DNA from: Tepidimonas alkaliphilus
GTDB taxonomy: Bacteria; Pseudomonadota; Gammaproteobacteria; Burkholderiales; Burkholderiaceae_C
Direction: 5' to 3'
DNA: 64,000 nucleotides
NCBI RefSeq assembly: GCF_007556595.1
Contig: NZ_VJNB01000002.1
Coordinates: 1 to 64,000 of the forward strand
Part shown: positions 1-64,000 of the stretch, one piece after another
Layout: each line of letters begins with the position of its first letter
Position numbering within the stretch: position 1 is the stretch's first letter
Made by a program: the position numbers and the translations under genes
The notes under the pieces: generated by a model
Database searches by the model: none
Told to the model about the DNA's origin: nothing
The model's input: only the letters and a program-made list of their open reading frames with translations

Positions 1-5
1 GGGGG

Positions 6-44
6 CAATGGGGGGGCTATGGGGTAGCGATAGCCTCCCCATTG
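6..44. repeat. 15-bp inverted repeat / hairpin
   Basis: CAATGGGGGGGCTAT (6-20) is complementary to ATAGCCTCCCCATTG (30-44) except at one position (14 against 36) that would be a G-T pair, around a 9-base loop. It lies just downstream of the small gene ending at 72. No T-run follows on the minus strand, so it is not a typical intrinsic terminator. It could be an RNA structure, a protein-binding site or a DNA-processing site. Confidence 0.6.
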
Positions 45-71
45 GGGGAGTGATGGGCAGGCCTGTGGCGG

Positions 72-284
72 CTATTCGAAGCTGCGTGGGTTCTGGATCA
101 CGACGATGTCTTGCTGCACAGTCTCGGCCTTCAGCGTCTCCACGACCACGCGCAAAAGGTGCGCCATCGCCGTCGCATCCCGCACAGGCAGGCGGCCAGC
201 CAGCGCGTCGCGATACAGCCGTCCGGCCTCGGTGCGGACGTCTGCCATCGTCTCCAGCTTCGGCCTTCGTGCACGTGGGGCCAT
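72..284 (-). CDS. Small hypothetical element protein (70 aa)
   Basis: A short basic-to-neutral protein that I do not recognise. It starts MAPRARRPKLETMADVRTEA and looks helical, with an alternating R/A/E/L pattern and no cysteines or membrane segment. The ATG at 284 has a good Shine-Dalgarno (GGAGG, about 8 bases upstream), which supports it as real. It follows the 90-residue gene at 314-586 after 29 bases, in the same direction as the other element genes, and is probably the same transcript. Function unknown; a role in packaging or a small phage accessory role is possible only from position. Confidence 0.55.
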   Translation of the reverse strand: MAPRARRPKLETMADVRTEAGRLYRDALAGRLPVRDATAMAHLLRVVVETLKAETVQQDIVVIQNPRSFE

Positions 285-313
285 CGGTCAATCCTCCCTT
301 TCGAATCAACGGC

Positions 314-586
314 TTACGCGCAATTCTGCGACCAGTTTGGAAGCCATTGCAGCGGCTCCGGCGGCTCCTGACCGCGCGCCAGCGCGACAACGCAACGCAG
401 CAGCTCGGCCTGCCAGCCGGTCACCGCGATCGTCGGCAACACCAGCTCCAGCAGGCCAGCGCGGCCATGATCGAGCAGCGCCAGCACGTCCGGCGCGGCC
501 TCAGCGGCCTTGCGCGGATCGCCCAGCTGCAGCGCCTCCAGGCGGCGCGCGGCCTCGAGAACGTGCGGCTGCAGGCGCTCAGGCAT
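314..586 (-). CDS. Small hypothetical element protein (90 aa)
   Basis: An unrecognised protein rich in leucine and alanine, predicted mostly helical, with a tryptophan/proline-rich tail (PLQWLPNWSQNCA). Its ATG at 586 overlaps the end of the upstream gene (stop at 579-581) by 8 bases, so translation is probably coupled. I see no clear ribosome-binding site of its own. The overlap and shared strand support a real gene in the element operon. No family assignment is possible from sequence alone. Confidence 0.5.
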   Translation of the reverse strand: MPERLQPHVLEAARRLEALQLGDPRKAAEAAPDVLALLDHGRAGLLELVLPTIAVTGWQAELLRCVVALARGQEPPEPLQWLPNWSQNCA

Positions 587-806
587 GCCGCGTCAACTGA
601 TCCAACGCTTCCTCAGTGCGCCGTCGCGCCTCATCGGCCAGAAAGCCCACGGCGGCAGTGGCGTTCAGCACCAGGCGCGGGTCGGGCCTGCATTCGCCGT
701 CAATGGCGTCCAGCATCAGGCACTCGACCAGCGTCGCAACTGCGCGCGCGGCGTTCAGTAGCTCCTCGACCTCTTCGACAACGATGGCTGCGCTTCGGCG
801 CTGCAT
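579..806 (-). CDS. Small hypothetical element protein (75 aa)
   Basis: Unrecognised, helical, acidic in its first half (VVEEVEELLNAARAVATLVE). The frame stays open farther upstream, but that part overlaps the preceding gene. The ATG at 806 begins 2 bases after the stop of that gene (809-811), the natural start in a coupled operon. The sequence ends with an amphipathic stretch (ADEARRRTEEALDQL). Nothing identifies its function. It lies just after a gene whose relatives often sit upstream of phage terminase genes, so a packaging-related role is conceivable. Confidence 0.5.
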   Translation of the reverse strand: MQRRSAAIVVEEVEELLNAARAVATLVECLMLDAIDGECRPDPRLVLNATAAVGFLADEARRRTEEALDQLTRHA

Positions 807-808
807 GA

Positions 809-1066
809 TCACGGCTCCCAGGTGACAACGATGTCCTTCGGCCCCTCGACGTGGTGGGGCAACAGTTTCTCTACCAGCCGCAGGTATGCGGCCACAATGC
901 GCGGGTCGTCGCTGGTGGCGCACTTCAGCAAATAGGAAGCGCCGCCGGCCTGACGCAGCGACTCCTCGATCATGGCCTTGATGTCGGCGGTCAGCTTGTT
1001 CGGCGTGCCCTTTGGGCGTCCCTTGCCAGCGTTCGGCGGTCGGCGTTTGGGTGGCTCGATTGTCAT
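809..1066 (-). CDS. Phage packaging-associated small protein (DUF5681-like)
   Basis: An 85-residue protein with an N-terminal basic stretch GKGRPKGTPNK (about residues 14-24) followed by a helical body. This RPKGTPNK-type start is familiar from small phage proteins usually encoded just upstream of the large terminase; some behave like small terminase subunits. The ATG at 1066 is preceded by AAAGGAGTCCGTG, giving a good ribosome-binding site (GGAG). The frame extends upstream to 1114, but that start has no such support. It follows the SSB gene after 44 bases. The family call rests on this motif only; a DNA-binding or terminase-related role is inferred. Confidence 0.55.
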   Translation of the reverse strand: MTIEPPKRRPPNAGKGRPKGTPNKLTADIKAMIEESLRQAGGASYLLKCATSDDPRIVAAYLRLVEKLLPHHVEGPKDIVVTWEP

Positions 1067-1110
1067 CACGGACTCCTTTGGGTGACAGTATCCGTCAGCA
1101 GTTTGGTGGA

Positions 1111-1554
1111 TCAAAGCGGAAGGCCGCCCAGGTCGTCGTCAGGCAACGGCTGCTGCGCGCGCAGCGCGGCGCTGTGGCGGCGCTGGCGGTCGGGGGTGCG
1201 CGTAGTATGCGTACCCCCGTCGCGGCGGTCGGTCGCGGCCTCACGGCGGCGGCGCACGGTGTAGGGCGTCAGGATGGCGTGCACCAGCAGCCGCAGCGAA
1301 GGCCTGACCTCGCCGGTCTTCGCGGTGAAGGTCGAGGCGCTCAGCTCACCCGCAGCGGCCAGCGCATCGCCGTCGCACAGCGCCAGCAGCTGCTGCACAA
1401 CGTCGGCGTCGAATGCAATCGCGCTCACCAGGTGCTGCCCGCCGTCGCCGTCCGTAACGGCCAGCCGCGCGGTGGCGTAGGCCCTGCCGGTCTTTGTCTC
1501 GCGGCGCACGGGGTCGCCGTGCAGGCGGCCTTGGATCAGCGCGTCAATCGCCAT
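1111..1554 (-). CDS. Single-stranded DNA-binding protein-like (OB fold)
   Basis: A 147-residue protein with an SSB/PriB-like OB-fold beginning: DALIQGRLHGDPVRRETKTG, then ATARLAVT and a second strand region ending VHAILTPY (about residue 98). A basic linker rich in R/T/Q follows, and an acidic-hydrophobic tail PDDDLGGLPL. Classical SSB ends in DDDIPF, the docking tail for replication and repair partners. Here the acidic run is kept but the terminal Pro-Phe is replaced. The start at 1554 has a strong Shine-Dalgarno and overlaps the previous gene by 11 bases. Together with the primase upstream it points to element-encoded DNA replication. Confidence 0.75.
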   Translation of the reverse strand: MAIDALIQGRLHGDPVRRETKTGRAYATARLAVTDGDGGQHLVSAIAFDADVVQQLLALCDGDALAAAGELSASTFTAKTGEVRPSLRLLVHAILTPYTVRRRREAATDRRDGGTHTTRTPDRQRRHSAALRAQQPLPDDDLGGLPL

Positions 1555-2248
1555 GACGCTCCTCCTGAAGGTCTTGGAATGTCTCGCACCGATGCGGCTG
1601 CGTCACCAGCTGCTGCGCCAGCGGCAGATGTAATGCCGCGCAGTGCCAGCGGGACGTGGTGCCAACGCGCAGGCTGCGGCACTCCAAGCACAGCCGCCGG
1701 TCGTCGCCCGTGCGGTCACGCCAGTGCAGCACGTCGCTCGCCAAATCGGCCTGCTGCGGGTCAAGCCCCAGCACCACGGCGCGGCGGTGGCGCTGCTCCA
1801 TCGCGGCCAGCTCCTTCGCGGTCGCAGGCGTCCAGTTGCGGCGCGCGGTCTCGAACGGGTGGGTCTGCGTCCCCGATCCGTGGGCGGCCAGCTGCTGGCG
1901 CTCGAACGCCTTGCACACGGCGGCATGCCCGGCAGGCGGCCAGCGGATCGCGAAGTGAGCGGCCAGCCCAGCCTCGACAGGCCGGGCGCACGTGCCAGCG
2001 CTGGTTCGGTGGGCGCACGCGGCGCAGGTGCGGTCGGCAGGCACCCCCGGATCGGGGGCCCCTCCGGTGAGGGCTGGCGCGGCGGAAGACCCTGCCAGCA
2101 ACACCAGCAGCTCGTCGCGGTGCTCGCGCAGCAGCGGCGTGAGTTCCCGCACGGCCTCGGCGGGGCCAGCCACGCGCAAGCGGCCAGCCTCGGCGGCCAG
2201 CGTGATGCCGGCAGCCGCGCAGCGGGTCAGCAGTTCGCGCGCGGTCAT
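1544..2248 (-). CDS. TubC N-terminal-domain-like protein with cysteine clusters
   Basis: A 234-residue protein. Residues 1-50 (ARELLTRCAAAGITL, then RLRVAGPAEAV and LLREHRDELLVLL) match the TubC N-terminal docking-domain pattern, also seen in proteins encoded next to phage and plasmid primases. Two cysteine-rich regions follow: CAACAH plus a downstream C-x3-C pair, and CLECRSL with a later CAALH and C near the end. They could bind zinc. The ATG at 2248 overlaps the primase stop as ATGA and has GGAGG seven bases upstream, which decides the start. It sits between primase and SSB, so a replication accessory role is inferred; no enzyme motif is seen. Confidence 0.65.
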   Translation of the reverse strand: MTARELLTRCAAAGITLAAEAGRLRVAGPAEAVRELTPLLREHRDELLVLLAGSSAAPALTGGAPDPGVPADRTCAACAHRTSAGTCARPVEAGLAAHFAIRWPPAGHAAVCKAFERQQLAAHGSGTQTHPFETARRNWTPATAKELAAMEQRHRRAVVLGLDPQQADLASDVLHWRDRTGDDRRLCLECRSLRVGTTSRWHCAALHLPLAQQLVTQPHRCETFQDLQEERHGD

Positions 2249-4776
2249 AGCCATTCCTCCAGCCGGTCGTCGCCCAGCGGCGCTGGATTCGCCACATCCA
2301 TCACCGGCGAAGGCGGCGAATCCGGCGAAAACCCTTGCGGCGCAGGGCTTGCAGCATGACGAACGGCTGGCGAAGAGTGGCGAACAGCCGGCGAAGGATC
2401 GGCATGGTGCGCTGGCGATTCGCCATCTTTCGCCGCGTCTTCGCCACGCGCGAAGCCTTGGGAATCAAGGCTTTTCGCCGCTTTCGCCGTTTTCGCTGCG
2501 AGTGGCGATAGGGAATCGCCGACCACGGCCACAGCGCCGCCCCGAACCTGCACCACGCCAGTCTCGACCAGCCGCGCCACGGCAGCGTCGCGCACCTCGG
2601 CGCTGCGCAGCGCGCGCGGGCCTTGCCGGATGATTTCGGTGCTGGTGGCGCGCGCGCCAGGCCGATCCAGCAGCCAGCGCAGTAGTGCCAGGGCATGGTC
2701 GGCGGCCTTGTCGCGCTGGCGGCGGCCCAGCGCGGCCTGCCAACACCCAAGGCTGTAGCTGGCCAGCGCCACACCGTTGTGCGCGTCTTCCATGCTCACC
2801 ACCGCGTGCCCACGGATGGCGGTCAGCACGCCAGCAACACGGGTTGCCTGCTCGGCGGCGCGCAGCGCGAAGGGGCGCACGTCCCACAGGTCGCCGCCGC
2901 GCGCAGCGCGGCGCTCGCAGGCCTCAAAGAAGTCCGCCAGAACCTGCCGCGCCTCATCGCTCAGGCGCAAGACGATGCGCTCGCCGTCCGGCTCTGGCAG
3001 CGCCAGCAAATCCTCGCAGCGCATCCACCAGCGCCGAACATGGGGATCGTCTTCGGGCCTCCAGATGAGATGGCGGCGCGGCTTCGGCATCGGCGGCCAG
3101 GCCAGCAGGAAGCGCGGCCACAATCCGATCTGCGCCAGCAGCGGATCGTGTAGCGCCTCAGCTACGGCAGCAGGTTGCACTGCCAGGTGGGCAGACAACC
3201 TCAACCCACTGCGCTCGAATCGCCCTTGGCCAGCGCGCAGCACAGACAGATGACCACGATCCCAGAGTCCGCACAGAGCGGCGGCGGTCTTGGCTCGGTG
3301 CTCGGCGCTGAAGCCGTGACCGGCCAGCACGGCGGCAGCTTCGGTGCTGAACACACCTTGACAGGCCACCCCTTCGGCGAAGGCGCGCCGCAGGCCCTCG
3401 ACGGTCATGTCGCTGCACAGTCGGTGCGGCGCGGTCGGCGGCTCTGGTGGTGGCTCGCCCTTTTTGCGGCTGCCCAGCGCGGCCTCGTGATCGCGCAAGG
3501 CCTGCTGGTAGGCTTCGTTTGCCTGCCGCTGCCAGCGGTAAACCGCTGCGCTGGTGATGCGATCAGCGGCGTCTTTTCCCGTCCCGCTGGCGGCCGCCGT
3601 CAGCGCAAACAACGACAGGGGACGGCGGTCGCCATCGATGGTTTCCACGTCCCAATGGGCCGAAGCCAGCAGCGCCGCCACGGACAACAGACCACTGCCG
3701 ACGATGGCGGCCTCGACCTGCCGTCCGCCCGCAATGGCGCGGCACACCCCGGCCAGCGGCCCCAGCGCCTCGACGGGGAAGATCGGCATGATGTCGCCGA
3801 TGTCCGGCTCCAGACGCTGGCGCGCGGCCTCGAGGATGGTCTCGCGATCCAGCGCTTCCCCATCGTCCGCCGCCGCCTCGGCGGCTTCGATCAGGCGGCG
3901 CACGGCCTGCGCCCCTTCGGCCCGGTGCAGGTCATTGAAATCCAGCGCCCCGGCTCGCCCATCCGACCAGCGCGGCACGGCCAGCCTCGCCCCCACGGCC
4001 TTCGCCGCCTCGACGGCTGCCGTCAGGCCGGGATTGCCTTCGGTTGCGGCGTCGTTGTCGGCAGCAACGACCAGCTCGGCATCCGGCAGCTTGTCGCGCA
4101 GCGCCCGCGCTACGGGCAGCAGGTTGCCCGACGACATCGCGGCGGCAGTCGCAAGCCCCGTGCTTTCGTAAATCGACGCGGCGGTTGCCACGCCTTCGCA
4201 GAGCACAACGACGCCATCGGGCCTGCCAACCGACCAGTAACAGGCCTGCGTCCTACCGCCAGGCAGGAAGCGCTTGGTGCCGCCCGGCCCGATGGTCTGC
4301 AAGCTCCACAGTTTGCCGGTCGTGTCGCGCAGCGGCACCAGCAGCAGGCCGTCCGATGAGACCCGCAGGCCGTGCGGCTGGATGCCTTTTTTGATCAGGT
4401 AGCCGTGATCGGCGGGAGCGGGCGCAGCAGACCGCCAGAGCTCGGCGGCACGGGCTGCAGCCTCTTCCTGTCGTTGCTGGCGCTCGGCTTCGGCCTGCCG
4501 TCGGGCCTGCTCGATCTGGCGCTGGCGCTCGCGGCGCTGCTGGGCCGTGACCGGCTGGTCATCGTCAACGAAGGCGACAGCATCTTCCCCGGTGCGCCAG
4601 TTGCGCACAAACGCACCCGCGCCGTCTGGGAAGACGTAGGCGCTGCCATCGCCTCGACCAGCAGCTCCAGCCCCGGCCACATCGCAGCGAGCCCACCGGC
4701 CCGGCTCGGCGTGACGCGGCGGCTCCAGGCCCACCTGCTGGCAGGCGCGCACCACGGCATCAACCCAGGTCAGCAT
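2245..4776 (-). CDS. Toprim primase / DUF3987 helicase-like replication protein
   Basis: An 843-residue multidomain replication protein. Residues 1-75 form a DnaG-like N-terminal region, followed by a charged coiled stretch of R/Q/E. A Toprim domain spans about 140-290, with catalytic glutamate in VVLCEGVATA (E194) and the AADND pair (D240, D242). From about 330 a DUF3987 domain follows, with a P-loop-like ASGTGKD at 397-402. The ATG at 4776 has GGAGG seven bases upstream. It overlaps the gene before it by 17 bases and the gene after it by 4. The last 80 or so codons carry an unusual repeat array that may be the replication origin. The inferred role is initiating element DNA synthesis. Confidence 0.88.
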   Translation of the reverse strand: MLTWVDAVVRACQQVGLEPPRHAEPGRWARCDVAGAGAAGRGDGSAYVFPDGAGAFVRNWRTGEDAVAFVDDDQPVTAQQRRERQRQIEQARRQAEAERQQRQEEAAARAAELWRSAAPAPADHGYLIKKGIQPHGLRVSSDGLLLVPLRDTTGKLWSLQTIGPGGTKRFLPGGRTQACYWSVGRPDGVVVLCEGVATAASIYESTGLATAAAMSSGNLLPVARALRDKLPDAELVVAADNDAATEGNPGLTAAVEAAKAVGARLAVPRWSDGRAGALDFNDLHRAEGAQAVRRLIEAAEAAADDGEALDRETILEAARQRLEPDIGDIMPIFPVEALGPLAGVCRAIAGGRQVEAAIVGSGLLSVAALLASAHWDVETIDGDRRPLSLFALTAAASGTGKDAADRITSAAVYRWQRQANEAYQQALRDHEAALGSRKKGEPPPEPPTAPHRLCSDMTVEGLRRAFAEGVACQGVFSTEAAAVLAGHGFSAEHRAKTAAALCGLWDRGHLSVLRAGQGRFERSGLRLSAHLAVQPAAVAEALHDPLLAQIGLWPRFLLAWPPMPKPRRHLIWRPEDDPHVRRWWMRCEDLLALPEPDGERIVLRLSDEARQVLADFFEACERRAARGGDLWDVRPFALRAAEQATRVAGVLTAIRGHAVVSMEDAHNGVALASYSLGCWQAALGRRQRDKAADHALALLRWLLDRPGARATSTEIIRQGPRALRSAEVRDAAVARLVETGVVQVRGGAVAVVGDSLSPLAAKTAKAAKSLDSQGFARGEDAAKDGESPAHHADPSPAVRHSSPAVRHAASPAPQGFSPDSPPSPVMDVANPAPLGDDRLEEWL
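2288..2520. repeat. Inverted iteron-like array of GGCGAA/TTCGCC, candidate replication origin
   Basis: Plus-strand GGCGAA occurs at 2306, 2315 and 2324 (9-base spacing) and at 2369, 2379 and 2390 (10 and 11). The complement TTCGCC occurs at 2419, 2429 and 2440 (10 and 11) and at 2474 and 2483, then TTCGCT at 2492 (9 and 9). An outlying TTCGCC lies at 2288. The two halves are oppositely oriented around about 2407 and show the same spacing classes. Regular short iterons next to or inside a primase gene are a known layout for origins of phage satellites and small replicons. Origin function is inferred. Confidence 0.6.
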
Positions 4777-4999
4777 GGTGCACCTCCCGCGTCAAGCCAA
4801 GGAATCGCTCCAAGGCGCTGATGCGGCCATGCAGCACACCGATCTCGAACCAGCGCGCCGCCTCCGGGTCGTCTGGCAGGTCCAGGTCTTGCGCGCCATC
4901 GGCCATTGCGTTACCATCGCGAATGCCGATCGCACCCCCAACCCGATTCGGCAACCCCACCTCGGTGGGGTTTTCTTTTTGGATTTGCACTGCGCTCAT
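4760..4999 (-). CDS. Small hypothetical protein coupled to primase
   Basis: A 79-residue unrecognised protein. The start ATG at 4999 overlaps the stop of the AlpA-like gene as ATGA, and its 3' end overlaps the primase start by 17 bases, so it sits inside a translationally coupled set. The C-terminal half (LPDDPEAARWFEIGVLHGRI and on to EVHH) looks like a compact helical domain. The N-terminal part includes QKENPTEVGLPN, whose DNA forms a perfect terminator hairpin on the opposite strand. A shorter product from the ATG at 4906 is possible. No function can be assigned. Confidence 0.55.
   Translation of the reverse strand: MSAVQIQKENPTEVGLPNRVGGAIGIRDGNAMADGAQDLDLPDDPEAARWFEIGVLHGRISALERFLGLTREVHHADLG
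4953..4980 (+). terminator. Intrinsic terminator on the plus strand, inside a minus-strand gene
   Basis: AACCCCAC (4953-4960), loop CTCG, GTGGGGTT (4965-4972), then TTCTTTTT. The 8-bp stem is perfect, the tetraloop is compact and a T-rich tail follows on the plus strand only. It lies within the coding region of the 79-residue gene on the other strand, so it would stop antisense transcription coming from the primase side. Confidence 0.6.
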
Positions 5000-5211
5000 T
5001 TGCTGCCCTCCCGAATTAACCGCAGCACATCGGCGGTTCGCCAGCCAAGGCGGCCAGAAATGCGCACGGGCTGAAGGGGGCCGCGCCCCAGGGATGCCCA
5101 AACGCGCAAGGTTTGCGGTTTTCGGCAAAGAATTTCGGCAGCTTCGTGCGTGGTGAGGATCGGACGCACGCGCGGGTCAATTGCAATTTCGTTTGCTTCG
5201 CTCAGCTTCAT
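4996..5211 (-). CDS. AlpA/excisionase-like helix-turn-helix regulator
   Basis: A 71-residue protein with a winged-helix excisionase/AlpA (MerR superfamily) pattern: LTTHEAAEILCRKPQTLRVW (helix-turn-helix, about residues 19-38), then GRGPLQPVRISGRLGWRTADV with the wing and the second helix. In P4-like elements AlpA-type proteins switch on integrase and excision genes. The ATG at 5211 has GGAG seven bases upstream; a longer TTG-initiated form (5226) is less likely. A 7-bp inverted repeat (5220-5239) lies right before the gene and could be its operator. First gene of the coupled replication operon. Confidence 0.8.
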   Translation of the reverse strand: MKLSEANEIAIDPRVRPILTTHEAAEILCRKPQTLRVWASLGRGPLQPVRISGRLGWRTADVLRLIREGSK

Positions 5212-5219
5212 TTTGCGCT

Positions 5220-5239
5220 CCGTCAATTGGCGTTGACGG
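5220..5239. promoter_or_regulatory. Inverted repeat upstream of AlpA-like gene
   Basis: CCGTCAA (5220-5226), spacer TTGGCG, TTGACGG (5233-5239) is a perfect 7-bp inverted repeat. It touches the ribosome-binding region of the AlpA-like gene starting at 5211. It could be an operator for autoregulation or an mRNA hairpin that limits translation. Confidence 0.45.
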
Positions 5240-5304
5240 AGTGCAGTTTGTCGCTGATGCGCGCGTTTGTCCGCTAGATTCGCGCAGATTTTTCGGGCTC
5301 GAAT

Positions 5305-6099
5305 CTACCGCAAGTGGTTGCGGACATCGTCTTCGCTGACGTCTTCGCCGGTCAGCACGGAGGCGCAGGCGGCCACGACGCGGTTCAGTCGCGGCAGGCG
5401 CAGGATGTCGTCGCGCGCATCGTCGCGATCCACGGCCCAGCGCAGCGCGCGCAGGAATTCGGCCTTGCCGTTCGCCTTGCGGCTTGCCACGGCGGCAGCT
5501 GCCATGTCGCGCTCGGCGTAGCGCTTGGGCGTCAGGTCTATCTCGCGCAGGCGCTCGGTCAGCTCGCGCAAGGCGGCAGCGCCGAATTCGAATGTTGACC
5601 GGGCATCGCGCGGAATGCAATCCAGCGCCTCGGCAGCCGCGAGTTTGCGCGCCATTTGCTGCGCCAGCCGCTCGATATCGGATCGCAGCGCGGCAGCTGT
5701 AGCCCATTGGCTACGCGCATACCCGTAATCGAATGCAGCCCAGCGCACGGCGTCAAACAGCGTCACCAGCAGGTATTCATCGCGGGCGCTGCTGGCGGCC
5801 AATTCGTAGGCCTCGCGCATTCGGATATCGGCGGCCAGGGCCTCGACGTAGCGCAATTCCTCGCGCAGGCGCGCGGCCCATCGGCGGGCGCGGGCCGCCT
5901 CATTTTGATCCTCGCAGTTTGCGGCCTTGCGCTGCTCATCGGCCAGCAGCCGAAACAGCCCCGGCGCAGCCTCGTCGCCTTCGGCAAGCCAGCGCAGCCA
6001 ATCGGCCACGGCCTTCGGCACCCAGCGCGCCACGCGCAGGCGCTGCGGGCTGCTTGCGCAGACGTCCGCGCCCTCGAAACAGCCTCCGCCAGCATCCAT
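5305..6099 (-). CDS. Hypothetical element protein (264 aa)
   Basis: I do not recognise this protein. It is rich in alanine, arginine and glutamate and almost entirely helical. Residues about 35-110 look coiled-coil-like (DEQRKAANCEDQNEAARARR). A short hydrophobic/aromatic patch follows (TLFDAVRWAAFDYGYARSQW), then more charged helices. No catalytic motif or membrane segment is evident. The ATG at 6099 has a G-run (GGGGGGG) as possible ribosome-binding site. It lies between the antitoxin gene (47 bases upstream) and the AlpA-like gene (93 bases downstream), in a position where satellites carry regulators or interference genes. Function unknown. Confidence 0.6.
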   Translation of the reverse strand: MDAGGGCFEGADVCASSPQRLRVARWVPKAVADWLRWLAEGDEAAPGLFRLLADEQRKAANCEDQNEAARARRWAARLREELRYVEALAADIRMREAYELAASSARDEYLLVTLFDAVRWAAFDYGYARSQWATAAALRSDIERLAQQMARKLAAAEALDCIPRDARSTFEFGAAALRELTERLREIDLTPKRYAERDMAAAAVASRKANGKAEFLRALRWAVDRDDARDDILRLPRLNRVVAACASVLTGEDVSEDDVRNHLR

Positions 6100-6146
6100 T
6101 TCGCCCCCCCCTATTCGCCGGAATTACGCCTCCGGCGCGGCGTCGT

Positions 6147-6434
6147 TTATGAGGTCTCGACCCGCACGCGCAGCCGCGCGCCCACGGCTTCGGCGTAGCG
6201 CTGCAGGGTGCGCAGCGTCGGGGCGGTGCGGCCCGATTCCAGCCGCGCAATGGCGCTTTGCGTGGTGCCCATGCGCTGCGCCAGCTCGGCTTGCGACAGT
6301 CCGGCGCGGGCGCGCGCCTCGATCAGCAGCCGCGCGGCCTCATACTGCGGGGCCAGTTCGTCAAAGGCGCGCTGCACGTCCGGATCGCACAGCAGGCGCT
6401 CTTCCAGGGCGTCAGGTTTGCGGGTCTTGCTCAT
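6147..6434 (-). CDS. HigA-like antitoxin (XRE helix-turn-helix)
   Basis: A 95-residue protein with a C-terminal Cro/C1-type helix-turn-helix: ARAGLSQAELAQRMGTTQSA, then IARLESGRTAPTLRTLQRYA (about residues 42-82). This matches HigA-type antitoxins, which bind the toxin and repress their own operon. The start ATG at 6434 lies inside the toxin gene (23-base overlap), the toxin-first order usual for HigBA. The frame is open farther upstream, but that part overlaps the toxin and reads as non-coding (cysteine-rich). The likely operator is the inverted repeat at 6759-6776. Confidence 0.87.
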   Translation of the reverse strand: MSKTRKPDALEERLLCDPDVQRAFDELAPQYEAARLLIEARARAGLSQAELAQRMGTTQSAIARLESGRTAPTLRTLQRYAEAVGARLRVRVETS

Positions 6435-6753
6435 CGTCCACTCTCCGCAGGCGTTGCAGGGCCGTTTCGATGGCGCGGCGCGGGGTCTTGTCGGTTTTCT
6501 TGACGAAGACGTGCAGCACCAGCAGCCGCTGCCCGCTGCGCGCCACGTAAAGCGCGCGCGCAATGCCATCGCGTCCGCGCAGGCGCATTTCCCACAGCTT
6601 GCCGTGCACCGGGCGCACGTAGGGCATGCCAACCTGCTGCGGGCCGAACTCCAACAGCAGGCGGCGCACGTGCAGGAAGTGCGCGCGCACGTCGGCGGGC
6701 AGCGCCAGCAGCTCCGCCTCAGCCTCCGGCAGCAGCTCCATCGTCCAGGCCAT
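6412..6753 (-). CDS. HigB/RelE-family toxin (Gp49-like)
   Basis: A 113-residue protein of the phage-derived Gp49/HigB family, ribosome-dependent mRNA interferases. Diagnostic stretches are MELLPEAEAELLALPADVRA at the start, then KLWEMRLRGRDGIARALYVA (about residues 52-71) and LLVLHVFVKKTDKTPRRAIE (about 77-96), with the conserved basic and aromatic residues of the RelE fold. The ATG at 6753 begins 27 bases after the integrase stop. The gene overlaps its antitoxin. It probably stabilises the element in the host or acts in phage defence; this is inference from family and location. Confidence 0.87.
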   Translation of the reverse strand: MAWTMELLPEAEAELLALPADVRAHFLHVRRLLLEFGPQQVGMPYVRPVHGKLWEMRLRGRDGIARALYVARSGQRLLVLHVFVKKTDKTPRRAIETALQRLRRVDDEQDPQT

Positions 6754-6758
6754 GATGG

Positions 6759-6776
6759 TATCGCGCTTTCGCTATA
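6759..6776. promoter_or_regulatory. Toxin-antitoxin promoter/operator candidate
   Basis: TATCGCG (6759-6765), CTTT, CGCTATA (6770-6776) forms an inverted repeat with one mismatch. Read on the minus strand it contains TATAGC, a plausible -10, just before the toxin ATG at 6753. It lies between the integrase stop and the toxin start, where a HigA-type repressor would bind. Confidence 0.45.
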
Positions 6777-6779
6777 TTT

Positions 6780-8078
6780 TCACACCACCACGCGCAGCCG
6801 CTGGGCGGCATCCTCGGCGCTGGGCTGTTCGATCCCGGCCTGCTCCAGAATCCAGCTCTCGATCTTGGCGTGCCATTTCGCCAGCAAGTCCAGAGGCCTC
6901 ACGACGTAGTGCCGCTCCACAGTGCCGCTGGCCCGGTGCCCCATGAGCTGCGCCACTACGCCTACCGGCACTTCGACCCACTCGCTCAGGCTCTTGAAAC
7001 TGCGCCGCAGGCCGTGCAAGGTGACGGGCGGCACACCGGCCAGCCTGCAAACCCGGGCGGCGGCGTGATTCGGCGGCGCAATCGGGCCGTCGGTCTTGCC
7101 GCTCATGAAGACGTAGGGACCACGGCGGGGGAGACCCGCCAGCAGCATGGCCACGTAGGGCGTCAACGGGATCGTGCGCTCGCCCTCGACCTTGTCGCGG
7201 ATGGTCAGGCTCTTCCATTGGAATTCCACGTCCGACCAGCCCAGCCGCAGCAGCTCGCCGGGGCGCGCACCGGTCAGCAGCAGGGCCTGCAAGTAGGCGC
7301 TCACCACCGGGTCTTGCGTGCGCACGGCCTCAAACCATGGGCGCAGCTGCTCGCGCATCAGGGCGTCGCGCTTGGCCTTCGGGCTGCCCAGCGCCTCGCG
7401 GGCGCGCTTGCTCTTGGCGGGGTTGTCCTCCAGCAGGGCATGGCGGTAGTCCGGATGCGCGCGGCACCAGTTCAGGAACACCCCCAGCAGGCGCAGACAA
7501 AGCCGCGCCACGGTCGGGCGCTCTTTGGCGTGCTTGGCGGCCCAGAGTTCCACCGCTTCGGCGTCCAGTTGCGCCAGCGGGCGGTTCAGCAGCTCATACA
7601 GCGGCCCAGCGGCTAGGGTGCCCTTGCCACGGCGCACAGGGCCGCCACCGGCACGAGCGAGTTTGACGTGGTCGGCGTAGTGGCGCTCGCCCCAAACGCG
7701 GCGGCGTTCCTCGCAGTAGGCTTGCCACACGTCCAAGGCGCAGGCTTGGGCGGCCTGCTGACGTGCGCGCTCGGCTTCGCGCTGCTGCTGCTGGCGCTTG
7801 GCTTCCTCGCGCGGGTCAATGCCTTTGTCCACCAGCGCGGCCAGCTCGCGCGCTCGGGCGCGGGCGGCCTCGATCGTCCAGTGCGCAGGGTCGCCGATGG
7901 TGACGCGCAGCGTGCGGCGCTGCAGCTTCGATTCGAACACGTAGGCCTTTGCTCCGGCAGGCGTTGCGCGCAGCGCCAGCGTCGGCACCTCCGAGTCGCG
8001 CAGGAAGGCCTGAGCCTGCCCAGGCGGGCAGGTGAAAGCCGCCACGCGGCCAGCCGTCAATCGCACCCGTGTAGCCAT
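6780..8078 (-). CDS. int: P4-type tyrosine integrase
   Basis: A tyrosine recombinase of the P4/DUF4102 type, 432 residues from the ATG at 8078. The N-terminal arm-binding domain is visible (RLTAGRVAAFTCP, then KAYVFESKLQRRTLRVTIGD). The core-binding domain follows, then the catalytic domain with LLTGARPGELLRL (R272), LHGLRRSF (H355 and R358), MGHRASGTVERHY (H381, nucleophile Y391). All expected catalytic residues are present, so the enzyme looks active. The frame also offers starts at 8090 and 8129; 8078 fits the family's usual beginning (MATRVRLTAGRVAAF). It ends 27 bases before the toxin gene and reads away from the tRNA attachment site at 8254-8302. Confidence 0.93.
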   Translation of the reverse strand: MATRVRLTAGRVAAFTCPPGQAQAFLRDSEVPTLALRATPAGAKAYVFESKLQRRTLRVTIGDPAHWTIEAARARARELAALVDKGIDPREEAKRQQQQREAERARQQAAQACALDVWQAYCEERRRVWGERHYADHVKLARAGGGPVRRGKGTLAAGPLYELLNRPLAQLDAEAVELWAAKHAKERPTVARLCLRLLGVFLNWCRAHPDYRHALLEDNPAKSKRAREALGSPKAKRDALMREQLRPWFEAVRTQDPVVSAYLQALLLTGARPGELLRLGWSDVEFQWKSLTIRDKVEGERTIPLTPYVAMLLAGLPRRGPYVFMSGKTDGPIAPPNHAAARVCRLAGVPPVTLHGLRRSFKSLSEWVEVPVGVVAQLMGHRASGTVERHYVVRPLDLLAKWHAKIESWILEQAGIEQPSAEDAAQRLRVVV

Positions 8079-8136
8079 ATCGCACCCCATCCGCGAATCA
8101 GTCCGCAGGTCTTGCCATGTAGCCACCATGTAGCCA
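8067..8136. repeat. 11-bp direct repeats beside integrase, arm-site candidates
   Basis: CCATGTAGCCA occurs twice in perfect tandem (8115-8125, 8126-8136), and once more with one mismatch, CCGTGTAGCCA, at 8067-8077. They span the integrase start region, 118-187 bases from the attachment core. Short repeats in this position are typical arm-type sites for integrase or excisionase binding. That function is inferred. Confidence 0.5.
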
Positions 8137-8251
8137 GTTTTGCTGAAAAAGGCGGCAAACCGATCAACGCTTGCTGCAGTGCAGCATCTAGCAAGCCTTT
8201 GTTTTATCTGGATTGTATCAACAGTGAAGAATACAGGGGAACAGGGGTTGA

Positions 8252-8302
<51 letters not shown>

Positions 8303-8318
8303 AGATAATCAACGACTT

Positions 8319-8343
8319 AGCCCGCCGGTAAGCGGGCTTTTTT
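8319..8343 (+). terminator. Intrinsic terminator of the tRNA transcript
   Basis: AGCCCGC, loop CGGTAA, GCGGGCT followed by TTTTT, 17 bases after the CCA end. This is the native chromosomal terminator of the tRNA gene and marks chromosomal DNA to the right of the element. Confidence 0.85.
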
Positions 8344-8497
8344 GTGCTCAGTCGCGGCGGGGTCAGCACATCGACACTCGACGCTCTTGTGCGGGTATTG
8401 CCGCTCAGGGTGGCGCAGCGTTTTTTACTGGCGCTCGCTACGGTAGCCACCGGATCAACCGCCTGCGACAGCGCGCAGCGACGGCACCCGATCCACC
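8344..8497. other. Intergenic stretch between terminator and MFS gene
   Basis: I see no convincing gene or site here. A minus-strand open frame (8259-8528) runs across the tRNA fragment and the terminator and is spurious. The MFS gene ends at 8498. Confidence 0.5.
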
Positions 8498-9685
8498 TCA
8501 AGCCTCTTGCACTCCAGGCACCCACCACCGCAGCAAGGCTGCCGCGGCCAACGCGCAGCCGGCGGAAAAGCCGAACGCCGCCTGCACACCGATCTGCTCA
8601 TAGAGCCAACCGAAGGCAGCGGAAGCCGGCAGCAGCATCGCGCCGGCGGTCATGTTGAACCAGCCAAAGGCAGTGCCGCGCTGCTCGGGCGTGGCCAGAT
8701 CAGCCACCAGGGCCTTTTCAACGCCCTCGGTGGCGGCAAGGAACACGCCGTAGAAGGCAAACCACAACACCAGCCAAGCGCCCGTCGGCGAGGCCAGCCC
8801 CAGCACCAGGTAGAACAGCGCGTAGGCCCCGTAGCCGGCCAGCAGCAGCGCGCGGCGGCCGACGCGGTCTGACAGGCCCGACAGCGGCGCCGACAGCAGC
8901 ATCGCAATCGCCGACACCGCCGCCCACAGCAGCGGCACCTGCGCCTGCGGCACGCCGAGTTCGCTGGCGCGCAGCAGCAGGAACATGTTGGACGAATTGC
9001 CGAGCGTGAACAGCGCCACCACCGCGAGAAAGCGCCGGTAGCCCGGCGGCAGGCTCGCCCAGCCCGCGAGCGTCGGCCGCGGCGCCGATGACGCCACCGG
9101 CGCCGCAGCCGCCTGGGCTTCCGGCAGCGCCAGCGTCAACAGCACGCACAGCACGCCCGGCACGAGCGTCCACAGCAGCACGTCGCGCAGCGGCATGCCG
9201 GCGGCCAGCAGCCCGGCGGCCAGCAGCGGCCCCAGCACCGCGCCGGCGTTGTCCATGGCGCGGTGCACGCCGAAGGCCAGCCCGCGCCGATCCGGGCCGA
9301 CGCTGGCGGCCAGCAGCGCGTCGCGCGGTGAGGTGCGCAGCCCCTTGCCGACGCGGTCGGCGAAGCGGATCGCCAGCAGCGCCGGCCAGCTGGTCACCAG
9401 CGCAATCAGCGGTCGGCCCAACGCCGCCAGCGCATAGCCGATAACGATCCACGGCTTGCTGCGGCGCGTGCGGTCCACCGCCACGCCGGAGACGAGCTTG
9501 AGCAGCGCCGCAGTGGCCTCGGCGATACCCTCGATCAGGCCAAGCGCCTTCGGCCCGGCCATCAGCACCGAGGTGAGGAACAGCGGCACCAGCGGGTACA
9601 CCAGCTCCGAAGCGGTGTCGTTGACGAGGCTGATAAACCCGATCAGCCACACGGTGCGCGGCAGCGCGCGTAAAGCGTCAAGCAT
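8498..9685 (-). CDS. MFS transporter
   Basis: A 395-residue major facilitator with about 12 hydrophobic segments. It has the signature between helices 2 and 3 (SGVAVDRTRRSKPWIVIGYA), a second typical motif RFADRVGKGLRTSPRDALLA near residue 110, and a central charged loop near 195-215. The ATG at 9685 has GGAGG six bases upstream and overlaps the permease gene before it by 8 bases; a GTG directly before it (9688) is the alternative. The substrate is not evident. The shared operon with a Fur-family regulator and an ACR3-like permease suggests metal, metalloid or metallophore efflux. This is inference only. Confidence 0.8.
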   Translation of the reverse strand: MLDALRALPRTVWLIGFISLVNDTASELVYPLVPLFLTSVLMAGPKALGLIEGIAEATAALLKLVSGVAVDRTRRSKPWIVIGYALAALGRPLIALVTSWPALLAIRFADRVGKGLRTSPRDALLAASVGPDRRGLAFGVHRAMDNAGAVLGPLLAAGLLAAGMPLRDVLLWTLVPGVLCVLLTLALPEAQAAAAPVASSAPRPTLAGWASLPPGYRRFLAVVALFTLGNSSNMFLLLRASELGVPQAQVPLLWAAVSAIAMLLSAPLSGLSDRVGRRALLLAGYGAYALFYLVLGLASPTGAWLVLWFAFYGVFLAATEGVEKALVADLATPEQRGTAFGWFNMTAGAMLLPASAAFGWLYEQIGVQAAFGFSAGCALAAAALLRWWVPGVQEA

Positions 9686-10640
9686 CACCGTCCTCCCGCC
9701 ACAGGCGCGGCGCCAGCGCCACGTAGGCCACCATGCCCAGCAGCTCCACCAGCGACTGCGCCACGATCACCACCGCCACCGCCTCCCAGCCCGGCGGCAG
9801 GGCCAGCGCCAGCGGCAGCACGACGAACGAGTTGCGCGTGCCAAGGCTGAAGGCGAGCGTGCGCCCCTGCGCCGGCGGCAGACCATGCCAGCGCGCCAAC
9901 CCCCAAGCCAACGCGAGCGCCCCCGCCAGATAAAGCGCAAACAGTGGCAGCACCTGCGTGACTGCGTCCCACGCCTGCCCTACAGCCGCCACATGCGCAT
10001 AGGCGATCAGCCCCACCACCAGCGTCAGCAGCGGCACCGGCCACCAAGCCAACCGCTCGCGCACGCGCTGCCAGCGCGGCGCGCGCTTGGCGCGCCACTC
10101 CAGCACCGCGGCCAGCGCCAGCGGCGCGAGCACCAGCGCCACCGCCGGCAGCAGATCCGCCCACGACCAACCGGCCAGCGCCTGCGCGTCGGCCATCACC
10201 GCGAGGTAGGCCGGCAGCAGCGCCAGCTGCACGACAAGGTTCAGTGGCGTGACAGCGATCGCGCGCACGGCGTCGCCGCGACCCAGCTGCGTGAAGGTGA
10301 TGAACCAGTCCGTGCACGGCACCAGCAGCACCAGCAGCACCCCGAGCCGCTGCGCGCCGTGCAGGTCGAACGCCGCCACCAGCGCCCAGGCGAGGAGCGG
10401 CGCCGCGACGAAGTTGCCCAGCAGCACCGCGCGCGCGAAGCGCGTGTCGCGCCACGCGCGGCGCACGTGCAGCAGCGGGATCTGCGCGAACGTGGCCAGC
10501 AGCAGCAGCGCCAACGCGGGCCACAACGCGCTTTGCGCCACCGCGGCCAGCTGCGGTGCGCGCTCAGCGGCCAGCCAACCCAGCGCGATCGCCAGCCCAT
10601 ACAGGACAACCTGGTGGCGCTCCAAAGCCAGCCGACTCAC
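9678..10640 (-). CDS. ACR3/bile acid:sodium symporter-family permease
   Basis: A 320-residue membrane protein with about ten hydrophobic segments. The core VLLVLLVPCTDWFITFTQLG (about residues 100-119) holds the PCTDW cysteine motif typical of ACR3-type arsenite permeases; AFSLGTRNSFVVLPLALALP matches the second conserved helix of the wider bile-acid/sodium symporter superfamily. No ATG fits. A GTG at 10640 overlaps the stop of the Fur-family gene (GTGA) and gives a natural start. Arsenite or another oxyanion is a possible cargo, but the pairing with a Fur-type repressor and a TonB receptor is not the usual ars layout. Confidence 0.75.
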   Translation of the reverse strand: MSRLALERHQVVLYGLAIALGWLAAERAPQLAAVAQSALWPALALLLLATFAQIPLLHVRRAWRDTRFARAVLLGNFVAAPLLAWALVAAFDLHGAQRLGVLLVLLVPCTDWFITFTQLGRGDAVRAIAVTPLNLVVQLALLPAYLAVMADAQALAGWSWADLLPAVALVLAPLALAAVLEWRAKRAPRWQRVRERLAWWPVPLLTLVVGLIAYAHVAAVGQAWDAVTQVLPLFALYLAGALALAWGLARWHGLPPAQGRTLAFSLGTRNSFVVLPLALALPPGWEAVAVVIVAQSLVELLGMVAYVALAPRLWREDGDA

Positions 10641-11038
10641 GGCAACCGGGCTCCCGCACAATCCGCGCAGCGGCCATACAGCACCACGTCGTGCGCCTCC
10701 ACCCGAAAGCCCGCCGGCGCCCAATCTTGCAAAGACCCCGGGCAATAGTCCAACTCAAACACGCGGCCGCAGCCGCGACATCGAAAGTGATGGCGGTGGC
10801 CGTGCGCCGCCCACTGGAAGCGCGCCGGCTCGCCAGGCAGCTCGACCCGCTGCACCATCCCCTGGTCCAGCAAGCGGCGCAACAAACGGTACACCGTCGC
10901 CAGGCCCAAGCCGGGCACTTCCGCGCGCGCTGCGGCCAGCAACTCGGCGGGCAGCAAGGGATGGGGGCTGACGCGCAACACCCGCAGCACCGCCCGCCGC
11001 TGGCGGGTCTCGCGCTCGGCAACTGGGAGATCCGACAT
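10637..11038 (-). CDS. Fur-family metalloregulator (Fur/Zur-like)
   Basis: A 133-residue regulator. The winged-helix half is clear (RAVLRVLRVSPHPLLPAELL, then LGLATVYRLLRRLLDQGMVQ, about residues 15-65). The metal-binding half has HGHRHHFRCRGCGRVFELDY and a second pair CADC near the C-terminus; the two CxxC pairs form the structural zinc site and the histidines the sensing site. The ATG at 11038 gives the normal family length; the open frame extends far upstream without support. It heads an operon with the permease and MFS genes and faces the TonB receptor, so it probably controls both. Metal specificity cannot be read off. Confidence 0.85.
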   Translation of the reverse strand: MSDLPVAERETRQRRAVLRVLRVSPHPLLPAELLAAARAEVPGLGLATVYRLLRRLLDQGMVQRVELPGEPARFQWAAHGHRHHFRCRGCGRVFELDYCPGSLQDWAPAGFRVEAHDVVLYGRCADCAGARLP

Positions 11039-11123
11039 GACATGAAGCAACCACAACGCAGCCAGGCCCAAGCATAGCGGGTGGCTTGCTTCGGCGGTGT
11101 CAGCTCGGTGAACCTCTCTTATC

Positions 11124-11145
11124 GAGAATGATTTCTCATGATCAT
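11124..11145. promoter_or_regulatory. Candidate Fur-family operator between divergent genes
   Basis: GAGAATGATTTCTC (11124-11137) is an inverted repeat (GAGAA/TTCTC) followed by palindromic ATGATCAT (11138-11145), in an AT-rich patch between the regulator and the TonB receptor. It resembles half-sites of Fur boxes (GATAATGAT) but only partly fits the full consensus. Confidence 0.5.
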
Positions 11146-11207
11146 CTAAAATCATGTCCCGATGATTGGATACCCGAGCGGGTAAAGCGATTTGGAGGCT
11201 GCACGCT

Positions 11208-13304
11208 ATGCTTCGTTGTCCCCCCTTGGCCTTCAGCTTGGCCCCACGGCGCCTGCGCCAAGTCGCGCTGGCGGCAAGCGCCTGGATTGCGGCCAGCGCC
11301 GCCGCAGCCATGGAAGCCGATCTGCCCACCGTGCAGGTTAGCGCCGAGGCTGACATGCCCGACGCGGGCACGCAAGCCCTTGACCTCGACGCCGCCCAGC
11401 GCCGCCTGGCGCGCGACATGCAAGACCTGCTGCGCGGCGAGCCGGCGGTGCAAAGCGGCACCGGCACCCGTAACGGGCAAAAAATCTTTTTGCGTGGCTT
11501 GGATGATGTCAACGTCCTCGTGCAGCTCGACGGCGCGCGTCAAGGCGCCAACCTGTTGCACCACCAGGCCCGCGTCGGCGTCGATCCTTTTTTGCTCAAG
11601 CGCGTGCGCCTGACCACCGGCCCTGCGCCGGCCGACGCCGGGCCGGCCGCCCTGGGCGGCGCCATCGCATTTGAGACGGTCGATGCGCACGACCTGCTGC
11701 GCCCTGGCCAACGCCACGGCGCACGGCTGGCGGCGCTTGGCGACAGCGCCGACCGGACGCGAGGCATTCTTGGCAGCGCCTGGACCGTCACCGACCAAGG
11801 CTTGGGGCTGCTGGCCTACACCCGGCGCGAGCTCAGCGACCGCATCCGCGCTGGCAACGGGTCACGCCTGCCCGGCACCGAAGGCGATCTCACCACGGCC
11901 CTGTTGAAAGCCACCGTGTTGGAGGCCGACGGCCACACGTTGCGGCTGAGCTGGGAGCGCTGGCGCAACGACGGCGGCTACTTTCGCGCCAACTTTCCTT
12001 GGGACAGCAACAACGCCATCCAGGCTTGGGACGACCAGCGCCAGCAGCGCGATACGTTCAGCGTGCGGCACCGCTATCAGGATCGCGCGCGCGGCTGGCT
12101 CGACGTGCAAACCTCCCTCTACCACAACCTGAGCCGCTTGGAGCTGTGGGGCCGGCCGCCGCTGGCGGCGACGCTCGGTGACGATTGGCGCACCCGCAGC
12201 TTGGGGTGGGACGTGCGCAACACCGCACGATGGAGCCTCGGGGGCTGGCTGCACGAGCTCACCGTCGGCGTGGATCGCTTTGACGACCGCAACCAGGCTT
12301 CGGGCTGGGCCATCCCGACCCTGCGCGAAAGCGCGCGCAACACCGGCGTTTACGTCCAGGATCGGGTGGACGGCGGCGCGCTGCGGCTGTCGTTCGGCGC
12401 GCGCTGGGATCGTTGGCACACCACCTACGCCAACGGCTACGGCGTCCGCGGGCAGCGCACCTCACCCAACGCCAGCCTGGAGTGGGACGTCGCCCCAACC
12501 GACCCCGCCCGCGGCGACACCTGGACGCTGTTTGCCGGCGTGGGCGAAAGCGTGCGCGGCGCCAAGTTGAACCAGGCCGCTTGGCTGACCAAATATTTTC
12601 TGCCGCCCCGCTACACCACCCCGCGCCCGTTCATCCTCGGGCGCGATGGAGTGCTGCGGCCTGAAGTGGCCCGCCAGCAGCAGGCGGGCTTGCGGGTGCA
12701 TACCCATGGCCTCTGGACAGCGGGCGACCACGCCGGCCTGCAAGTGCAGCGTTATCGGATCCGCTTGCGGGATTACCAAATCATCCCGGGCGAAGGCCCC
12801 ACCGCGCCCACCGACCGCATCGTCAACGCGCCGGGTGACATCGTCAGCCAAGGCTGGGAGCTGCGCGCCCACTGGGGCAACGCCCGCTGGCACGTCGAAG
12901 GGAGTTGGTCGCGCCCGCGCGTGCGCAATTACGACGGGCAGCCGCTGGACACCACCGGCGAGTCGGCGCGGGTGGGCGTCTCCACCGGGCCGCGGCTGAC
13001 GCTGGACGTGCAGCACCGCTGGAGTGAGGCGTGGACGTTGGGCTACCAGCTCACCGCGGTGGGGCGGCTGCGCGAGGCGCCTGCGGGCCGCCCGCCCAAG
13101 CCGGGCTACGCCGTGCATGGGCTGCAAGCGATCTGGCAGCCGCACGCCGATGGACGTTTTCGCTTGACGCTGGCCGTGGACAACCTGACCGACAAACTCT
13201 ACGCCGAACACGCCTCGGTGCGGTTGCGCCTGCCCGATGGACGGGAAACCGCCATGCCGGAGCCTGGGCGCAGCGTGCGCGTGCTGGCGGATTGGCGTTT
13301 TTAG
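11208..13304 (+). CDS. TonB-dependent outer-membrane receptor
   Basis: A 698-residue receptor. It has a signal peptide (ending around ASAAAAMEADLP), an N-terminal plug domain with RNGQKIFLRGLDDVNVLVQL and DGARQGANLLHHQARVGVDP, and a long beta-barrel of aromatic-alternating strands ending LADWRF with terminal Phe. The start ATG at 11208 has GGAGG about nine bases upstream; a TTG at 11166 is unlikely. The plug resembles haem/siderophore receptors, but I do not see the FRAP and NPDL haem motifs. It is divergent from a Fur-family gene with an operator-like repeat between them, so metal-controlled uptake of a metal complex is inferred. Confidence 0.85.
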   Translation: MLRCPPLAFSLAPRRLRQVALAASAWIAASAAAAMEADLPTVQVSAEADMPDAGTQALDLDAAQRRLARDMQDLLRGEPAVQSGTGTRNGQKIFLRGLDDVNVLVQLDGARQGANLLHHQARVGVDPFLLKRVRLTTGPAPADAGPAALGGAIAFETVDAHDLLRPGQRHGARLAALGDSADRTRGILGSAWTVTDQGLGLLAYTRRELSDRIRAGNGSRLPGTEGDLTTALLKATVLEADGHTLRLSWERWRNDGGYFRANFPWDSNNAIQAWDDQRQQRDTFSVRHRYQDRARGWLDVQTSLYHNLSRLELWGRPPLAATLGDDWRTRSLGWDVRNTARWSLGGWLHELTVGVDRFDDRNQASGWAIPTLRESARNTGVYVQDRVDGGALRLSFGARWDRWHTTYANGYGVRGQRTSPNASLEWDVAPTDPARGDTWTLFAGVGESVRGAKLNQAAWLTKYFLPPRYTTPRPFILGRDGVLRPEVARQQQAGLRVHTHGLWTAGDHAGLQVQRYRIRLRDYQIIPGEGPTAPTDRIVNAPGDIVSQGWELRAHWGNARWHVEGSWSRPRVRNYDGQPLDTTGESARVGVSTGPRLTLDVQHRWSEAWTLGYQLTAVGRLREAPAGRPPKPGYAVHGLQAIWQPHADGRFRLTLAVDNLTDKLYAEHASVRLRLPDGRETAMPEPGRSVRVLADWRF

Positions 13305-13352
13305 GGCCGTGCAAGCGGTCGGGCAGGACGGCTTTCGAACGTTGCCGGCCCT

Positions 13353-14642
13353 TCACGCCAAATACTGAAACAGCGACAAACGCTGAATCTGCGCATACGA
13401 CGACAGCCCAGCCTGATAGGCCAGCTGCTGCGTCTGAAAACGCGAAATGGCTTCCACCATGTCGAGGTCGGTGAGTTCGGACTGCTGGGCGATGTGGTAG
13501 TCCTCGCGCGCCTTCAGCGCCGCCTGCACCGCATCGGCGCGGTTGAGCCAGTCGCCCAGCTGGCCGCGTGCCGTCAGCAGCCGATCCAGTCGCGCGCCCA
13601 GCTGGCGGTGCACCACCGCCAGCTCTTGCGTCAAATCGTCGCCCGACTCGGTGCGCAACGCGCCGATGGCCCGATCCAGCGTCTCCCAGATATCGGTATC
13701 GACGGTGGGGGTCACGGTGAAGGTATCGCCGTTGGCCGGTGTGCCGCGCAGGCGCACCGTGAGCCCTTCAAAGGTCAACTCGGTGATGTCGCCGCTGGTG
13801 TTGACCGCAACGGGGCTGACGGGGCCAAACGGCGCGCCGGTCTTGTCGGTGCCGCTGACGCTCCACGTGCCGCCGCTGTAGCTTAAGGTGTATAAGCCAA
13901 GATCATTGGTGCTGTCATCGAGCGTGAACACCTGAGTGGTGTTCAGCGCCGTCAGGCTGTTGACCTGCACCTCCACCCCGCGCGCGCTGCCGCTGTTGCC
14001 GCTGCCCGCCGCGACAATGGCCGCGGCGGTCTCGCGGATGCGCCCGGCAAACACAGGGTAGCCGTCGATGACCATCGGCAGCGCGGTGTCGGTCGGGGCG
14101 GACTGGCCGCGCAGCATTTGCTTTTGCACCTCGCGCCCGTCCGGGCCGTAGGTGGTCGCCGCCGGCGCGGTGATGAGCTCGCGAAACGGCCGCCCCAGCG
14201 CGTTGGTGACGCCTTGTCCCATGAACAGCGGGCGTCCATAGGTATCCTGCGTGTTGGCCAAGGCCACGATGCGCTCGCGCAAACCCTCCAGCTCATCGGC
14301 GATCGTGCGGCGATCCGCGGGGGTCAACGCTCCGTTGCCACCTTGCACGATCAATTCTTTGACCCGGTGGTAAAGATCGTTGATGGTGCCCAAGGTGCTT
14401 TCCGCAAGCTCGATGTTGCGCCGCGCCGCCTCCAGGGCGCGCTGGTCGGATTGGATGCGCTGCATGCGCGCCTGCTCGCGTTCGGCCAGCGCGGCGGCAG
14501 CTGGATCGTCGCTGATGCGGCGCACGCGCTTGCCGGAGGAGAGCTGATCCTGCAGCTCCGCCAGCTGCGCACCGCGCTGCTGCAGGCGGTCGATGGTGCG
14601 GTCGTAGCTGTAGGCGGTGGCCACGCGATACACGGTGCTCAT
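13353..14642 (-). CDS. flgL: Flagellar hook-filament junction protein FlgL (HAP3)
   Basis: A 429-residue protein with the flagellin-like N-terminus (YDRTIDRLQQRGAQLAELQD, then LSSGKRVRRISDDPAAAALA) and C-terminus (VEAISRFQTQQLAYQAGLSS, then LSLFQYLA). These coiled ends are what flagellins and FlgL use for assembly. The middle (about residues 190-320) is a variable surface domain. FlgL joins the hook to the filament with FlgK, and FlgN is its export chaperone. The ATG at 14642 has AAGGAG just upstream. It is the last gene of the flgB-flgL run and converges with the TonB receptor gene 48 bases away. Confidence 0.95.
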   Translation of the reverse strand: MSTVYRVATAYSYDRTIDRLQQRGAQLAELQDQLSSGKRVRRISDDPAAAALAEREQARMQRIQSDQRALEAARRNIELAESTLGTINDLYHRVKELIVQGGNGALTPADRRTIADELEGLRERIVALANTQDTYGRPLFMGQGVTNALGRPFRELITAPAATTYGPDGREVQKQMLRGQSAPTDTALPMVIDGYPVFAGRIRETAAAIVAAGSGNSGSARGVEVQVNSLTALNTTQVFTLDDSTNDLGLYTLSYSGGTWSVSGTDKTGAPFGPVSPVAVNTSGDITELTFEGLTVRLRGTPANGDTFTVTPTVDTDIWETLDRAIGALRTESGDDLTQELAVVHRQLGARLDRLLTARGQLGDWLNRADAVQAALKAREDYHIAQQSELTDLDMVEAISRFQTQQLAYQAGLSSYAQIQRLSLFQYLA

Positions 14643-14663
14643 GGCGCGCTCCTTTCAAGCCCG

Positions 14664-16613
14664 TCAGCGGAAGGTGCTCAGCAGCGTGTCAAACACCGAC
14701 TGCACCGTTTGCAGGTATTTGGCCGTCGCTTGGTAAGCCTGTTGGAACTGCAACATGCGCGCGGCCTCCTCATCAAGGTTGACGCCGGCCTGGTTGGCGC
14801 GGCGCTGCTCGGCGTCGTCGGCCTGCGCCTTGGAAAAGCTCGCGCGGGTCTGCGCCTCGTTGACGCGCGAGGCCAAGTTGGAAAACACCGCCACATAACC
14901 CTCCGACAGCTTGACGCTGCCGTCGAACATGATCTGATCGCGCAGCGCCAGCATGGCCTGTGCGTTGCTGCCATTGAAGGGAATGCTGGCCGCCGGCACG
15001 TGGTCGAGCTGAAACACATCGCCGTTGGCGGGTTGCCCCCGCAAGGTGATGCGCACTTCCACCGTGTTGCCGCCCGATGTATAGGTGAACACCATCGGCT
15101 CGCCGGGGGTGTAGGTGACGCTGCTCGGGGTAAAACCAGCCAGACTGAAGGTGGTGGGTGAAGTAAAGGTCAACGCAGCAGGCAAGCTGGGCATCACCCA
15201 TGAGCCCGCCTGCACCGAGGCCGTCACCGACTCGATGGTGGCGTTGCCGGTGTTGGGCGTGCCCAGCGACAGCGCCAAGCGGCCCGCTGCAGCCAGATCG
15301 CCAGGCTTGTCCAGCACCATCTTTAGCGAGGCCGAGGTAAGGGCCCCGGGCGAGAGCACGAAGCGATCCCCCGCCGCAGGCGCCGCCGGCACGCTCAGCG
15401 TCAACCCTTCCAAGGTATAGCCGTTGACCGTGACCGCAGGCGCCGGGCTGGCCTGCCAGCCACTGCCGTTCCAATACCAACCGTCGCTGCCGCGCCGAAT
15501 GCGGGCTTGCGTGGCAGAGGTGAATTCGAAGATGTAGTCGTCAGCCTTCAGAGCCGAGGCATCAGCCACCACAGCCGTCACGCTGCCGCTGCCGGTGTTG
15601 CTGGCAGCTGGCTTGGCCTGTAGGGCGTCGTGCGAAAACATCGCCGCGCCCGGGTTGCCCAGCAAGTCCAGGCCGACCTGCTGCTGGCGGTTGACGGTGG
15701 TGGCCAGCGCCAGCGCCATGCGTCCCAGCTCGGCCTGCGTGCGCAGGACGTCGCGATTGACGAAATCCAGAATGCCTTTGAGCTTGCCGCCCGGCACAAA
15801 ATCCGCTGGCACGTCGTAGGCGGTGGCGCCTTGCACGAATTGCAGCTGGATCTGGCGGTCGCCGTCAAGGTCGGCGCGCGACACGCGCAGCTCGGCGGCG
15901 CGGTTGCCCAGCACCAGCGGCAGGCTGCCGGCCACGAACACCGACAGCGTGCCGTCGTCGGCGCGCAGCGTCGTCACCTGCACCTGCTCGTTGAGCTGGG
16001 CGATCAGGCGGTCGCGCTGGTCGAGCAGATCATTGGGGCTGGCGCCGGTGCCCTGCGCGCGCGCGATGGCGTCGTTGACATTGGCGATCGCCTGCGCCAG
16101 ACGGTTGATGGCTTTGGTCACCTCGGTGGCTTGTAGGCGCGCGCCCGTGGCGATGTCCTCGATGCGCGCAGCGGTGTCGCGAAAGCGCGCCGCCAGCGCA
16201 TCAAAGCGATCCAGCACCACTTGGCGTGCGGCCACGTCGCTGGGGCTGGAGGCCACGTCCGTCCAGGCATTGAGCGCATCGTTAAGCAGCTTGCCAAGGC
16301 TGCCTTCGCCGAGCGGAAACAACGATTCCATGCTCTTGAGGTATTGCAGCCGCGCCTGATCGGCGGAGGCCGTCGCCCGCGTGAGGTTGGACTCGCGCGT
16401 CAGAAACGCGTCGTAGCCGACGCGGGCGACCGTGCTGATCTCCACGCCTTTGCCAAAATAGCCGTTGCCCAGCTGCTGCCCTGGCACGGCGTTGAGCTCG
16501 ACGCGCTGGCGCGTGTAGCCGTCGGTATTGGCGTTGGCGATGTTGTGGCCAATCACCTGCAACGCCACCTGGTTGGTCACCAGCGCGCGGGTGGCGATGT
16601 TGAGGGCGCTCAT
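14664..16613 (-). CDS. flgK: Flagellar hook-filament junction protein FlgK (HAP1)
   Basis: A 649-residue protein. The N-terminus has the axial signature ALVTNQVALQVIGHNIANAN followed by TDGYTRQRVELN, and the C-terminus the coiled EEAARMLQFQQAYQATAKYL. Long variable domains lie between. FlgK is added first at the hook tip and is exported with the FlgN chaperone encoded at 25245-25604. Spacing to flgJ (18 bases) and flgL (21 bases) indicates one transcript. The length is slightly greater than the enterobacterial protein (about 550), due to extra middle-domain repeats. Confidence 0.95.
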   Translation of the reverse strand: MSALNIATRALVTNQVALQVIGHNIANANTDGYTRQRVELNAVPGQQLGNGYFGKGVEISTVARVGYDAFLTRESNLTRATASADQARLQYLKSMESLFPLGEGSLGKLLNDALNAWTDVASSPSDVAARQVVLDRFDALAARFRDTAARIEDIATGARLQATEVTKAINRLAQAIANVNDAIARAQGTGASPNDLLDQRDRLIAQLNEQVQVTTLRADDGTLSVFVAGSLPLVLGNRAAELRVSRADLDGDRQIQLQFVQGATAYDVPADFVPGGKLKGILDFVNRDVLRTQAELGRMALALATTVNRQQQVGLDLLGNPGAAMFSHDALQAKPAASNTGSGSVTAVVADASALKADDYIFEFTSATQARIRRGSDGWYWNGSGWQASPAPAVTVNGYTLEGLTLSVPAAPAAGDRFVLSPGALTSASLKMVLDKPGDLAAAGRLALSLGTPNTGNATIESVTASVQAGSWVMPSLPAALTFTSPTTFSLAGFTPSSVTYTPGEPMVFTYTSGGNTVEVRITLRGQPANGDVFQLDHVPAASIPFNGSNAQAMLALRDQIMFDGSVKLSEGYVAVFSNLASRVNEAQTRASFSKAQADDAEQRRANQAGVNLDEEAARMLQFQQAYQATAKYLQTVQSVFDTLLSTFR

Positions 16614-16631
16614 GCGGGGCTCCTTGCCTGA

Positions 16632-17516
16632 TCAGGCCAACGCGCGCTTGAGTTGCAGCGTGGTGTTGATGACCCGGCTGAGCTTGGCCGCGTACTGCGG
16701 GTCGGTGGCGTAGCCGGCCAGCTGCAACTGCTGAGCGAACGCCTGCGGCGAGTGCAGGTTGCGCACCACCGCTTGGTAGCGCGGGCTGCGGGTGATCAGC
16801 CGTGCGTAATCCCGAAACGCCTCGGCGTAGCTGTCGTAGGCGCGAAAACGCTGCACCATCTTGCGCGGCTGACCGTCCACATACTCGGTGGTCACCACTT
16901 CGGCCACTTTGCCGCGCCAGCTGGCATCGGCCTTGATGCCAAACAGGTTGTGCGACGGGCTGCCATCGGGCATGCGGATTTCGCTGCGCCCCCAGCCAGT
17001 TTCGTGCGCGGCTTGCCCAATCATGAATGCCGCCGGAATGCCGGTTTCCTGCTGCACTTGCTGCGCCACCGCGCGGTGGCGCTCGACGAAGGCGGCCTGC
17101 GCGGCGCTGGGGCGCGCCGCAGCCGCGGACGCCGTCTGGGCGGACGCCAGCGGCGCATCCGAGCCCGGTGCGACCCGAGAACGCGCGGCGGGGTCGATCT
17201 GCTGTTGAAGCTGGCGCTCGATCATGTCGCTCAAGCCCCCCGGCAAGCCGGACATGTTGACCGCCCACTGCTCATCGAGCAGATCCATGCCGAGGTCGCT
17301 GCCTTCGTTGTCCATCAGCCCACTCTTCATCGTCGCCTCGCGCATGGACTTGAGCAGTTCGCGCATGAACAGCGCTTCGAACTGACGAGCGGTCTCTTTC
17401 AGCGCCGCTTTCGGGTCGCGGCCTGCAGCGGCCTTCAGCGCATCGAGGCTGCGCGTGTCGGCGGCCAGCCCGCGCGCGGCGTCGGCCTGGAGGGTGAAAC
17501 GCACCTCGGCCACCAT
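16632..17516 (-). CDS. flgJ: Flagellar rod assembly protein / muramidase FlgJ
   Basis: A 294-residue two-domain protein. The N-terminal rod-chaperone domain (about 1-105) includes ARQFEALFMRELLKSMREAT. An alanine-rich linker leads to a C-terminal peptidoglycan hydrolase domain (from about 140) with FMIGQAAHETGWGRSEIR, where E172 is the likely catalytic acid, and later TEYVDGQPRKMVQRFRAYDS. It opens the cell wall for the rod. The ATG at 17516 lies one base after the flgI stop, so the two are coupled. The bifunctional form is the one known from beta- and gammaproteobacteria. Confidence 0.95.
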   Translation of the reverse strand: MVAEVRFTLQADAARGLAADTRSLDALKAAAGRDPKAALKETARQFEALFMRELLKSMREATMKSGLMDNEGSDLGMDLLDEQWAVNMSGLPGGLSDMIERQLQQQIDPAARSRVAPGSDAPLASAQTASAAAARPSAAQAAFVERHRAVAQQVQQETGIPAAFMIGQAAHETGWGRSEIRMPDGSPSHNLFGIKADASWRGKVAEVVTTEYVDGQPRKMVQRFRAYDSYAEAFRDYARLITRSPRYQAVVRNLHSPQAFAQQLQLAGYATDPQYAAKLSRVINTTLQLKRALA

Positions 17517-17517
17517 G

Positions 17518-18636
17518 TCAGATCACCTCCAGTTCGGCCTGCAACGACCCGGCGGCTTTGAGCGCTTGCAGGATGGCCAGCAAGTCCTGGGGCGTAGCGC
17601 CCAGCTTGTTGAGCGCGCGCACCACGTCCGCGAGCTGCGCCGAGGCTTCCACCTCGATGATCTTGCCGCCGTCCTGCTGGATCTGGATGTCGGCCTTCTC
17701 GGTGACGACGGTCTGGGCCCCCGGGGGCGCAAACGGCGGCGGTTGGCTGACCTGCGGCGTGGACTTGATGCTGATGGAGAGGTTGCCATGCGCGATGGCC
17801 GCCGGCGCCAGCTTGACCGCCTGGTTCAGCACCACCGACCCGGTGCGGGCGTTGAACACCACGCGCGCGGTGGGCGTGGCCAGCTCGATGGGCAAATCCT
17901 CCAGGCTGGCCAAGAACGCCACCCGCTCATTGGGATCACGCGGCGCGCGCACCTGCACCGTGCGCCCATCCAGCGCCTGTGCCGTGCCGTCCCCGATGGC
18001 GCGGTTGATCGCCGCCGCCACGCGCGAGGCGGTCTGGAAGTCGTCCGCCCGCAGCGCCAGCGTCACCGTCTCGCCCAACAGCAGCGGCGTGGGCACCGTG
18101 CGCTCCACCAGCGCGCCGTTGGGGATGCGTCCGGCATTCAAATGGTTGACGGTGACGCTGCTGCCGCCGGCCGACGCGCCGGCGCCGGCCACCACCAGGT
18201 TGCCTTGCGCCAGCGCATAGACCTGGCCATCCGCGCCGCGCAGCGGGGTTTGGATCAGCGTGCCGCCGCGCAGCGACTTGGCGCTGCCAATCGACGACAC
18301 CGTCACATCGATCGTCTGCCCCGGCCGGGCAAAAGGGGGCAGCTCAGCTGTCACCAGCACCGCCGCCACGTTTTTGGGCTGCACCGCCACGCCAGGCGGC
18401 AGGCTGATGCCCATCTGCTGCATGAAATTGGCCAGGCTGCGGCTGGTGTAGGCGTTGTTGCCGTCGCCGGTGCCGTCCAACCCCACCACCAGGCCGTAGC
18501 CGACCAGCTGGTTGCTGCGCACGCCCTGCACCGCAGCCACGTCTTTGATGCGCGCGGCCTGGGCGGGCGTCGCCCCGATCACGCATGCCACCCCCAACGG
18601 CAGCAGCCAGCGAAAGAAGTCAAGCCATCGGTTCAT
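17518..18636 (-). CDS. flgI: Flagellar P-ring protein FlgI
   Basis: A 372-residue periplasmic P-ring subunit with a signal peptide (LLPLGVACVIGATPAQAARI, cleavage after AQA). The conserved body begins KDVAAVQGVRSNQLVGYGLV and GLDGTGDGNN, and the end is LNKLGATPQDLLAILQALKA. FlgI needs FlgA for ring assembly; flgA is in this cluster. Upstream, at the flgH/flgI junction, is a 15-base motif repeated before flgE. The start ATG at 18636 has GAGGGG about 7 bases upstream. Confidence 0.96.
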   Translation of the reverse strand: MNRWLDFFRWLLPLGVACVIGATPAQAARIKDVAAVQGVRSNQLVGYGLVVGLDGTGDGNNAYTSRSLANFMQQMGISLPPGVAVQPKNVAAVLVTAELPPFARPGQTIDVTVSSIGSAKSLRGGTLIQTPLRGADGQVYALAQGNLVVAGAGASAGGSSVTVNHLNAGRIPNGALVERTVPTPLLLGETVTLALRADDFQTASRVAAAINRAIGDGTAQALDGRTVQVRAPRDPNERVAFLASLEDLPIELATPTARVVFNARTGSVVLNQAVKLAPAAIAHGNLSISIKSTPQVSQPPPFAPPGAQTVVTEKADIQIQQDGGKIIEVEASAQLADVVRALNKLGATPQDLLAILQALKAAGSLQAELEVI

Positions 18637-18662
18637 CGCGCATCCCCTCGTGAACCGATTGT

Positions 18663-18677
18663 GGAAAAACTTTAGAA
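18663..18677 (-). repeat. 15-base motif at flgH/flgI junction
   Basis: Plus-strand GGAAAAACTTTAGAA, identical to 22278-22292. On the coding strand it reads TTCTAAAGTTTTTCC, carries the flgH stop codon and resembles a sigma-28 -35 box (TAAAGTTT). No matching -10 box is seen at the usual spacing. Confidence 0.55.
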
Positions 18678-19361
18678 CGGCAAAAGCGTTAAAAAGAAGC
18701 GCGCCAACCAGCCAAATGTTTGCGCATCGGCGGGCGCGCCGCGGCCGCGCGACAGCACGCGCACATTGGCCACCTGGGTGCTGGGCACGACGTTGCCCGG
18801 CTGAATGAAGCGCGGATCCACCGTGCCGCTGAACTGCAGCACGTCCACCGCCTGGTTGACGCCGATCTGCTTTTCGCCAATGACAACCAGGTGGCCATTG
18901 GGCAGCACTTCGGTCACCACCGCGGTGATGGAGCCGCGGAAGGTGTTGCTGGCCTCGGTCTTGCCGTCGCCCTTGAAGGCGTTGTTGGACTTGGCGCCGG
19001 CGGTCAGGTCGCCCAGGAATGAGGACGGTGTGAACGGAAACGCCGACACGCTGGCCCCTAAGCTGCTGTCGCGCTTGACGTCGGTCTTGGCGCTCTGCGA
19101 GGCGGTCAGCGACTCGGTGATCTGGATCGTCAGCACGTCGCCGGGCAGGCGCGCGCGGTGATCCTCGAAGCCGGGCCGGTACGCCACCGGGGTGTAGAGC
19201 GAGCCGCTGGGCGCCTCCGTTGCAGCCGGGCGCATCTGGGGATAGCGGATGCCGTCCTCGGGCGGCTTGGCCAAATCCACCTCGGGAATTTGCGACAGCG
19301 AGGCGCAGCCCCCTAAAAGAGCGGCGGCGGCCACGGTGAGCAGGCGGCGGGCGGCGTTCAT
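18672..19361 (-). CDS. flgH: Flagellar L-ring lipoprotein FlgH
   Basis: A 229-residue outer-membrane L-ring subunit. The N-terminus is a lipoprotein signal with lipobox LLGGC (cysteine about residue 19). Family features follow: GDVLTIQITESLTASQSAKT, FKGDGKTEASNTFRGSITAV, PNGHLVVIGEKQIGVNQAVD and the end FGWLARFFLTLLPF. It lies 25 bases from flgG and 35 from flgI in the same direction. The ring guides the rod through the outer membrane. Confidence 0.96.
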   Translation of the reverse strand: MNAARRLLTVAAAALLGGCASLSQIPEVDLAKPPEDGIRYPQMRPAATEAPSGSLYTPVAYRPGFEDHRARLPGDVLTIQITESLTASQSAKTDVKRDSSLGASVSAFPFTPSSFLGDLTAGAKSNNAFKGDGKTEASNTFRGSITAVVTEVLPNGHLVVIGEKQIGVNQAVDVLQFSGTVDPRFIQPGNVVPSTQVANVRVLSRGRGAPADAQTFGWLARFFLTLLPF

Positions 19362-19386
19362 GGCACGGCTCCGGCAGGGGTGGATA

Positions 19387-20169
19387 TCACAGCTGCGTCA
19401 AGCGTTGCAGCATCTGGTCGGACGTGGTCACGGCCTTGGAGTTGAGCTCGTAGGCGCGCTGGGTCTGGATCATGTTGACCAGCTCCTGCACGACGTTGAC
19501 GTTGGAGCTCTCCAGAAAGCCCTGCAGCACCTGGCCGAACCCTTCCGCGCCGGGCGTGCCCTCATTGGGCGCGCCAGAGGCCTGCGACTCGAGAAACAGG
19601 TTCTGCCCCAGCGGCTCCAGTCCGGCGGGGTTGATGAAGTTGGCCAGCGTGATCTGGCCGATCTGCTGCGGCTGCGCCTGGCCGGGCACGAGGACGGTGA
19701 TGACGCCGTCCTTGCCGATCGTCAGGCTGCGCGCGTTTTCCGGCACGGTGGGCGTGTCCACCAGCAGATAGCCCTGATTGGTGACGATCTGGCCCTGGTT
19801 GTTGAGCTTGAAGCTGCCGTCGCGCGTGTAGGCGATGGTGCCATCGGGCAGCTGGATGCGAAAGAACCCGTTGCCGTTGATCGCCACGTCCAGGTTGTTG
19901 TCGGTCTGCTGCAGGTTGCCCTGGCTGTAGGTGCGCGCGGTGGCCACGGTGCGCACGCCCAAACCGATTTGCAGCCCGGTCGGCAGCTCGGCGTTGTCGG
20001 CGGTGTTGCCGCCCACTTGGCGCAGGTTTTGGTAGATCAAATCCTCGAACAGCGCCGTGCCGCGCTTGAAGCCGGCGGTGGCCACGTTGGCCAGGTTGTG
20101 CGCGATGACATCCAGCTGCGTCTGCTGGGCCTGCATGCCGGTTTTGGCGATGTGCAGCGAGTTGATCAT
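19387..20169 (-). CDS. flgG: Flagellar distal rod protein FlgG
   Basis: A 260-residue axial protein of the usual FlgG length. The N-terminus has [20 protein letters not shown] followed by [20 protein letters not shown]; the C-terminus has [20 protein letters not shown] and [20 protein letters not shown]. These termini form the coiled core of the rod, and the middle domain ([20 protein letters not shown]) is the family signature. The gene lies between flgF (39 bases) and flgH in rod-assembly order. Confidence 0.97.
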
Positions 20170-20208
20170 GGTGGGTGCTCCGATATCGGGGAGGAGGCAA
20201 AGCGGGCT

Positions 20209-20949
20209 TCAGGCGCTGACGCTGAGCAGCTGCGCGGCGGTCTGGTCGTTGCGCTCGGCGCTTTGCACCATGCGCATCTGGGCTTCGTAGAGGCGGGTGG
20301 CGGCGATCAAATCGACCATCGCCGCGATCGGGTCGACGTTGGAGCCTTCCAATACCCCATCCACCAAGCGCGCGTTGTCATCCGGCGGCAGCGGCTGGCC
20401 ATCGGCGCTGCGAAACAGCCCGTCCTCGCCGCGCTGCAGGCGCTGCCCCTCCGGCGGCGTCACGAGCTTGAGGCGGCCCAGCACCTGCGGCGCCTCGTTG
20501 CCGACCTTGGCGCTGACGGTGCCGTCGCGGCCGATGGTGACCTGCGCGTCGTTGGGCACCTGGATCGGCGCGCCGGCGGTGGACAGCATCGGCAGGCCGT
20601 TGAAGCCGACCAGCTGGCCCTGCGCGTCGATTTGCAGCGCGCCGGCGCGGGTGTAGGCCTCGGTGCCGTCCAGCCCCTGGATGGCGAAGAACGCGCGCCC
20701 CACCGCCGCCACGTCCAGCGGCCGGCCGGTGCTCTGCAGATTGCCGGGCTTGTCGAGGTAGCCGGGCGTGGCCTCCAGCGCGTGCACGCGGGTGGTGGCA
20801 CCCTCGCCGCGCAGCGGCACCGCGCGAAACGTGGACAGCTCGGCGCGAAAGCCGGTCGTCGTGACGTTGGCTAGGTTGTGCGCGATGACCTGATGGCGGT
20901 GCATCGCGGCCTTGGCCCCCGACGCGGCGGTGAAAACGACCCGGTCCAT
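20209..20949 (-). CDS. flgF: Flagellar proximal rod protein FlgF
   Basis: A 246-residue axial protein. It begins DRVVFTAASGAKAAMHRHQV, has the [20 protein letters not shown] signature, and ends with LVDGVLEGSNVDPIAAMVDL and NDQTAAQLLSVSA. FlgF forms part of the proximal rod with FlgB and FlgC. It is encoded 26 bases after flgE. Length and motif order match the family; nothing unusual is seen. Confidence 0.95.
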   Translation of the reverse strand: MDRVVFTAASGAKAAMHRHQVIAHNLANVTTTGFRAELSTFRAVPLRGEGATTRVHALEATPGYLDKPGNLQSTGRPLDVAAVGRAFFAIQGLDGTEAYTRAGALQIDAQGQLVGFNGLPMLSTAGAPIQVPNDAQVTIGRDGTVSAKVGNEAPQVLGRLKLVTPPEGQRLQRGEDGLFRSADGQPLPPDDNARLVDGVLEGSNVDPIAAMVDLIAATRLYEAQMRMVQSAERNDQTAAQLLSVSA

Positions 20950-20975
20950 GGCGGCGCTCCTCGTTCAAACCCGCT

Positions 20976-22259
20976 TCAGCGCAGGTTGACCAGCGTCTGC
21001 TGAACCTGGTCCTGCGTCTTGATCGTCTGCGCGTTGGCCTGGTAGTGCCGCTGCGCCACGATCATGTTGACCAGCTCCTGCGTCAAATCGACGTTGGACT
21101 CTTCCAGGGCGTTTTGCCGGATCGAACCGAAGCGTCCGGTCAGCGGCTGCCCCTCGATCGGCTGGCCTGACGTGAACGTCTCGCGCCAATAGCCGCCGTT
21201 GATCGGCTCCAGCCCCTGCAGGTTGCGGAAGCGCACCAGCGCCACCTGCCCGGCCTCCTGCGAGACGCCGTTGGAATAACGCGCGGTGATGACGCCTTGC
21301 TCGTTGATCACGATCGACGACAGCTCGCCCGGCGCGTAGCCGTCCTGCTTCAAGTCATAGACGGCAAACGGACTGCCGTATTGGGTCAGCGTCCAGGCAT
21401 TGGCTTGGCCGATGTTGATGTTAATCGGGTTGGGGGGAAAGTTAGCCGAAGGCACGCCAGCCGAATAAGAGTTGGCAGCCAGAGCATTAGCAGGCAATTG
21501 CAGTGTTGGGGCTCCATTGACCTCGCCTGCGGCATCGAAGTTGACCGTTCCAAGGGCGCCTTGCCATGGCGTCGCTCCATCGACGCGACCAATCACATCC
21601 CACTGATTCGCCGCAGTCTTGACGAAATAAATTTGCAGCGGGATTGCATTACCCTGCTGATCGTAAATATTGACGACCGTTCCATATTTTTTCTGGTCAG
21701 CTGTTAGCGGGGTAGCTGGAGCTCCTTGCAGCGCGGCGGTAGCCGGCAAATTCGCCGTAATAAAAATACCTGGATTAACCGTGGACGACCCCGTCGCCCT
21801 GGGCGCAATCGCCGCCCCGGTCGGCAACACCAGATCCGTCGTCGCGCCGACTGGAATCGGCGAGCCCGGCTCCGGCGGCAGATACCCCTGCAGCCGCGCC
21901 CCGTTGTTGGTGATGATGCGGCCTTCCTTGTCGAGCTTGAACTCGCCGTTGCGCGTGTAGGCCACTGAGCCATCGGTCATGCGCACCTTGAACAGGCCTT
22001 CGCCGTTGATCGCCAAATCAAGGTTGTTGCCGGTGATTTTGATGTTGCCCTGCGTGAACAGCTGCGCCACATTGGCGACGCTGACGCCGATGCCGCCGTT
22101 GCTGCCGCCGGTGGCCCCCAGCGCCATCGCATACATTTCGGCAAATTCCGCCCGCTGATTTTTAAAACCGGTGGTGTTGGCGTTGGCGATGTTGTGGCCG
22201 ATGACGTCCAGGTTTTTGCTGGCCGCATTCAAGCCTGAAAGGCCGGTTCCGAAACTCAT
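20976..22259 (-). CDS. flgE: Flagellar hook protein FlgE
   Basis: A 427-residue hook subunit. It has axial termini (GLSGLNAASKNLDVIGHNIA with NANTTGFKNQRAEFAEMYAM at the start, NVDLTQELVNMIVAQRHYQA and IKTQDQVQQTLVNLR at the end). Its GAFSL-free middle includes LDLAINGEGLFKVRMTDGSV and a variable outer domain of about 130 residues. The DNA for that middle domain (about 21390-21790) is clearly richer in A+T than both ends, with different codon preference. That suggests recombination or diversifying selection in the exposed domain. The hook gene follows flgD (hook cap), as expected. Confidence 0.96.
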   Translation of the reverse strand: MSFGTGLSGLNAASKNLDVIGHNIANANTTGFKNQRAEFAEMYAMALGATGGSNGGIGVSVANVAQLFTQGNIKITGNNLDLAINGEGLFKVRMTDGSVAYTRNGEFKLDKEGRIITNNGARLQGYLPPEPGSPIPVGATTDLVLPTGAAIAPRATGSSTVNPGIFITANLPATAALQGAPATPLTADQKKYGTVVNIYDQQGNAIPLQIYFVKTAANQWDVIGRVDGATPWQGALGTVNFDAAGEVNGAPTLQLPANALAANSYSAGVPSANFPPNPININIGQANAWTLTQYGSPFAVYDLKQDGYAPGELSSIVINEQGVITARYSNGVSQEAGQVALVRFRNLQGLEPINGGYWRETFTSGQPIEGQPLTGRFGSIRQNALEESNVDLTQELVNMIVAQRHYQANAQTIKTQDQVQQTLVNLR

Positions 22260-22277
22260 GGCATGCTCCTCGGTGCG

Positions 22278-22292
22278 GGAAAAACTTTAGAA
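22278..22292 (-). repeat. 15-base motif at flgD/flgE junction
   Basis: Plus-strand GGAAAAACTTTAGAA, identical to 18663-18677. It includes the flgD stop codon and precedes the flgE ribosome-binding site. It could hold a -35-like box or an mRNA processing signal. No proven role. Confidence 0.55.
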
Positions 22293-22940
22293 AAAGGCCA
22301 ACACTTGGTCGTAGCCCAGCGTGCCGCCATCGGTGCGCAGGCGCAGGCTGCCGTCCACCATGCCCACCGACTGCACTTTGTGCAGCGCCAGCGGCGTGGC
22401 CTTGACGGCCTGGCCGCCAGACGTGGCGGTGACGCGAATCGTGCGCACCAAGGCTGGATCGACGCTGCCCAGCGGCCACTCAAACGTTTGCAGCCCGGCG
22501 CCGCGGGCGCCGAGCTCGGTGGTGCCCAGCACCTCGCCTGCTGGCCCCAAGATCTCCACCGTCACGCGGTCCACCGCCGCGCCCAGGCTGAACGCCCCGC
22601 GCGCCTGGCCGTCTTCCACCAGCAGGCCGTTGCCTTCGCTGGCCACGGTGCGCCCCACCAGCTGCACCCCTTGCAGCGCGCCAATCATGCTGAATTGCGT
22701 CGCCAAGCTTTTGAGCGTCTCGTTGACCTGCTGCAGCCCCACCACCTGGTTGATTTGCGCCATCTGGGTGGTCATCTGGGCGTTGTCCAGCGGGTTGAGC
22801 GGATCTTGGTTGTTGAGCTGGGCGACAAACAGCTTCAAAAACCGATCCTGCATCGCCTTCGGGTCGGTTTGCTCCGCCTGAGCGCCGCCTTTGGCGTTGT
22901 AGGCTTCAATTTGGTCGTTGGATAGCGGCGTCATGAACAT
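22287..22940 (-). CDS. flgD: Hook-capping scaffold protein FlgD
   Basis: A 217-residue hook cap. The conserved FlgD start is visible (AMQDRFLKLFVAQLNNQDPL then NPLDNAQMTTQMAQINQVVG). The C-terminal half (VEILGPAGEVLGTTELGARG) is the FlgD Ig-like region. The frame also begins at 22964 overlapping flgC by four bases, but the ATG at 22940 has GGAGG eight bases upstream, so I prefer it. FlgD is required to polymerise FlgE and is discarded afterwards. Its last codons lie in the repeated 15-base motif. Confidence 0.95.
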   Translation of the reverse strand: MFMTPLSNDQIEAYNAKGGAQAEQTDPKAMQDRFLKLFVAQLNNQDPLNPLDNAQMTTQMAQINQVVGLQQVNETLKSLATQFSMIGALQGVQLVGRTVASEGNGLLVEDGQARGAFSLGAAVDRVTVEILGPAGEVLGTTELGARGAGLQTFEWPLGSVDPALVRTIRVTATSGGQAVKATPLALHKVQSVGMVDGSLRLRTDGGTLGYDQVLAFF

Positions 22941-22960
22941 GGCTTCGGCCTCCTGCAAAA

Positions 22961-23365
22961 TCATTGCCCCATTTGCAGGGTTTTCAGCAGCAGCGTCTTG
23001 GCCGTGTTCATGACCTCGACGTTGTTTTGATACGAGCGCGCGGTGGCGATCATGTTGACCACCTCCTCCACCGGATTGACGTTGGAATAGGTCACATAAC
23101 CCTGCGCATCCGCATTCGGATGGTGGGGGTTGTAAACCCGTCGATTCGGCGCATCGCTTTCAACGATCGTGCGCACCCGCACGCCCGCGGAGGCCGGCTC
23201 GCCCATCGGCACCGTCTCAAACACCACCAGGCGCGCTTTATAAGCCTGCCCGTCCGGCCCTGCGATCGCCTCAGCGTTGGCCAGGTTGCTGGCCACCGTG
23301 TTGAGTCGCTGCGAATGCGCCGCCAAGGCGCTGCCGGAAACGTCAAAAATGCGCAGCATCGACAT
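22961..23365 (-). CDS. flgC: Flagellar proximal rod protein FlgC
   Basis: A 134-residue rod subunit. It begins MSMLRIFDVSGSALAAHSQR with LNTVASNLANAEAIAGPDGQ, and ends NVNPVEEVVNMIATARSYQN and NVEVMNTAKTLLLKTLQMGQ, all typical of FlgC. It lies 14 bases after flgB and its stop precedes the preferred flgD start by 20 bases. Length equals the family norm. Confidence 0.96.
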   Translation of the reverse strand: MSMLRIFDVSGSALAAHSQRLNTVASNLANAEAIAGPDGQAYKARLVVFETVPMGEPASAGVRVRTIVESDAPNRRVYNPHHPNADAQGYVTYSNVNPVEEVVNMIATARSYQNNVEVMNTAKTLLLKTLQMGQ

Positions 23366-23379
23366 GGCTCAGCCCCCGC

Positions 23380-23817
23380 TCACTGGCCTTGGATGGCCGC
23401 CAGCATCGTTTTGACGTGGCCGTTGATGAAGCGCAGCGTCGCCTCATACTGCACGGCGTTGTCGGCAAAATTGGCCCGCTGCTGATCCAGGTCCACCGTG
23501 TTTTGATCCAACGACGGCTGGGTGCGCAGCTGGTAGGTCAACCGCGCTCGATCCGAAGCCGTCTGCGCCGCCGTGCGCAGATGCCGCGCATCGTCACCGG
23601 CCAGCGCCAGCGCCGGCGGCTGCCCGGCTTGCAACGCCGGCGACACCGACGCTGCCGCGCGGGCCTGCTGCAAGGCAGCGCGAAAATCGACCTCCCGCGC
23701 GATGTAGCCGGGCGTGTCGGCGTTGGCGATGTTGCTGGCGATGACCTGCTGGCGCCAGGCGCGCACCTGCAGCGCCTGGCCCAAAACGTCCATGCGCTCG
23801 GTTAGACGGTTGATCAT
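23380..23817 (-). CDS. flgB: Flagellar proximal rod protein FlgB
   Basis: A 145-residue rod subunit with LTERMDVLGQALQVRAWRQQ, then VIASNIANADTPGYIAREVD, and the end LRFINGHVKTMLAAIQGQ. The start at 23817 (MINRLTE) has GGAGG five bases upstream; an ATG at 23829 overlaps that ribosome-binding site and is less likely. It is the first gene of the flgB-flgL operon. The 191-base gap to flgA on the other strand must hold both promoters; an AAGTTTTTGACAAT stretch (minus strand, about 23912-23925) is present but I cannot name its class. Confidence 0.95.
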   Translation of the reverse strand: MINRLTERMDVLGQALQVRAWRQQVIASNIANADTPGYIAREVDFRAALQQARAAASVSPALQAGQPPALALAGDDARHLRTAAQTASDRARLTYQLRTQPSLDQNTVDLDQQRANFADNAVQYEATLRFINGHVKTMLAAIQGQ

Positions 23818-24008
23818 GGCGTCCTCCATCGAGCAAACGGGGTGTGGCGCCCCAACGCCGACCCCCGCCTTGAACGCAGCTGGATCCTTTGGGGCGGTCG
23901 GTGAGCCGCATTGTCAAAAACTTAAGGGCACGCAAAAGCCCGATCAACGACGATCAAACGGCGCTTTTGCGGCTTTTGCCGCAGAGCCATGCGCCTACAG
24001 TGACGGTC

Positions 24009-24809
24009 ATGAGGCTCACCCTTGGTTCGGCTTGGCTCGGCGGCTCCCCGCTGCCAACCGCCACCCTTTGGGTGGGGGGACTGAGGCGCGGCCGGACACG
24101 CTGGCGCCAGGCGCTGGCCGCGGCGCTGGCGACCTGGGGCGTGCTGAGCCACGCCGCGCCCGTCGGCTCGGCCCAGTGGCGCAACGACATGGCGCATTGG
24201 CTGCAAGTGCAGGCCGACACCCAAATGCAAGCCGTCCCGCTGGCCGGACAACTGCGGGCGCAGGTGGAAGTCGGCAGCCTCGATCCACGGCTGCGGCTGG
24301 CTCCGTGCGAGCGCGTGGAGCCCTACCTTCCCCCCGGCACGCGGCTGTGGGGCCGCAGTCGCATTGGGCTGCGCTGCACCGATGGGCCTGTGGCCTGGAA
24401 TGTGTTTCTGCCCATCTACGTGCGCGTGTGGGGGCCCGGTTGGGTGCTGAACCAACCGCTGCCGCCCGGCACCCAATTGGAGCCCGCGCACGCGCAAGCC
24501 ACTGAGGTGGAGTGGACGGCGCAGCGACAAGCGGTGCTGGTGCAGCCGCAGGACTGGGTTGGCCAGCAAACCACCCGCGCAATGGCCGCAGGGCAAGTGT
24601 TGCTGGCCGGCAGCGTGCGAGCCCCTCAGGTGTTTGCCAGCGGCAGCACCGTCAAGCTGCGGGTGCAGGGCCCCGGCTTTACGCTGACCGCCACCGGCGA
24701 AGCCTTGGCGCCCGGCCACCTCGGCGAAACCGTGCGCGTGCGACTGCCCAACAAAAAGGTGGTGCTCGGCACGGTGGTGGATGCCACCACGGTGGATGTG
24801 CCACTGTAG
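24009..24809 (+). CDS. flgA: Flagellar P-ring assembly chaperone FlgA
   Basis: A 266-residue periplasmic chaperone. It has a long N-terminal region ending in a signal-type hydrophobic stretch (ALAAALATWGVLSHAAPVGS). The SAF/FlgA domain follows with RLAPCERVEPYLPPGTRLWG, RSRIGLRCTDGPVAWNVFLP and PGHLGETVRVRLPNKKVVLG. The start ATG at 24009 is the first ATG that leaves a normal signal peptide; the open frame begins upstream with a TTG. FlgA binds FlgI and prevents its premature assembly. It is divergent from flgB and followed by flgM. Confidence 0.93.
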   Translation: MRLTLGSAWLGGSPLPTATLWVGGLRRGRTRWRQALAAALATWGVLSHAAPVGSAQWRNDMAHWLQVQADTQMQAVPLAGQLRAQVEVGSLDPRLRLAPCERVEPYLPPGTRLWGRSRIGLRCTDGPVAWNVFLPIYVRVWGPGWVLNQPLPPGTQLEPAHAQATEVEWTAQRQAVLVQPQDWVGQQTTRAMAAGQVLLAGSVRAPQVFASGSTVKLRVQGPGFTLTATGEALAPGHLGETVRVRLPNKKVVLGTVVDATTVDVPL

Positions 24810-24829
24810 CGCATAAGCACAAAAAGCGC

Positions 24830-24856
24830 TAAAGTTCAGCCTCAAGTTGTCGATAT
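24830..24856 (+). promoter_or_regulatory. Sigma-28 (FliA) promoter of flgM
   Basis: TAAAGTTC (24830-24837), an 11-base spacer, and GTCGATAT (24849-24856) match the flagellar sigma-28 consensus TAAAGTTT-N11-GCCGATAA at 13 of 16 positions. The flgM ATG follows 39 bases later. This fits late-class control of flgM by FliA, encoded in the same region. Confidence 0.8.
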
Positions 24857-24895
24857 GGCTCTCAGCAAGGCTCGGTTTGGGCCTGGAGAGTCGCC

Positions 24896-25228
24896 ATGAA
24901 AGTTCAGACCTCGCCTGACGTTACGCTCGGAGCGCCGGCTGCGGCAGTGCCCAAACGCCCCGAAACGCGGGCGCAGTCGGCTGCGCCCTCGGTAGCGCCC
25001 GCAGCCAGCAGCAGCGTCAAGTTGTCGCCGGTCACTCAGGAAATGACCAACGGCGTGGCGCGCTCCGGCACCGATGTGTTTGATGCGGCCAAGGTCGAGG
25101 CGATGCGCACCGCCATCCAAAACGGCAGCTTCACCGTCAACCCTGAGGCGATCGCCGACCGGATGCTCGCCAGCGCCCGAGAGATGCTGGGCGTGGCCAG
25201 CGGCGCAACAGCCCGCTCGCGCGGGTAA
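24896..25228 (+). CDS. flgM: Anti-sigma-28 factor FlgM
   Basis: A 110-residue, largely disordered N-terminal half (alanine/proline/serine-rich), followed by the conserved sigma-binding C-terminus: FDAAKVEAMRTAIQNGSFTV and NPEAIADRMLASAREMLG. FlgM holds FliA inactive until it is exported through the finished hook. The start ATG has GGAG upstream. Its own sigma-28 promoter lies just before it and flgN follows after 16 bases, giving the usual feedback loop. Confidence 0.93.
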   Translation: MKVQTSPDVTLGAPAAAVPKRPETRAQSAAPSVAPAASSSVKLSPVTQEMTNGVARSGTDVFDAAKVEAMRTAIQNGSFTVNPEAIADRMLASAREMLGVASGATARSRG

Positions 25229-25244
25229 GCGCCGGTTCCTCCCG

Positions 25245-25604
25245 ATGGACGCGGCAGCCGACGACGCAACGGCGACGCTGCAAGCGCTGCTGCGGCAGCT
25301 GGACGACGTTCTCAATGTCACGGTTCAGCACGCCTCCGGCGAAGCGTCTGTGGAATCGTTGACCACCGCCTGCGCGAGTCTGGCGCAGGCTTTTTTGCGT
25401 GCGCGCGCGACGTTGCAAGCCTCGCGCGATCGCCTGCCCGCGCCGCTGCTGCAGCGCATGCAAGCCAAGTTGCAAACACTGCATGAGCTGCACGCCCGCC
25501 TCAACGCACAGACCCGCGCGGCGTTGGCAGCGCTGTGGCCGCAAGACGCGCTGGATGCTTACGCCCAGCTGGGGCGCCAAGCGGGGCCGCGCACACGGTG
25601 GTAG
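25245..25604 (+). CDS. flgN: FlgK/FlgL export chaperone FlgN
   Basis: A 119-residue helical protein. It begins with acidic MDAAADDATATLQALLRQLD, continues with leucine/alanine heptads (ARATLQASRDRLPAPLLQRM, then LHELHARLNAQTRAALAALW). This is the FlgN-family pattern, weakly conserved in sequence. Position directly after flgM supports the call. It would deliver FlgK and FlgL to the export gate. The ribosome-binding site is weak (only CTCCC before ATG). It converges with fliA, 46 bases away. Confidence 0.8.
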   Translation: MDAAADDATATLQALLRQLDDVLNVTVQHASGEASVESLTTACASLAQAFLRARATLQASRDRLPAPLLQRMQAKLQTLHELHARLNAQTRAALAALWPQDALDAYAQLGRQAGPRTRW

Positions 25605-25650
25605 CGCGCAGACCGCGATCACCCTGCTGCGTGGCCCGCTTTCCTGCGTT

Positions 25651-26370
25651 TTAGTGCTCGCGCAACTTCGCACGCAACCGCGCCACCGCCTGCGAGTGCA
25701 GTTGACTGACGCGCGATTCGGTCACCCCGAGCACGGCGGCAATTTCCTTTAAGTTCATGTCGTGCTCGTAATACATGCTCATCACATACTGCTCGCGCTC
25801 GGGCAGCTTGGCGATGGCCTCCACCAACGCGGCACGCATGCGCTGGTCGGCCAGAAGGCGCTCGGGGTCGGCATCCCGGTCTTCGGGCAAATAACGATCC
25901 AAAAAACCCTCTTCGTCTTCGCCCTTGTTCCCCAGGTCTTCCAAATACACCAGCTGCGTGCCGCGCAAGCGTGACAGCGCTTCGTGGTATTGCGCCAGCG
26001 TCATCCCGAGCTCCTCGGCAATTTCGGATTCACGCGGCGGACGCTGCAGCCGCTGCTCCAGCCGGTGAATCGCCCCCTCGATGTCCTTTTGCAGCTTGCG
26101 CGAGCCGCGTGACAGCCAGTCGGCTTCGCGCAGCTCATCCAGCATCGCGCCGCGGATGCGCTGGCTGGCGAAAGTCTCGAACTGCACACCCATGGACGGC
26201 TCGTAGCGCGCCAGCGCCTCGGCCAACCCGATCATGCCGACTTGGATCAGGTCGTCAAGCTCCACGCTGGCGGGCAAGCGCGCGATCATCAAATGCGCGA
26301 TCCGGTGCACCAGCGGCGCATACTGACGCAGCTGCGCATCGCGGTCCAGCGTGCCCTTGGGGGTGTACAT
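25651..26370 (-). CDS. fliA: Flagellar sigma-28 factor FliA
   Basis: A 239-residue sigma-70-family factor. Region 2 is visible (LVHRIAHLMIARLPASVELD, DLIQVGMIGLAEALARYEPS, FETFASQRIRGAMLDELREA) and region 4 at the end (LPEREQYVMSMYYEHDMNLK, then EIAAVLGVTESRVSQLHSQA). The start at 26370 (MYTPKGTLDR) fits the family and has GGAG seven bases upstream. A longer start at 26424 overlaps flhG but has no such site. FliA drives late flagellar and chemotaxis genes and is held by FlgM. It is the last gene of the motA-fliA run. Confidence 0.95.
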   Translation of the reverse strand: MYTPKGTLDRDAQLRQYAPLVHRIAHLMIARLPASVELDDLIQVGMIGLAEALARYEPSMGVQFETFASQRIRGAMLDELREADWLSRGSRKLQKDIEGAIHRLEQRLQRPPRESEIAEELGMTLAQYHEALSRLRGTQLVYLEDLGNKGEDEEGFLDRYLPEDRDADPERLLADQRMRAALVEAIAKLPEREQYVMSMYYEHDMNLKEIAAVLGVTESRVSQLHSQAVARLRAKLREH

Positions 26371-26417
26371 GCCAAGCTCCAGCTCTGGACGCCCCCCGCA
26401 GGCTGTCGCAAGGTCCT

Positions 26418-27029
26418 TTAGCATGCGGCCGACGGCCTCCGTTCGGGCCCGAGCGCGCGCGCTTCAAGCAGCCAGGCGGTTTCCAGCACTTGGGCTGCCA
26501 TCGACGCATCCGCCTGCGCCTCCCGCTGGGGGAGCGGGCCCTCATAATACCCGAGTGTCCAGACCGTTGGCCGCCAGCCGAGGTGCTGATGGCACGTGCG
26601 GCCCAAGGCGGTCAGCGCGGCTTGCAAGGCGGGCTCTTCGCCAGGCGCTTGAGCCAGAGCCAACACCAACGGACTCAGGCTCGCAAGCCGCAGCGTTTTG
26701 AGCGCGCGGTAGGCTTCCACCAAGGATGTCGGTTGCGCCAACAGCGGCACCAGCGGCGCGCCGCCTTCGCGCGGCCACCAGCGCGCCAAAACCTGCGCAT
26801 CGGCGCGCCACAACCAAACGTCGGCTGCCGGCGCCTCATCCCACAGAGGCGGCGCTGCGGCCACGGCGCCGCAGCTTAAGCCCAGCGCCGCCCAGCCCGC
26901 TTGCAGCCGGCTGGCCAGCGCCGAGCTGCCGGGCTGCTCCACCAACGCCACCACGCGCAATGGGGGCTGCAACCTCCAAGCCGCCAAGCCCGCCGCCTGA
27001 TCCCGCAGCCAACCGCCCGCCTCAAGCAT
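26418..27029 (-). CDS. flhG: FlhG-like protein lacking the ATPase P-loop
   Basis: A 203-residue protein in the position of flhG (after flhF, before fliA). Near the N-terminus it keeps LRDQAAGLAAWR, the DQA-type helix by which FlhG stimulates the FlhF GTPase. MinD-type FlhG would then have KGGVGKT; here the corresponding stretch is LRVVALVEQPGSSALASRLQ, without P-loop glycines or lysines. The later FlhG-like part is LVPLLAQPTSLVEAYRALKT and HQHLGWRPTVWTLGYYEGPL. The ATG at 27029 overlaps flhF by eight bases. FlhG normally limits flagellar number. This one may only activate FlhF; that is inference. Confidence 0.7.
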   Translation of the reverse strand: MLEAGGWLRDQAAGLAAWRLQPPLRVVALVEQPGSSALASRLQAGWAALGLSCGAVAAAPPLWDEAPAADVWLWRADAQVLARWWPREGGAPLVPLLAQPTSLVEAYRALKTLRLASLSPLVLALAQAPGEEPALQAALTALGRTCHQHLGWRPTVWTLGYYEGPLPQREAQADASMAAQVLETAWLLEARALGPERRPSAAC

Positions 27030-28542
27030 GGCCAACCCCCTGAGGCTGCCAGCCACCCGCCACGGCATCGGCAAAGAAATACGGCAGCTCCTCGCGCTGC
27101 GGCTCAAAGGGCGATTTGGCGCCGCCGCCCATCGACAAGCGCACCAACGCCGCGGCTTCCGCCCGCTGCCAGTCCTCCGGCACGCGCTGGCCGGTGCTCA
27201 AGCCCCGCAGCGTTAGCTGGTGACGCAACAGCGCATCCACCGCTGGGGCCAGCTTGACCGCCTCATCGACCTTGGACAGCACCGCGCCGTGCAACCCCAG
27301 CCCCTTGTAAGTCTGCACCACCTCATCGAGCGTGTCGCCGTGCCGTCCGGCGTCCAGCACCAGCAGTTTCTTGACCGCGGGAGCCTGCAGCAGCGCCAGC
27401 ATCTCCTTCAGCCGCGGGTCGCGCTGGCTCAAGCCCGGGGTGTCGATCAGCACCAAACGTTTGCCCGCCAACAGCTCCAGCAGGTCTTGCAGCGCGGCCT
27501 GGTCGTGCGCCTGGTGCGCCACCACGCCCAGCATGCGGCCATACGCGCGCAGCTGCTCGTAACCCGCCACGCGGTAGGTGTCCAGCGTGATGAGGCCGAC
27601 GCTGCCCGCGCCGTAGGCGCGCACGCACTGCGCGGCGAGCTTGGCCACCGTGGTGGTCTTGCCCACGCCGGTGGGGCCCACCAGCGCAAACACGCCGCCT
27701 TCGTCGCACGGCAGGCCGGGCTCGCGCGCCACGCGCAGGTTGTGCGCCAGCACGTCCAGCACCCAGCGCCAGGCGCCAGCGGCGTCGAGCTGCGCCGGCA
27801 GCCGCTCCAGCACCGCGCGCGCCACCGTTGGCGAAAAGCCCGCGCGGATGAACTTGTGCATCAGCGTGGACTGGATCGGGCTCAAGCGCGCCTGGCCGAG
27901 CCACGCCAGCGTCTGGAAGCGCTCCTCCACCATTTGCCGCAGCCCTTCCAGCTGGGCGTTGAGCTGCGCCGCGGCCGGCGACGGCGCCGCTGCCGCACCG
28001 GTTGGACGGGGCGGGGCCGCTTTCGCCGCCGGGGCCTGCGGCGCCGCGGCGCCGAAGTTCAGCGTCACGTCGGCGCCGCGTGGGGCCACGGGCGGCTGCG
28101 GCGCAGCCGCCGACGGCTCGCGCCGCGCCGCGCGTGCCGGTTCGACCGGCGGTGGCAGCTTGCCCTCCAGCGCCGCCTGACGCTTGCGCAGCATGCGCTC
28201 GCGCACATACTCCTGGAACGACAGCGTGCTCATCGCCAAGGTTTCGGCATCTTGCACCACGCTGCTGTCAGGCGACAGCGGCGGCAGCTGCGCCGCGGCG
28301 CGCTGCTGCAGCGACGCACGGCCGGTGGATGCCGCGCCCGACCCCGCCGTGCGTGCCGGCTGAACCGGCTGCGGCGCCACCTGCGCAGCCAACCGCGCCA
28401 GCGCCTCCTCGGAAGTGGCCACCACCTCAAAACCGTCTGCGGTGGAGCGCGTGGACAGGATGACCGCCTGCTCGCCGAAGGCGGCGCGCGCCAGGGCCAT
28501 GGCCTCGCGCGAGTTGGGGGCGACGAAGCGTTGCGCGTTCAT
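27022..28542 (-). CDS. flhF: Flagellar SRP-type GTPase FlhF
   Basis: A 506-residue GTPase of the SRP family that sets flagellar position. The N-terminal B domain (about 1-120) and a long alanine/proline-rich linker (130-195) precede the N/G domains. Nucleotide motifs are GVFALVGPTGVGKTTTVAKL (P-loop 289-296), ITLDTYRVAGYEQLRAYGRM, LVLIDTPGLSQRDP (D367) and LSKVDEA (about 422-428). The start ATG overlaps the flhA stop as ATGA. The presence of flhF with flhG suggests polar flagellation. Confidence 0.96.
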   Translation of the reverse strand: MNAQRFVAPNSREAMALARAAFGEQAVILSTRSTADGFEVVATSEEALARLAAQVAPQPVQPARTAGSGAASTGRASLQQRAAAQLPPLSPDSSVVQDAETLAMSTLSFQEYVRERMLRKRQAALEGKLPPPVEPARAARREPSAAAPQPPVAPRGADVTLNFGAAAPQAPAAKAAPPRPTGAAAAPSPAAAQLNAQLEGLRQMVEERFQTLAWLGQARLSPIQSTLMHKFIRAGFSPTVARAVLERLPAQLDAAGAWRWVLDVLAHNLRVAREPGLPCDEGGVFALVGPTGVGKTTTVAKLAAQCVRAYGAGSVGLITLDTYRVAGYEQLRAYGRMLGVVAHQAHDQAALQDLLELLAGKRLVLIDTPGLSQRDPRLKEMLALLQAPAVKKLLVLDAGRHGDTLDEVVQTYKGLGLHGAVLSKVDEAVKLAPAVDALLRHQLTLRGLSTGQRVPEDWQRAEAAALVRLSMGGGAKSPFEPQREELPYFFADAVAGGWQPQGVGHA

Positions 28543-30632
28543 GCGGGCTCTCCAAGGATCGGGCCGATGCGGATGGTGTGGGTGTCAGGGATTTCGCTGT
28601 GCGCCAGCACCGCCAGGCGCGGCGCGGCGCGGCGCAGCAGGCGCGCCATGGCCTGGCGGATGGCGTCGGGCACCAGCAACACCGCAGGCAAGCCGGCTTC
28701 TTCTTGGCGTTGCGCCACCTGCGCCGCCGAGCGCGTCAGCATGTCGGCCACGCCGGGGTCGAGCACGCCGTTGCCGTTGGGGCCCAACGCTTGCACGAGG
28801 ATGCGCTCCAGCTGCGGTTCGATGGCGATGACCTCCAGCTCCTGCTGCGGGCCATAGAGCTGCTGCACGATCGCCGGGGCCAGCGCCACGCGCACGCGCC
28901 GCGCCAGCTCCTGCGGATCCTGCGTGCCGCCGGCGTGCTCCGCCAGCGTCTCGACGATGGTGCGGATGTCGCGGATGTGCACGCCTTCCTCCAGCAGCAG
29001 CTGCAACACCTTCTGGAACACGCCGATCGGCACCATGGTCGGGATGACTTCGTCGATGAGCTTGGGGGCGAGTTTGCGCACGTGCTCCACCAGCTCCTGC
29101 ACCTCGGTGCGCGACAGCAGCCGCGCCGCGTGCACCTGCATCAAGTGTGACAAATGCGTGGCCAGCACGGTCTCCGCATCAACGACGGTGTAGCCGGCCA
29201 TTTGCGCGCTTTCCTTCTGGCGCTCGTCGATCCAGGTGGCCGGCAGACCGAACGCCGGGTCGGTGGTGGCTTGGCCGATCAGCGGCGTGCGGATGTGACC
29301 GGGGTTGATGGCCAGAAACTGGCCCGGGAACACCTCGCCCTCGCCGACCACCACGCCGCGCAGCGTGATGCGGTAGCTGCTCGGCTTGAGTTCCAGGTTG
29401 TCGCGCACGTGCACCGGCGGCGGCAAAAAGCCCACGTCCTGCGCGAACTTCTTGCGCACGCCCTTGATGCGCGTCAGCAGGTCGCCGCGGCGGCTGCGGT
29501 CCACCAGCGCGATCAGCCGATAGCCCAGCTCCAGCCCGAGCAAGTCCACGGGCTGCAGGTCGTCCCAGGTGGCCTCGGCGTCCGGGGCGGCCGCCGGGGC
29601 CTGCGGCGCCGCCTGCGCCTTGGCCTGCTCGGCGCGGCGGCGCTGTTGCGCCAACCACCACGCCGAGCCGCCGGCCAGCAGGGCAAACATCAGGAACACC
29701 CCGTTGGGCATGCCGGGGATGACGCCCAACAGCGCCAGCACGCCGGCGGTGACGCCCAGCACCTTGGGCGAATCCAGCATCTGGCTGACGATCTGCTGGC
29801 CCAGATCTTCTTCTTTGCCGACGCGCGAGACCACCATCGCCGCCGCCACCGAGATCAGCAGCGCCGGCACCTGCGCCACCAGCGCGTCGCCCACCGACAG
29901 CGTGATGTAGCTGTGCGCGGCCTGCTCCAGCGTCAGGCCGTGCTGCAGCATGCCGATGGCAAAGCCGCCGATCATGTTGATCAGCAGGATCAGGATGCCG
30001 GCGATGGCATCCCCGCGCACGAACTTGGAGGCGCCGTCCATGTTGCCGAAGAAGTCGGCCTCCACCGCCACCTCGGCGCGGCGGCGCTTGGCCTCGGCCT
30101 GGTCGATCAGGCCGGCGTTGAGGTCGGCGTCGATGGCCATCTGCTTGCCGGGCATGGCGTCCAGCGTGAAGCGCGCGCCGACCTCGGCGATGCGCTCGGC
30201 GCCCTTGGTGATGACGACGAAGTTGATCACCACCAGGATCAGGAACACGATCAGGCCGACGGCGAAGTTGCCGCCGATCAGAAAGGTGCCAAACGCCTCG
30301 ATGACCGCGCCGGCCGCGCCGGGGCCGGTGTGGCCCTCCATCAGCACCACGCGCGTGGAGGCGACGTTGAGCGACAGCCGCAGCAGCGTCGTCAGCAGCA
30401 GCACGGTCGGGAAGGCGGTGAAGTCCAGCGGCCGCTTGATGTAGGCGGCCACCATCATCACCGTCAGCGCAATCCCAATGTTGAGGGTGAAGAAGGTGTC
30501 CAGCAGCCACGGCGGCAGCGGCAGCACCAGCATGGCCAGTACCAGCATCACCAGGATCGGCGCAGCCAGCGCCTGGCCGTGGCCGCGCAGCGGGGCCAGC
30601 GTCTGTTGCAGCGACTGCAGGGCGGCGTTCAT
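28539..30632 (-). CDS. flhA: Flagellar type III export gate protein FlhA
   Basis: A 697-residue export-gate protein with about eight N-terminal transmembrane helices (to about residue 335) and a large cytoplasmic domain. The FHIPEP signature area is clear: VVITKGAERIAEVGARFTLD then AMPGKQMAIDADLNAGLIDQ. The cytoplasmic end includes LVEHVRKLAPKLIDEVIPTM. It forms the nonameric ring through which rod, hook and filament proteins pass. It lies 34 bases after flhB and overlaps flhF. Confidence 0.97.
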   Translation of the reverse strand: MNAALQSLQQTLAPLRGHGQALAAPILVMLVLAMLVLPLPPWLLDTFFTLNIGIALTVMMVAAYIKRPLDFTAFPTVLLLTTLLRLSLNVASTRVVLMEGHTGPGAAGAVIEAFGTFLIGGNFAVGLIVFLILVVINFVVITKGAERIAEVGARFTLDAMPGKQMAIDADLNAGLIDQAEAKRRRAEVAVEADFFGNMDGASKFVRGDAIAGILILLINMIGGFAIGMLQHGLTLEQAAHSYITLSVGDALVAQVPALLISVAAAMVVSRVGKEEDLGQQIVSQMLDSPKVLGVTAGVLALLGVIPGMPNGVFLMFALLAGGSAWWLAQQRRRAEQAKAQAAPQAPAAAPDAEATWDDLQPVDLLGLELGYRLIALVDRSRRGDLLTRIKGVRKKFAQDVGFLPPPVHVRDNLELKPSSYRITLRGVVVGEGEVFPGQFLAINPGHIRTPLIGQATTDPAFGLPATWIDERQKESAQMAGYTVVDAETVLATHLSHLMQVHAARLLSRTEVQELVEHVRKLAPKLIDEVIPTMVPIGVFQKVLQLLLEEGVHIRDIRTIVETLAEHAGGTQDPQELARRVRVALAPAIVQQLYGPQQELEVIAIEPQLERILVQALGPNGNGVLDPGVADMLTRSAAQVAQRQEEAGLPAVLLVPDAIRQAMARLLRRAAPRLAVLAHSEIPDTHTIRIGPILGEPA

Positions 30633-30666
30633 CGTCGTCGTTCGGGTTCAGGCAGAAGGGGGGACT

Positions 30667-31806
30667 TCAGCGCGGCCCCTGGCCACGCAGCGGGTCGAGC
30701 TCCAGCGGCACCTGCGGCCGCGGCGGCTTGGGCAGCGGACCCTGGCCGCGCAGCGCGGCGCGCAGCCGATAGACATACGCCAGCACCTGCGCCACCGCCG
30801 TGAACAGCGCCGCCGGCACCGGCTGGTCGAGTTCGGTGTGGGCGTAGAGGGCGCGCGCCAGCATCGGCGCCTCCAGCACCGGCACGCGGTGTTCGCGCGC
30901 CAGGTCGCGCATGCGCAGCGCCAGCAGGTCCGCGCCCTTGGCGATGACGTGCGGCGCGGCCATCGTGGCCTCGTCGTAGCGCAGCGCCACCGCGTAGTGC
31001 GTCGGGTTCATCACCACCACGTCGGCCTGCGGTACCCGGCGCACGCTCTGGCTGTAGGCGATCTCGCGCGCGCGCTGGCGGCGCTTGCTCTTGATCTGCG
31101 GGTTGCCCTCGGTTTCCTTGAACTCGTCCTTGACCTCCTGCAGCGACATGCGCAGGTTGTGGCGGTACAGATACTGCTGCAGGGGCACGTCCACCACCGC
31201 CACCAGCAGCACGATCGACAGCATGGCCGCCACGCCGAGCATGAACCACTGCCCGGCCTGCACCAGCGCCGGCTCCAGCGGGCGCAGCAGCAGACTGGCA
31301 AAGTCCTGCACGTGCGTGGCCACATACCAGCCGCCAATGGCGGCGATCAGCGCCGTGATGGCCAGGAGTTTGAGAACCTCGAACAGCTGCTGGCGCGAGA
31401 ACAGGCGCTTCAAGCCGCTGAGCAGCCCGATCTTGGACCAATCCGGCGCCAGCGGCTTGACGCTGAAGGCCACCGAGCGCGCCGCCACCAGCGCCAACAC
31501 CACCAGCGCGATCAGCGCCAGACCCAGCGGCAGCACCAGCGTCAGCCCCTGCTGCAGGGCGGCGGCCAGCTGCTCCAGCATCACGCGCGGCTCGCGCGCG
31601 GCGGCGGCATCGAAGCGCAGCCCGGCGCGCATCGTCGCGCGCAGCCGCTCGTAGCCCCACGGCAGCGTGAACCAGACGAGGCTCAGCCCCGCACCGAGCA
31701 CGACCAGATGCGTCAGGTCGCGCGCGCGCGGCACCTGCCCTTCCTCGCGCGCCTTCTGCAGGCGCCGCGGGGTGGCGGGTAAGTTCTTGTCTTGGGTGGA
31801 ATCCAT
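30667..31806 (-). CDS. flhB: Flagellar export switch protein FlhB
   Basis: A 379-residue protein with four transmembrane helices in the N-terminal half and a self-cleaving cytoplasmic domain. The cleavage motif NPTH is at residues 267-270 in RRVPQADVVVMNPTHYAVAL. The start has the typical DKNLPATPRRLQKAREEGQV. Cleavage between Asn and Pro switches export from rod/hook to filament proteins. The C-terminal tail after about residue 350 is proline-rich. It lies 107 bases after cheZ. Confidence 0.97.
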   Translation of the reverse strand: MDSTQDKNLPATPRRLQKAREEGQVPRARDLTHLVVLGAGLSLVWFTLPWGYERLRATMRAGLRFDAAAAREPRVMLEQLAAALQQGLTLVLPLGLALIALVVLALVAARSVAFSVKPLAPDWSKIGLLSGLKRLFSRQQLFEVLKLLAITALIAAIGGWYVATHVQDFASLLLRPLEPALVQAGQWFMLGVAAMLSIVLLVAVVDVPLQQYLYRHNLRMSLQEVKDEFKETEGNPQIKSKRRQRAREIAYSQSVRRVPQADVVVMNPTHYAVALRYDEATMAAPHVIAKGADLLALRMRDLAREHRVPVLEAPMLARALYAHTELDQPVPAALFTAVAQVLAYVYRLRAALRGQGPLPKPPRPQVPLELDPLRGQGPR

Positions 31807-31913
31807 GGCGGCTCAGGCAGCCGAGGCTGCTTCAGCCGCATTGTGGGTCGGCAACGGCGCAGGCTAAAGACCAAGAAGCGCCGCCGACGCCCCCGTTATC
31901 TGGCCATCACGCC

Positions 31914-32564
31914 TCAAAAGCCGAGGCTGGCCAGCAAATCGTCCACCTGCTGCTGGCTGGTCACCACGTCGGTGCGGCCTTCAGGATTGACCACCGGACC
32001 GGAGAGCTCGCGGCGCCCGTGGCTGGGCTTGGCCGCCGGCTCAGCCGCCGTGCTTTCGGCGGCGTGAGGTGCGGTTTCGATCAGCAGCTGCACCAGTTGT
32101 TCTTCGAGCGTGCCAGCCAGCGCCACCACCTTCTTGATCACCTGACCGGTCAGGTCGTGAAAATCCTGCGCCATCATGATCTCGGTCAGGTGCGCGTCGG
32201 TGCGCTGCGCCGCCGATTGAATCTTTTGCGACCATTCCAGCAGCTCCGGCATCGCCCACTTCAGCCCCGGCACGCCGCCAATGGTGTCCACCAACTGGCG
32301 GCTGGCTTCGATGACGGTTTGCTGCTCCGCCTTGGCCTCATCCACGCGGTTGAGCACCTTTTCGGCCGCCTCACCCGTCAGGCGGGCGATGTATTCCAGC
32401 CGGCTGCGCGCGTCAGGCAGCTCGCCCACCGCGTCTTTGAGCGCCGGCATGTAGCCAAGCTCCTTGAGCGCCTCGTGCAGCTGGCGCGTGATCTCGCCCA
32501 GGCGCTGGTAGATGTCGCTTTTGCCGTCGGCGGGGCTGTTGGGGGCTTGCTCGGTCACGGCCAT
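31914..32564 (-). CDS. cheZ: Chemotaxis phosphatase CheZ
   Basis: A 216-residue helical protein that dephosphorylates CheY-P. The catalytic stretch IMMAQDFHDLTGQVIKKVVA holds D137 and Q141, equivalent to the catalytic Asp and Gln of the enterobacterial enzyme. The C-terminal CheY-docking helix is present (QQQVDDLLASLGF), after a variable linker of alanine/glutamate. It follows cheY by 24 bases, so signal and terminator are co-expressed. Confidence 0.95.
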   Translation of the reverse strand: MAVTEQAPNSPADGKSDIYQRLGEITRQLHEALKELGYMPALKDAVGELPDARSRLEYIARLTGEAAEKVLNRVDEAKAEQQTVIEASRQLVDTIGGVPGLKWAMPELLEWSQKIQSAAQRTDAHLTEIMMAQDFHDLTGQVIKKVVALAGTLEEQLVQLLIETAPHAAESTAAEPAAKPSHGRRELSGPVVNPEGRTDVVTSQQQVDDLLASLGF

Positions 32565-32588
32565 TCCTTCCCAGCTGGGGCGTGGGCG

Positions 32589-32975
32589 TTACGCCCAGCC
32601 CATTTTGCGGAAGATGTTGGTGAGCTTTTCTTCCAGCGTGGCTTTGGTGAACGGCTTGACGATGTAGCCCGCTGCTCCGCCCTGCGCGGCGGCGATGATG
32701 TCTTCCTTGCGCGCCTCCGCGGTGACCATCAGCACTGGAATGTGCTTGAGCTTTTCGTCCGATTTGATGCTGGTCAGCAGCTCAAAGCCGTTCATGTTCG
32801 GCATGTTGATGTCGGAGATCACCATGTCGAACTTGCCGTTGCGCAGCTTGTGCAACGCCACCGAGCCGTCCTCGGCCTCATCGGCGTCGGTGTGCCCCAG
32901 CTCTTTGAGCAGGTTGCGCACGATCCGCCGCATCGTGGAGAAGTCGTCAACGATCAAAAAGCGCACATGGGCCAT
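32589..32975 (-). CDS. cheY: Chemotaxis response regulator CheY
   Basis: A 128-residue single receiver domain. Acidic pocket D10 and D11 ([14 protein letters not shown]), phosphoacceptor D55 in [17 protein letters not shown]85 in VLMVTAEA and K107 in [16 protein letters not shown] are all present. Phospho-CheY binds the flagellar switch. The kinase CheA and adaptor CheW are not in this window, so they must be elsewhere. It lies 30 bases after motB. Confidence 0.97.
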
Positions 32976-33005
32976 GGATGACTCCGTCCGGATGGACGCT
33001 TAAGT

Positions 33006-33965
33006 TTAGCGCGGCGCACCGCCGGCGCTGGCCCGCTCGGCCGCCGCGCCCACCGCTTGCTGGACTTGGCTGCTTTGGGTGATTTCGGTGGCGGCTTCCA
33101 GCGACTTGGTCATGCGCTCTTCCGCCTCACGGGTCAGCACCAAGATGCTGATGCGACGGTTGCGGGGATCAAACGGGTTGTCCGGAAACAGCAGCTGCTT
33201 GTCAGCCATGCCAACCACGCGCGCCAGCTTGCCATCGGGCAGACCAGCCGCCACGAGCTCGCGACGCGAGGCGTTGGCGCGATCTGCCGAGAGCTCCCAG
33301 TTGCTGTAGGCCCGTTCGCCGCTGCCGTAAGGCGTGGCGTCGGTGTGCCCCGACAGCGCGATGCGGTTGTCCACTTCTTTGAGCACTTCGGCAATGGCGC
33401 GCAAAATATCGCGCATGTAGGGTTTGAGCAACGCGCTGCCGGTGTCAAACATCGGACGGTTTTGCTCGTCGATGATCTGAATATACAGCCCGTCTTGCAC
33501 CATCTCCAGCCGGATCTGGTTTTTAAATTCCGCGAGCTTAGGGTTGACGTTGATAATCGATTCAATTTTGTCGCGCAGCAGCGCGATGCGTTGACGATCC
33601 AGCCGCAACGCTTCTTCCCGCGCCAATTGCGTCGCAGCGTCGCGCAACGCCTCGACTTCACCGCGCGCCACTTCTCCCGACTTTTTGGTCAAATCGTCGC
33701 CGCCGCCGGTCAAAATGCTGGCCGACCCGCCCGGCCCGGGCCCACCAAACAGCAGCACCCGCAGCGGTAGATTAAAGTAATCTTGAATGCCTTTGCGGTC
33801 GCCTTCAGTGGTGGAGCCCAGAAGCCACATCAACAGGAAAAACGCCATCATCGCCGTCACAAAGTCGGCGTAGGCAATTTTCCATGCGCCGCCATGCGCG
33901 CCGTGCCCGCCCTTTTTGACGCGCTTGATGATGATCGGTTGCAGCGGCTTGCCTGAAGCGCTCAT
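33006..33965 (-). CDS. motB: Flagellar stator protein MotB
   Basis: A 319-residue stator subunit. One transmembrane helix near the N-terminus contains WKIAYADFVTAMMAFFLLMW, with the proton-binding aspartate at D34. The C-terminal OmpA-like peptidoglycan-binding domain (about 165-285) includes IALSGHTDATPYGSGERAYS and NWELSADRANASRRELVAAG. A periplasmic linker carries the plug. The tail is alanine-rich. Adjacent to motA (39 bases), as usual. Confidence 0.97.
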   Translation of the reverse strand: MSASGKPLQPIIIKRVKKGGHGAHGGAWKIAYADFVTAMMAFFLLMWLLGSTTEGDRKGIQDYFNLPLRVLLFGGPGPGGSASILTGGGDDLTKKSGEVARGEVEALRDAATQLAREEALRLDRQRIALLRDKIESIINVNPKLAEFKNQIRLEMVQDGLYIQIIDEQNRPMFDTGSALLKPYMRDILRAIAEVLKEVDNRIALSGHTDATPYGSGERAYSNWELSADRANASRRELVAAGLPDGKLARVVGMADKQLLFPDNPFDPRNRRISILVLTREAEERMTKSLEAATEITQSSQVQQAVGAAAERASAGGAPR

Positions 33966-34004
33966 GATGCGGATGCTTGACCGGTGCGGGAACTGCCCGT
34001 CTCG

Positions 34005-34862
34005 TTATTTTTTCTTGACGTGCTGCTCCAGCTCCGCAAACGTCGGGCGCGCGGTCGAATACAACACCTTGCGGCCGAATTCGATCGCGGTCATCGGCGC
34101 GTAGCCTTGCATGCTGGCCAGCAACGTGGTTTTGATGCAGTGCAGCTCTTTGCTGGCCTCGTCGATTTTTTGCTCCAGCAAGCTGGCCAGCGGCTCGGCA
34201 AACGCATACGACAGCAAAATGCCAAGGAACGTGCCCACCAGCGCCGAGCCGATCATGCCGCCCAGAACGGCCGGCGGCTGGCCGACCGAGCCCATGGTGT
34301 TGACCACACCCAGCACCGCCGCCACGATGCCAAATGCCGGCAGCGCCCCGGCTAGGCGCTGCAGCGCCGCCACCGCGGCGTGCTCTTCGGCGTGGTGGGT
34401 GTCAAGCTCGGCATCCATGATGGCTTCGATCTCGTGCGCGTTGAGGTTGCCTGACACCATCAGGCGTAAATAGTCGGTGATAAATTCCACCGTATGGTGA
34501 TCGCTGGCGATGGTAGGGTATTTTTGAAACAGCGGCGAGGCTTCAGGATTTTCCACATCGCCCTCGATCGCCATCAAGCCTTCTTTGCGGGCTTTTTGCA
34601 GGATGTCATACAGCAGCGCGAGCAAATCCATAAAGCGCTGCTTGGTGTATTGCGAACCTTTGAAACAGCGCCCTAGCCCTCGCCCAACCCCTTTAAGCAC
34701 CGGCATCATGTTGCCGGCGATAAAAGCCCCGATGGCGGCGCCGAAGATGGTGGCCATCTCAAACGGCAGGGCCTTCAAAACGACGCCAATGTTGCCTCCG
34801 TGGGCAATGAACACCCCGAAGACGCAGGCGAGCACGATCACCCAGCCGATGATGACGAACAT
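34005..34862 (-). CDS. motA: Flagellar stator protein MotA
   Basis: A 285-residue stator subunit with four transmembrane helices (start MFVIIGWVIVLACVFGVFIA; the last pair around GIVAAVLGVVNTMGSVGQPP and IGSALVGTFLGILLSYAFAE). The cytoplasmic loop between helices 2 and 3 has the conserved charged stretch FMDLLALLYDILQKARKEGL with the torque-generating basic and acidic residues. MotA with MotB conducts protons. The start ATG at 34862 is only 4 bases after the stop of the yqjK-like gene. No flhDC operon precedes it. Confidence 0.97.
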   Translation of the reverse strand: MFVIIGWVIVLACVFGVFIAHGGNIGVVLKALPFEMATIFGAAIGAFIAGNMMPVLKGVGRGLGRCFKGSQYTKQRFMDLLALLYDILQKARKEGLMAIEGDVENPEASPLFQKYPTIASDHHTVEFITDYLRLMVSGNLNAHEIEAIMDAELDTHHAEEHAAVAALQRLAGALPAFGIVAAVLGVVNTMGSVGQPPAVLGGMIGSALVGTFLGILLSYAFAEPLASLLEQKIDEASKELHCIKTTLLASMQGYAPMTAIEFGRKVLYSTARPTFAELEQHVKKK

Positions 34863-34866
34863 GGCG

Positions 34867-35232
34867 CTACCTGATGGTGGTTGGAGCCGACTTGATTCTA
34901 TCGATCAGCCTGCGCCGCCAACGTGGCGGCAAGCGCTGCCAGCTCCGCCAGGCGCGCCACGCCAACATCGCCAGCGCCCCAACGCGCCGCGGGCGGCGCG
35001 CCATCCACCAAACGCCCAACGCCAGCGGCAGCCACGGATGCCGTCGCAGCCAACGCCAGCCGCCCCGCAGCGTGTCAACGGCGCTGAAAGCCGGCTGCAA
35101 CCCCGCAGCGTGCAGCGCCAGCCGCTCGCGCAACTCGGCCGAGCGCTGCAACAACTGCGCGCGGCGCGCTGCCAGATGAGCGCGCAGGCCCAGGGGCGCT
35201 TCAACCTTGGGAAGCGGCGTCGCGTCCGCCAC
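34867..35232 (-). CDS. YqjK-like protein
   Basis: A 121-residue basic protein. It begins helical with repeated arginine/leucine (LRAHLAARRAQLLQRSAELR, then ERLALHAAGLQPAFSAVDTL), followed by a short hydrophobic patch (HPWLPLALGVWWMA) and a basic C-terminus. This is the pattern of YqjK-type proteins encoded after yqjD and yqjE. I place the start at a GTG (35232) because GGAG lies seven bases before it; an ATG at 35247 is the alternative. It overlaps yqjE by 32 bases and ends 4 bases before motA, so it may be transcribed with the stator genes. Confidence 0.6.
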   Translation of the reverse strand: MADATPLPKVEAPLGLRAHLAARRAQLLQRSAELRERLALHAAGLQPAFSAVDTLRGGWRWLRRHPWLPLALGVWWMARRPRRVGALAMLAWRAWRSWQRLPPRWRRRLIDRIKSAPTTIR

Positions 35233-35611
35233 GCAAGCGCTCCACATCGCGCGCCAATTCCGCACGGCTGGCGGCAAACCATGCCACGCCGCGCAGACGC
35301 TGCCAGCCGACCCACGCCGCCGCGGCGCCGGTGGCCATCAGCACCCCGCTGGCCAGCGCCAGCGCCAACACGCGCTGCGTGTCCCACAGCAGCACCGTCA
35401 ACAACACCAGCAGGCACACCAAGGCCGCGGGCAGCAACAAGGCCGCCGCCATCATCCAGGCCAGGCCGCGGGCCAGATCCAGCGCGTGTTCGGAGGCTTC
35501 CACCCCCAGCAGCGCCAACCGCACGTGCGCCAGCTCAAGGGCATCGCCAAGCCAAGCCCGCGCCGCTTGCGCCAGCGGTCGCGAACCCGCTTCGGTTTCG
35601 GGGGTGGCCAT
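35201..35611 (-). CDS. YqjE-family (phage holin-like) membrane protein
   Basis: A 136-residue protein with two adjacent hydrophobic segments in the middle: WMMAAALLLPAALVCLLVLL and VLALALASGVLMATGAAAAW. Charged helical ends flank them. This is the YqjE/phage-holin-3 pattern found with YqjD in proteobacteria, where the pair is thought to act at the inner membrane under stress. It lies 31 bases after the yqjD-like gene. The precise role is not established. Confidence 0.75.
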   Translation of the reverse strand: MATPETEAGSRPLAQAARAWLGDALELAHVRLALLGVEASEHALDLARGLAWMMAAALLLPAALVCLLVLLTVLLWDTQRVLALALASGVLMATGAAAAWVGWQRLRGVAWFAASRAELARDVERLRGGRDAASQG

Positions 35612-35642
35612 CGACGTTGCCGCCCCTTGCTTGCGGCGCTGC

Positions 35643-35954
35643 TTAGCGCCGCCCGATCAACATGCCGACCAGCAACCCAATGCCGGCGGCCACGCCGATC
35701 GCCTTCCACGGGTGCTCGTGCACGTAGTGGTCGGTGGCGCGCGCCATTTCGCGCGTGCGCTCGCGAATGGCGGCCTCGGCGTCGGCCAAGCGGTAGCGCA
35801 CGTTGCGCAGGTTTTCCTGCAGGCGCTCGCGCAGCTCGGCCACGCGCTCGCCGGTGCTGTGCGCGGTGGCGGCCAGCAGCTCTTCGGCGTCGGCCATCAC
35901 GACTTTGAGGTCGGCCACCAGTTTGTCTTTCGGGTTGAGCGTGCTGTCCGTCAT
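35643..35954 (-). CDS. YqjD/ElaB-family ribosome-associated membrane protein (DUF883)
   Basis: A 103-residue protein with a charged helical body (ADAEELLAATAHSTGERVAE, then LRERLQENLRNVRYRLADAE) and one C-terminal membrane anchor AIGVAAGIGLLVGMLIGRR, the DUF883 layout. YqjD and ElaB of enterobacteria bind ribosomes and anchor them to the membrane in stationary phase. The start at 35954 has AGGAGG seven bases upstream, far better than the upstream ATG at 35993. Confidence 0.85.
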   Translation of the reverse strand: MTDSTLNPKDKLVADLKVVMADAEELLAATAHSTGERVAELRERLQENLRNVRYRLADAEAAIRERTREMARATDHYVHEHPWKAIGVAAGIGLLVGMLIGRR

Positions 35955-35997
35955 CGTGACCTCCTTGGAGTTGGGTTGGATGCTCTCGCGCACTGTA

Positions 35998-37791
<1,794 letters not shown>

Positions 37792-37827
37792 GATGGAGGT
37801 TGCCTCTTAAAACAACGGGCGGCGCGC

Positions 37828-38502
37828 TTACGCCGCTCCGGGGATCGATGCGGACGCCACCGCACCCCCCCGACGCGCGCCGGGCACGATAACGCCCATG
37901 GAAATGACGTAGGTCAGCGCCTCATCGACGCTCATCGCCAACGGGATCACATCGCGACGGTGCACGATGACGAAATAACCGCCGGTGGGGTTGGGCGTCG
38001 TCGGCACATAGACGCTGAGGTAATCCTGCGGCGGCAAGTGCCGCGCCACATCGCCGCCGGGCGCGCCGGTCAGGAAGGCGATCGTCCACAGCCCCTCGCG
38101 CGGCCACTGCACCAGCAGCGCCTGGCGAAAGGCGTTGCCCTTCTCCGACAGCAGCGTGTCGGAGACCTGCTTGACGCCGGAGTAGATCGAGCGCACCACC
38201 GGGATGCGCTGCAGCAGCGCGTGCCACCACGCCACCAGCTGGTTGCCGACGTAGTTGGACGCCAGCGCCCCGATGCCCAGCACGATGGCCAGCGCCAGCA
38301 GCACCCCCATGCCGGGCACGCGCACGCCGAGCCAGCGCTCCGGCTGCCACGCCTCGGGCAGGATGTTGAGCGTCTGGTCCAGCGTGGAGATGACCCACTC
38401 CAGCACCCACAGGGTGACGATCAGCGGGACCAGCACCAGCAGGCCCGACAGCAGCCAGCGCCGCAGCGCCGCGCCGATGCGCGCGCGCTCAATGACAGGC
38501 AC
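37828..38502 (-). CDS. DUF502 family inner-membrane protein
   Basis: A 224-residue membrane protein of the DUF502 family. Two transmembrane segments are visible (RRWLLSGLLVLVPLIVTLWV and GVLLALAIVLGIGALASNYV). The soluble domain has RIPVVRSIYSGVKQVSDTLL and SVYVPTTPNPTGGYFVIVHR, both typical. The function of the family is unknown, though it often sits beside aspS. No ATG is suitable. A GTG at 38502 overlaps the FmdB gene by 14 bases and gives the family start. Confidence 0.88.
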   Translation of the reverse strand: MPVIERARIGAALRRWLLSGLLVLVPLIVTLWVLEWVISTLDQTLNILPEAWQPERWLGVRVPGMGVLLALAIVLGIGALASNYVGNQLVAWWHALLQRIPVVRSIYSGVKQVSDTLLSEKGNAFRQALLVQWPREGLWTIAFLTGAPGGDVARHLPPQDYLSVYVPTTPNPTGGYFVIVHRRDVIPLAMSVDEALTYVISMGVIVPGARRGGAVASASIPGAA

Positions 38503-38809
38503 AGGCCGCCCCGCACGGGGTGGAGGCCGCCTCGCCGCCGCTGGACGACGAGGATGAGGACGACGACGCCTCGGCGGACGCTCCGGCCGCCGCGCCGGCG
38601 CCAGCGGCCTTGGCAGCCCCGCCGCCACTGTTGCGGAAGTCGGTCACATACCAGCCGGTGCCTTTGAGCTGAAAGCCGGCGGCGGTGAGCTGCTTGCGAA
38701 ACGTCGGCGCGCCGCACGCCGGGCACACGGTCAGCGGCTCATCCGATACTTTTTGCAACACGTCCTTGGCGTAGCCACAGGACTCGCACTTGTAGGCGTA
38801 AATAGGCAT
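38489..38809 (-). CDS. FmdB-family zinc-ribbon protein with Ser-rich tail
   Basis: A 106-residue protein. The N-terminal 60 residues are a zinc ribbon (MPIYAYKCESCGYAKDVLQK, then VCPACGAPTFRKQLTAAGFQ, followed by LKGTGWYVTDFR). The two CxxC pairs would bind zinc. An alanine/glycine stretch, a run of about nine serines, and a cysteine-rich end CGAACACH follow. The exact role of FmdB proteins is unclear. The start ATG at 38809 (MPIYAYKC) is the canonical one. A -10-like TATAAT lies 60 bases upstream (minus strand). Confidence 0.88.
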   Translation of the reverse strand: MPIYAYKCESCGYAKDVLQKVSDEPLTVCPACGAPTFRKQLTAAGFQLKGTGWYVTDFRNSGGGAAKAAGAGAAAGASAEASSSSSSSSSGGEAASTPCGAACACH

Positions 38810-38865
38810 GGCTGCACCTGCAAAACGACAACAAAGATGACGCAAGACGGTGTGCAAAACCTTCG

Positions 38866-38871
38866 ATTATA
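38866..38871 (-). promoter_or_regulatory. Candidate -10 box for fmdB-DUF502-aspS
   Basis: TATAAT on the minus strand, about 57 bases upstream of the fmdB start, in a 119-base AT-richer gap after ubiB. I find no convincing -35 at 17 bases, so only the -10 is proposed. Confidence 0.4.
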
Positions 38872-38928
38872 GAGCTGCGGGCTCAGGCGAGCGTTTTCAA
38901 GGCCAGCCACGGCCCCAAGCACGCGACG

Positions 38929-40485
38929 CTAGCCCCACCGCAGAGGCCAGCCCAACCCCATCACCGCCGCCCCGGCGGCAAAGCCCAGCAGCCAGCCGGC
39001 CACCACCCACAGCCACTGCTGGATACGGCGCTGCTGACGCGCCAACGCCTGCAATTGCGCCTGCACATCGGCAAGACGCGGCTGCTGCAGCTGGGCGTGC
39101 CACAACACCGGCAAGCGCGGCAGCAATTTGGCATACAGCGGCGCGTGCGCCTTAAGCTCGCGCCACAGCCGCCGCGGCCCCACCTGCTCCACCATCCAAC
39201 GCTCCAAAAACGGCTTGGCGGTGCTCCACAGATCCAGGTCGGGGTCGAGCTGACGGCCTAGGCCCTCGATGTTAAGTAGCGTCTTTTGCAGCAACACCAG
39301 CTGCGGCTGGATCTCCACGTTGAAGCGGCGCGAGGTCTGAAACAGCCGCATCAGCACCAGACCCAGCGAAATGTCCTTCAGCGGACGATCGAAATACGGC
39401 TCGCACACCGCGCGCACCGCCGCCTCCAATTCATCCACGCGCGTCTGGGGCGGCACCCAGCCCGACTCGATGTGCAGCTCGGCCACGCGCTTGTAGTCGC
39501 GCCGGAAGAAAGCCGTGAAATTTTGCGCCAGGTATTCCTTGTCGTATTCGGTCAGCGTGCCGACGATGCCAAAGTCCAGCGAAATGTAGCGACCAAAGGT
39601 CTGCGGCTCCAGCGACACCTGGATGTTGCCCGGGTGCATGTCGGCGTGGAAGAAGCCATCGCGAAACACCTGCGTGAAAAAAATCGTCACGCCGTCGCGC
39701 GCCAGCTTCTTGATGTCCACGCCGGCGGCGCGCAGCCGCTCGACCTGGCTGATCGGCACGCCGCGCATGCGCTGCATCACCAGCACGTCGCTGCGGCACC
39801 ACTCCCAGTGCATTTCCGGGATCAGCACCAAATCCAGCCCGGCCATGTTGCGGCGCAGCTGTGCGGCGTTGGCCGCTTCGCGCATCAGGTCAAGCTCGTC
39901 ATGCAGATACTTGTCGAACTCGGCCACCACCTCGCGCGGCTTCAGCCGCCGGCCATCGCGCGACAGCCGCTCGATCCAGCTGGCCATCGTGCGCATCAGC
40001 GCCAAGTCCTTCTCGATCACCGGCAGCATGCCGGGGCGCAACACCTTGACTGCGACCTCGCGCCCGTCGCGCAGCGTGGCGAAGTGCACCTGCGCGATCG
40101 AGGCGCTGGCCACCGGCTCGCGCTCAAACGTCGCAAACACCTCGTGCAGCGGGCGGCCGAAGGCGCGCTCAATGGTGGCCACCGCCACCTCGGTCGGAAA
40201 CGGCGGCACGCGGTCCTGCAGTCGCGCCAGCTCGTCGGCGATGTCGGGCGGCAGCAGGTCGCGCCGGGTTGACAGCACCTGGCCAAACTTGACGAAGATC
40301 GGCCCGAGCCGCTCCAGCGCCTCGCGCAGGCGCTGGCCGCGCGGGGCCGACAGGTCGCGCCCGACCGTCAACAGCCGCCGCAGCAGCGCAAAGCCCGGAT
40401 GGCGCAGGCCCGACAGGATCAGCTCGTCCAGGCCATAGCGCAGCAGTACCCAAACGATGAACCAGCCGCGCAGCCAGCGCCTCAT
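38929..40485 (-). CDS. ubiB: Ubiquinone biosynthesis atypical kinase UbiB
   Basis: A 518-residue ABC1/ADCK-type atypical kinase with ATPase activity required for ubiquinone synthesis. The diagnostic KxGQ motif is in [20 protein letters not shown]. The kinase core includes [60 protein letters not shown] and [20 protein letters not shown]. The C-terminus has one or two transmembrane segments ([20 protein letters not shown]). Its ATG overlaps the ubiJ stop. It is in one operon with ubiE and ubiJ. Confidence 0.97.
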
Positions 40486-41075
40486 GCGGCGGCTCCATCA
40501 CCCGTATGGCTCGGCTTGGACGCACGCCACGCCGCCGCGCGCTGCGCCCACGCGCGCACGCCGGGCAGCACGTGCGCTCGCAGCGCTTCGGCGCACGCCC
40601 GCCCCCAGCCGACCAGCGTGTGCGCGGCGGCGTCGCCCAGCAGCCGCGCCAGATCCTCCTCCACGTCCCAGCGCACGTGGTCGATCAGCCAGGCCACTTC
40701 GGCAGCCAGCTGCACATCGCCCGCGATGCTGGCCGCCGGTCGCTGCCCGGCCAGCGCTTGACGCAGCCACACAGCGGGCGAGGCGGGCTGCAGCGTCAAC
40801 GTCAGGTCGGGGGCCACGTTCATGGGAGCCTGCATCCACAAGCCAGCCGGGCTGATTTGCAACCGCAACGGCTCGTCTCCAACTTGCGCCCACGCAGCTG
40901 GCAACAGCCCCGGGGCGCGCACCACGATGCACCGGCCCGCGTAGCGCCGCAGACGCTGTTGCGCCTCAGGCTCCTGCTGCAGCAGATGGTTCAGCAGCAG
41001 CACCAAACGGTTGCGCGCCTCATCAAGCAACCACGCCGGCGGCGCCGGCAGCCATGAAAAAGGGGGCATCTCCAT
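40482..41075 (-). CDS. ubiJ: Ubiquinone biosynthesis accessory factor UbiJ
   Basis: A 197-residue protein with an SCP2-type lipid-binding domain in the N-terminal 110 residues ([20 protein letters not shown], then [14 protein letters not shown] and LTLTLQP), followed by [20 protein letters not shown] and [20 protein letters not shown]. UbiJ helps organise the soluble ubiquinone-synthesis complex and is normally found between ubiE and ubiB, as here (with one gene inserted). Confidence 0.85.
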
Positions 41076-41129
41076 GCCCCCTGGATTGTGCCGCGGATCG
41101 AAGCGGGCGCAACCGTGGCCGCGCCGCGA

Positions 41130-42113
41130 TCACTGCAGCGCCTGCACGCCGGCCACCAGCCAGCCGCCGCGCCCGTCCTTGCGCTTGGTGATGTTCCACA
41201 CCTCGCGAAACGGCGCCGGCCCCTCGGCCGGATTCTCGCGAATCAGGCCAGAGAATTCCACGCTGGCCATGTATTCGTCACCGAGGTCTTCGATGCCGAG
41301 CAGCTGCGCATCCAACGCCACCACTTCGGTGACATTGGGAACGCTAGCCTTGGCCTCGCGCTCGGCCAGCTGGGCTTGGATTTCAGCCAGCATCTCATCG
41401 GTCATCAACGCGCGCAGCGCCGCCACGTCGCCGCGATCCCAAGCCGCCTGCAAGCGCACGAAGTTTTCTTTGGAGGCGCGCAGGAAACCCTCGACGTCAA
41501 AGCCGGCCGGAATGCCCCAGGTCTGCGGCCCCGGCAACGCGCTGCCGATCAAGCCGCCACTGGTGGCCGAGCCGTCGAACTGGGTGCGCTCCCACGGGCG
41601 CGCCGCTGCGTCGTTGCCGACATGGTGCGGCTGATAGGCGCGCGGCGTGGTCGGCTGCGCCGCAGCGCCGGCGCCAGCCCATGCGGGCCGCGGCGCCTCA
41701 GCGCGCGTGCGGCGCAGCAGCGCCACCACAGCCAGCGCCGCACCGACCAGCAGCAGGATCAACAGGAACTGCGCGAACGCCTCGCCGAAACCCAGCGTCG
41801 AGGCCAGCCACGCCAGCCCCAGCCCCGCCGCCAACCCGCCGAGCATCGCGCCCCACGGCGTGCGCGGCTTGGCCGCCGCGGCCGCACCCGCTGCCCCGGC
41901 GGCCGGGGTGGCCGGCGCCGGCTGCGGGGTGGCCGCTGGAGGTTGCGCCGGCTGAGCCGGCGCCGGCTGCGGCGGGGTGGCTTGACGCTGCGTCACGTGC
42001 GACGACTGCTTGCCCACCGAGCCGCCGCCTCCCAAACGCTTGGCCCACGACGCGTCGGCGCTGGTCAGCGTCAACGCGGCCACCAACACCCAAGTTCCCG
42101 CACGCGCCATCAT
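41130..42113 (-). CDS. Tim44-like domain membrane protein
   Basis: A 327-residue protein. It has an N-terminal signal/anchor (AGTWVLVAALTLTSADASWA), a proline/alanine/glutamine-rich linker (about 45-85), two hydrophobic segments (AMLGGLAAGLGLAWLASTLG and FLLILLLVGAALAVVALLRR), and a C-terminal Tim44-type domain with GFDVEGFLRASKENFVRLQA and WDRGDVAALRALMTDEMLAE. The role in bacteria is unclear. Its place between ubiE and ubiJ suggests membrane-lipid or quinone-related function. Confidence 0.85.
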   Translation of the reverse strand: MMARAGTWVLVAALTLTSADASWAKRLGGGGSVGKQSSHVTQRQATPPQPAPAQPAQPPAATPQPAPATPAAGAAGAAAAAKPRTPWGAMLGGLAAGLGLAWLASTLGFGEAFAQFLLILLLVGAALAVVALLRRTRAEAPRPAWAGAGAAAQPTTPRAYQPHHVGNDAAARPWERTQFDGSATSGGLIGSALPGPQTWGIPAGFDVEGFLRASKENFVRLQAAWDRGDVAALRALMTDEMLAEIQAQLAEREAKASVPNVTEVVALDAQLLGIEDLGDEYMASVEFSGLIRENPAEGPAPFREVWNITKRKDGRGGWLVAGVQALQ

Positions 42114-42138
42114 GTCCGTCTCCTTGTCGAAAAGACCT

Positions 42139-42870
42139 TCATGTTTTGATGCCCACGTGCAACGCCACGATGCCGCCAGTCAGGTTGTGCACATCGACAT
42201 GGCCAAAGCCCGCTTCGCGCACCATCTTGCGCAGCGTCTCCTGATCCGGATGCATGCGGATGGACTCAGCCAGGTAGCGGTAGCTGGCCTCATCGCGCGC
42301 GATCCAGCGGCCCAAGCGCGGCAGCACGTGAAAGCTATACCAGTCGTAGGCTCGTTGCAGCGGGGGCACGACTTTGGAAAATTCGAGCACGAGCAACTTG
42401 CCGCCGACCTTGAGCACTCGATTCATTTCGCGCAGCGCAAGTTCCTTGTGCGTCATGTTGCGCAGACCGAAGGCCACCGTGACAAGGTCGAACGCGCCGT
42501 CGGCAAACGGCAGCCGCTCGGCGTCGCACACCACGGCGGGCAGCGCCCAGCCGTGGTCGAGCAGCCGGTCGCGCCCGGCGCGCAGCATGGTTTCGTTGAT
42601 GTCGGTGTGCACCACCAGCCCGCCCGGCTGCACCTTGGGCGCCAGCGCCAGCCCCAGGTCGCCGGTGCCGCCGGCGATGTCCAGCACGCGCTGGCCTGGC
42701 TGCGGCGCGGCCACCATCACCGCGTAGGCTTTCCAGAGGCGGTGCAAACCGAACGACATCAAGTCGTTCATTAGGTCGTAGCGTGGCGCCACCGAATCGA
42801 ACACGGCGCGCACGCGCCGTGCCTTGTCGCGCTCGTCCACGTTTTCAAAGCCAAAGTGTGTGCGCATCAT
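42139..42870 (-). CDS. ubiE: Ubiquinone/menaquinone methyltransferase UbiE
   Basis: A 243-residue class I methyltransferase. The UbiE signature is present at the start ([40 protein letters not shown], then RLWK). The SAM motif [18 protein letters not shown] is at 61-78, and the second signature is [20 protein letters not shown]. It performs the C-methylation step of ubiquinone synthesis. The ATGs at 42870 and 42867 are equivalent. It is 50 bases after the DUF971 gene. Confidence 0.97.
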
Positions 42871-42920
42871 GGCCCCATCGTAAGGCATCGGCGCTGTGCG
42901 GGAGGGGCGGCGCGCCGCGG

Positions 42921-43334
42921 TCAACGGCAACCGTTGTTTCCGGACGAAGCGGCGGGCTCGGGCATCGGGGCGTCGCGATCCACACCAGCCTCGGCCAATC
43001 GGCGCTCGTATTCGGCCCACAGCTCCTTCTGCCGGCTACCAAGATGGTAAAGATACGCCCACGTGTAGATGCCGCTGCGGTGACCGTCGGAGAACGTGGG
43101 CTGCACCGCGTAGTGTCCCACCGGCTCCAGGGCAACAATTTCGACGTCGCGCTTGCCGGTCTGCAGCACCGCCTGACCAGGGCCGTGCCCCTGCACCTCG
43201 GCCGAGGGCGAATACACGCGCATCAGTTCAAACGGGATGCGAAAGCGCGCGCCGTCGTCAAACGCCACCTCCAGCACCCGGGAGGCGCCGTGCACGATCA
43301 GCTCCGTCGCACGCGGGGAAGACGCGAAAGTCAT
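42921..43334 (-). CDS. DUF971 (GBBH N-terminal-like) domain protein
   Basis: A 137-residue protein with the DUF971 pattern: [40 protein letters not shown] and [20 protein letters not shown]. The domain resembles the N-terminal part of gamma-butyrobetaine hydroxylase and is often linked to Fe-S or quinone genes. The start ATG at 43334 has GGAG about 7 bases upstream and overlaps the HIT gene stop. The function is unproven. Confidence 0.88.
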
Positions 43335-43795
43335 GGCCCAAGCTCCTCCATGCTGGAATGGGACAGCCCCTCCAACATCCGCACGACCTCGGCGTCGCAG
43401 GCCGGCAGCCGCTCGCGCAGCGCCGCCAGCCGCAGCGCGTCGTCGCCGCGCTGCGCCGGCGCCCACACCGGGGCCGGAAAGCGGCTGTCCCAGTCGAAGC
43501 GCGCGATCACGTGCCAGTGCAGGTGCGGCACGACGTTGCCGAGACTGGCCAGGTTGACCTTGGCGGGGGCGAGCGTGGCCCGCAGCGCGCGCTCCACCGC
43601 CGTCACGAGCGTCATCGCGCGGGCCTGCTCGGTCGGGGACAGGTCGCTCCACTCGGCCACGTGCGCGGCGGCGATGACGCGGTACCACGCCGGCGCGGCG
43701 GCTACCTCGGCGCCGAGCGCCCGCACCACGCGCCAGCCCTTTCCGCGCCACAGCAGCAGGCCGCCGTCGTCACGGCACAGCGCACAGTCGGTCAC
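43331..43795 (-). CDS. HIT-family hydrolase/transferase
   Basis: A 154-residue protein with the histidine triad [17 protein letters not shown] (about residues 92-108), the nucleotide-phosphoramide-type catalytic motif. The N-terminal CALCRD is a zinc-type cysteine pair. The start is a GTG (43795) overlapping the stop of the large dehydrogenase gene (GTGA), and the end overlaps the DUF971 start. The same frame is open far upstream, but only because it lies opposite codons of the large gene. Confidence 0.88.
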
Positions 43796-46700
43796 ACCAG
43801 CACCCGCTCGATGCCGCCGGCGTTGGCGCGCGCCACATATTCCGGCAACCAGTTCTCGCCCAGCACTTGGCGCGCGATCTCGACGACGATGTAGTCGGCC
43901 TCCAGCAGGCCATTGCTCAGGTCTTCGCTGTAGCGGCTCAGGCCCTGCAGGCAGCTCGGGCAGGAGGTCAGGATCTTGGTGCGGCCCGGCGTGAGCTGCG
44001 CGCCGGTGCGCTGCGCCAGCTCGGCCAGTTCGCGCTCGTTCTTGCGCAGCTCCTGCTCCTTGCGGAAGCGCACCTGGGTCGAGACGTCGGGCCGCGTCAC
44101 CGCAAGCGTCCCAGACTCGCCGCAGCAGCGGTCGCTGGCCACCACCGTCCCGCCCACCAGCGCCTTGACGGTCTGGAGCGGATCCTGCCGCTTCATCGGG
44201 CTGTGGCAGGGGTCGTGGTAGAGGTAGGCCTCTTTGCCCTCCAGCTTGACGCCTTTTTCCAGCAGGTATTCGTGGATGTCGAGGATGCGGCAGCCGGGGA
44301 AGATCTGGTCGAACTCGTAGTGCTGCAGCTGGTCGTAGCAGGTGCCGCAGCTGACCACCACGGTCTTGATGTCGAGGTAGTTCAGCGTGTTGGCCACGCG
44401 GTGGAACAGCACGCGGTTGTCGGTGATGATCTGCTCGGCCTTGTCGAACTGGCCGCTGCCGCGCTGCGGGTAGCCGCAGCACAGGTAGCCCGGCGGCAGC
44501 ACGGTCTGCACGCCGACGTGCCACAGCATGGCCTGCGTGGCCAGGCCCACCTGGCTGAACAGCCGCTCCGAGCCGCAGCCGGGGAAGTAGAACACCGCCT
44601 CGCTGTCGGCGCTGGTGCGCTGCGGATCGCGGATGATCGGCACGTAGGCCCGGTCCTCGATGTCGAGCAGCGCGCGCGCCGTCTTCTTGGGCAGGTTGCC
44701 CGGCATCTTCTTGTTGATGAAGTGGATGACCTGCTCCTTGACCGGCGCCGGGCCGACGGTGGCCGGCGGCGCGCTGGTCTGGCGCCGCGCCGCGCGCTTG
44801 AGCAGCTCGTGCGCCAGCCGCTGCGCGCGGTAGCCGACGTCCACCATCAGCGTGCGCATCAGCTTGATCGTCTCCGGGCGGGTGGCGTTGAGGAAGGCCA
44901 TCGCCAGCGCGTTGCCGGGCCGCCACGACTTGCGCCCCATCTTGCGCAGCAGGTTGCGCATCGCCATCGAGACGTCGCCGAAATCGATCTTGACCGGGCA
45001 GGGGCTCTCGCACTTGTGGCAGACCGTGCAGTGGTCGGCCACGTCCTCGAATTCCTCCCAGTGCTGCACGCTGATGCCGCGGCGCGTCTGCTCCTCGTAG
45101 AGAAAGGCCTCGATCAGCAGGCTGGTGGCCAGGATCTTGTTGCGCGGGCTGTAGAGCAGGTTGGCGCGCGGCACGTGCGTGGAGCACACCGGCTTGCACT
45201 TGCCGCAGCGCAGGCAATCCTTGACGCTGTCGGCGATGGAGCCGATGTCGCTCTGCTGCATGATCAGCGACTCGTGCCCGAGCAGGTTGAAGCTCGGCGT
45301 GTAGGCGTCGCGCAGGTCGGCGGCGCGCACGTCCGGGCCGAGGGCCGGCGCCTCGCGCAGCAGCTTGCCGCGGTTGAAGCGCCCTTGCGGATCGACCTTG
45401 GCCTTGTAGGCGGCAAACGGCGCCAGCTCCTCGTCGGTGAGGTACTGCAGCTTGGTGATGCCGATGCCGTGCTCGCCGGAGATCACGCCGCCCAGGCTGC
45501 GCGCCAGCGCCATCACGCGGTCCACCGCCTCGTGCGCGGTGCGCAGCATCGCGTAGTCGTCGCTGTTGACCGGGATGTTGGTGTGCACGTTGCCGTCGCC
45601 GGCGTGCATGTGCAGGGCGATCCAGACGCGGCCTTTCAGCACGCGGCGGTGGATCGCCTCGCACTGCGCCGCCACCGGCGCCAGCGCCGCGCCGCCGAAC
45701 AGCTCGCGCAGCGGCTGGCGCAGCTGCGTCTTCCAGCTGGCGCGCCAGGTGTGGTCCTGCAGCAGCTCGAACACCGTGCGCGTCTGCCCGTCGGGCACGG
45801 CGTCCAGCCCCTCCAGCCAGCCCTGCCACTGCGCGCGCACCGCGCGCACCAGCGCCAGCGCCTGCTGGCGGCGCTCCTCCACGAGTTCCGGCTCCGGCGC
45901 CTCGGCGCGATCCTCCACCTTGCCCAGCGGCAGCTGCGGCTGCTGCAGGAACGCCTCCAGCTCGTCGCACAGGCGGATCTTGTTGCGCAGGCTCAGCTCG
46001 ATGTTGATGCGCTCCACGCCGAGCGTGTATTCGCCCATGCGCTCCAGCGGGATCACCACGTCCTCGTTGATCTTGAAGGCGTTGGTGTGGCGGCTGATCG
46101 CGGCCGTGCGCTTGCGGTCGGCCCAGAACTTCTTGCGCGCCTCGGCGCTGACGGCCACGAACCCCTCGCCGCCGCGCGCATTGGCCAGCCGCACCACCTC
46201 GCTGGCGGCGCGCGCCACCGCGTCCGGGTCGTCGCCGACGATGTCGCCAATCAGCACCATCTTCGGCAGCGTGCCGCGTTTGCTCTTGGTGGTGTAGCCC
46301 ACCGCCTTCAGGTAGCGGTCGTCCAGGTGCTCCAGCCCCGCCAGCAGCGTGCCGCTGCGCCGCTGCTCGGCGAACATGAAGTCCTTGATCTCGACGATCG
46401 AGGGCACGGCGTCCCTGGGATTGCCGAAGAACTCCAGGCACACCGTGCGCGTGTGCGCCGGCATGCGGTGCAGCACCCAGCGCGCGCTGGTGATGATGCC
46501 GTCGCAGCCCTCCTTCTGCACGCCGGGCAGACCGCTCAGGAATTTGTCGGTGACGTCCTTGCCCAGGCCCGCCTTGCGGAAGGCCGAACCCGGGATGTCG
46601 AGCCGCTCGGTGCGGATGAGCGTCCGGCCGTCGGCCTCGAAATATTTCAGCTCGAAGCTGGCGACTTCGGCGTCGTGGATCTTGCCGAGGTTGTGGTTCA

Positions 46701-47700
46701 GCCGCGTGACCTCCAGCCACTGCGCCTGGGGCGTGACCATGCGCCAGCTCAGCAGGTTGTCCAGCGCCGTGCCCCACAGCACCGCCTTCTTGCCGCCGGC
46801 GTTCATGGCGATGTTGCCGCCAATGCACGAAGCCTCCGCCGACGTTGGATCGACCGCGAACACGTAGCCGGCGCGCTCGGCCGCATCGGCCACGCGCTGC
46901 GTGACCACGCCCGCCTCGGTCCAGATGGTCGGCACCGGCTCGGCGTGGCCGGGGATCGGCGCGAGCTCAACTTCGGTCAGGCGCTCGAGCTTTTCGGTGT
47001 TGATGACCGCGCTCTTCCACGTCAGCGGCACCGCGCCGCCGGTGTAGCCGGTGCCGCCGCCGCGCGGGATGATCGTCAGCCCGAGCTCGATGCAGCCCTG
47101 CACCAGGCCGACGATCTCCGCCTCGCTGTCGGGCGTGAGCACGACAAACGGATACTCCACGCGCCAGTCGGTGGCATCCGTCACGTGACTGACGCGCGAC
47201 AGGCCGTCGAAGCGGATGTTGTCCTTGTGCGTGTGGCGCCTGAGCACCCGCAGCGCGCGGCGGCGCAGCGCCGCCACCTCGTCGAAGTGCGCGGCAAACG
47301 CCTGCACCGCCTGCTGCGCCAGCGCCAGCAGCTCGCCGACCTTGGCGTCGCGCTCGGCGTCCTCGTGCGGGCGGCGGCGTTTTTCGATCTCGCGCAGGCG
47401 GTGGTGCAGCGCCTCGATCAGAGCCGTGCGCCGCTGCCGGTTGGCGAGCAAATCATCCTGGATGTAAGGGTTGCGCTGCACGACCCAGATGTCGCCCAGC
47501 ACCTCATACAGCATGCGCGCCGAGCGGCCCGTGGCGCGCTCGCTGCGTAATTGTTCCAGCAGCGTCCAGGCGCGCGCGCCCAGCAACCGGATCACGATCT
47601 CACGATCCGACAACGACGTGTAGTTGTAGGGAATTTCGCGCAGCCGCGGCGGCGTGGGCGTCGCGGCGAGCAGAGTAGGCGAAGCAAGGGGTGCGTTCAT
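43792..47700 (-). CDS. FAD/Fe-S oxidoreductase fusion, D-lactate dehydrogenase-like (DUF3683)
   Basis: A 1302-residue fusion. It has an N-terminal DUF3683-type region (about 1-130) and an FAD-binding PCMH domain (about 170-380, with [20 protein letters not shown]). An FAD-oxidase C-terminal domain follows, with [20 protein letters not shown] and [13 protein letters not shown]. Next come two 4Fe-4S motifs, [11 protein letters not shown] (about 828) and [12 protein letters not shown] (about 890), and two CCG domains with [10 protein letters not shown] and CCGESG. This combines the GlcD/Dld flavin part with a GlpC/LutA-like part, so electrons probably pass from a 2-hydroxyacid to quinone. The substrate is inferred. 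Confidence 0.9.
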
Positions 47701-47770
47701 GGCAGAGGCAAGGCGCCGCGCCGCCAACGGTGGGCAGCATCGCCAACCCGCTGGCACGACGGGCCCGTGA

Positions 47771-47793
47771 TGTTATCGCAGCGCAACATAACA
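47771..47793. promoter_or_regulatory. Inverted repeat before the oxidoreductase fusion
   Basis: TGTTAT (47771-47776), 11-base spacer, ATAACA (47788-47793) is a perfect 6-bp inverted repeat in an otherwise GC-rich leader, 71 bases upstream of the start. It looks like an operator for a dimeric regulator. The minus strand also offers TATGTT as a weak -10. Confidence 0.4.
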
Positions 47794-47862
47794 CGCGCCT
47801 TGCGGCGGGCGATCCCCACGCCGCCGGCAGGCTCAAAAAACCCGCTGCCCGCACCTGCTTGG

Positions 47863-48138
47863 TTAGGCCCGGCGGGCGCGCCACGCCGCCAACGTGCCCA
47901 GCGTCCCCACCAACGCGGCGTAGGTGGCGATGCGACCATCGCTGTCGGTCAGCATCAGCCCGCCGACCAGCACCGCCGAGCCCGGAAGGGCCAGCCACAG
48001 CGTTTCGCGCCCCCAGCAAGCGAGCGCCGATCTTTTGCCGCAGCGGCGCCAAGCCAATACCGCACCCAGCAGCCCCCCGGTCACCCAGGCCGGCGCCACC
48101 AGGTGCCACAAGTGCATCAAGGCCGTCAACCCATCCAC
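47863..48138 (-). CDS. Small inner-membrane protein (91 aa)
   Basis: An unrecognised protein with three hydrophobic stretches ([56 protein letters not shown]) and few charges, so probably an inner-membrane protein. The open frame extends upstream across the hemA start. I prefer the GTG at 48138; an ATG at 48168 would leave no room for the hemA promoter, and the ATG at 48117 is also possible. It lies between hemA (divergent) and the oxidoreductase fusion. Function unknown. Confidence 0.5.
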
Positions 48139-48153
48139 AAGAGGGCTGGATTT

Positions 48154-48159
48154 TATAAT
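48154..48159 (+). promoter_or_regulatory. -10 box directly before hemA start
   Basis: A perfect TATAAT ends seven bases before the hemA ATG (48167). With normal spacing transcription would begin at about the start codon itself. No Shine-Dalgarno is present. No strong -35 is visible at 16-18 bases. Confidence 0.45.
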
Positions 48160-48166
48160 CCGGGAC

Positions 48167-49477
48167 ATGACCGTTTGGGCGCTTGGCCTCAACCACCAAA
48201 CCGCCCCCCTCGACATGCGCGGGCGGCTGGCGTTCGGGCTGGAGCAGCTGCCCGACGCGCTGCGCCGCCTGCGCGCAGCCTTGTCGCGCCCGGCTGAGGC
48301 GACGCTGCTGTCCACCTGCAACCGCACTGAACTTTATGGCGCCGCCGACGAGCCCTTGGTGGACGCGGCGGTGCACTGGCTGGCGCAGCACGGCGGCTTG
48401 GATCCGCAGGCGCTGCGCCGTCACACCTATGTGCTGCTCGACGACGCCGCGGCCCGCCACGCGTTTCGCGTGGCCAGTGGGCTCGACAGCATGGTGCTGG
48501 GCGAACCGCAGATCCTTGGCCAGATGAAGGACGCCGTGCGGGTGGCCGATGAAGTCGGCACGCTGGGCAGCACGCTGCACCAACTGTTCCAGCGCTCGTT
48601 TGCGGTGGCCAAGCAGGTGCGCAGCAGCACTGAAATCGGCGCACACTCGATCAGCATGGCCGCCGCCGCAGTGCGGCTGTGCGGCCAGCTGTTCGAGGAT
48701 CTGCGCGAGATCCGCGTGCTGTTCGTCGGCGCCGGCGAGATGATCGAGCTGACCGCCACGCACTTTGCCGCGCGCCAGCCGCGCGCGATGGCGATCGCCA
48801 ACCGCACGCTGGAGCGCGGCGAAAAGCTCGCCGCGCGCTTCGGCGCCGAGGCGATGCGGCTGTCGGATCTGCCGGCGCGGCTGCACGAGTTCGACGCCGT
48901 GGTCAGCTGCACCGCCAGCACCCTGCCGTTGATCGGGCTCGGCATGGTGGAAAGCGCGCTGAAGCGCCGCCGCCACCGCCCGATGTTCATGGTCGATCTG
49001 GCGGTACCGCGCGACATCGAAGCCGAGGTCAAGCAGCTCGATGACGTTTACCTCTACACCGTCGATGACTTGGCTGCCGTCGTCCAAGCCGGGCGCGACA
49101 GCCGGCAAGCCGCGGTGGCGCAGGCCGAAGCCATCATCGACGCCGGCGTGCAAAGCTTCATGCACTGGCTGCGCCAGCGCGACCCGCGCCACGGCGTGGT
49201 GCCGTTGATCCGCGACCTGCACGCCCAAGCCGAGGCGTGGCAGCAGGCCGAGCTGGCGCGCGCACGCCGGCTGCTGGCCCGCGGCGCCAGCCCCGAAGAA
49301 GCGCTGCAAGCGCTGGCGCGCGGGCTGACGCACAAAATGCTGCACGGCGCGCTGGCCGAGCTGCACAGCGGCGACGACCATGCGCGCGCCCACACGGCGG
49401 AGGTGGTGGCACGGCTGTTTTTGCGCGGACGCCGCGCCGGCTTGGAGACCCCTGCCCCCTCCCCCTCGGAACCATGA
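48167..49477 (+). CDS. hemA: Glutamyl-tRNA reductase HemA
   Basis: A 436-residue enzyme of the C5 pathway, reducing glutamyl-tRNA to glutamate-1-semialdehyde for haem. The start [20 protein letters not shown] is canonical. The catalytic cysteine is C51 in [12 protein letters not shown]. The NADPH-binding domain has [20 protein letters not shown] and [20 protein letters not shown]. The stop overlaps the prfA start, so the two are coupled, as in many proteobacteria. The ATG sits seven bases after a TATAAT, so the message may be leaderless. Confidence 0.97.
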
Positions 49478-50586
49478 AGCCGTTTATCCGCCAGACGCTG
49501 GAGCAGCGCCGCCACCGCCTGCACGAGCTCGACGCGCAACTGGCGGCTCCGGACGCCACCGCCGACCTGGCGCGCTTTCAGGCGCTGTCGCGTGAGCACG
49601 CCGAAACCGACGCGCTGGTGCAGCCGTATCTGCGCTACCTCAAGCGCGAGGCCGACTGGCAAGCGGCGCTGAAGCTGCACGACGAGGCGATGGCCGCGGG
49701 CGATGCCGCGCTGGCGGCGCTGGCCGCCGACGAAATTGAAGCCGCGCAGACCGAACTGCGCACGCTGGAAGCGGAGCTGCAAGCCCTGCTGGTGCCGCGC
49801 GAACCCGAGGAGGCGCGCCCGGCGTTTGTGGAAATCCGCGCCGGCGCTGGCGGCGAGGAGGCCGCGCTGTTCGCCGCCGATCTGGCGCGCATGTACACCC
49901 GCTACGCCGAACGCCAGGGCTGGCGGGTGGAGGTGCTCAGCGAATCCCCAAGCGACCTCGGCGGCTACAAGGAAGTGGTGCTGCGCGTCGCCGGCGACGG
50001 CGCCTACGGACGGCTGCGCTTTGAGTCCGGCGGCCACCGCGTGCAGCGCATCCCGGTCACCGAGTCACAGGGGCGCATCCACACCAGCGCCTGCACGGTG
50101 GCGGTGCTGCCGGAGCCGGACGAGCAGCAGGCCATCCAGCTCGACCCGGCCGAGCTGCGCATCGACACCTTTCGCGCCAGCGGCGCCGGCGGCCAGCACG
50201 TCAACCGCACCGACTCGGCGGTGCGCATCACCCACCTGCCCACGGGTCTTGTGGCCGAGTGCCAGGACGACCGCAGCCAGCACCGCAACAAGGCGCGCGC
50301 GCTGCAAGTGCTGCTGGCGCGGCTGCAAGAGCGCGAGCGCCAGGCGCGCCTGGCGCAGGAAGCCGCGCTGCGCAAAAGCCTGATCGGCAGCGGCGACCGC
50401 AGCGACCGCATCCGCACCTACAACTTTCCGCAGAGCCGTGTCACCGACCACCGCATCCACCTGACGCTGCACAAGCTGACGGCGGTGCTGGACGGCGAGC
50501 TCGACGAGCTGATCGACGCGTTGCGGCTGGCGCACGGCGCGCAGCAGCTGGCGGAGCTGGAGGCGCAGGCCGCCGCGACGGCCTGA
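49474..50586 (+). CDS. prfA: Peptide chain release factor 1
   Basis: A 370-residue class I release factor. The stop-codon recognition motif is PVT (residues 194-196), which marks RF1 (UAA/UAG), and the catalytic GGQ is at 239-241 in [16 protein letters not shown]. The ATG overlaps hemA as ATGA. PrmC, encoded 12 bases downstream, methylates the glutamine of GGQ. Confidence 0.97.
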
Positions 50587-50598
50587 CCCGCCGCGCGC

Positions 50599-51492
50599 AT
50601 GACCACCTCTCGCACGCTCGACGACGCGCTGCGCGCCGCGCAGGCGCAGGGCCTGCCGCGGCTGGAGGCGCAATGGCTGCTGCTGCACGCGCTGGGGCGC
50701 GGCCTGGATGAGCGCGCCTGGCTGCTGGCGCACGGCGAGGCGGCGCTGCCAGCCGAGGCGGCGGCGCGCTACGCCACGCTGTGCGCGCAGCGCCGCGACG
50801 GCGTGCCGCTGGCCTACCTGGTCGGCGAGCGCGGCTTTCACGGCCTGACGCTGCGGGTGGACGCGCGCGTGCTCGACCCCCGCCCGGACACCGAGACGCT
50901 GGTGGACTGGGCGCTGGAACTGCTGCCGCAGGGGCAGGCCGCCGACGTGCTGGATCTCGGCACCGGCAGCGGCGCCATCGCGCTGGCGCTGCAGGCGCGC
51001 CGGCCGGCGGCGCGCGTGTGGGCGGTGGACGCAAGCCCCGCCGCGCTGGAGGTGGCCGCGGTCAACGGACGGCGGCTCGGCCTGCCGGTGCGCTGGCTGC
51101 ACGGCGACTGGTGGCGCGGCTGGCGCGCCTGGGACAAGGTCCAAAGCGAACCGCCGCCGGCGCGCTTCGACCTCGTCGTCAGCAACCCGCCGTACCTGGC
51201 CGCGGACGACCCGCACCTGCCAGCGCTGCGCCACGAACCGCGCCAAGCGCTGGTGGCCGGCGCCGACGGCCTGCAGGCGCTGCGCGCCATCGTGGCCGGC
51301 GCGCCGGCGCGGCTGCGCGCAGGCGGCTGGCTGCTGCTGGAACACGGCTGGAACCAGGCCGACGCGGTGGCGACGCTGCTGCGCGCGCACGGCTTTGGTG
51401 CGCCGGCGCACCGGCGCGACCTCGGCGGCCATGTGCGCTGCACCGGCGCGCCGTGGCCCGGCGCCAGCACGAAAGGAACCGCAGCGGGATAA
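50599..51492 (+). CDS. prmC: Release factor glutamine methyltransferase PrmC
   Basis: A 297-residue N5-glutamine methyltransferase. It has the SAM motif VLDLGTGSGAIALALQARRP (117-136) and the NPPY catalytic motif FDLVVSNPPYLAADDPHLP (N196-Y199). The N-terminal helical domain binds the release factor. It follows prfA by 12 bases and is read with it. An insertion around WWRGWRAWDKVQSEPPPARF slightly lengthens the middle. Confidence 0.96.
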   Translation: MTTSRTLDDALRAAQAQGLPRLEAQWLLLHALGRGLDERAWLLAHGEAALPAEAAARYATLCAQRRDGVPLAYLVGERGFHGLTLRVDARVLDPRPDTETLVDWALELLPQGQAADVLDLGTGSGAIALALQARRPAARVWAVDASPAALEVAAVNGRRLGLPVRWLHGDWWRGWRAWDKVQSEPPPARFDLVVSNPPYLAADDPHLPALRHEPRQALVAGADGLQALRAIVAGAPARLRAGGWLLLEHGWNQADAVATLLRAHGFGAPAHRRDLGGHVRCTGAPWPGASTKGTAAG

Positions 51493-51529
51493 TGCGGTCA
51501 TCGCAACCCTACGTTGACCCGGCACAACC

Positions 51530-51856
51530 ATGAGCGACGTTCAGCAACGCATCGACCAACTGGTGAAAAACCACGACATCGTGCTGTTTATGAAGGGCAC
51601 GCCGAGCTTTCCGATGTGCGGCTTTTCGGGCCGCGCGGTGCAAATCCTCAAAGCCTGCGGCGTCGATCCGAAAGCCATCATGGCCATCAACGTGCTGGAC
51701 GACCCCGAGATCCGCCAGGGCGTCAAGGAATACAGCAACTGGCCCACCATCCCGCAGCTCTACATTCGCGGCGAATTCATCGGCGGCTCCGACATCATGA
51801 TGGAGATGTATGAGAGCGGCGAACTGCAGAAGCTGCTGGCGGCTCCAACCGCTTGA
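51530..51856 (+). CDS. grxD: Monothiol glutaredoxin GrxD (Grx4)
   Basis: A 108-residue CGFS-type glutaredoxin. KGTPSFPMCGFSGRAVQI holds the single active cysteine C30; NWPTIPQLYIRGEFIGGSDI and the closing ELQKLLAAPTA complete the fold. Proteins of this kind carry and hand over 2Fe-2S clusters with glutathione. It follows prmC by 37 bases. Confidence 0.97.
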   Translation: MSDVQQRIDQLVKNHDIVLFMKGTPSFPMCGFSGRAVQILKACGVDPKAIMAINVLDDPEIRQGVKEYSNWPTIPQLYIRGEFIGGSDIMMEMYESGELQKLLAAPTA

Positions 51857-51966
51857 GGCGGCCCGGCGGCGCCACGCCCTGGGGTCATCCCGGATTCCGG
51901 CGCCGGCACGGTGCTTGCTTCAATCGGGTTGAGGCATTCAGCCTCTTGGGTTGAAAGGAGAGCACC

Positions 51967-52974
51967 ATGGTCCGCGAACCTGCCCCCCTCGCAGCCGCAG
52001 CGCGCGGCCTGCCGATTGCCAGCGTGCGCGCCATTTTCAACCCCGACGACGTTGAGCAGCGCTTAAAGCGCCTGAAGGCGCAGGGCCACGAGCGCGAGCA
52101 GGCCACGCTGTGCCAAACCTACGAGCGCATGCTGGAGCGCGGCCCGCAGCGCTTTGCGGTCAAACCCTCCGGCGTGCCGGACATGGCGCCGCTGTATGAG
52201 CAACTGCCCAACTTCCGCGCCGTGCTGGATGACATCAAGCGCCACGTCGCGCTGGCGCAGGCCGGCAGCGACAGCCTGGAGGTCACGCCGATCCTGCTGT
52301 TGGGCCCGCCGGGCGTCGGCAAGACGCACTTTGCGCAGCAGCTCGCCGAGCTGCTGGCCACCACCATGACGCTGGTGCCGATGAGCTCGATGACCGCCGG
52401 TTGGCTGCTGTCGGGCTCCTCCTCGCAGTGGAAAGGCGCCAAGCCTGGCAAGGTGTTCGAGGCGCTGGTGGACGGCGACTACGCCAACCCGGTGATCGTC
52501 GTCGATGAAATCGACAAGGCCAGCGAGCATGCCCAATATGACCCGCTGGGCGCGCTGTATGGGCTGCTGGAGCCGCAGACCGCGCAGCGCTTTGTCGATG
52601 AGTTCGCCGAGGTGCCGATCGACGCCAGCCAGGTCATCTGGATCACCACCGCCAACGACGAGCGCGCGATTCCCGAACCGATCCTCAACCGCATGAACGT
52701 GTTCGAAATCGCGCCGCCGACCCACGAGGAGGCGCGCACGATCGCGCGGCAGCTCTATCAGCGGCTGCGCGCCGCGCACGACTGGGGCCGGCTGTTCGAC
52801 GAGGAGCCCGGCGACGACGTGCTGGACCGGCTGGCCGAGCTCGCCCCGCGCGAGATGCGCCGCGCGCTGATGACGGCGTTCGGCAACGCGCGGCTCGATG
52901 AGCGCGGCCATCTGGAGGCGCGCGACCTGCCCAGCGCACCCCACGGCAAGGTGCGCATCGGGTTTTTGCAGTAA
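51967..52974 (+). CDS. Orphan Lon-like AAA+ ATPase
   Basis: A 335-residue protein consisting mainly of one AAA+ module. Walker A is GPPGVGKT (113-120), Walker B NPVIVVDEIDKASEHA (D180, E181), sensor 1 ITTAN (226-230), and a candidate arginine finger R242 in PEPILNRMNVFEIAPPTHEE. The module resembles the Lon ATPase domain, but the N-terminal substrate domain and the Ser-Lys protease domain are missing. The start ATG has GGAG upstream. It stands alone, converging with a lytic transglycosylase. It may act as a remodeling ATPase; the partner is unknown. Confidence 0.85.
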   Translation: MVREPAPLAAAARGLPIASVRAIFNPDDVEQRLKRLKAQGHEREQATLCQTYERMLERGPQRFAVKPSGVPDMAPLYEQLPNFRAVLDDIKRHVALAQAGSDSLEVTPILLLGPPGVGKTHFAQQLAELLATTMTLVPMSSMTAGWLLSGSSSQWKGAKPGKVFEALVDGDYANPVIVVDEIDKASEHAQYDPLGALYGLLEPQTAQRFVDEFAEVPIDASQVIWITTANDERAIPEPILNRMNVFEIAPPTHEEARTIARQLYQRLRAAHDWGRLFDEEPGDDVLDRLAELAPREMRRALMTAFGNARLDERGHLEARDLPSAPHGKVRIGFLQ

Positions 52975-52994
52975 AAGCGGCGCCCAGCGCCGTT

Positions 52995-53696
52995 TCAGGC
53001 GCGCGGCGCCGCACCATGGCCGAGGTCGGCCCAGCGACGCCGCGCAGCCAGCACCGCGTTCGGGTACGCCGCCTGCCCGCGGCTGCCGTTGTAACGTCCC
53101 AGCGCCATGAACAAGTCGCCGCGCTCGCGATCCAGGTAATGGCGCAGGATCACGCAGCCGTAGCGCAGGTTGGTCTGCAGATGGAACAGCTTGTCCGGAT
53201 CGCCGTCGCCAATCAGCCGCGTCCAGAACGGCATCACCTGCATGTAGCCGCGCGCGCCAGCGCGCGAGATCGCCCAGCGGCGAAAGCCGCTTTCCACCTC
53301 GATCAGCCCCAGCACCAGCGCGGTATCCAGCCCGGCGCGGCGGCTCTCATACCAGACGGTCTGCAGGAAATCCTCGCGCGCGCGCGCCTCGGGCTTGCGC
53401 CGGCGCAGCCGCCAGCTGCCGTCGGCCAGCCAGCGCACGTAGTGCACGCGCTCCTCCGCGCTGGTCAGCACCGGCTCGGGCGGGTCGAGTTGCTCCACCG
53501 CGGCGCGCAGCGCGTGGCGCACGGCGTCCGACAGCGGCTCCTCGATCTGCGCGCCGGCATGCGCCCCCGGCGCCGCGGCCACCAGCCCGACAGCAGCCCC
53601 CCACGGCGCAACGGCGCGCGCCAGCGCCCAGCCGGCCGCGGCGCGCAGGACGGCGCGGCGCATCGGCCCAAGGGTCGTGCCAGGCGCCGCCGTCAT
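52995..53696 (-). CDS. Lytic transglycosylase (SLT domain)
   Basis: A 233-residue secreted protein. The twin-arginine-like start [18 protein letters not shown] leads to a hydrophobic stretch ending APGAHA. The SLT domain has [20 protein letters not shown] (catalytic glutamate in IEVES) and [20 protein letters not shown]. It cleaves peptidoglycan glycan strands. The start at 53696 follows the proS stop by two bases and has AGGT upstream; an ATG at 53663 would give the shorter signal. Confidence 0.88.
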
Positions 53697-53698
53697 CG

Positions 53699-55444
<1,746 letters not shown>

Positions 55445-55504
55445 ATCGACAGGCTCAGACCCGCGTTGCATAATCGGGTCAGTTTTTTAAGATTGGGGTT
55501 GATT

Positions 55505-56212
55505 ATGCTTGACAGAGACGGCTATCGGCCGAATGTCGGCATCATCCTGCTCAACCACCGCAACCAGGTGTTCTGGGGCAAGCGCATCCGCACGCATTCG
55601 TGGCAGTTTCCGCAGGGCGGCATCGACCGCGGCGAGACGCCCGAGCAGGCCATGTTCCGCGAGCTGCACGAGGAGATCGGCCTCAAGCCCGAGCACGTGG
55701 AGGTGCTGGCGCGCACGCGCGACTGGCTGCGCTATGAAGTGCCTGAGCGCTACATCCGCCGTGAGGCGCGCGGCCATTACCGTGGTCAAAAGCAAATTTG
55801 GTTTCTGTTGCGGCTGATCGGCGGCGACTGGAATCTGAACCTGCGCGCCACCGACCATCCCGAATTCGACGCTTGGCGCTGGAACGATTACTGGGTGCCG
55901 CTGGATCTGGTGATCGAGTTCAAGCGCGAGGTGTATCAGCGGGCGCTGCAGGAACTGGCCGCTTACCTGCCTCCCGTGCGGGAAACGGGCTCTTCCTCGA
56001 TGGCACGCTCAGGACGCAACCACGGCGGCGAGCGCCTCGCGCGCCCGCCCGCAGCTCGGCGCGACCTCAACGCCGCGCGCCCCAGCCGGGCGCTGCCTCC
56101 GCAGTGGGGCTTGCCATCGCACGCCGAGCTGCCGCCCGGCGCCAGCCGCGCCGCGCCGCCCGGAGCGTCGTCGGTGCTGCGACCGCGCACGGCCAAACCG
56201 GCGGCATCGTAG
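55505..56212 (+). CDS. rppH: RNA pyrophosphohydrolase RppH
   Basis: A 235-residue Nudix hydrolase that removes pyrophosphate from mRNA 5' ends. The core (1-160) has [20 protein letters not shown], the Nudix box [20 protein letters not shown] (38-57) ending IGL, and [20 protein letters not shown]. The C-terminal 70 or so residues form a basic, proline/alanine/arginine-rich tail that is disordered in appearance and longer than in enterobacterial RppH. It is divergent from proS. Confidence 0.95.
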
Positions 56213-56234
56213 CCGCCCGCGCCTGCTGCGCGCC

Positions 56235-57455
56235 TCAAGGCGTTGACGCCGCCACCGTCAGCACCAGGTTGTCGCGGTGGATCATTTCGGGTTCGGCGGC
56301 GTAGCCGAGCACCCGCTCGATCTCGGAGGATCCCCGGCGGCACAGCAGGCGCGCTTCCGCCGCAGCGTAATTGGCCAAGCCGCGGGCGATTTCGCGCCCG
56401 TCCGGCGCCCGCACCGCGATGACGTCGCCGCGGCGAAACTCGCCTTCGACCGCCGTCATGCCAATCGGCAGCAGGCTTTTGCCGTCGCGCAAGAGCTTGA
56501 TCACCGCGCCGTCGTCCACCGTGACCGCGCCGCGCAGCTGCAGGTGGTTGAGGATCCAGCGCTTGCGCGCCTGCTGCTTGGGCGCGTCGGCCACCAGCAC
56601 GGTACCGATCGGCTCGCCAGCCACCAGCCGCGGCAGCACGTCGGCCTCGCGTCCCCAGGCGATCACGGTGGAAGCGCCGGAGCCGGCTGCGCGGCGCGCC
56701 GCCAGCACCTTGGTGATCATGCCGCCGGTGCCCACCCGCGTGCCGGCGCCGCCGGCCATCGCCTCCAGCGCTGCATCGCCCGCGCGCGCCACGTGCACGA
56801 AGGCGGCGTCGGGTTGGCGGCGCGGATCGGCGGTGTAGAGCCCGCGTTGGTCGGTCAGGATCACCAGCAGGTCGGCCTCGATCAGGTTGGCCACCAGGGC
56901 GCCCAGGGTGTCGTTGTCGCCGAACTTGATCTCGTCGTTGACGACGGTGTCGTTCTCGTTGATGACCGGCACCACGCCGTGCGCCAGCAGCGTCAGCAGC
57001 GTCGAGCGGGCGTTGAGGTAGCGCTCGCGGTCGGCCAGGTCCGCATGCGTCAGCAGCACCTGCGCGCTGCGCAGGCCGTGCTCGCGCAGCTGGGTCTCCC
57101 ACATCTGCGCCAACCCCATTTGGCCCACGGCGGCGGCGGCCTGCAGCTCGTGCAGCTCCTTGGGCCGCACGGCCCAGCCGAGCCGCTTCATGCCCTCGGC
57201 GATGGCGCCGCTGGAGACCATCACCGCCTCGCGCCCGTCGCGCACCAGGTGCGCGAGCTGGCGCGCCCACTGGCCGATCGCCCCCTCGTCGAGCCCGCGG
57301 CCCTCGTTGGTGACGAGGCTGGAGCCGACCTTGACGACGATGCGCCGCGCGCCGCGCAGCACCTCAGCCGGCGCGCGCGCCGGCAGGCTCAGGCCGGTGG
57401 CGGGGTCGAGGGCCGCGGCGGCGGCAGCGGAGGACGTCGAAGCTGGCGCGGTCAT
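56235..57455 (-). CDS. proB: Glutamate 5-kinase ProB
   Basis: A 406-residue enzyme of proline synthesis. The kinase domain has [40 protein letters not shown] and [20 protein letters not shown], with [20 protein letters not shown] for substrate and nucleotide. The C-terminal PUA domain ends near [20 protein letters not shown]. The first 35 residues are alanine-rich and may be extra. It follows obgE after 24 bases. Confidence 0.95.
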
Positions 57456-57479
57456 GGTGCGCGCAATGATACGCAGCCT

Positions 57480-58640
<1,161 letters not shown>

Positions 58641-58649
58641 TCACAAACG

Positions 58650-58678
58650 CCAAGGGCCCGCCTGAAGCGGGCCCTGGC
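58650..58678. terminator. Hairpin between rpmA and obgE
   Basis: GGGCCCGC (58654-58661), loop CTGAA, GCGGGCCC (58667-58674), extended by GCCA/TGGC with one bulged base. On the minus strand the following TTGGCGTTTG is only partly T-rich, so it may act as a partial terminator that lowers obgE expression relative to the ribosomal proteins. Confidence 0.45.
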
Positions 58679-58753
58679 TTGCTGGGTCAGCGCCGGCGCG
58701 TCAGCGGGTCAACCTGTGCCAGCTGACACGTCCCCGCTGGCGCCCGCCGGGCT

Positions 58754-59014
58754 TCAAGCCGCCGCGATGACGTTGACCACCTTGCGGTTCAACGGCCCTT
58801 TCACGGCAAACTCGACCTTGCCCGCCACAGTGGCGTAGATGGTGTGATCCTTGCCGATGCCGGTGCCGACCCCGGGGTGGAACTGCGTGCCGCGCTGGCG
58901 CACGATGATCGCGCCGGCGTTGACCTCCTGGCCGCCATAGACCTTGACGCCCAGCATCTTGGGCTTGGAATCACGACCGTTACGTGTGGAGCCGCCGCCT
59001 TTTTTCTGTGCCAT
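58754..59014 (-). CDS. rpmA: 50S ribosomal protein L27
   Basis: An 86-residue protein with the conserved start [20 protein letters not shown] and [20 protein letters not shown], ending [20 protein letters not shown]. The N-terminal tail reaches the peptidyl-transferase centre. It lies 11 bases after rplU. Confidence 0.98.
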
Positions 59015-59025
59015 GGTGCGTCACC

Positions 59026-59340
59026 TCATCCCACATGGATCGAGCTGATCTCCAGCTCGGTGTAGTTTTGCCGATGGCCCTGCCGCTTCTGGTAGTGCTT
59101 GCGACGGCGCAACTTGAAGATGCGCACTTTGGGGCCACGCCCGTGCGCCACCACCTTGGCCGTGACCGTTGCGCCGCTGACCAAGGGGGTGCCCACCCGG
59201 ATGTCGGCGCCGTTGCCCACGGCCAACACCTGGTCGATCACAATCTCTTGGCCTACGTCCGCAGCGATCTGTTCTACCTTGATTTTTTCGCCGGCAGCGA
59301 CGCGGTACTGCTTGCCGCCGGTTTTTATGACCGCGTACAT
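59026..59340 (-). CDS. rplU: 50S ribosomal protein L21
   Basis: A 104-residue protein with [20 protein letters not shown], then [20 protein letters not shown] and [20 protein letters not shown] with [17 protein letters not shown]. The start ATG at 59340 has AGGA about seven bases upstream; the frame is open upstream without support. First gene of rplU-rpmA-obgE-proB. Confidence 0.98.
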
Positions 59341-59437
59341 AGGAGTTCCTTTGCTCAAACCGCTGGCCGACGGCAAGCAGCAAACACTGCGCCCTCAAAA
59401 GCCAGCACCCACAACCCCGTTGAATGGGGAACCCTGA

Positions 59438-59443
59438 ATTGTA
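59438..59443 (-). promoter_or_regulatory. Candidate -10 box for rplU operon
   Basis: TACAAT on the minus strand, 98 bases upstream of the rplU start, in the gap shared with the divergent MFS gene. I find no good -35 at 17 bases. The long leader would suit autoregulation but no L21 site can be recognised. Confidence 0.35.
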
Positions 59444-59469
59444 GTCCAACTTGCGGTAAGCTGCACTCA

Positions 59470-60687
59470 ATGCACACCGAGGTTCCCGCCGCTGTTGCCC
59501 AACGTGGGCTGGTGACGATTTTTGCTTCGACGTTTTTCGAGCTGATCGGCACGTTCATGCTGACGCCGTGGCTGGTGCTGCGCTTAAGCGAGCAAGGCGC
59601 CGCGCCGGCGGTGATTGGCTTGTTCGCCGCGAGCGCCTGGCTGGGCATTTTGCTGGTGACGCCGCTGGCCTCCGGGCTGACGCAGCGGCTGGGGCGGCGG
59701 CGGGCGCTGGCGCTGTCGGCGGCGGTGCCGGCGCTGACTGGGCTGGGCTACCTGCTGCCGTGGTTTGGCGCCGCCACGGTGGCGCTGTGGTTTGCCCTGA
59801 AGTTGGCCGGGGGCATGGCCGCCGGGTTGCGCTGGGTGCTGGCCGAGTCGATCGTGGCGGAGTGCTCGCCGCTGGCGCGGCGCGGGCGCAACGTCGGCCT
59901 GTTCGAAACGATGGTGGGCGCCACCTTCGTGCTGGGGCCGCTGTTGCTGGCGGCGGTGGGGCCCTCGAGCGAAGCGGCGTTGAAGCTGGCGGTGGCGCTG
60001 CTGGCCATCGGCTGGATCTGGTCGTTGGCGCTGCCAACGCTGCCGTCGGCCCCTGAGCCGGCAGAAGCGCACGTGGGCTGGCGCGGCGTGGTGCAGGCAT
60101 TGCGCGCCCACCCGGTCATCATGGCGGCGGGTTTTTGCGGCGGTTTTTTTGAAAGCGGGCTCACGTCGATCCTGCCGCTGTATGGCCTGGCGCTGGGGCT
60201 GGGCGCGGCGGCTGCGGCGCTGTTGGTGTCGGCCAGCGGGCTGGGCAGCGCGCTGCTGATGCTGCCTGCTGGCCTGGCCGCTGACTGGCTGGGCCGCCGG
60301 CCCGGCCAGTCGGGGGGAGCCGCCGGGGCGCGCCTGCAACTGATGCGGCTGGCCGCGGCGGTGACGCTGGGGGGCACGCTGCTCATCCCCTGGATCGCCG
60401 CCACGCCGTGGCTGGCTTGGCCAGTAGCCTTCGTCTGGGGTGGCGCCGGGGGCTGCCTCTACACGCTGGCGATGATCGACATCGGCGCGCGCGAGCGCGG
60501 CGTGGCGCTGGTCAACGCCACTGCCGTGCTGGTGATGGCTTACACGCTGGGCGGCGTGCTGGCCCCGTCGCTGGCCGGCGCAGCGCTGCAATGGGCGCCG
60601 CGCGCGGGCTTTCCGGCGTTGCTGCTGGCGGTGGCGCTGGTGTGCTGGCTGCTGTTGGCGCGCGCCCACGCCAGCCACCGGGTTTGA
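59470..60687 (+). CDS. MFS transporter
   Basis: A 405-residue major facilitator with twelve hydrophobic segments. The motif between helices 2 and 3 is visible as PLASGLTQRLGRRRALALSA, and the second half has GLAADWLGRRPGQSGGAAGA. The substrate is unknown. It is divergent from rplU and convergent with the YeeE-type gene. The ATG at 59470 is the first in frame with membrane sequence and has no strong ribosome-binding site. Confidence 0.85.
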   Translation: MHTEVPAAVAQRGLVTIFASTFFELIGTFMLTPWLVLRLSEQGAAPAVIGLFAASAWLGILLVTPLASGLTQRLGRRRALALSAAVPALTGLGYLLPWFGAATVALWFALKLAGGMAAGLRWVLAESIVAECSPLARRGRNVGLFETMVGATFVLGPLLLAAVGPSSEAALKLAVALLAIGWIWSLALPTLPSAPEPAEAHVGWRGVVQALRAHPVIMAAGFCGGFFESGLTSILPLYGLALGLGAAAAALLVSASGLGSALLMLPAGLAADWLGRRPGQSGGAAGARLQLMRLAAAVTLGGTLLIPWIAATPWLAWPVAFVWGGAGGCLYTLAMIDIGARERGVALVNATAVLVMAYTLGGVLAPSLAGAALQWAPRAGFPALLLAVALVCWLLLARAHASHRV

Positions 60688-60712
60688 CGCCGCGCGACGC
60701 CCATTCGGCGTA

Positions 60713-61810
60713 TTACGGCGCCCGCGCCGGCTCGGCGGTCCAGGAGCCCGACTGCGCCGCCGGCTGCGGACGGTCGATCAGGCGGTCGGCCAGCCCGCCG
60801 CCCACCCACATGCCCACCAGCGTGACCCATGCGGTCAAGGCAAAAATCGACCCGCCGGTCACCCCGGCCCCCACCGCGCAGCCGCCGGCCAGCATCGAGC
60901 CAAACCCCATCAACACCGCGCCGACGATGTAGCGCGGCATGGTGTAAGCGCCGCCGAAGCCTTCCAGCTTCCACTCCCGGCCCAGCAACGCCCCGGCCAG
61001 CGAACCCAGGAACACCCCGGGCATGAGCCCCAGGCCAAACGACCACGGCTTGTTGGGTTCGGCCAGCACGCGCATCAGCCATTCGGCCGAGGGGCCGCTG
61101 AAGGTCATGCCCTGGATCTGCACCGGCTCGAACGAATGCGCCATCACCTGGTAGCTGAACCACCAGGCCAGCGCCACCATCAGCCCAGTGGCCGCGCCGC
61201 CCACCCATTTCCAAAAACTCCAGCCGCTGCGCACCGCAAACGCCACCGCCGCGGCCATCCAAACCAACCCGATCCACAGGCCGGTGCGCGCGCCGCCACC
61301 GATCCAGGCCAGCAGATCGCGCGCGGCGCCCCCCTCCACCACCCACCAGTTGCTGATCGCTTCCCGCCAAGGCGCCAAAGCGCCCGACAGCGACGCCTGG
61401 GCCGTGACGGCAAAAATCAGGCCCGACAGCAAGGCGCGCAAATTGCCGTTGGCCGACAGCACCAGCAGGCGGCTGGCGCAGCCGCGCGTCATGACCATGC
61501 CCAGCCCGAACAGCAGCCCCCCGATCAGCGCGCCCGACAGGCTGCCGCGCGAGGCCAGCTGCCGCGCGCTGGACACATCCAGCCAGCCCAGCAGGATCAT
61601 GCCCTGCACCGTGACCACCGCAGTGGAAAAGGCCAGCAGCCACACCGCCAGCTTGTCACCGAAGCGGCGGTGCCAGAACTCGATCACCGCCGCGCGCAAG
61701 CAGAATTTGGAGCGCTGCCCAAAAAAGCCAAACCCCAACCCGAGCAGCAACCCGCCGCAGGCGAGCACCGTCGGCTCGCCCCAACGCTCGATCCAAGCCG
61801 CCATGTCCAT
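60713..61810 (-). CDS. YeeE/YedE (TsuA-type) thiosulfate/sulfur transporter
   Basis: A 365-residue membrane protein. It carries the cysteines known from the thiosulfate transporter YeeE/TsuA: C37 in GFFGQRSKFCLRAA, C111 in MVMTRGCASRLLVLSANGNL and C311 in GSMLAGGCAVGAGVTGGSIF. About nine transmembrane segments can be seen. Thiosulfate or sulfide-type import is inferred from family. The ATG at 61810 has GGGGAA upstream; M3 (61804) is an alternative. It is 79 bases from the Cys-cluster gene. Confidence 0.88.
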   Translation of the reverse strand: MDMAAWIERWGEPTVLACGGLLLGLGFGFFGQRSKFCLRAAVIEFWHRRFGDKLAVWLLAFSTAVVTVQGMILLGWLDVSSARQLASRGSLSGALIGGLLFGLGMVMTRGCASRLLVLSANGNLRALLSGLIFAVTAQASLSGALAPWREAISNWWVVEGGAARDLLAWIGGGARTGLWIGLVWMAAAVAFAVRSGWSFWKWVGGAATGLMVALAWWFSYQVMAHSFEPVQIQGMTFSGPSAEWLMRVLAEPNKPWSFGLGLMPGVFLGSLAGALLGREWKLEGFGGAYTMPRYIVGAVLMGFGSMLAGGCAVGAGVTGGSIFALTAWVTLVGMWVGGGLADRLIDRPQPAAQSGSWTAEPARAP

Positions 61811-61889
61811 GGCCGTTCCCCGGTGTCGTTTCGTTCTTGCCTCTATCAGCCTATTCTGAAAGGCGGAACGAGACCGGGATTGACGCGTG

Positions 61890-62303
61890 TCAAGGTTGGC
61901 GCCCATGTTCGGCTTGCATGGGCTTGGTTTGCACGTCGCAGTCGCAGCCGCGCCCCGCCGCGATCCAACGCGCCACCGCGGCCTGCCAAAAACGCCGCCA
62001 CGCCCGGCGCATGGCCGTTAGGCCGGACTGCGGGGTGGCCGCATTCAACAGCCCACAGCGGTAGCGCGCCGTCGGTTCATCCCAATGCAGCGCGGCGCAA
62101 GGGCCTTGCCTGCGGCGCGAGACCAGCCAGCCCAGCGGACAAGGCTGCCACGCGCAGCAGACACCGCAGCCGTTGCACGGGGCGCCCGGCGGCGGCTTGG
62201 GCGGCGCCTGCGGGTGCAGCCACAGCACCGCCGTCTCGGTGGCGGGGCGCGCCAGCTGCGCCTTGGCGTGGCGCGGCGGGGTTGGCTCAAGCCTTGTCTT
62301 CAA
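61890..62303 (-). CDS. YkgJ-type cysteine-cluster protein
   Basis: A 137-residue protein with [20 protein letters not shown] (about 42-61), the C-x2-C-x2-CC-x4-C cluster typical of YkgJ/CxxCxxCC-type proteins, and further cysteines at GPCAAL, YRCGLL and RGCDCDV. These likely bind zinc or an Fe-S cluster. The ATG at 62303 overlaps the chemoreceptor stop by 17 bases, so they are co-transcribed. Function unknown. Confidence 0.8.
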
Positions 62304-63906
62304 AGCCCAGCCGCTTGACCGCCGCCAGCACCTGCACCACCCCGCGCGTGGCCTGGCTAAACGGCGTGCCCGGGGCGATGGCGTCTTCCGCCTCGCGCCA
62401 GCGGCGCTGGTTGATCACCTCGCCCACGCTGGCCGCCACGGCGTGGAAATGCTTGTGACGCTCGATCAGCTCGGCAAAACGCGGCGTGCTGCCGAAGCGC
62501 TGCCGGCCCTCGCCGTAAATCCACTTGCCCAGCGCGCAGCAGTCGTCGCGCCGCAGCGTGTCGGTGTCCACGCGCGCGCGGGTTTCGATCGCCTCGCGCA
62601 GCTTGACCTTCCATTGCCGGTGCGCGTCGATGATGGCATCGACATCCAGCCCCGGCACCGCGCTGGCGTGCTGCGAGCCGCTGCCGGCCAGCCGAAATTC
62701 ATCGACCAGCGCAGCCATGCGCAAGGCCGCATCGCGCTGGGCGGCGGAGGCGGTGGCGGTTTCCTCGGCCAGCGCGGCGTTTTGCTGCGTGTTGCGGTCC
62801 AGCTCCTGCACCGCCTCGCCGATTTGCTTGACGCCCAGCTGCTGCTCGCGCGCGGCGTTGGCCACCTCGTCCATCAGCTCGCGCGTGCGCTCGGCCGAGG
62901 CGACGATATCTTGCATCACGCCGCCCACGCCGCGCACCACCTCCACGCCGGCGGCCACGTCGTGCACGGTGCGCTCGATGAGGTCTTTGATTTCGCGCGC
63001 GGCCTGGCTGGAGCGCTGCGCGAGCTGGCGCACCTCGCCGGCCACCACCGCAAAGCCGCGCCCAGCCTCCCCTGCGCGCGCGGCTTCCACTGCGGCGTTG
63101 AGCGCCAGGATGTTGGTCTGGAAGGCGATGCCGTCGATGACGCCGGTGATGTCGCGGATGCGCGCGGAGGATTCCTCCAGCCGGCGCATGGTCTGCACCA
63201 CCCGCTCCACGATTTCGCCGCCGCGCGCCGCGGAGGTGGCGTTGGTCTGCGCCAGCTGCGCCGCTTGCGCCACCAAGTCGGCGGTGTGCGCCGCGGTCGA
63301 AGAGGTCTGCTCCAGCGCCGCGGAGGATTGCTCCAGCGCCGCTGCCGACGATTCGGCGCGCGCCGCCACGTCGTGCGCGCCGTGCGCCACCTCGATGGCC
63401 GAGTGCACCACTTCGTTGCTGGCGTGCCGCACGGCACGGATGATGTCGGTCAGGGCCGCCTGCAACATGGCGAGTTCCCGCTGCAGGCTGCCCAGCGTGT
63501 CTGCGGCGTCGGGCACGATGCGCTGGCGCAAGTCGCCCATGCTGAGGGTGAGCATGTCACGCCGGATGTGGCGCACGCGCCGCCGCAGCGCCGCCAGGGT
63601 CCAGCGCACGCCGCCGGTCACCCCAGCCAGCACCGCGACATCCACGGCCCAGCGCCAAGCGGGCGGCGCCGCGCCCAGCACCAGGGCTACGCCATCGGCC
63701 AGCAACGGCAGCGCCGCCAGCGCCACCGCCAGGTTGCAGCCCCACGCCAAGCTGATGGCGCGGCGCTGGGGCGCAGCCTGCGGGGACGCCGCGGCCGAGG
63801 CGCTGGCAGCGGCGGACGCCGCCGCCGATGCAGTCGGCTGGCTGCCCGAGGCAGGGGGCAACGACAGGGCGCGCGACGATGTCGCCGCAGCTAGACTGGC
63901 GCTCAT
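62287..63906 (-). CDS. Methyl-accepting chemotaxis protein with CZB zinc domain
   Basis: A 539-residue chemoreceptor. An alanine/serine-rich cytoplasmic N-terminus (1-48) precedes two close transmembrane segments (about 52-78 and 86-105) with almost no periplasmic loop. A HAMP-like and helical signalling domain follows, with the tip [20 protein letters not shown] and [20 protein letters not shown] (258-297). A C-terminal CZB domain carries zinc ligands H429, C457 ([11 protein letters not shown]), H484 and H488 (HKHFH). It should sense a cytoplasmic or membrane signal. CheA/CheW partners are outside the window. Confidence 0.94.
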
Positions 63907-63963
63907 GGGGTTGGTCTCCTCAATCCCGGGTTGTCCGATGGATGGTGTTGGTATCGGTTAAGT

Positions 63964-63984
63964 AACCATTCTAGGCGAATGGTT
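63964..63984. promoter_or_regulatory. 8-bp inverted repeat upstream of chemoreceptor
   Basis: AACCATTC (63964-63971), loop TAGGC, GAATGGTT (63977-63984), followed on the plus strand by TTAAAAAATC. It may be an operator or a weak terminator for plus-strand transcription. It lies 57 bases before the receptor start. Confidence 0.4.
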
Positions 63985-64000
63985 TTAAAAAATCTCAATC

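What the first reader, a model, noticed from the sequence alone, without database searches (positions are those of the whole stretch)
2288..2520. Possible replication origin: inverted iteron array hidden in the 3' end of the primase gene
Seen: plus-strand GGCGAA at 2306, 2315, 2324 (9-base steps) and 2369, 2379, 2390 (10 and 11); TTCGCC at 2419, 2429, 2440 (10 and 11) and 2474, 2483, with TTCGCT at 2492 (9-base steps). The two halves point in opposite directions around about 2407 and reuse the same spacings. The encoded peptides differ between blocks (AKTAKAAK-type at one end, SPDSPPSP-type at the other), so the constraint looks to be on DNA, not protein. Known: P4-like and other satellites replicate from iteron origins bound by their primase/initiator. 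Inference: this is the element's ori, overlapping the coding region of its own initiator.
Basis: partly seen in the sequence, partly recalled or inferred. Interest (0 to 1): 0.78.

Follow-up and report, generated by a model that had tools for sequence, protein, structure and literature searches.

The report
Satellite-like element's replication origin inside primase gene
A small mobile DNA element in a Tepidimonas bacterium very probably carries its own replication start site, a mirror-like array of a repeated six-base word, written through the end of the gene for the protein that appears to read it, and one amino acid of that protein goes with the word that its relatives use.

Summary
The array is most likely the replication origin of an integrated, satellite-like element, bound by the winged-helix-like C-terminus of its own DUF3987 primase-helicase. 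(1) In two distinct relatives the window's 12 hexamers are unchanged: 0 of 72 columns vary, 37 of 152 elsewhere. (2) Several homologues end at the winged helix, yet have inverted arrays of other hexamers just downstream, in the next gene or between genes; 400 kb of arbitrary control DNA had none. (3) Centre spacings cluster by about 10.5 bp. (4) One helix residue goes with iteron base 4: R/K/N with G, Q/T with T, in 67 of 68 called helix matches of 74. (5) The tested origin of the E. coli satellite EcCICFT073 has a similar symmetric layout with another hexamer and another initiator family. It is a new variant of the SaPI/PICI-type origin, but lacks the AT-rich stretch described for that type. 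Binding and replication were not tested.

The parts
2245..4776 (-). Toprim_3 + DUF3987 primase-helicase, 843 aa; candidate initiator
   Evidence: Pfam DUF3987 E 4e-53, Toprim_3 E 1e-12; PHROG DNA primase/helicase
2539..2700 (-). C-terminal winged-helix-like segment (about residues 693-746) with the motif IIRQGPRALR; proposed iteron-binding domain. Fold not modelled
   Evidence: conserved across homologues; covariation with the iteron
2626..2628 (-). codon of R717, two residues before the conserved GP; proposed contact to iteron base 4 (G)
   Evidence: R/K/N with G4 and Q/T with T4 in 67 of 68 called helix matches
2288..2520 (.). compound inverted iteron array, proposed origin
2288..2293 (-). 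outermost copy, opposite to its neighbours (TTCGCC on +)
2306..2329 (+). outer triplet GGCGAA x3, 9-bp steps
2358..2395 (+). inner set: degenerate GACGAA 2358, then GGCGAA 2369, 2379, 2390 (11, 10, 11-bp steps)
   Evidence: the fourth copy is intact in L005 and L006
2396..2418 (.). centre of symmetry; innermost copies are 29 bp apart start to start; about 65% GC, no AT-rich stretch
2419..2445 (-). inner triplet TTCGCC x3 (2419, 2429, 2440; 10- and 11-bp steps); overlaps GGCGATTCGCC at 2414-2424
2453..2473 (.). perfect 8-bp hairpin AAGCCTTG-N5-CAAGGCTT between inner and outer triplets
   Evidence: z -3.4; arms kept in L005 and L006; the spacer on the other side has z +1.7 and such hairpins are not general
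2474..2497 (-). outer triplet TTCGCC 2474, 2483 and TTCGCT 2492, 9-bp steps
1544..2254 (-). 236-aa ORF after the primase gene, overlapping it by 10 bp (weak TubC_N)
1111..1554 (-). weak single-strand-binding-protein match (below Pfam cut-off); same order primase, one ORF, SSB as in EcCICFT073
4999..5214 (-). small HTH_17 protein, perhaps AlpA/Xis-like (below Pfam cut-off)
6780..8129 (-). tyrosine integrase of the element
   Evidence: Pfam Phage_integrase and Arm-DNA-bind_3

Best explanation
The array is the replication origin of an integrative, phage-satellite-like element (integrase, HTH_17 protein, primase-helicase, SSB-like protein). Shown by sequence: a conserved, DNA-level, two-sided array of a 6-bp iteron, placed next to the winged-helix-like end of the DUF3987 primase-helicase as in many relatives, with iteron base 4 tracking one residue of that helix. 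Inferred: several copies of the primase-helicase bind the iterons through their C-terminal winged helices, with the two convergent halves setting up two oppositely facing assemblies; the ATPase parts then melt and unwind the DNA in both directions after excision while the Toprim part primes. The last part of the primase reading frame runs through the origin, so the protein tail is a by-product of the iterons.
For: Exact array, unique in the genome. Hexamers defined from the window alone: 0 of 72 columns vary among three Tepidimonas sequences against 37 of 152 others, Fisher 1.4e-7; L005 and L006 differ at 0 of 72 and 20 of 152, Fisher 6e-4. L009 and L010 (48-49% identical) stop at the winged helix and the array lies in the next ORF. 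Inverted arrays in 33 of 132 primase loci (20 strict; sets overlap, one is Tepidimonas) against 0 in 400 kb of arbitrary DNA of the same genomes, 0 of 30 loci chosen for GGCGAA triplets and 0 of 200 shuffles. Centre distances of 24 arrays, 13 distinct word-distance pairs, cluster at 10.5 bp, R 0.73, 7 of 20,000 random sets. Residue-base covariation: 67 of 68 called, of 74 helix matches in 73 loci; 50 of 50 with a stricter caller; six independent pairs on supported branches, all concordant, sign test median p 0.031, range 0.031-0.063; 15 calls on places not seen before, none discordant. EcCICFT073, whose ori deletion lowered plasmid maintenance, has a similar layout.
Against: No binding or replication experiment. 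No AT-rich region: GC is 57-70% across the array, unlike PICI origins as described and the EcCICFT073 region (28-57%). Iteron copies alone could be an operator or a partition site. L162 breaks the residue rule (K with TGCTA); L012, L163, L201 and L203 have the helix but no array that I could see, and L012 and L026 are called by the caller at its lowest score only. Most of the 40 further primase loci (35 of 40) gave no array in the detectors. Mirror symmetry alone is not beyond chance once triplets are assumed. Most covariation cases share ancestry. The structure was not predicted.
Confidence: 0.83

Rival explanations
1. Operator array: the primase-helicase or another regulator binds the hexamers to control the downstream genes.
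For: The array lies upstream of the next gene; initiators often also repress (general knowledge). Repeated sites fit cooperative repression.
Against: It lies at the 3' end of the gene, not at the start of the operon; two-sided convergent sets with helical spacing fit an origin better; the EcCICFT073 counterpart lies in a tested ori.
Confidence: 0.08
2. Partition or incompatibility site (centromere-like).
For: Short repeats with regular steps can be such sites (general knowledge; no call).
Against: None of the 13 window ORFs given to Pfam matched a ParA or ParB family (nine, four; other ORFs were not scanned, and the element is cut by the contig end); the covarying protein is the primase-helicase.
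Confidence: 0.04
3. Selection on the protein: a repetitive tail of the primase with its own function.
For: The repeats are inside an intact ORF.
Against: The tail is missing from homologues whose array is in another gene; the hexamer falls in three phases; with hexamers defined in the window, second and third codon positions vary outside hexamers (17 of 51, 14 of 50) but not inside (0 of 24 each).
Confidence: 0.01
4. A nucleic-acid structure (cruciform, transcription terminator or priming hairpin) is the functional unit.
For: The region folds better than shuffles, z -4.8; one spacer hairpin is perfect, z -3.4, and kept in relatives.
Against: Any inverted repeat array folds well; spacer hairpins are not general (mean z -0.53, SE 0.39, 13 of 15 spacers, L005 left out as a near copy); the hexamer changes between elements while spacings stay.
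Confidence: 0.03

Closest known systems
PICI/SaPI-type replication origin (tested example EcCICFT073, E. coli CFT073)
   Same: Iterons just after the pri-rep gene in two convergent sets. EcCICFT073: TCTACC x11, outer steps 9, inner steps 11 and 9, centre 31, then a hypothetical gene and an SSB gene. SaPI Rep reads its origin with the C-terminal domain (passages of PMC7581432).
   Different: The window initiator is Toprim + DUF3987, that of EcCICFT073 D5_N/DUF5906/Pox_D5. The window array lies inside the coding region, has no AT-rich stretch, and its outer-inner distance is 34-45 bp instead of 68. EcCICFT073 was found by the relaxed test, not the strict one.
SCCmec Cch2 and its putative origin
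   Same: Helicase whose isolated C-terminal domain binds direct repeats just downstream of its gene (passages of PMC7581432).
   Different: Only three iterons (AAGTG), intergenic, with a separate polymerase-type priming enzyme (passages).
Lambda-type origin inside the initiator gene O
   Same: Iterons inside the coding region of the initiator (recalled; no call).
   Different: Lambda has 18-bp iterons in one direction plus an AT-rich region, and O is not a helicase (recalled).
P4 origin (ori1 and crr with alpha protein)
   Same: Satellite primase-helicase initiator with short repeated sites (recalled; P4 alpha and its ori are mentioned in PMC6092414, passages).
   Different: P4 uses two separate regions and decamer sites (recalled); no second array was found in the window.
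PICMI satellites (Vibrionaceae)
   Same: The search model for their primase uses DUF3987 and DUF5906, with int and alpA (passages of PMC10803314).
   Different: The word iteron does not occur in that paper's main text; PICMI origins were not compared here.

Membership tests
PICI/SaPI-type replication origin | Iterons immediately 3' of, or at the end of, the replication initiator gene | tested here: met
   First exact copy 56 bp after the end of the winged-helix match; a similar place in relatives
PICI/SaPI-type replication origin | Two sets of iterons | tested here: met
   Convergent sets around 2407
PICI/SaPI-type replication origin | AT-rich region flanked by the iteron sets | tested here: not met
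   GC 57-70% throughout; element mean 69%. So it is not filed as a plain member. L089, L090 and L096 do have AT-rich stretches beside their arrays, judged by eye
PICI/SaPI-type replication origin | Initiator reads the iterons with its C-terminal domain | tested here: inconclusive
   Strong covariation but no binding data
PICI/SaPI-type replication origin | Supports replication with its initiator | not testable with these tools
   needs a replicon assay
Phage satellite (PICI, PICMI or P4-like element) | Integrase, AlpA-like protein and primase together | tested here: inconclusive
   Integrase and primase clear; the HTH_17 protein is below the Pfam cut-off
Phage satellite (PICI, PICMI or P4-like element) | Induction and packaging by a helper phage | not testable with these tools
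   needs an experiment; the left end of the element is also cut by the contig end (the window starts at contig base 1)
P4-type origin | Two separate cis regions (ori1, crr) bound by an alpha-type initiator (feature recalled) | tested here: inconclusive
   one array only in the 64 kb and a DUF3987 initiator, but the element's left end is missing and P4 itself was not compared

The most novel reading that the evidence does not exclude
DUF3987 primase-helicases of proteobacterial integrative elements are self-recognising initiators with a readable address code. Their C-terminal winged helix reads convergent arrays of a short iteron (mostly TGC[G/T]-type cores) whose spacing is kept while the letters change, and one residue before a conserved Gly-Pro sets base 4 (Arg/Lys/Asn for G, Gln/Thr for T). 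The address has switched repeatedly in evolution, which would define compatibility groups of these elements and let origins be located and matched to initiators from sequence alone.
Probability: 0.65. Interest if true: 0.72.

Novelty: new variant of a known kind. Interest (0 to 1): 0.64.

Why it matters
If true, the origin of a DUF3987-type element can be found from sequence, a large family of unknown function (DUF3987) is tied to origin recognition, and repetitive peptides in hypothetical proteins (for example TVATVATVAVAT in L018, or EQVEQVEQV in L022) are explained as DNA-level iterons read in whatever frame covers them. The residue-base rule makes initiator-origin specificity directly testable.

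Tried and rejected
Spacer hairpins as a general part of the origin: rejected; the left hairpin of the Tepidimonas arrays and one spacer of L167 stand out, the others do not, and the window's second spacer has z +1.7. Mirror symmetry as separate evidence: rejected; a simulation with random gaps reaches the observed mirroring in 282, 739 and 170 of 1500 cases. GGCGAA triplets as a marker across the family: not useful, 60 of 299 genomes have one and none of the 30 loci fetched is inverted. Forty longer loci around further primase hits: 4 of 40 strict and 5 of 40 strict or relaxed; many of these are Toprim hits without the DUF3987 winged helix. Viral contigs gave few relatives (2, 5); arrays in L139 and L138 and L137. 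Solved structures: no match at E up to 1. No structure model was obtained, so the winged-helix fold rests on the sequence pattern only. In the conservation test the line for hexamers present in all three sequences is invariant by construction; the valid version defines hexamers in the window alone and gives the same table (0 of 72, 37 of 152), and with hexamers present in two of three it is 3 of 90 against 34 of 134. The spacing test used 24 TGC-type arrays that I chose from those found by then; arrays found later were not added.

Literature: DUF3987 with iteron gave 0 papers; DUF3987 with primase and replication gave 7 (listing). I found no report of this residue-base rule in these searches of an open-licence library; the SaPIbov1 origin study was not held. 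Of papers I saw: passages and one section of PMC6092414, passages of PMC7145576, PMC10803314 and PMC7581432; the rest as listings.

Rows dropped before the count: copies of the window (L001-L004, L007, L124, L142), repeats of the same place or element (L008, L067, L074, L106, L133, L134, L192-L200, L204, L205, L222), and loci in which the winged-helix profile found nothing (for example L129, L165, L022, L030, L081, L089, L090, L202, L217, L221). L220 counts twice (two helix matches), so 74 matches are 73 loci. The table was typed by hand after I had seen residue and array together, and leaves out L154 and L112 (helix with an insertion); searches are automated.

Full report
What is there. The window starts at base 1 of contig 12 of a 2.46-Mb genome. 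Its genus is Tepidimonas by inference: a genome of the same genus (G024) holds the stretch found in T. ignava. At 1-8.2 kb lies an integrated element with a tyrosine integrase (6780-8129) and a Toprim_3 + DUF3987 primase-helicase (2245-4776, minus strand). Triplets of GGCGAA with 3-6 bp between them occur three times in the genome, all in this array, and the strict inverted-triplet detector finds nothing else in the 64 kb.

The constraint is on DNA. Three distinct Tepidimonas sequences (window, L005, L006; L008 holds the same stretch as L005) keep the array. With hexamers defined in the window alone, 0 of 72 hexamer columns vary among the three against 37 of 152 others (Fisher 1.4e-7), and L005 and L006 differ at 0 of 72 and 20 of 152 (Fisher 6e-4). 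With hexamers present in at least two of the three, 3 of 90 columns vary against 34 of 134. Over the array the hexamer falls in all three phases. The two halves, one reversed, share 72 of 115, 79 of 117 and 78 of 117 aligned positions.

The array moves between genes but not in place. Homologues L009 and L010 (48-49% identical) end right after a segment with the pattern GPxxLR or a close variant, and their arrays lie in the next ORF; in L011 the array is inside the primase frame, as in the window. So the last 90 or so residues of the window protein are reading frame run through the array.

Other elements use other words. Inverted arrays near the 3' end of the primase-helicase gene use TGCGAA, TGCGGA, TGCGAC, TGCTAA, TGCTAC, TGCTAT, TGCTGT and TGCTCA, and some use GTCCCC, TGTCGA or TGTGTA. 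By the detectors 20 of 132 loci are positive strictly and 33 of 132 strictly or relaxed, with overlapping sets and one Tepidimonas locus among them; 0 in 400 kb (one 20-kb stretch at a fixed place from each of 20 genomes), 0 of 200 shuffles, 0 of 30 loci chosen for GGCGAA triplets. A number of loci missed by the detectors show arrays of five-letter cores on reading.

Geometry. Simple arrays have steps of mostly 9 (often with 6 at the outer ends) and a centre distance of mostly 31 or 41-42. For 24 arrays that I chose, thirteen distinct word-distance pairs cluster by 10.5 bp, R 0.73, reached by 7 of 20,000 random sets; letting the period vary from 8 to 13, 4 of 2000. Compound arrays, as in the window, add outer sets with mostly 9-bp steps to inner ones with mostly 10-11-bp steps (window, L005, L006, L011, L167, L010, L129, L081). 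Their outer-inner distances (33-36, 43-45, 54-55) were listed, not tested. Mirror symmetry itself is not beyond chance given such triplets.

Who reads it. In the winged-helix-like segment the residue two before the conserved Gly-Pro tracks iteron base 4. I saw this and tabled it by hand (44 of 45 fit), then automated it. One search called 39 of 54 matches, none discordant. One search, on loci fetched afterwards, called 21 of 34 matches, none discordant; 15 of the 21 are from places not seen before (two of them twins). One search, with repeats removed and a simpler caller, called 68 of 74 matches, 67 concordant (R/K/N with G, Q/T with T) and one not (L162). Two of the 67 (L012, L026) have the lowest passing score and no array that I or could see; with a score difference of 5 or more it is 50 of 50. 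The same caller fires in 93 of 1000 random 300-bp pieces. On a tree of the upstream domain there are six independent pairs on supported branches, all concordant (sign test median p 0.031, range 0.031-0.063), and eleven changes on the best tree. An earlier, smaller tree had three such pairs, too few to test. This is the main reason to name the primase-helicase as the binder. The fold of the segment was not modelled.

Known function nearby. The PICI EcCICFT073 has a tested replicon: the rep mutant plasmid gave no colonies and deleting ori significantly reduced them (section on replication read; other passages). I read its DNA: after the primase gene lie eleven TCTACC words with outer steps of 9, inner steps of 11 and 9, a centre distance of 31 and equal 68-bp outer-inner distances on both sides; the relaxed test finds them, the strict one does not. 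A hypothetical gene and an SSB gene follow. In the window the primase gene is likewise followed by one ORF and a weak SSB match. The initiator there is of the D5 family, so a similar layout is shared between different initiator families. SaPI Rep and Cch2 read their origins with the C-terminal domain (passages of PMC7581432).

Limits. The window array has no AT-rich stretch, a stated feature of PICI origins, so it is not filed as a plain member of that kind. No experiment was possible. Loci L012, L163, L201 and L203 show the helix but no visible array. The contig end cuts the element, so its full gene content is unknown.

Verdict. What I did not find in print is this family (Toprim + DUF3987) with such an origin, the placement of iterons in coding sequence of changing genes, and the residue-base rule (searches).

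Noticed in passing
window 8255-8303: Sequence that reads like the 3' part of a tRNA gene next to the integrase gene, a likely attachment site (by eye); ARAGORN reports no whole tRNA in 1-20000.
   Followed up: partly
window 6147-6753, minus strand: Gp49-like (DUF891) protein followed by an HTH_3 protein: looks like a HigB/HigA-type toxin-antitoxin pair inside the element (the type name is recalled).
   Followed up: partly
L006 9467-16357: Downstream of the related primase lie a protein of 1509 aa with an Eco57I-type methylase domain and a helicase, cargo that looks like a defence system.
   Followed up: partly
L089, L090, L096, about 3.3-3.7 kb in each: Arrays of TGTCGA or TGTGTA words between genes, next to AT-rich stretches, after a primase-type gene with another type of C-terminus.
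   Followed up: partly
L022 3337-3493: TTGAGCA iterons at the end of a gene next to the primase, encoding EQVEQVEQV repeats, in the opposite orientation to most arrays.
   Followed up: no
L119 downstream of the winged helix: Two sets of TGTCGCA copies in one orientation about 100 bp apart; partner sets not located.
   Followed up: no
L162 downstream of the winged helix: Only exception to the residue-base rule: K before GP but a TGCTA array.
   Followed up: no
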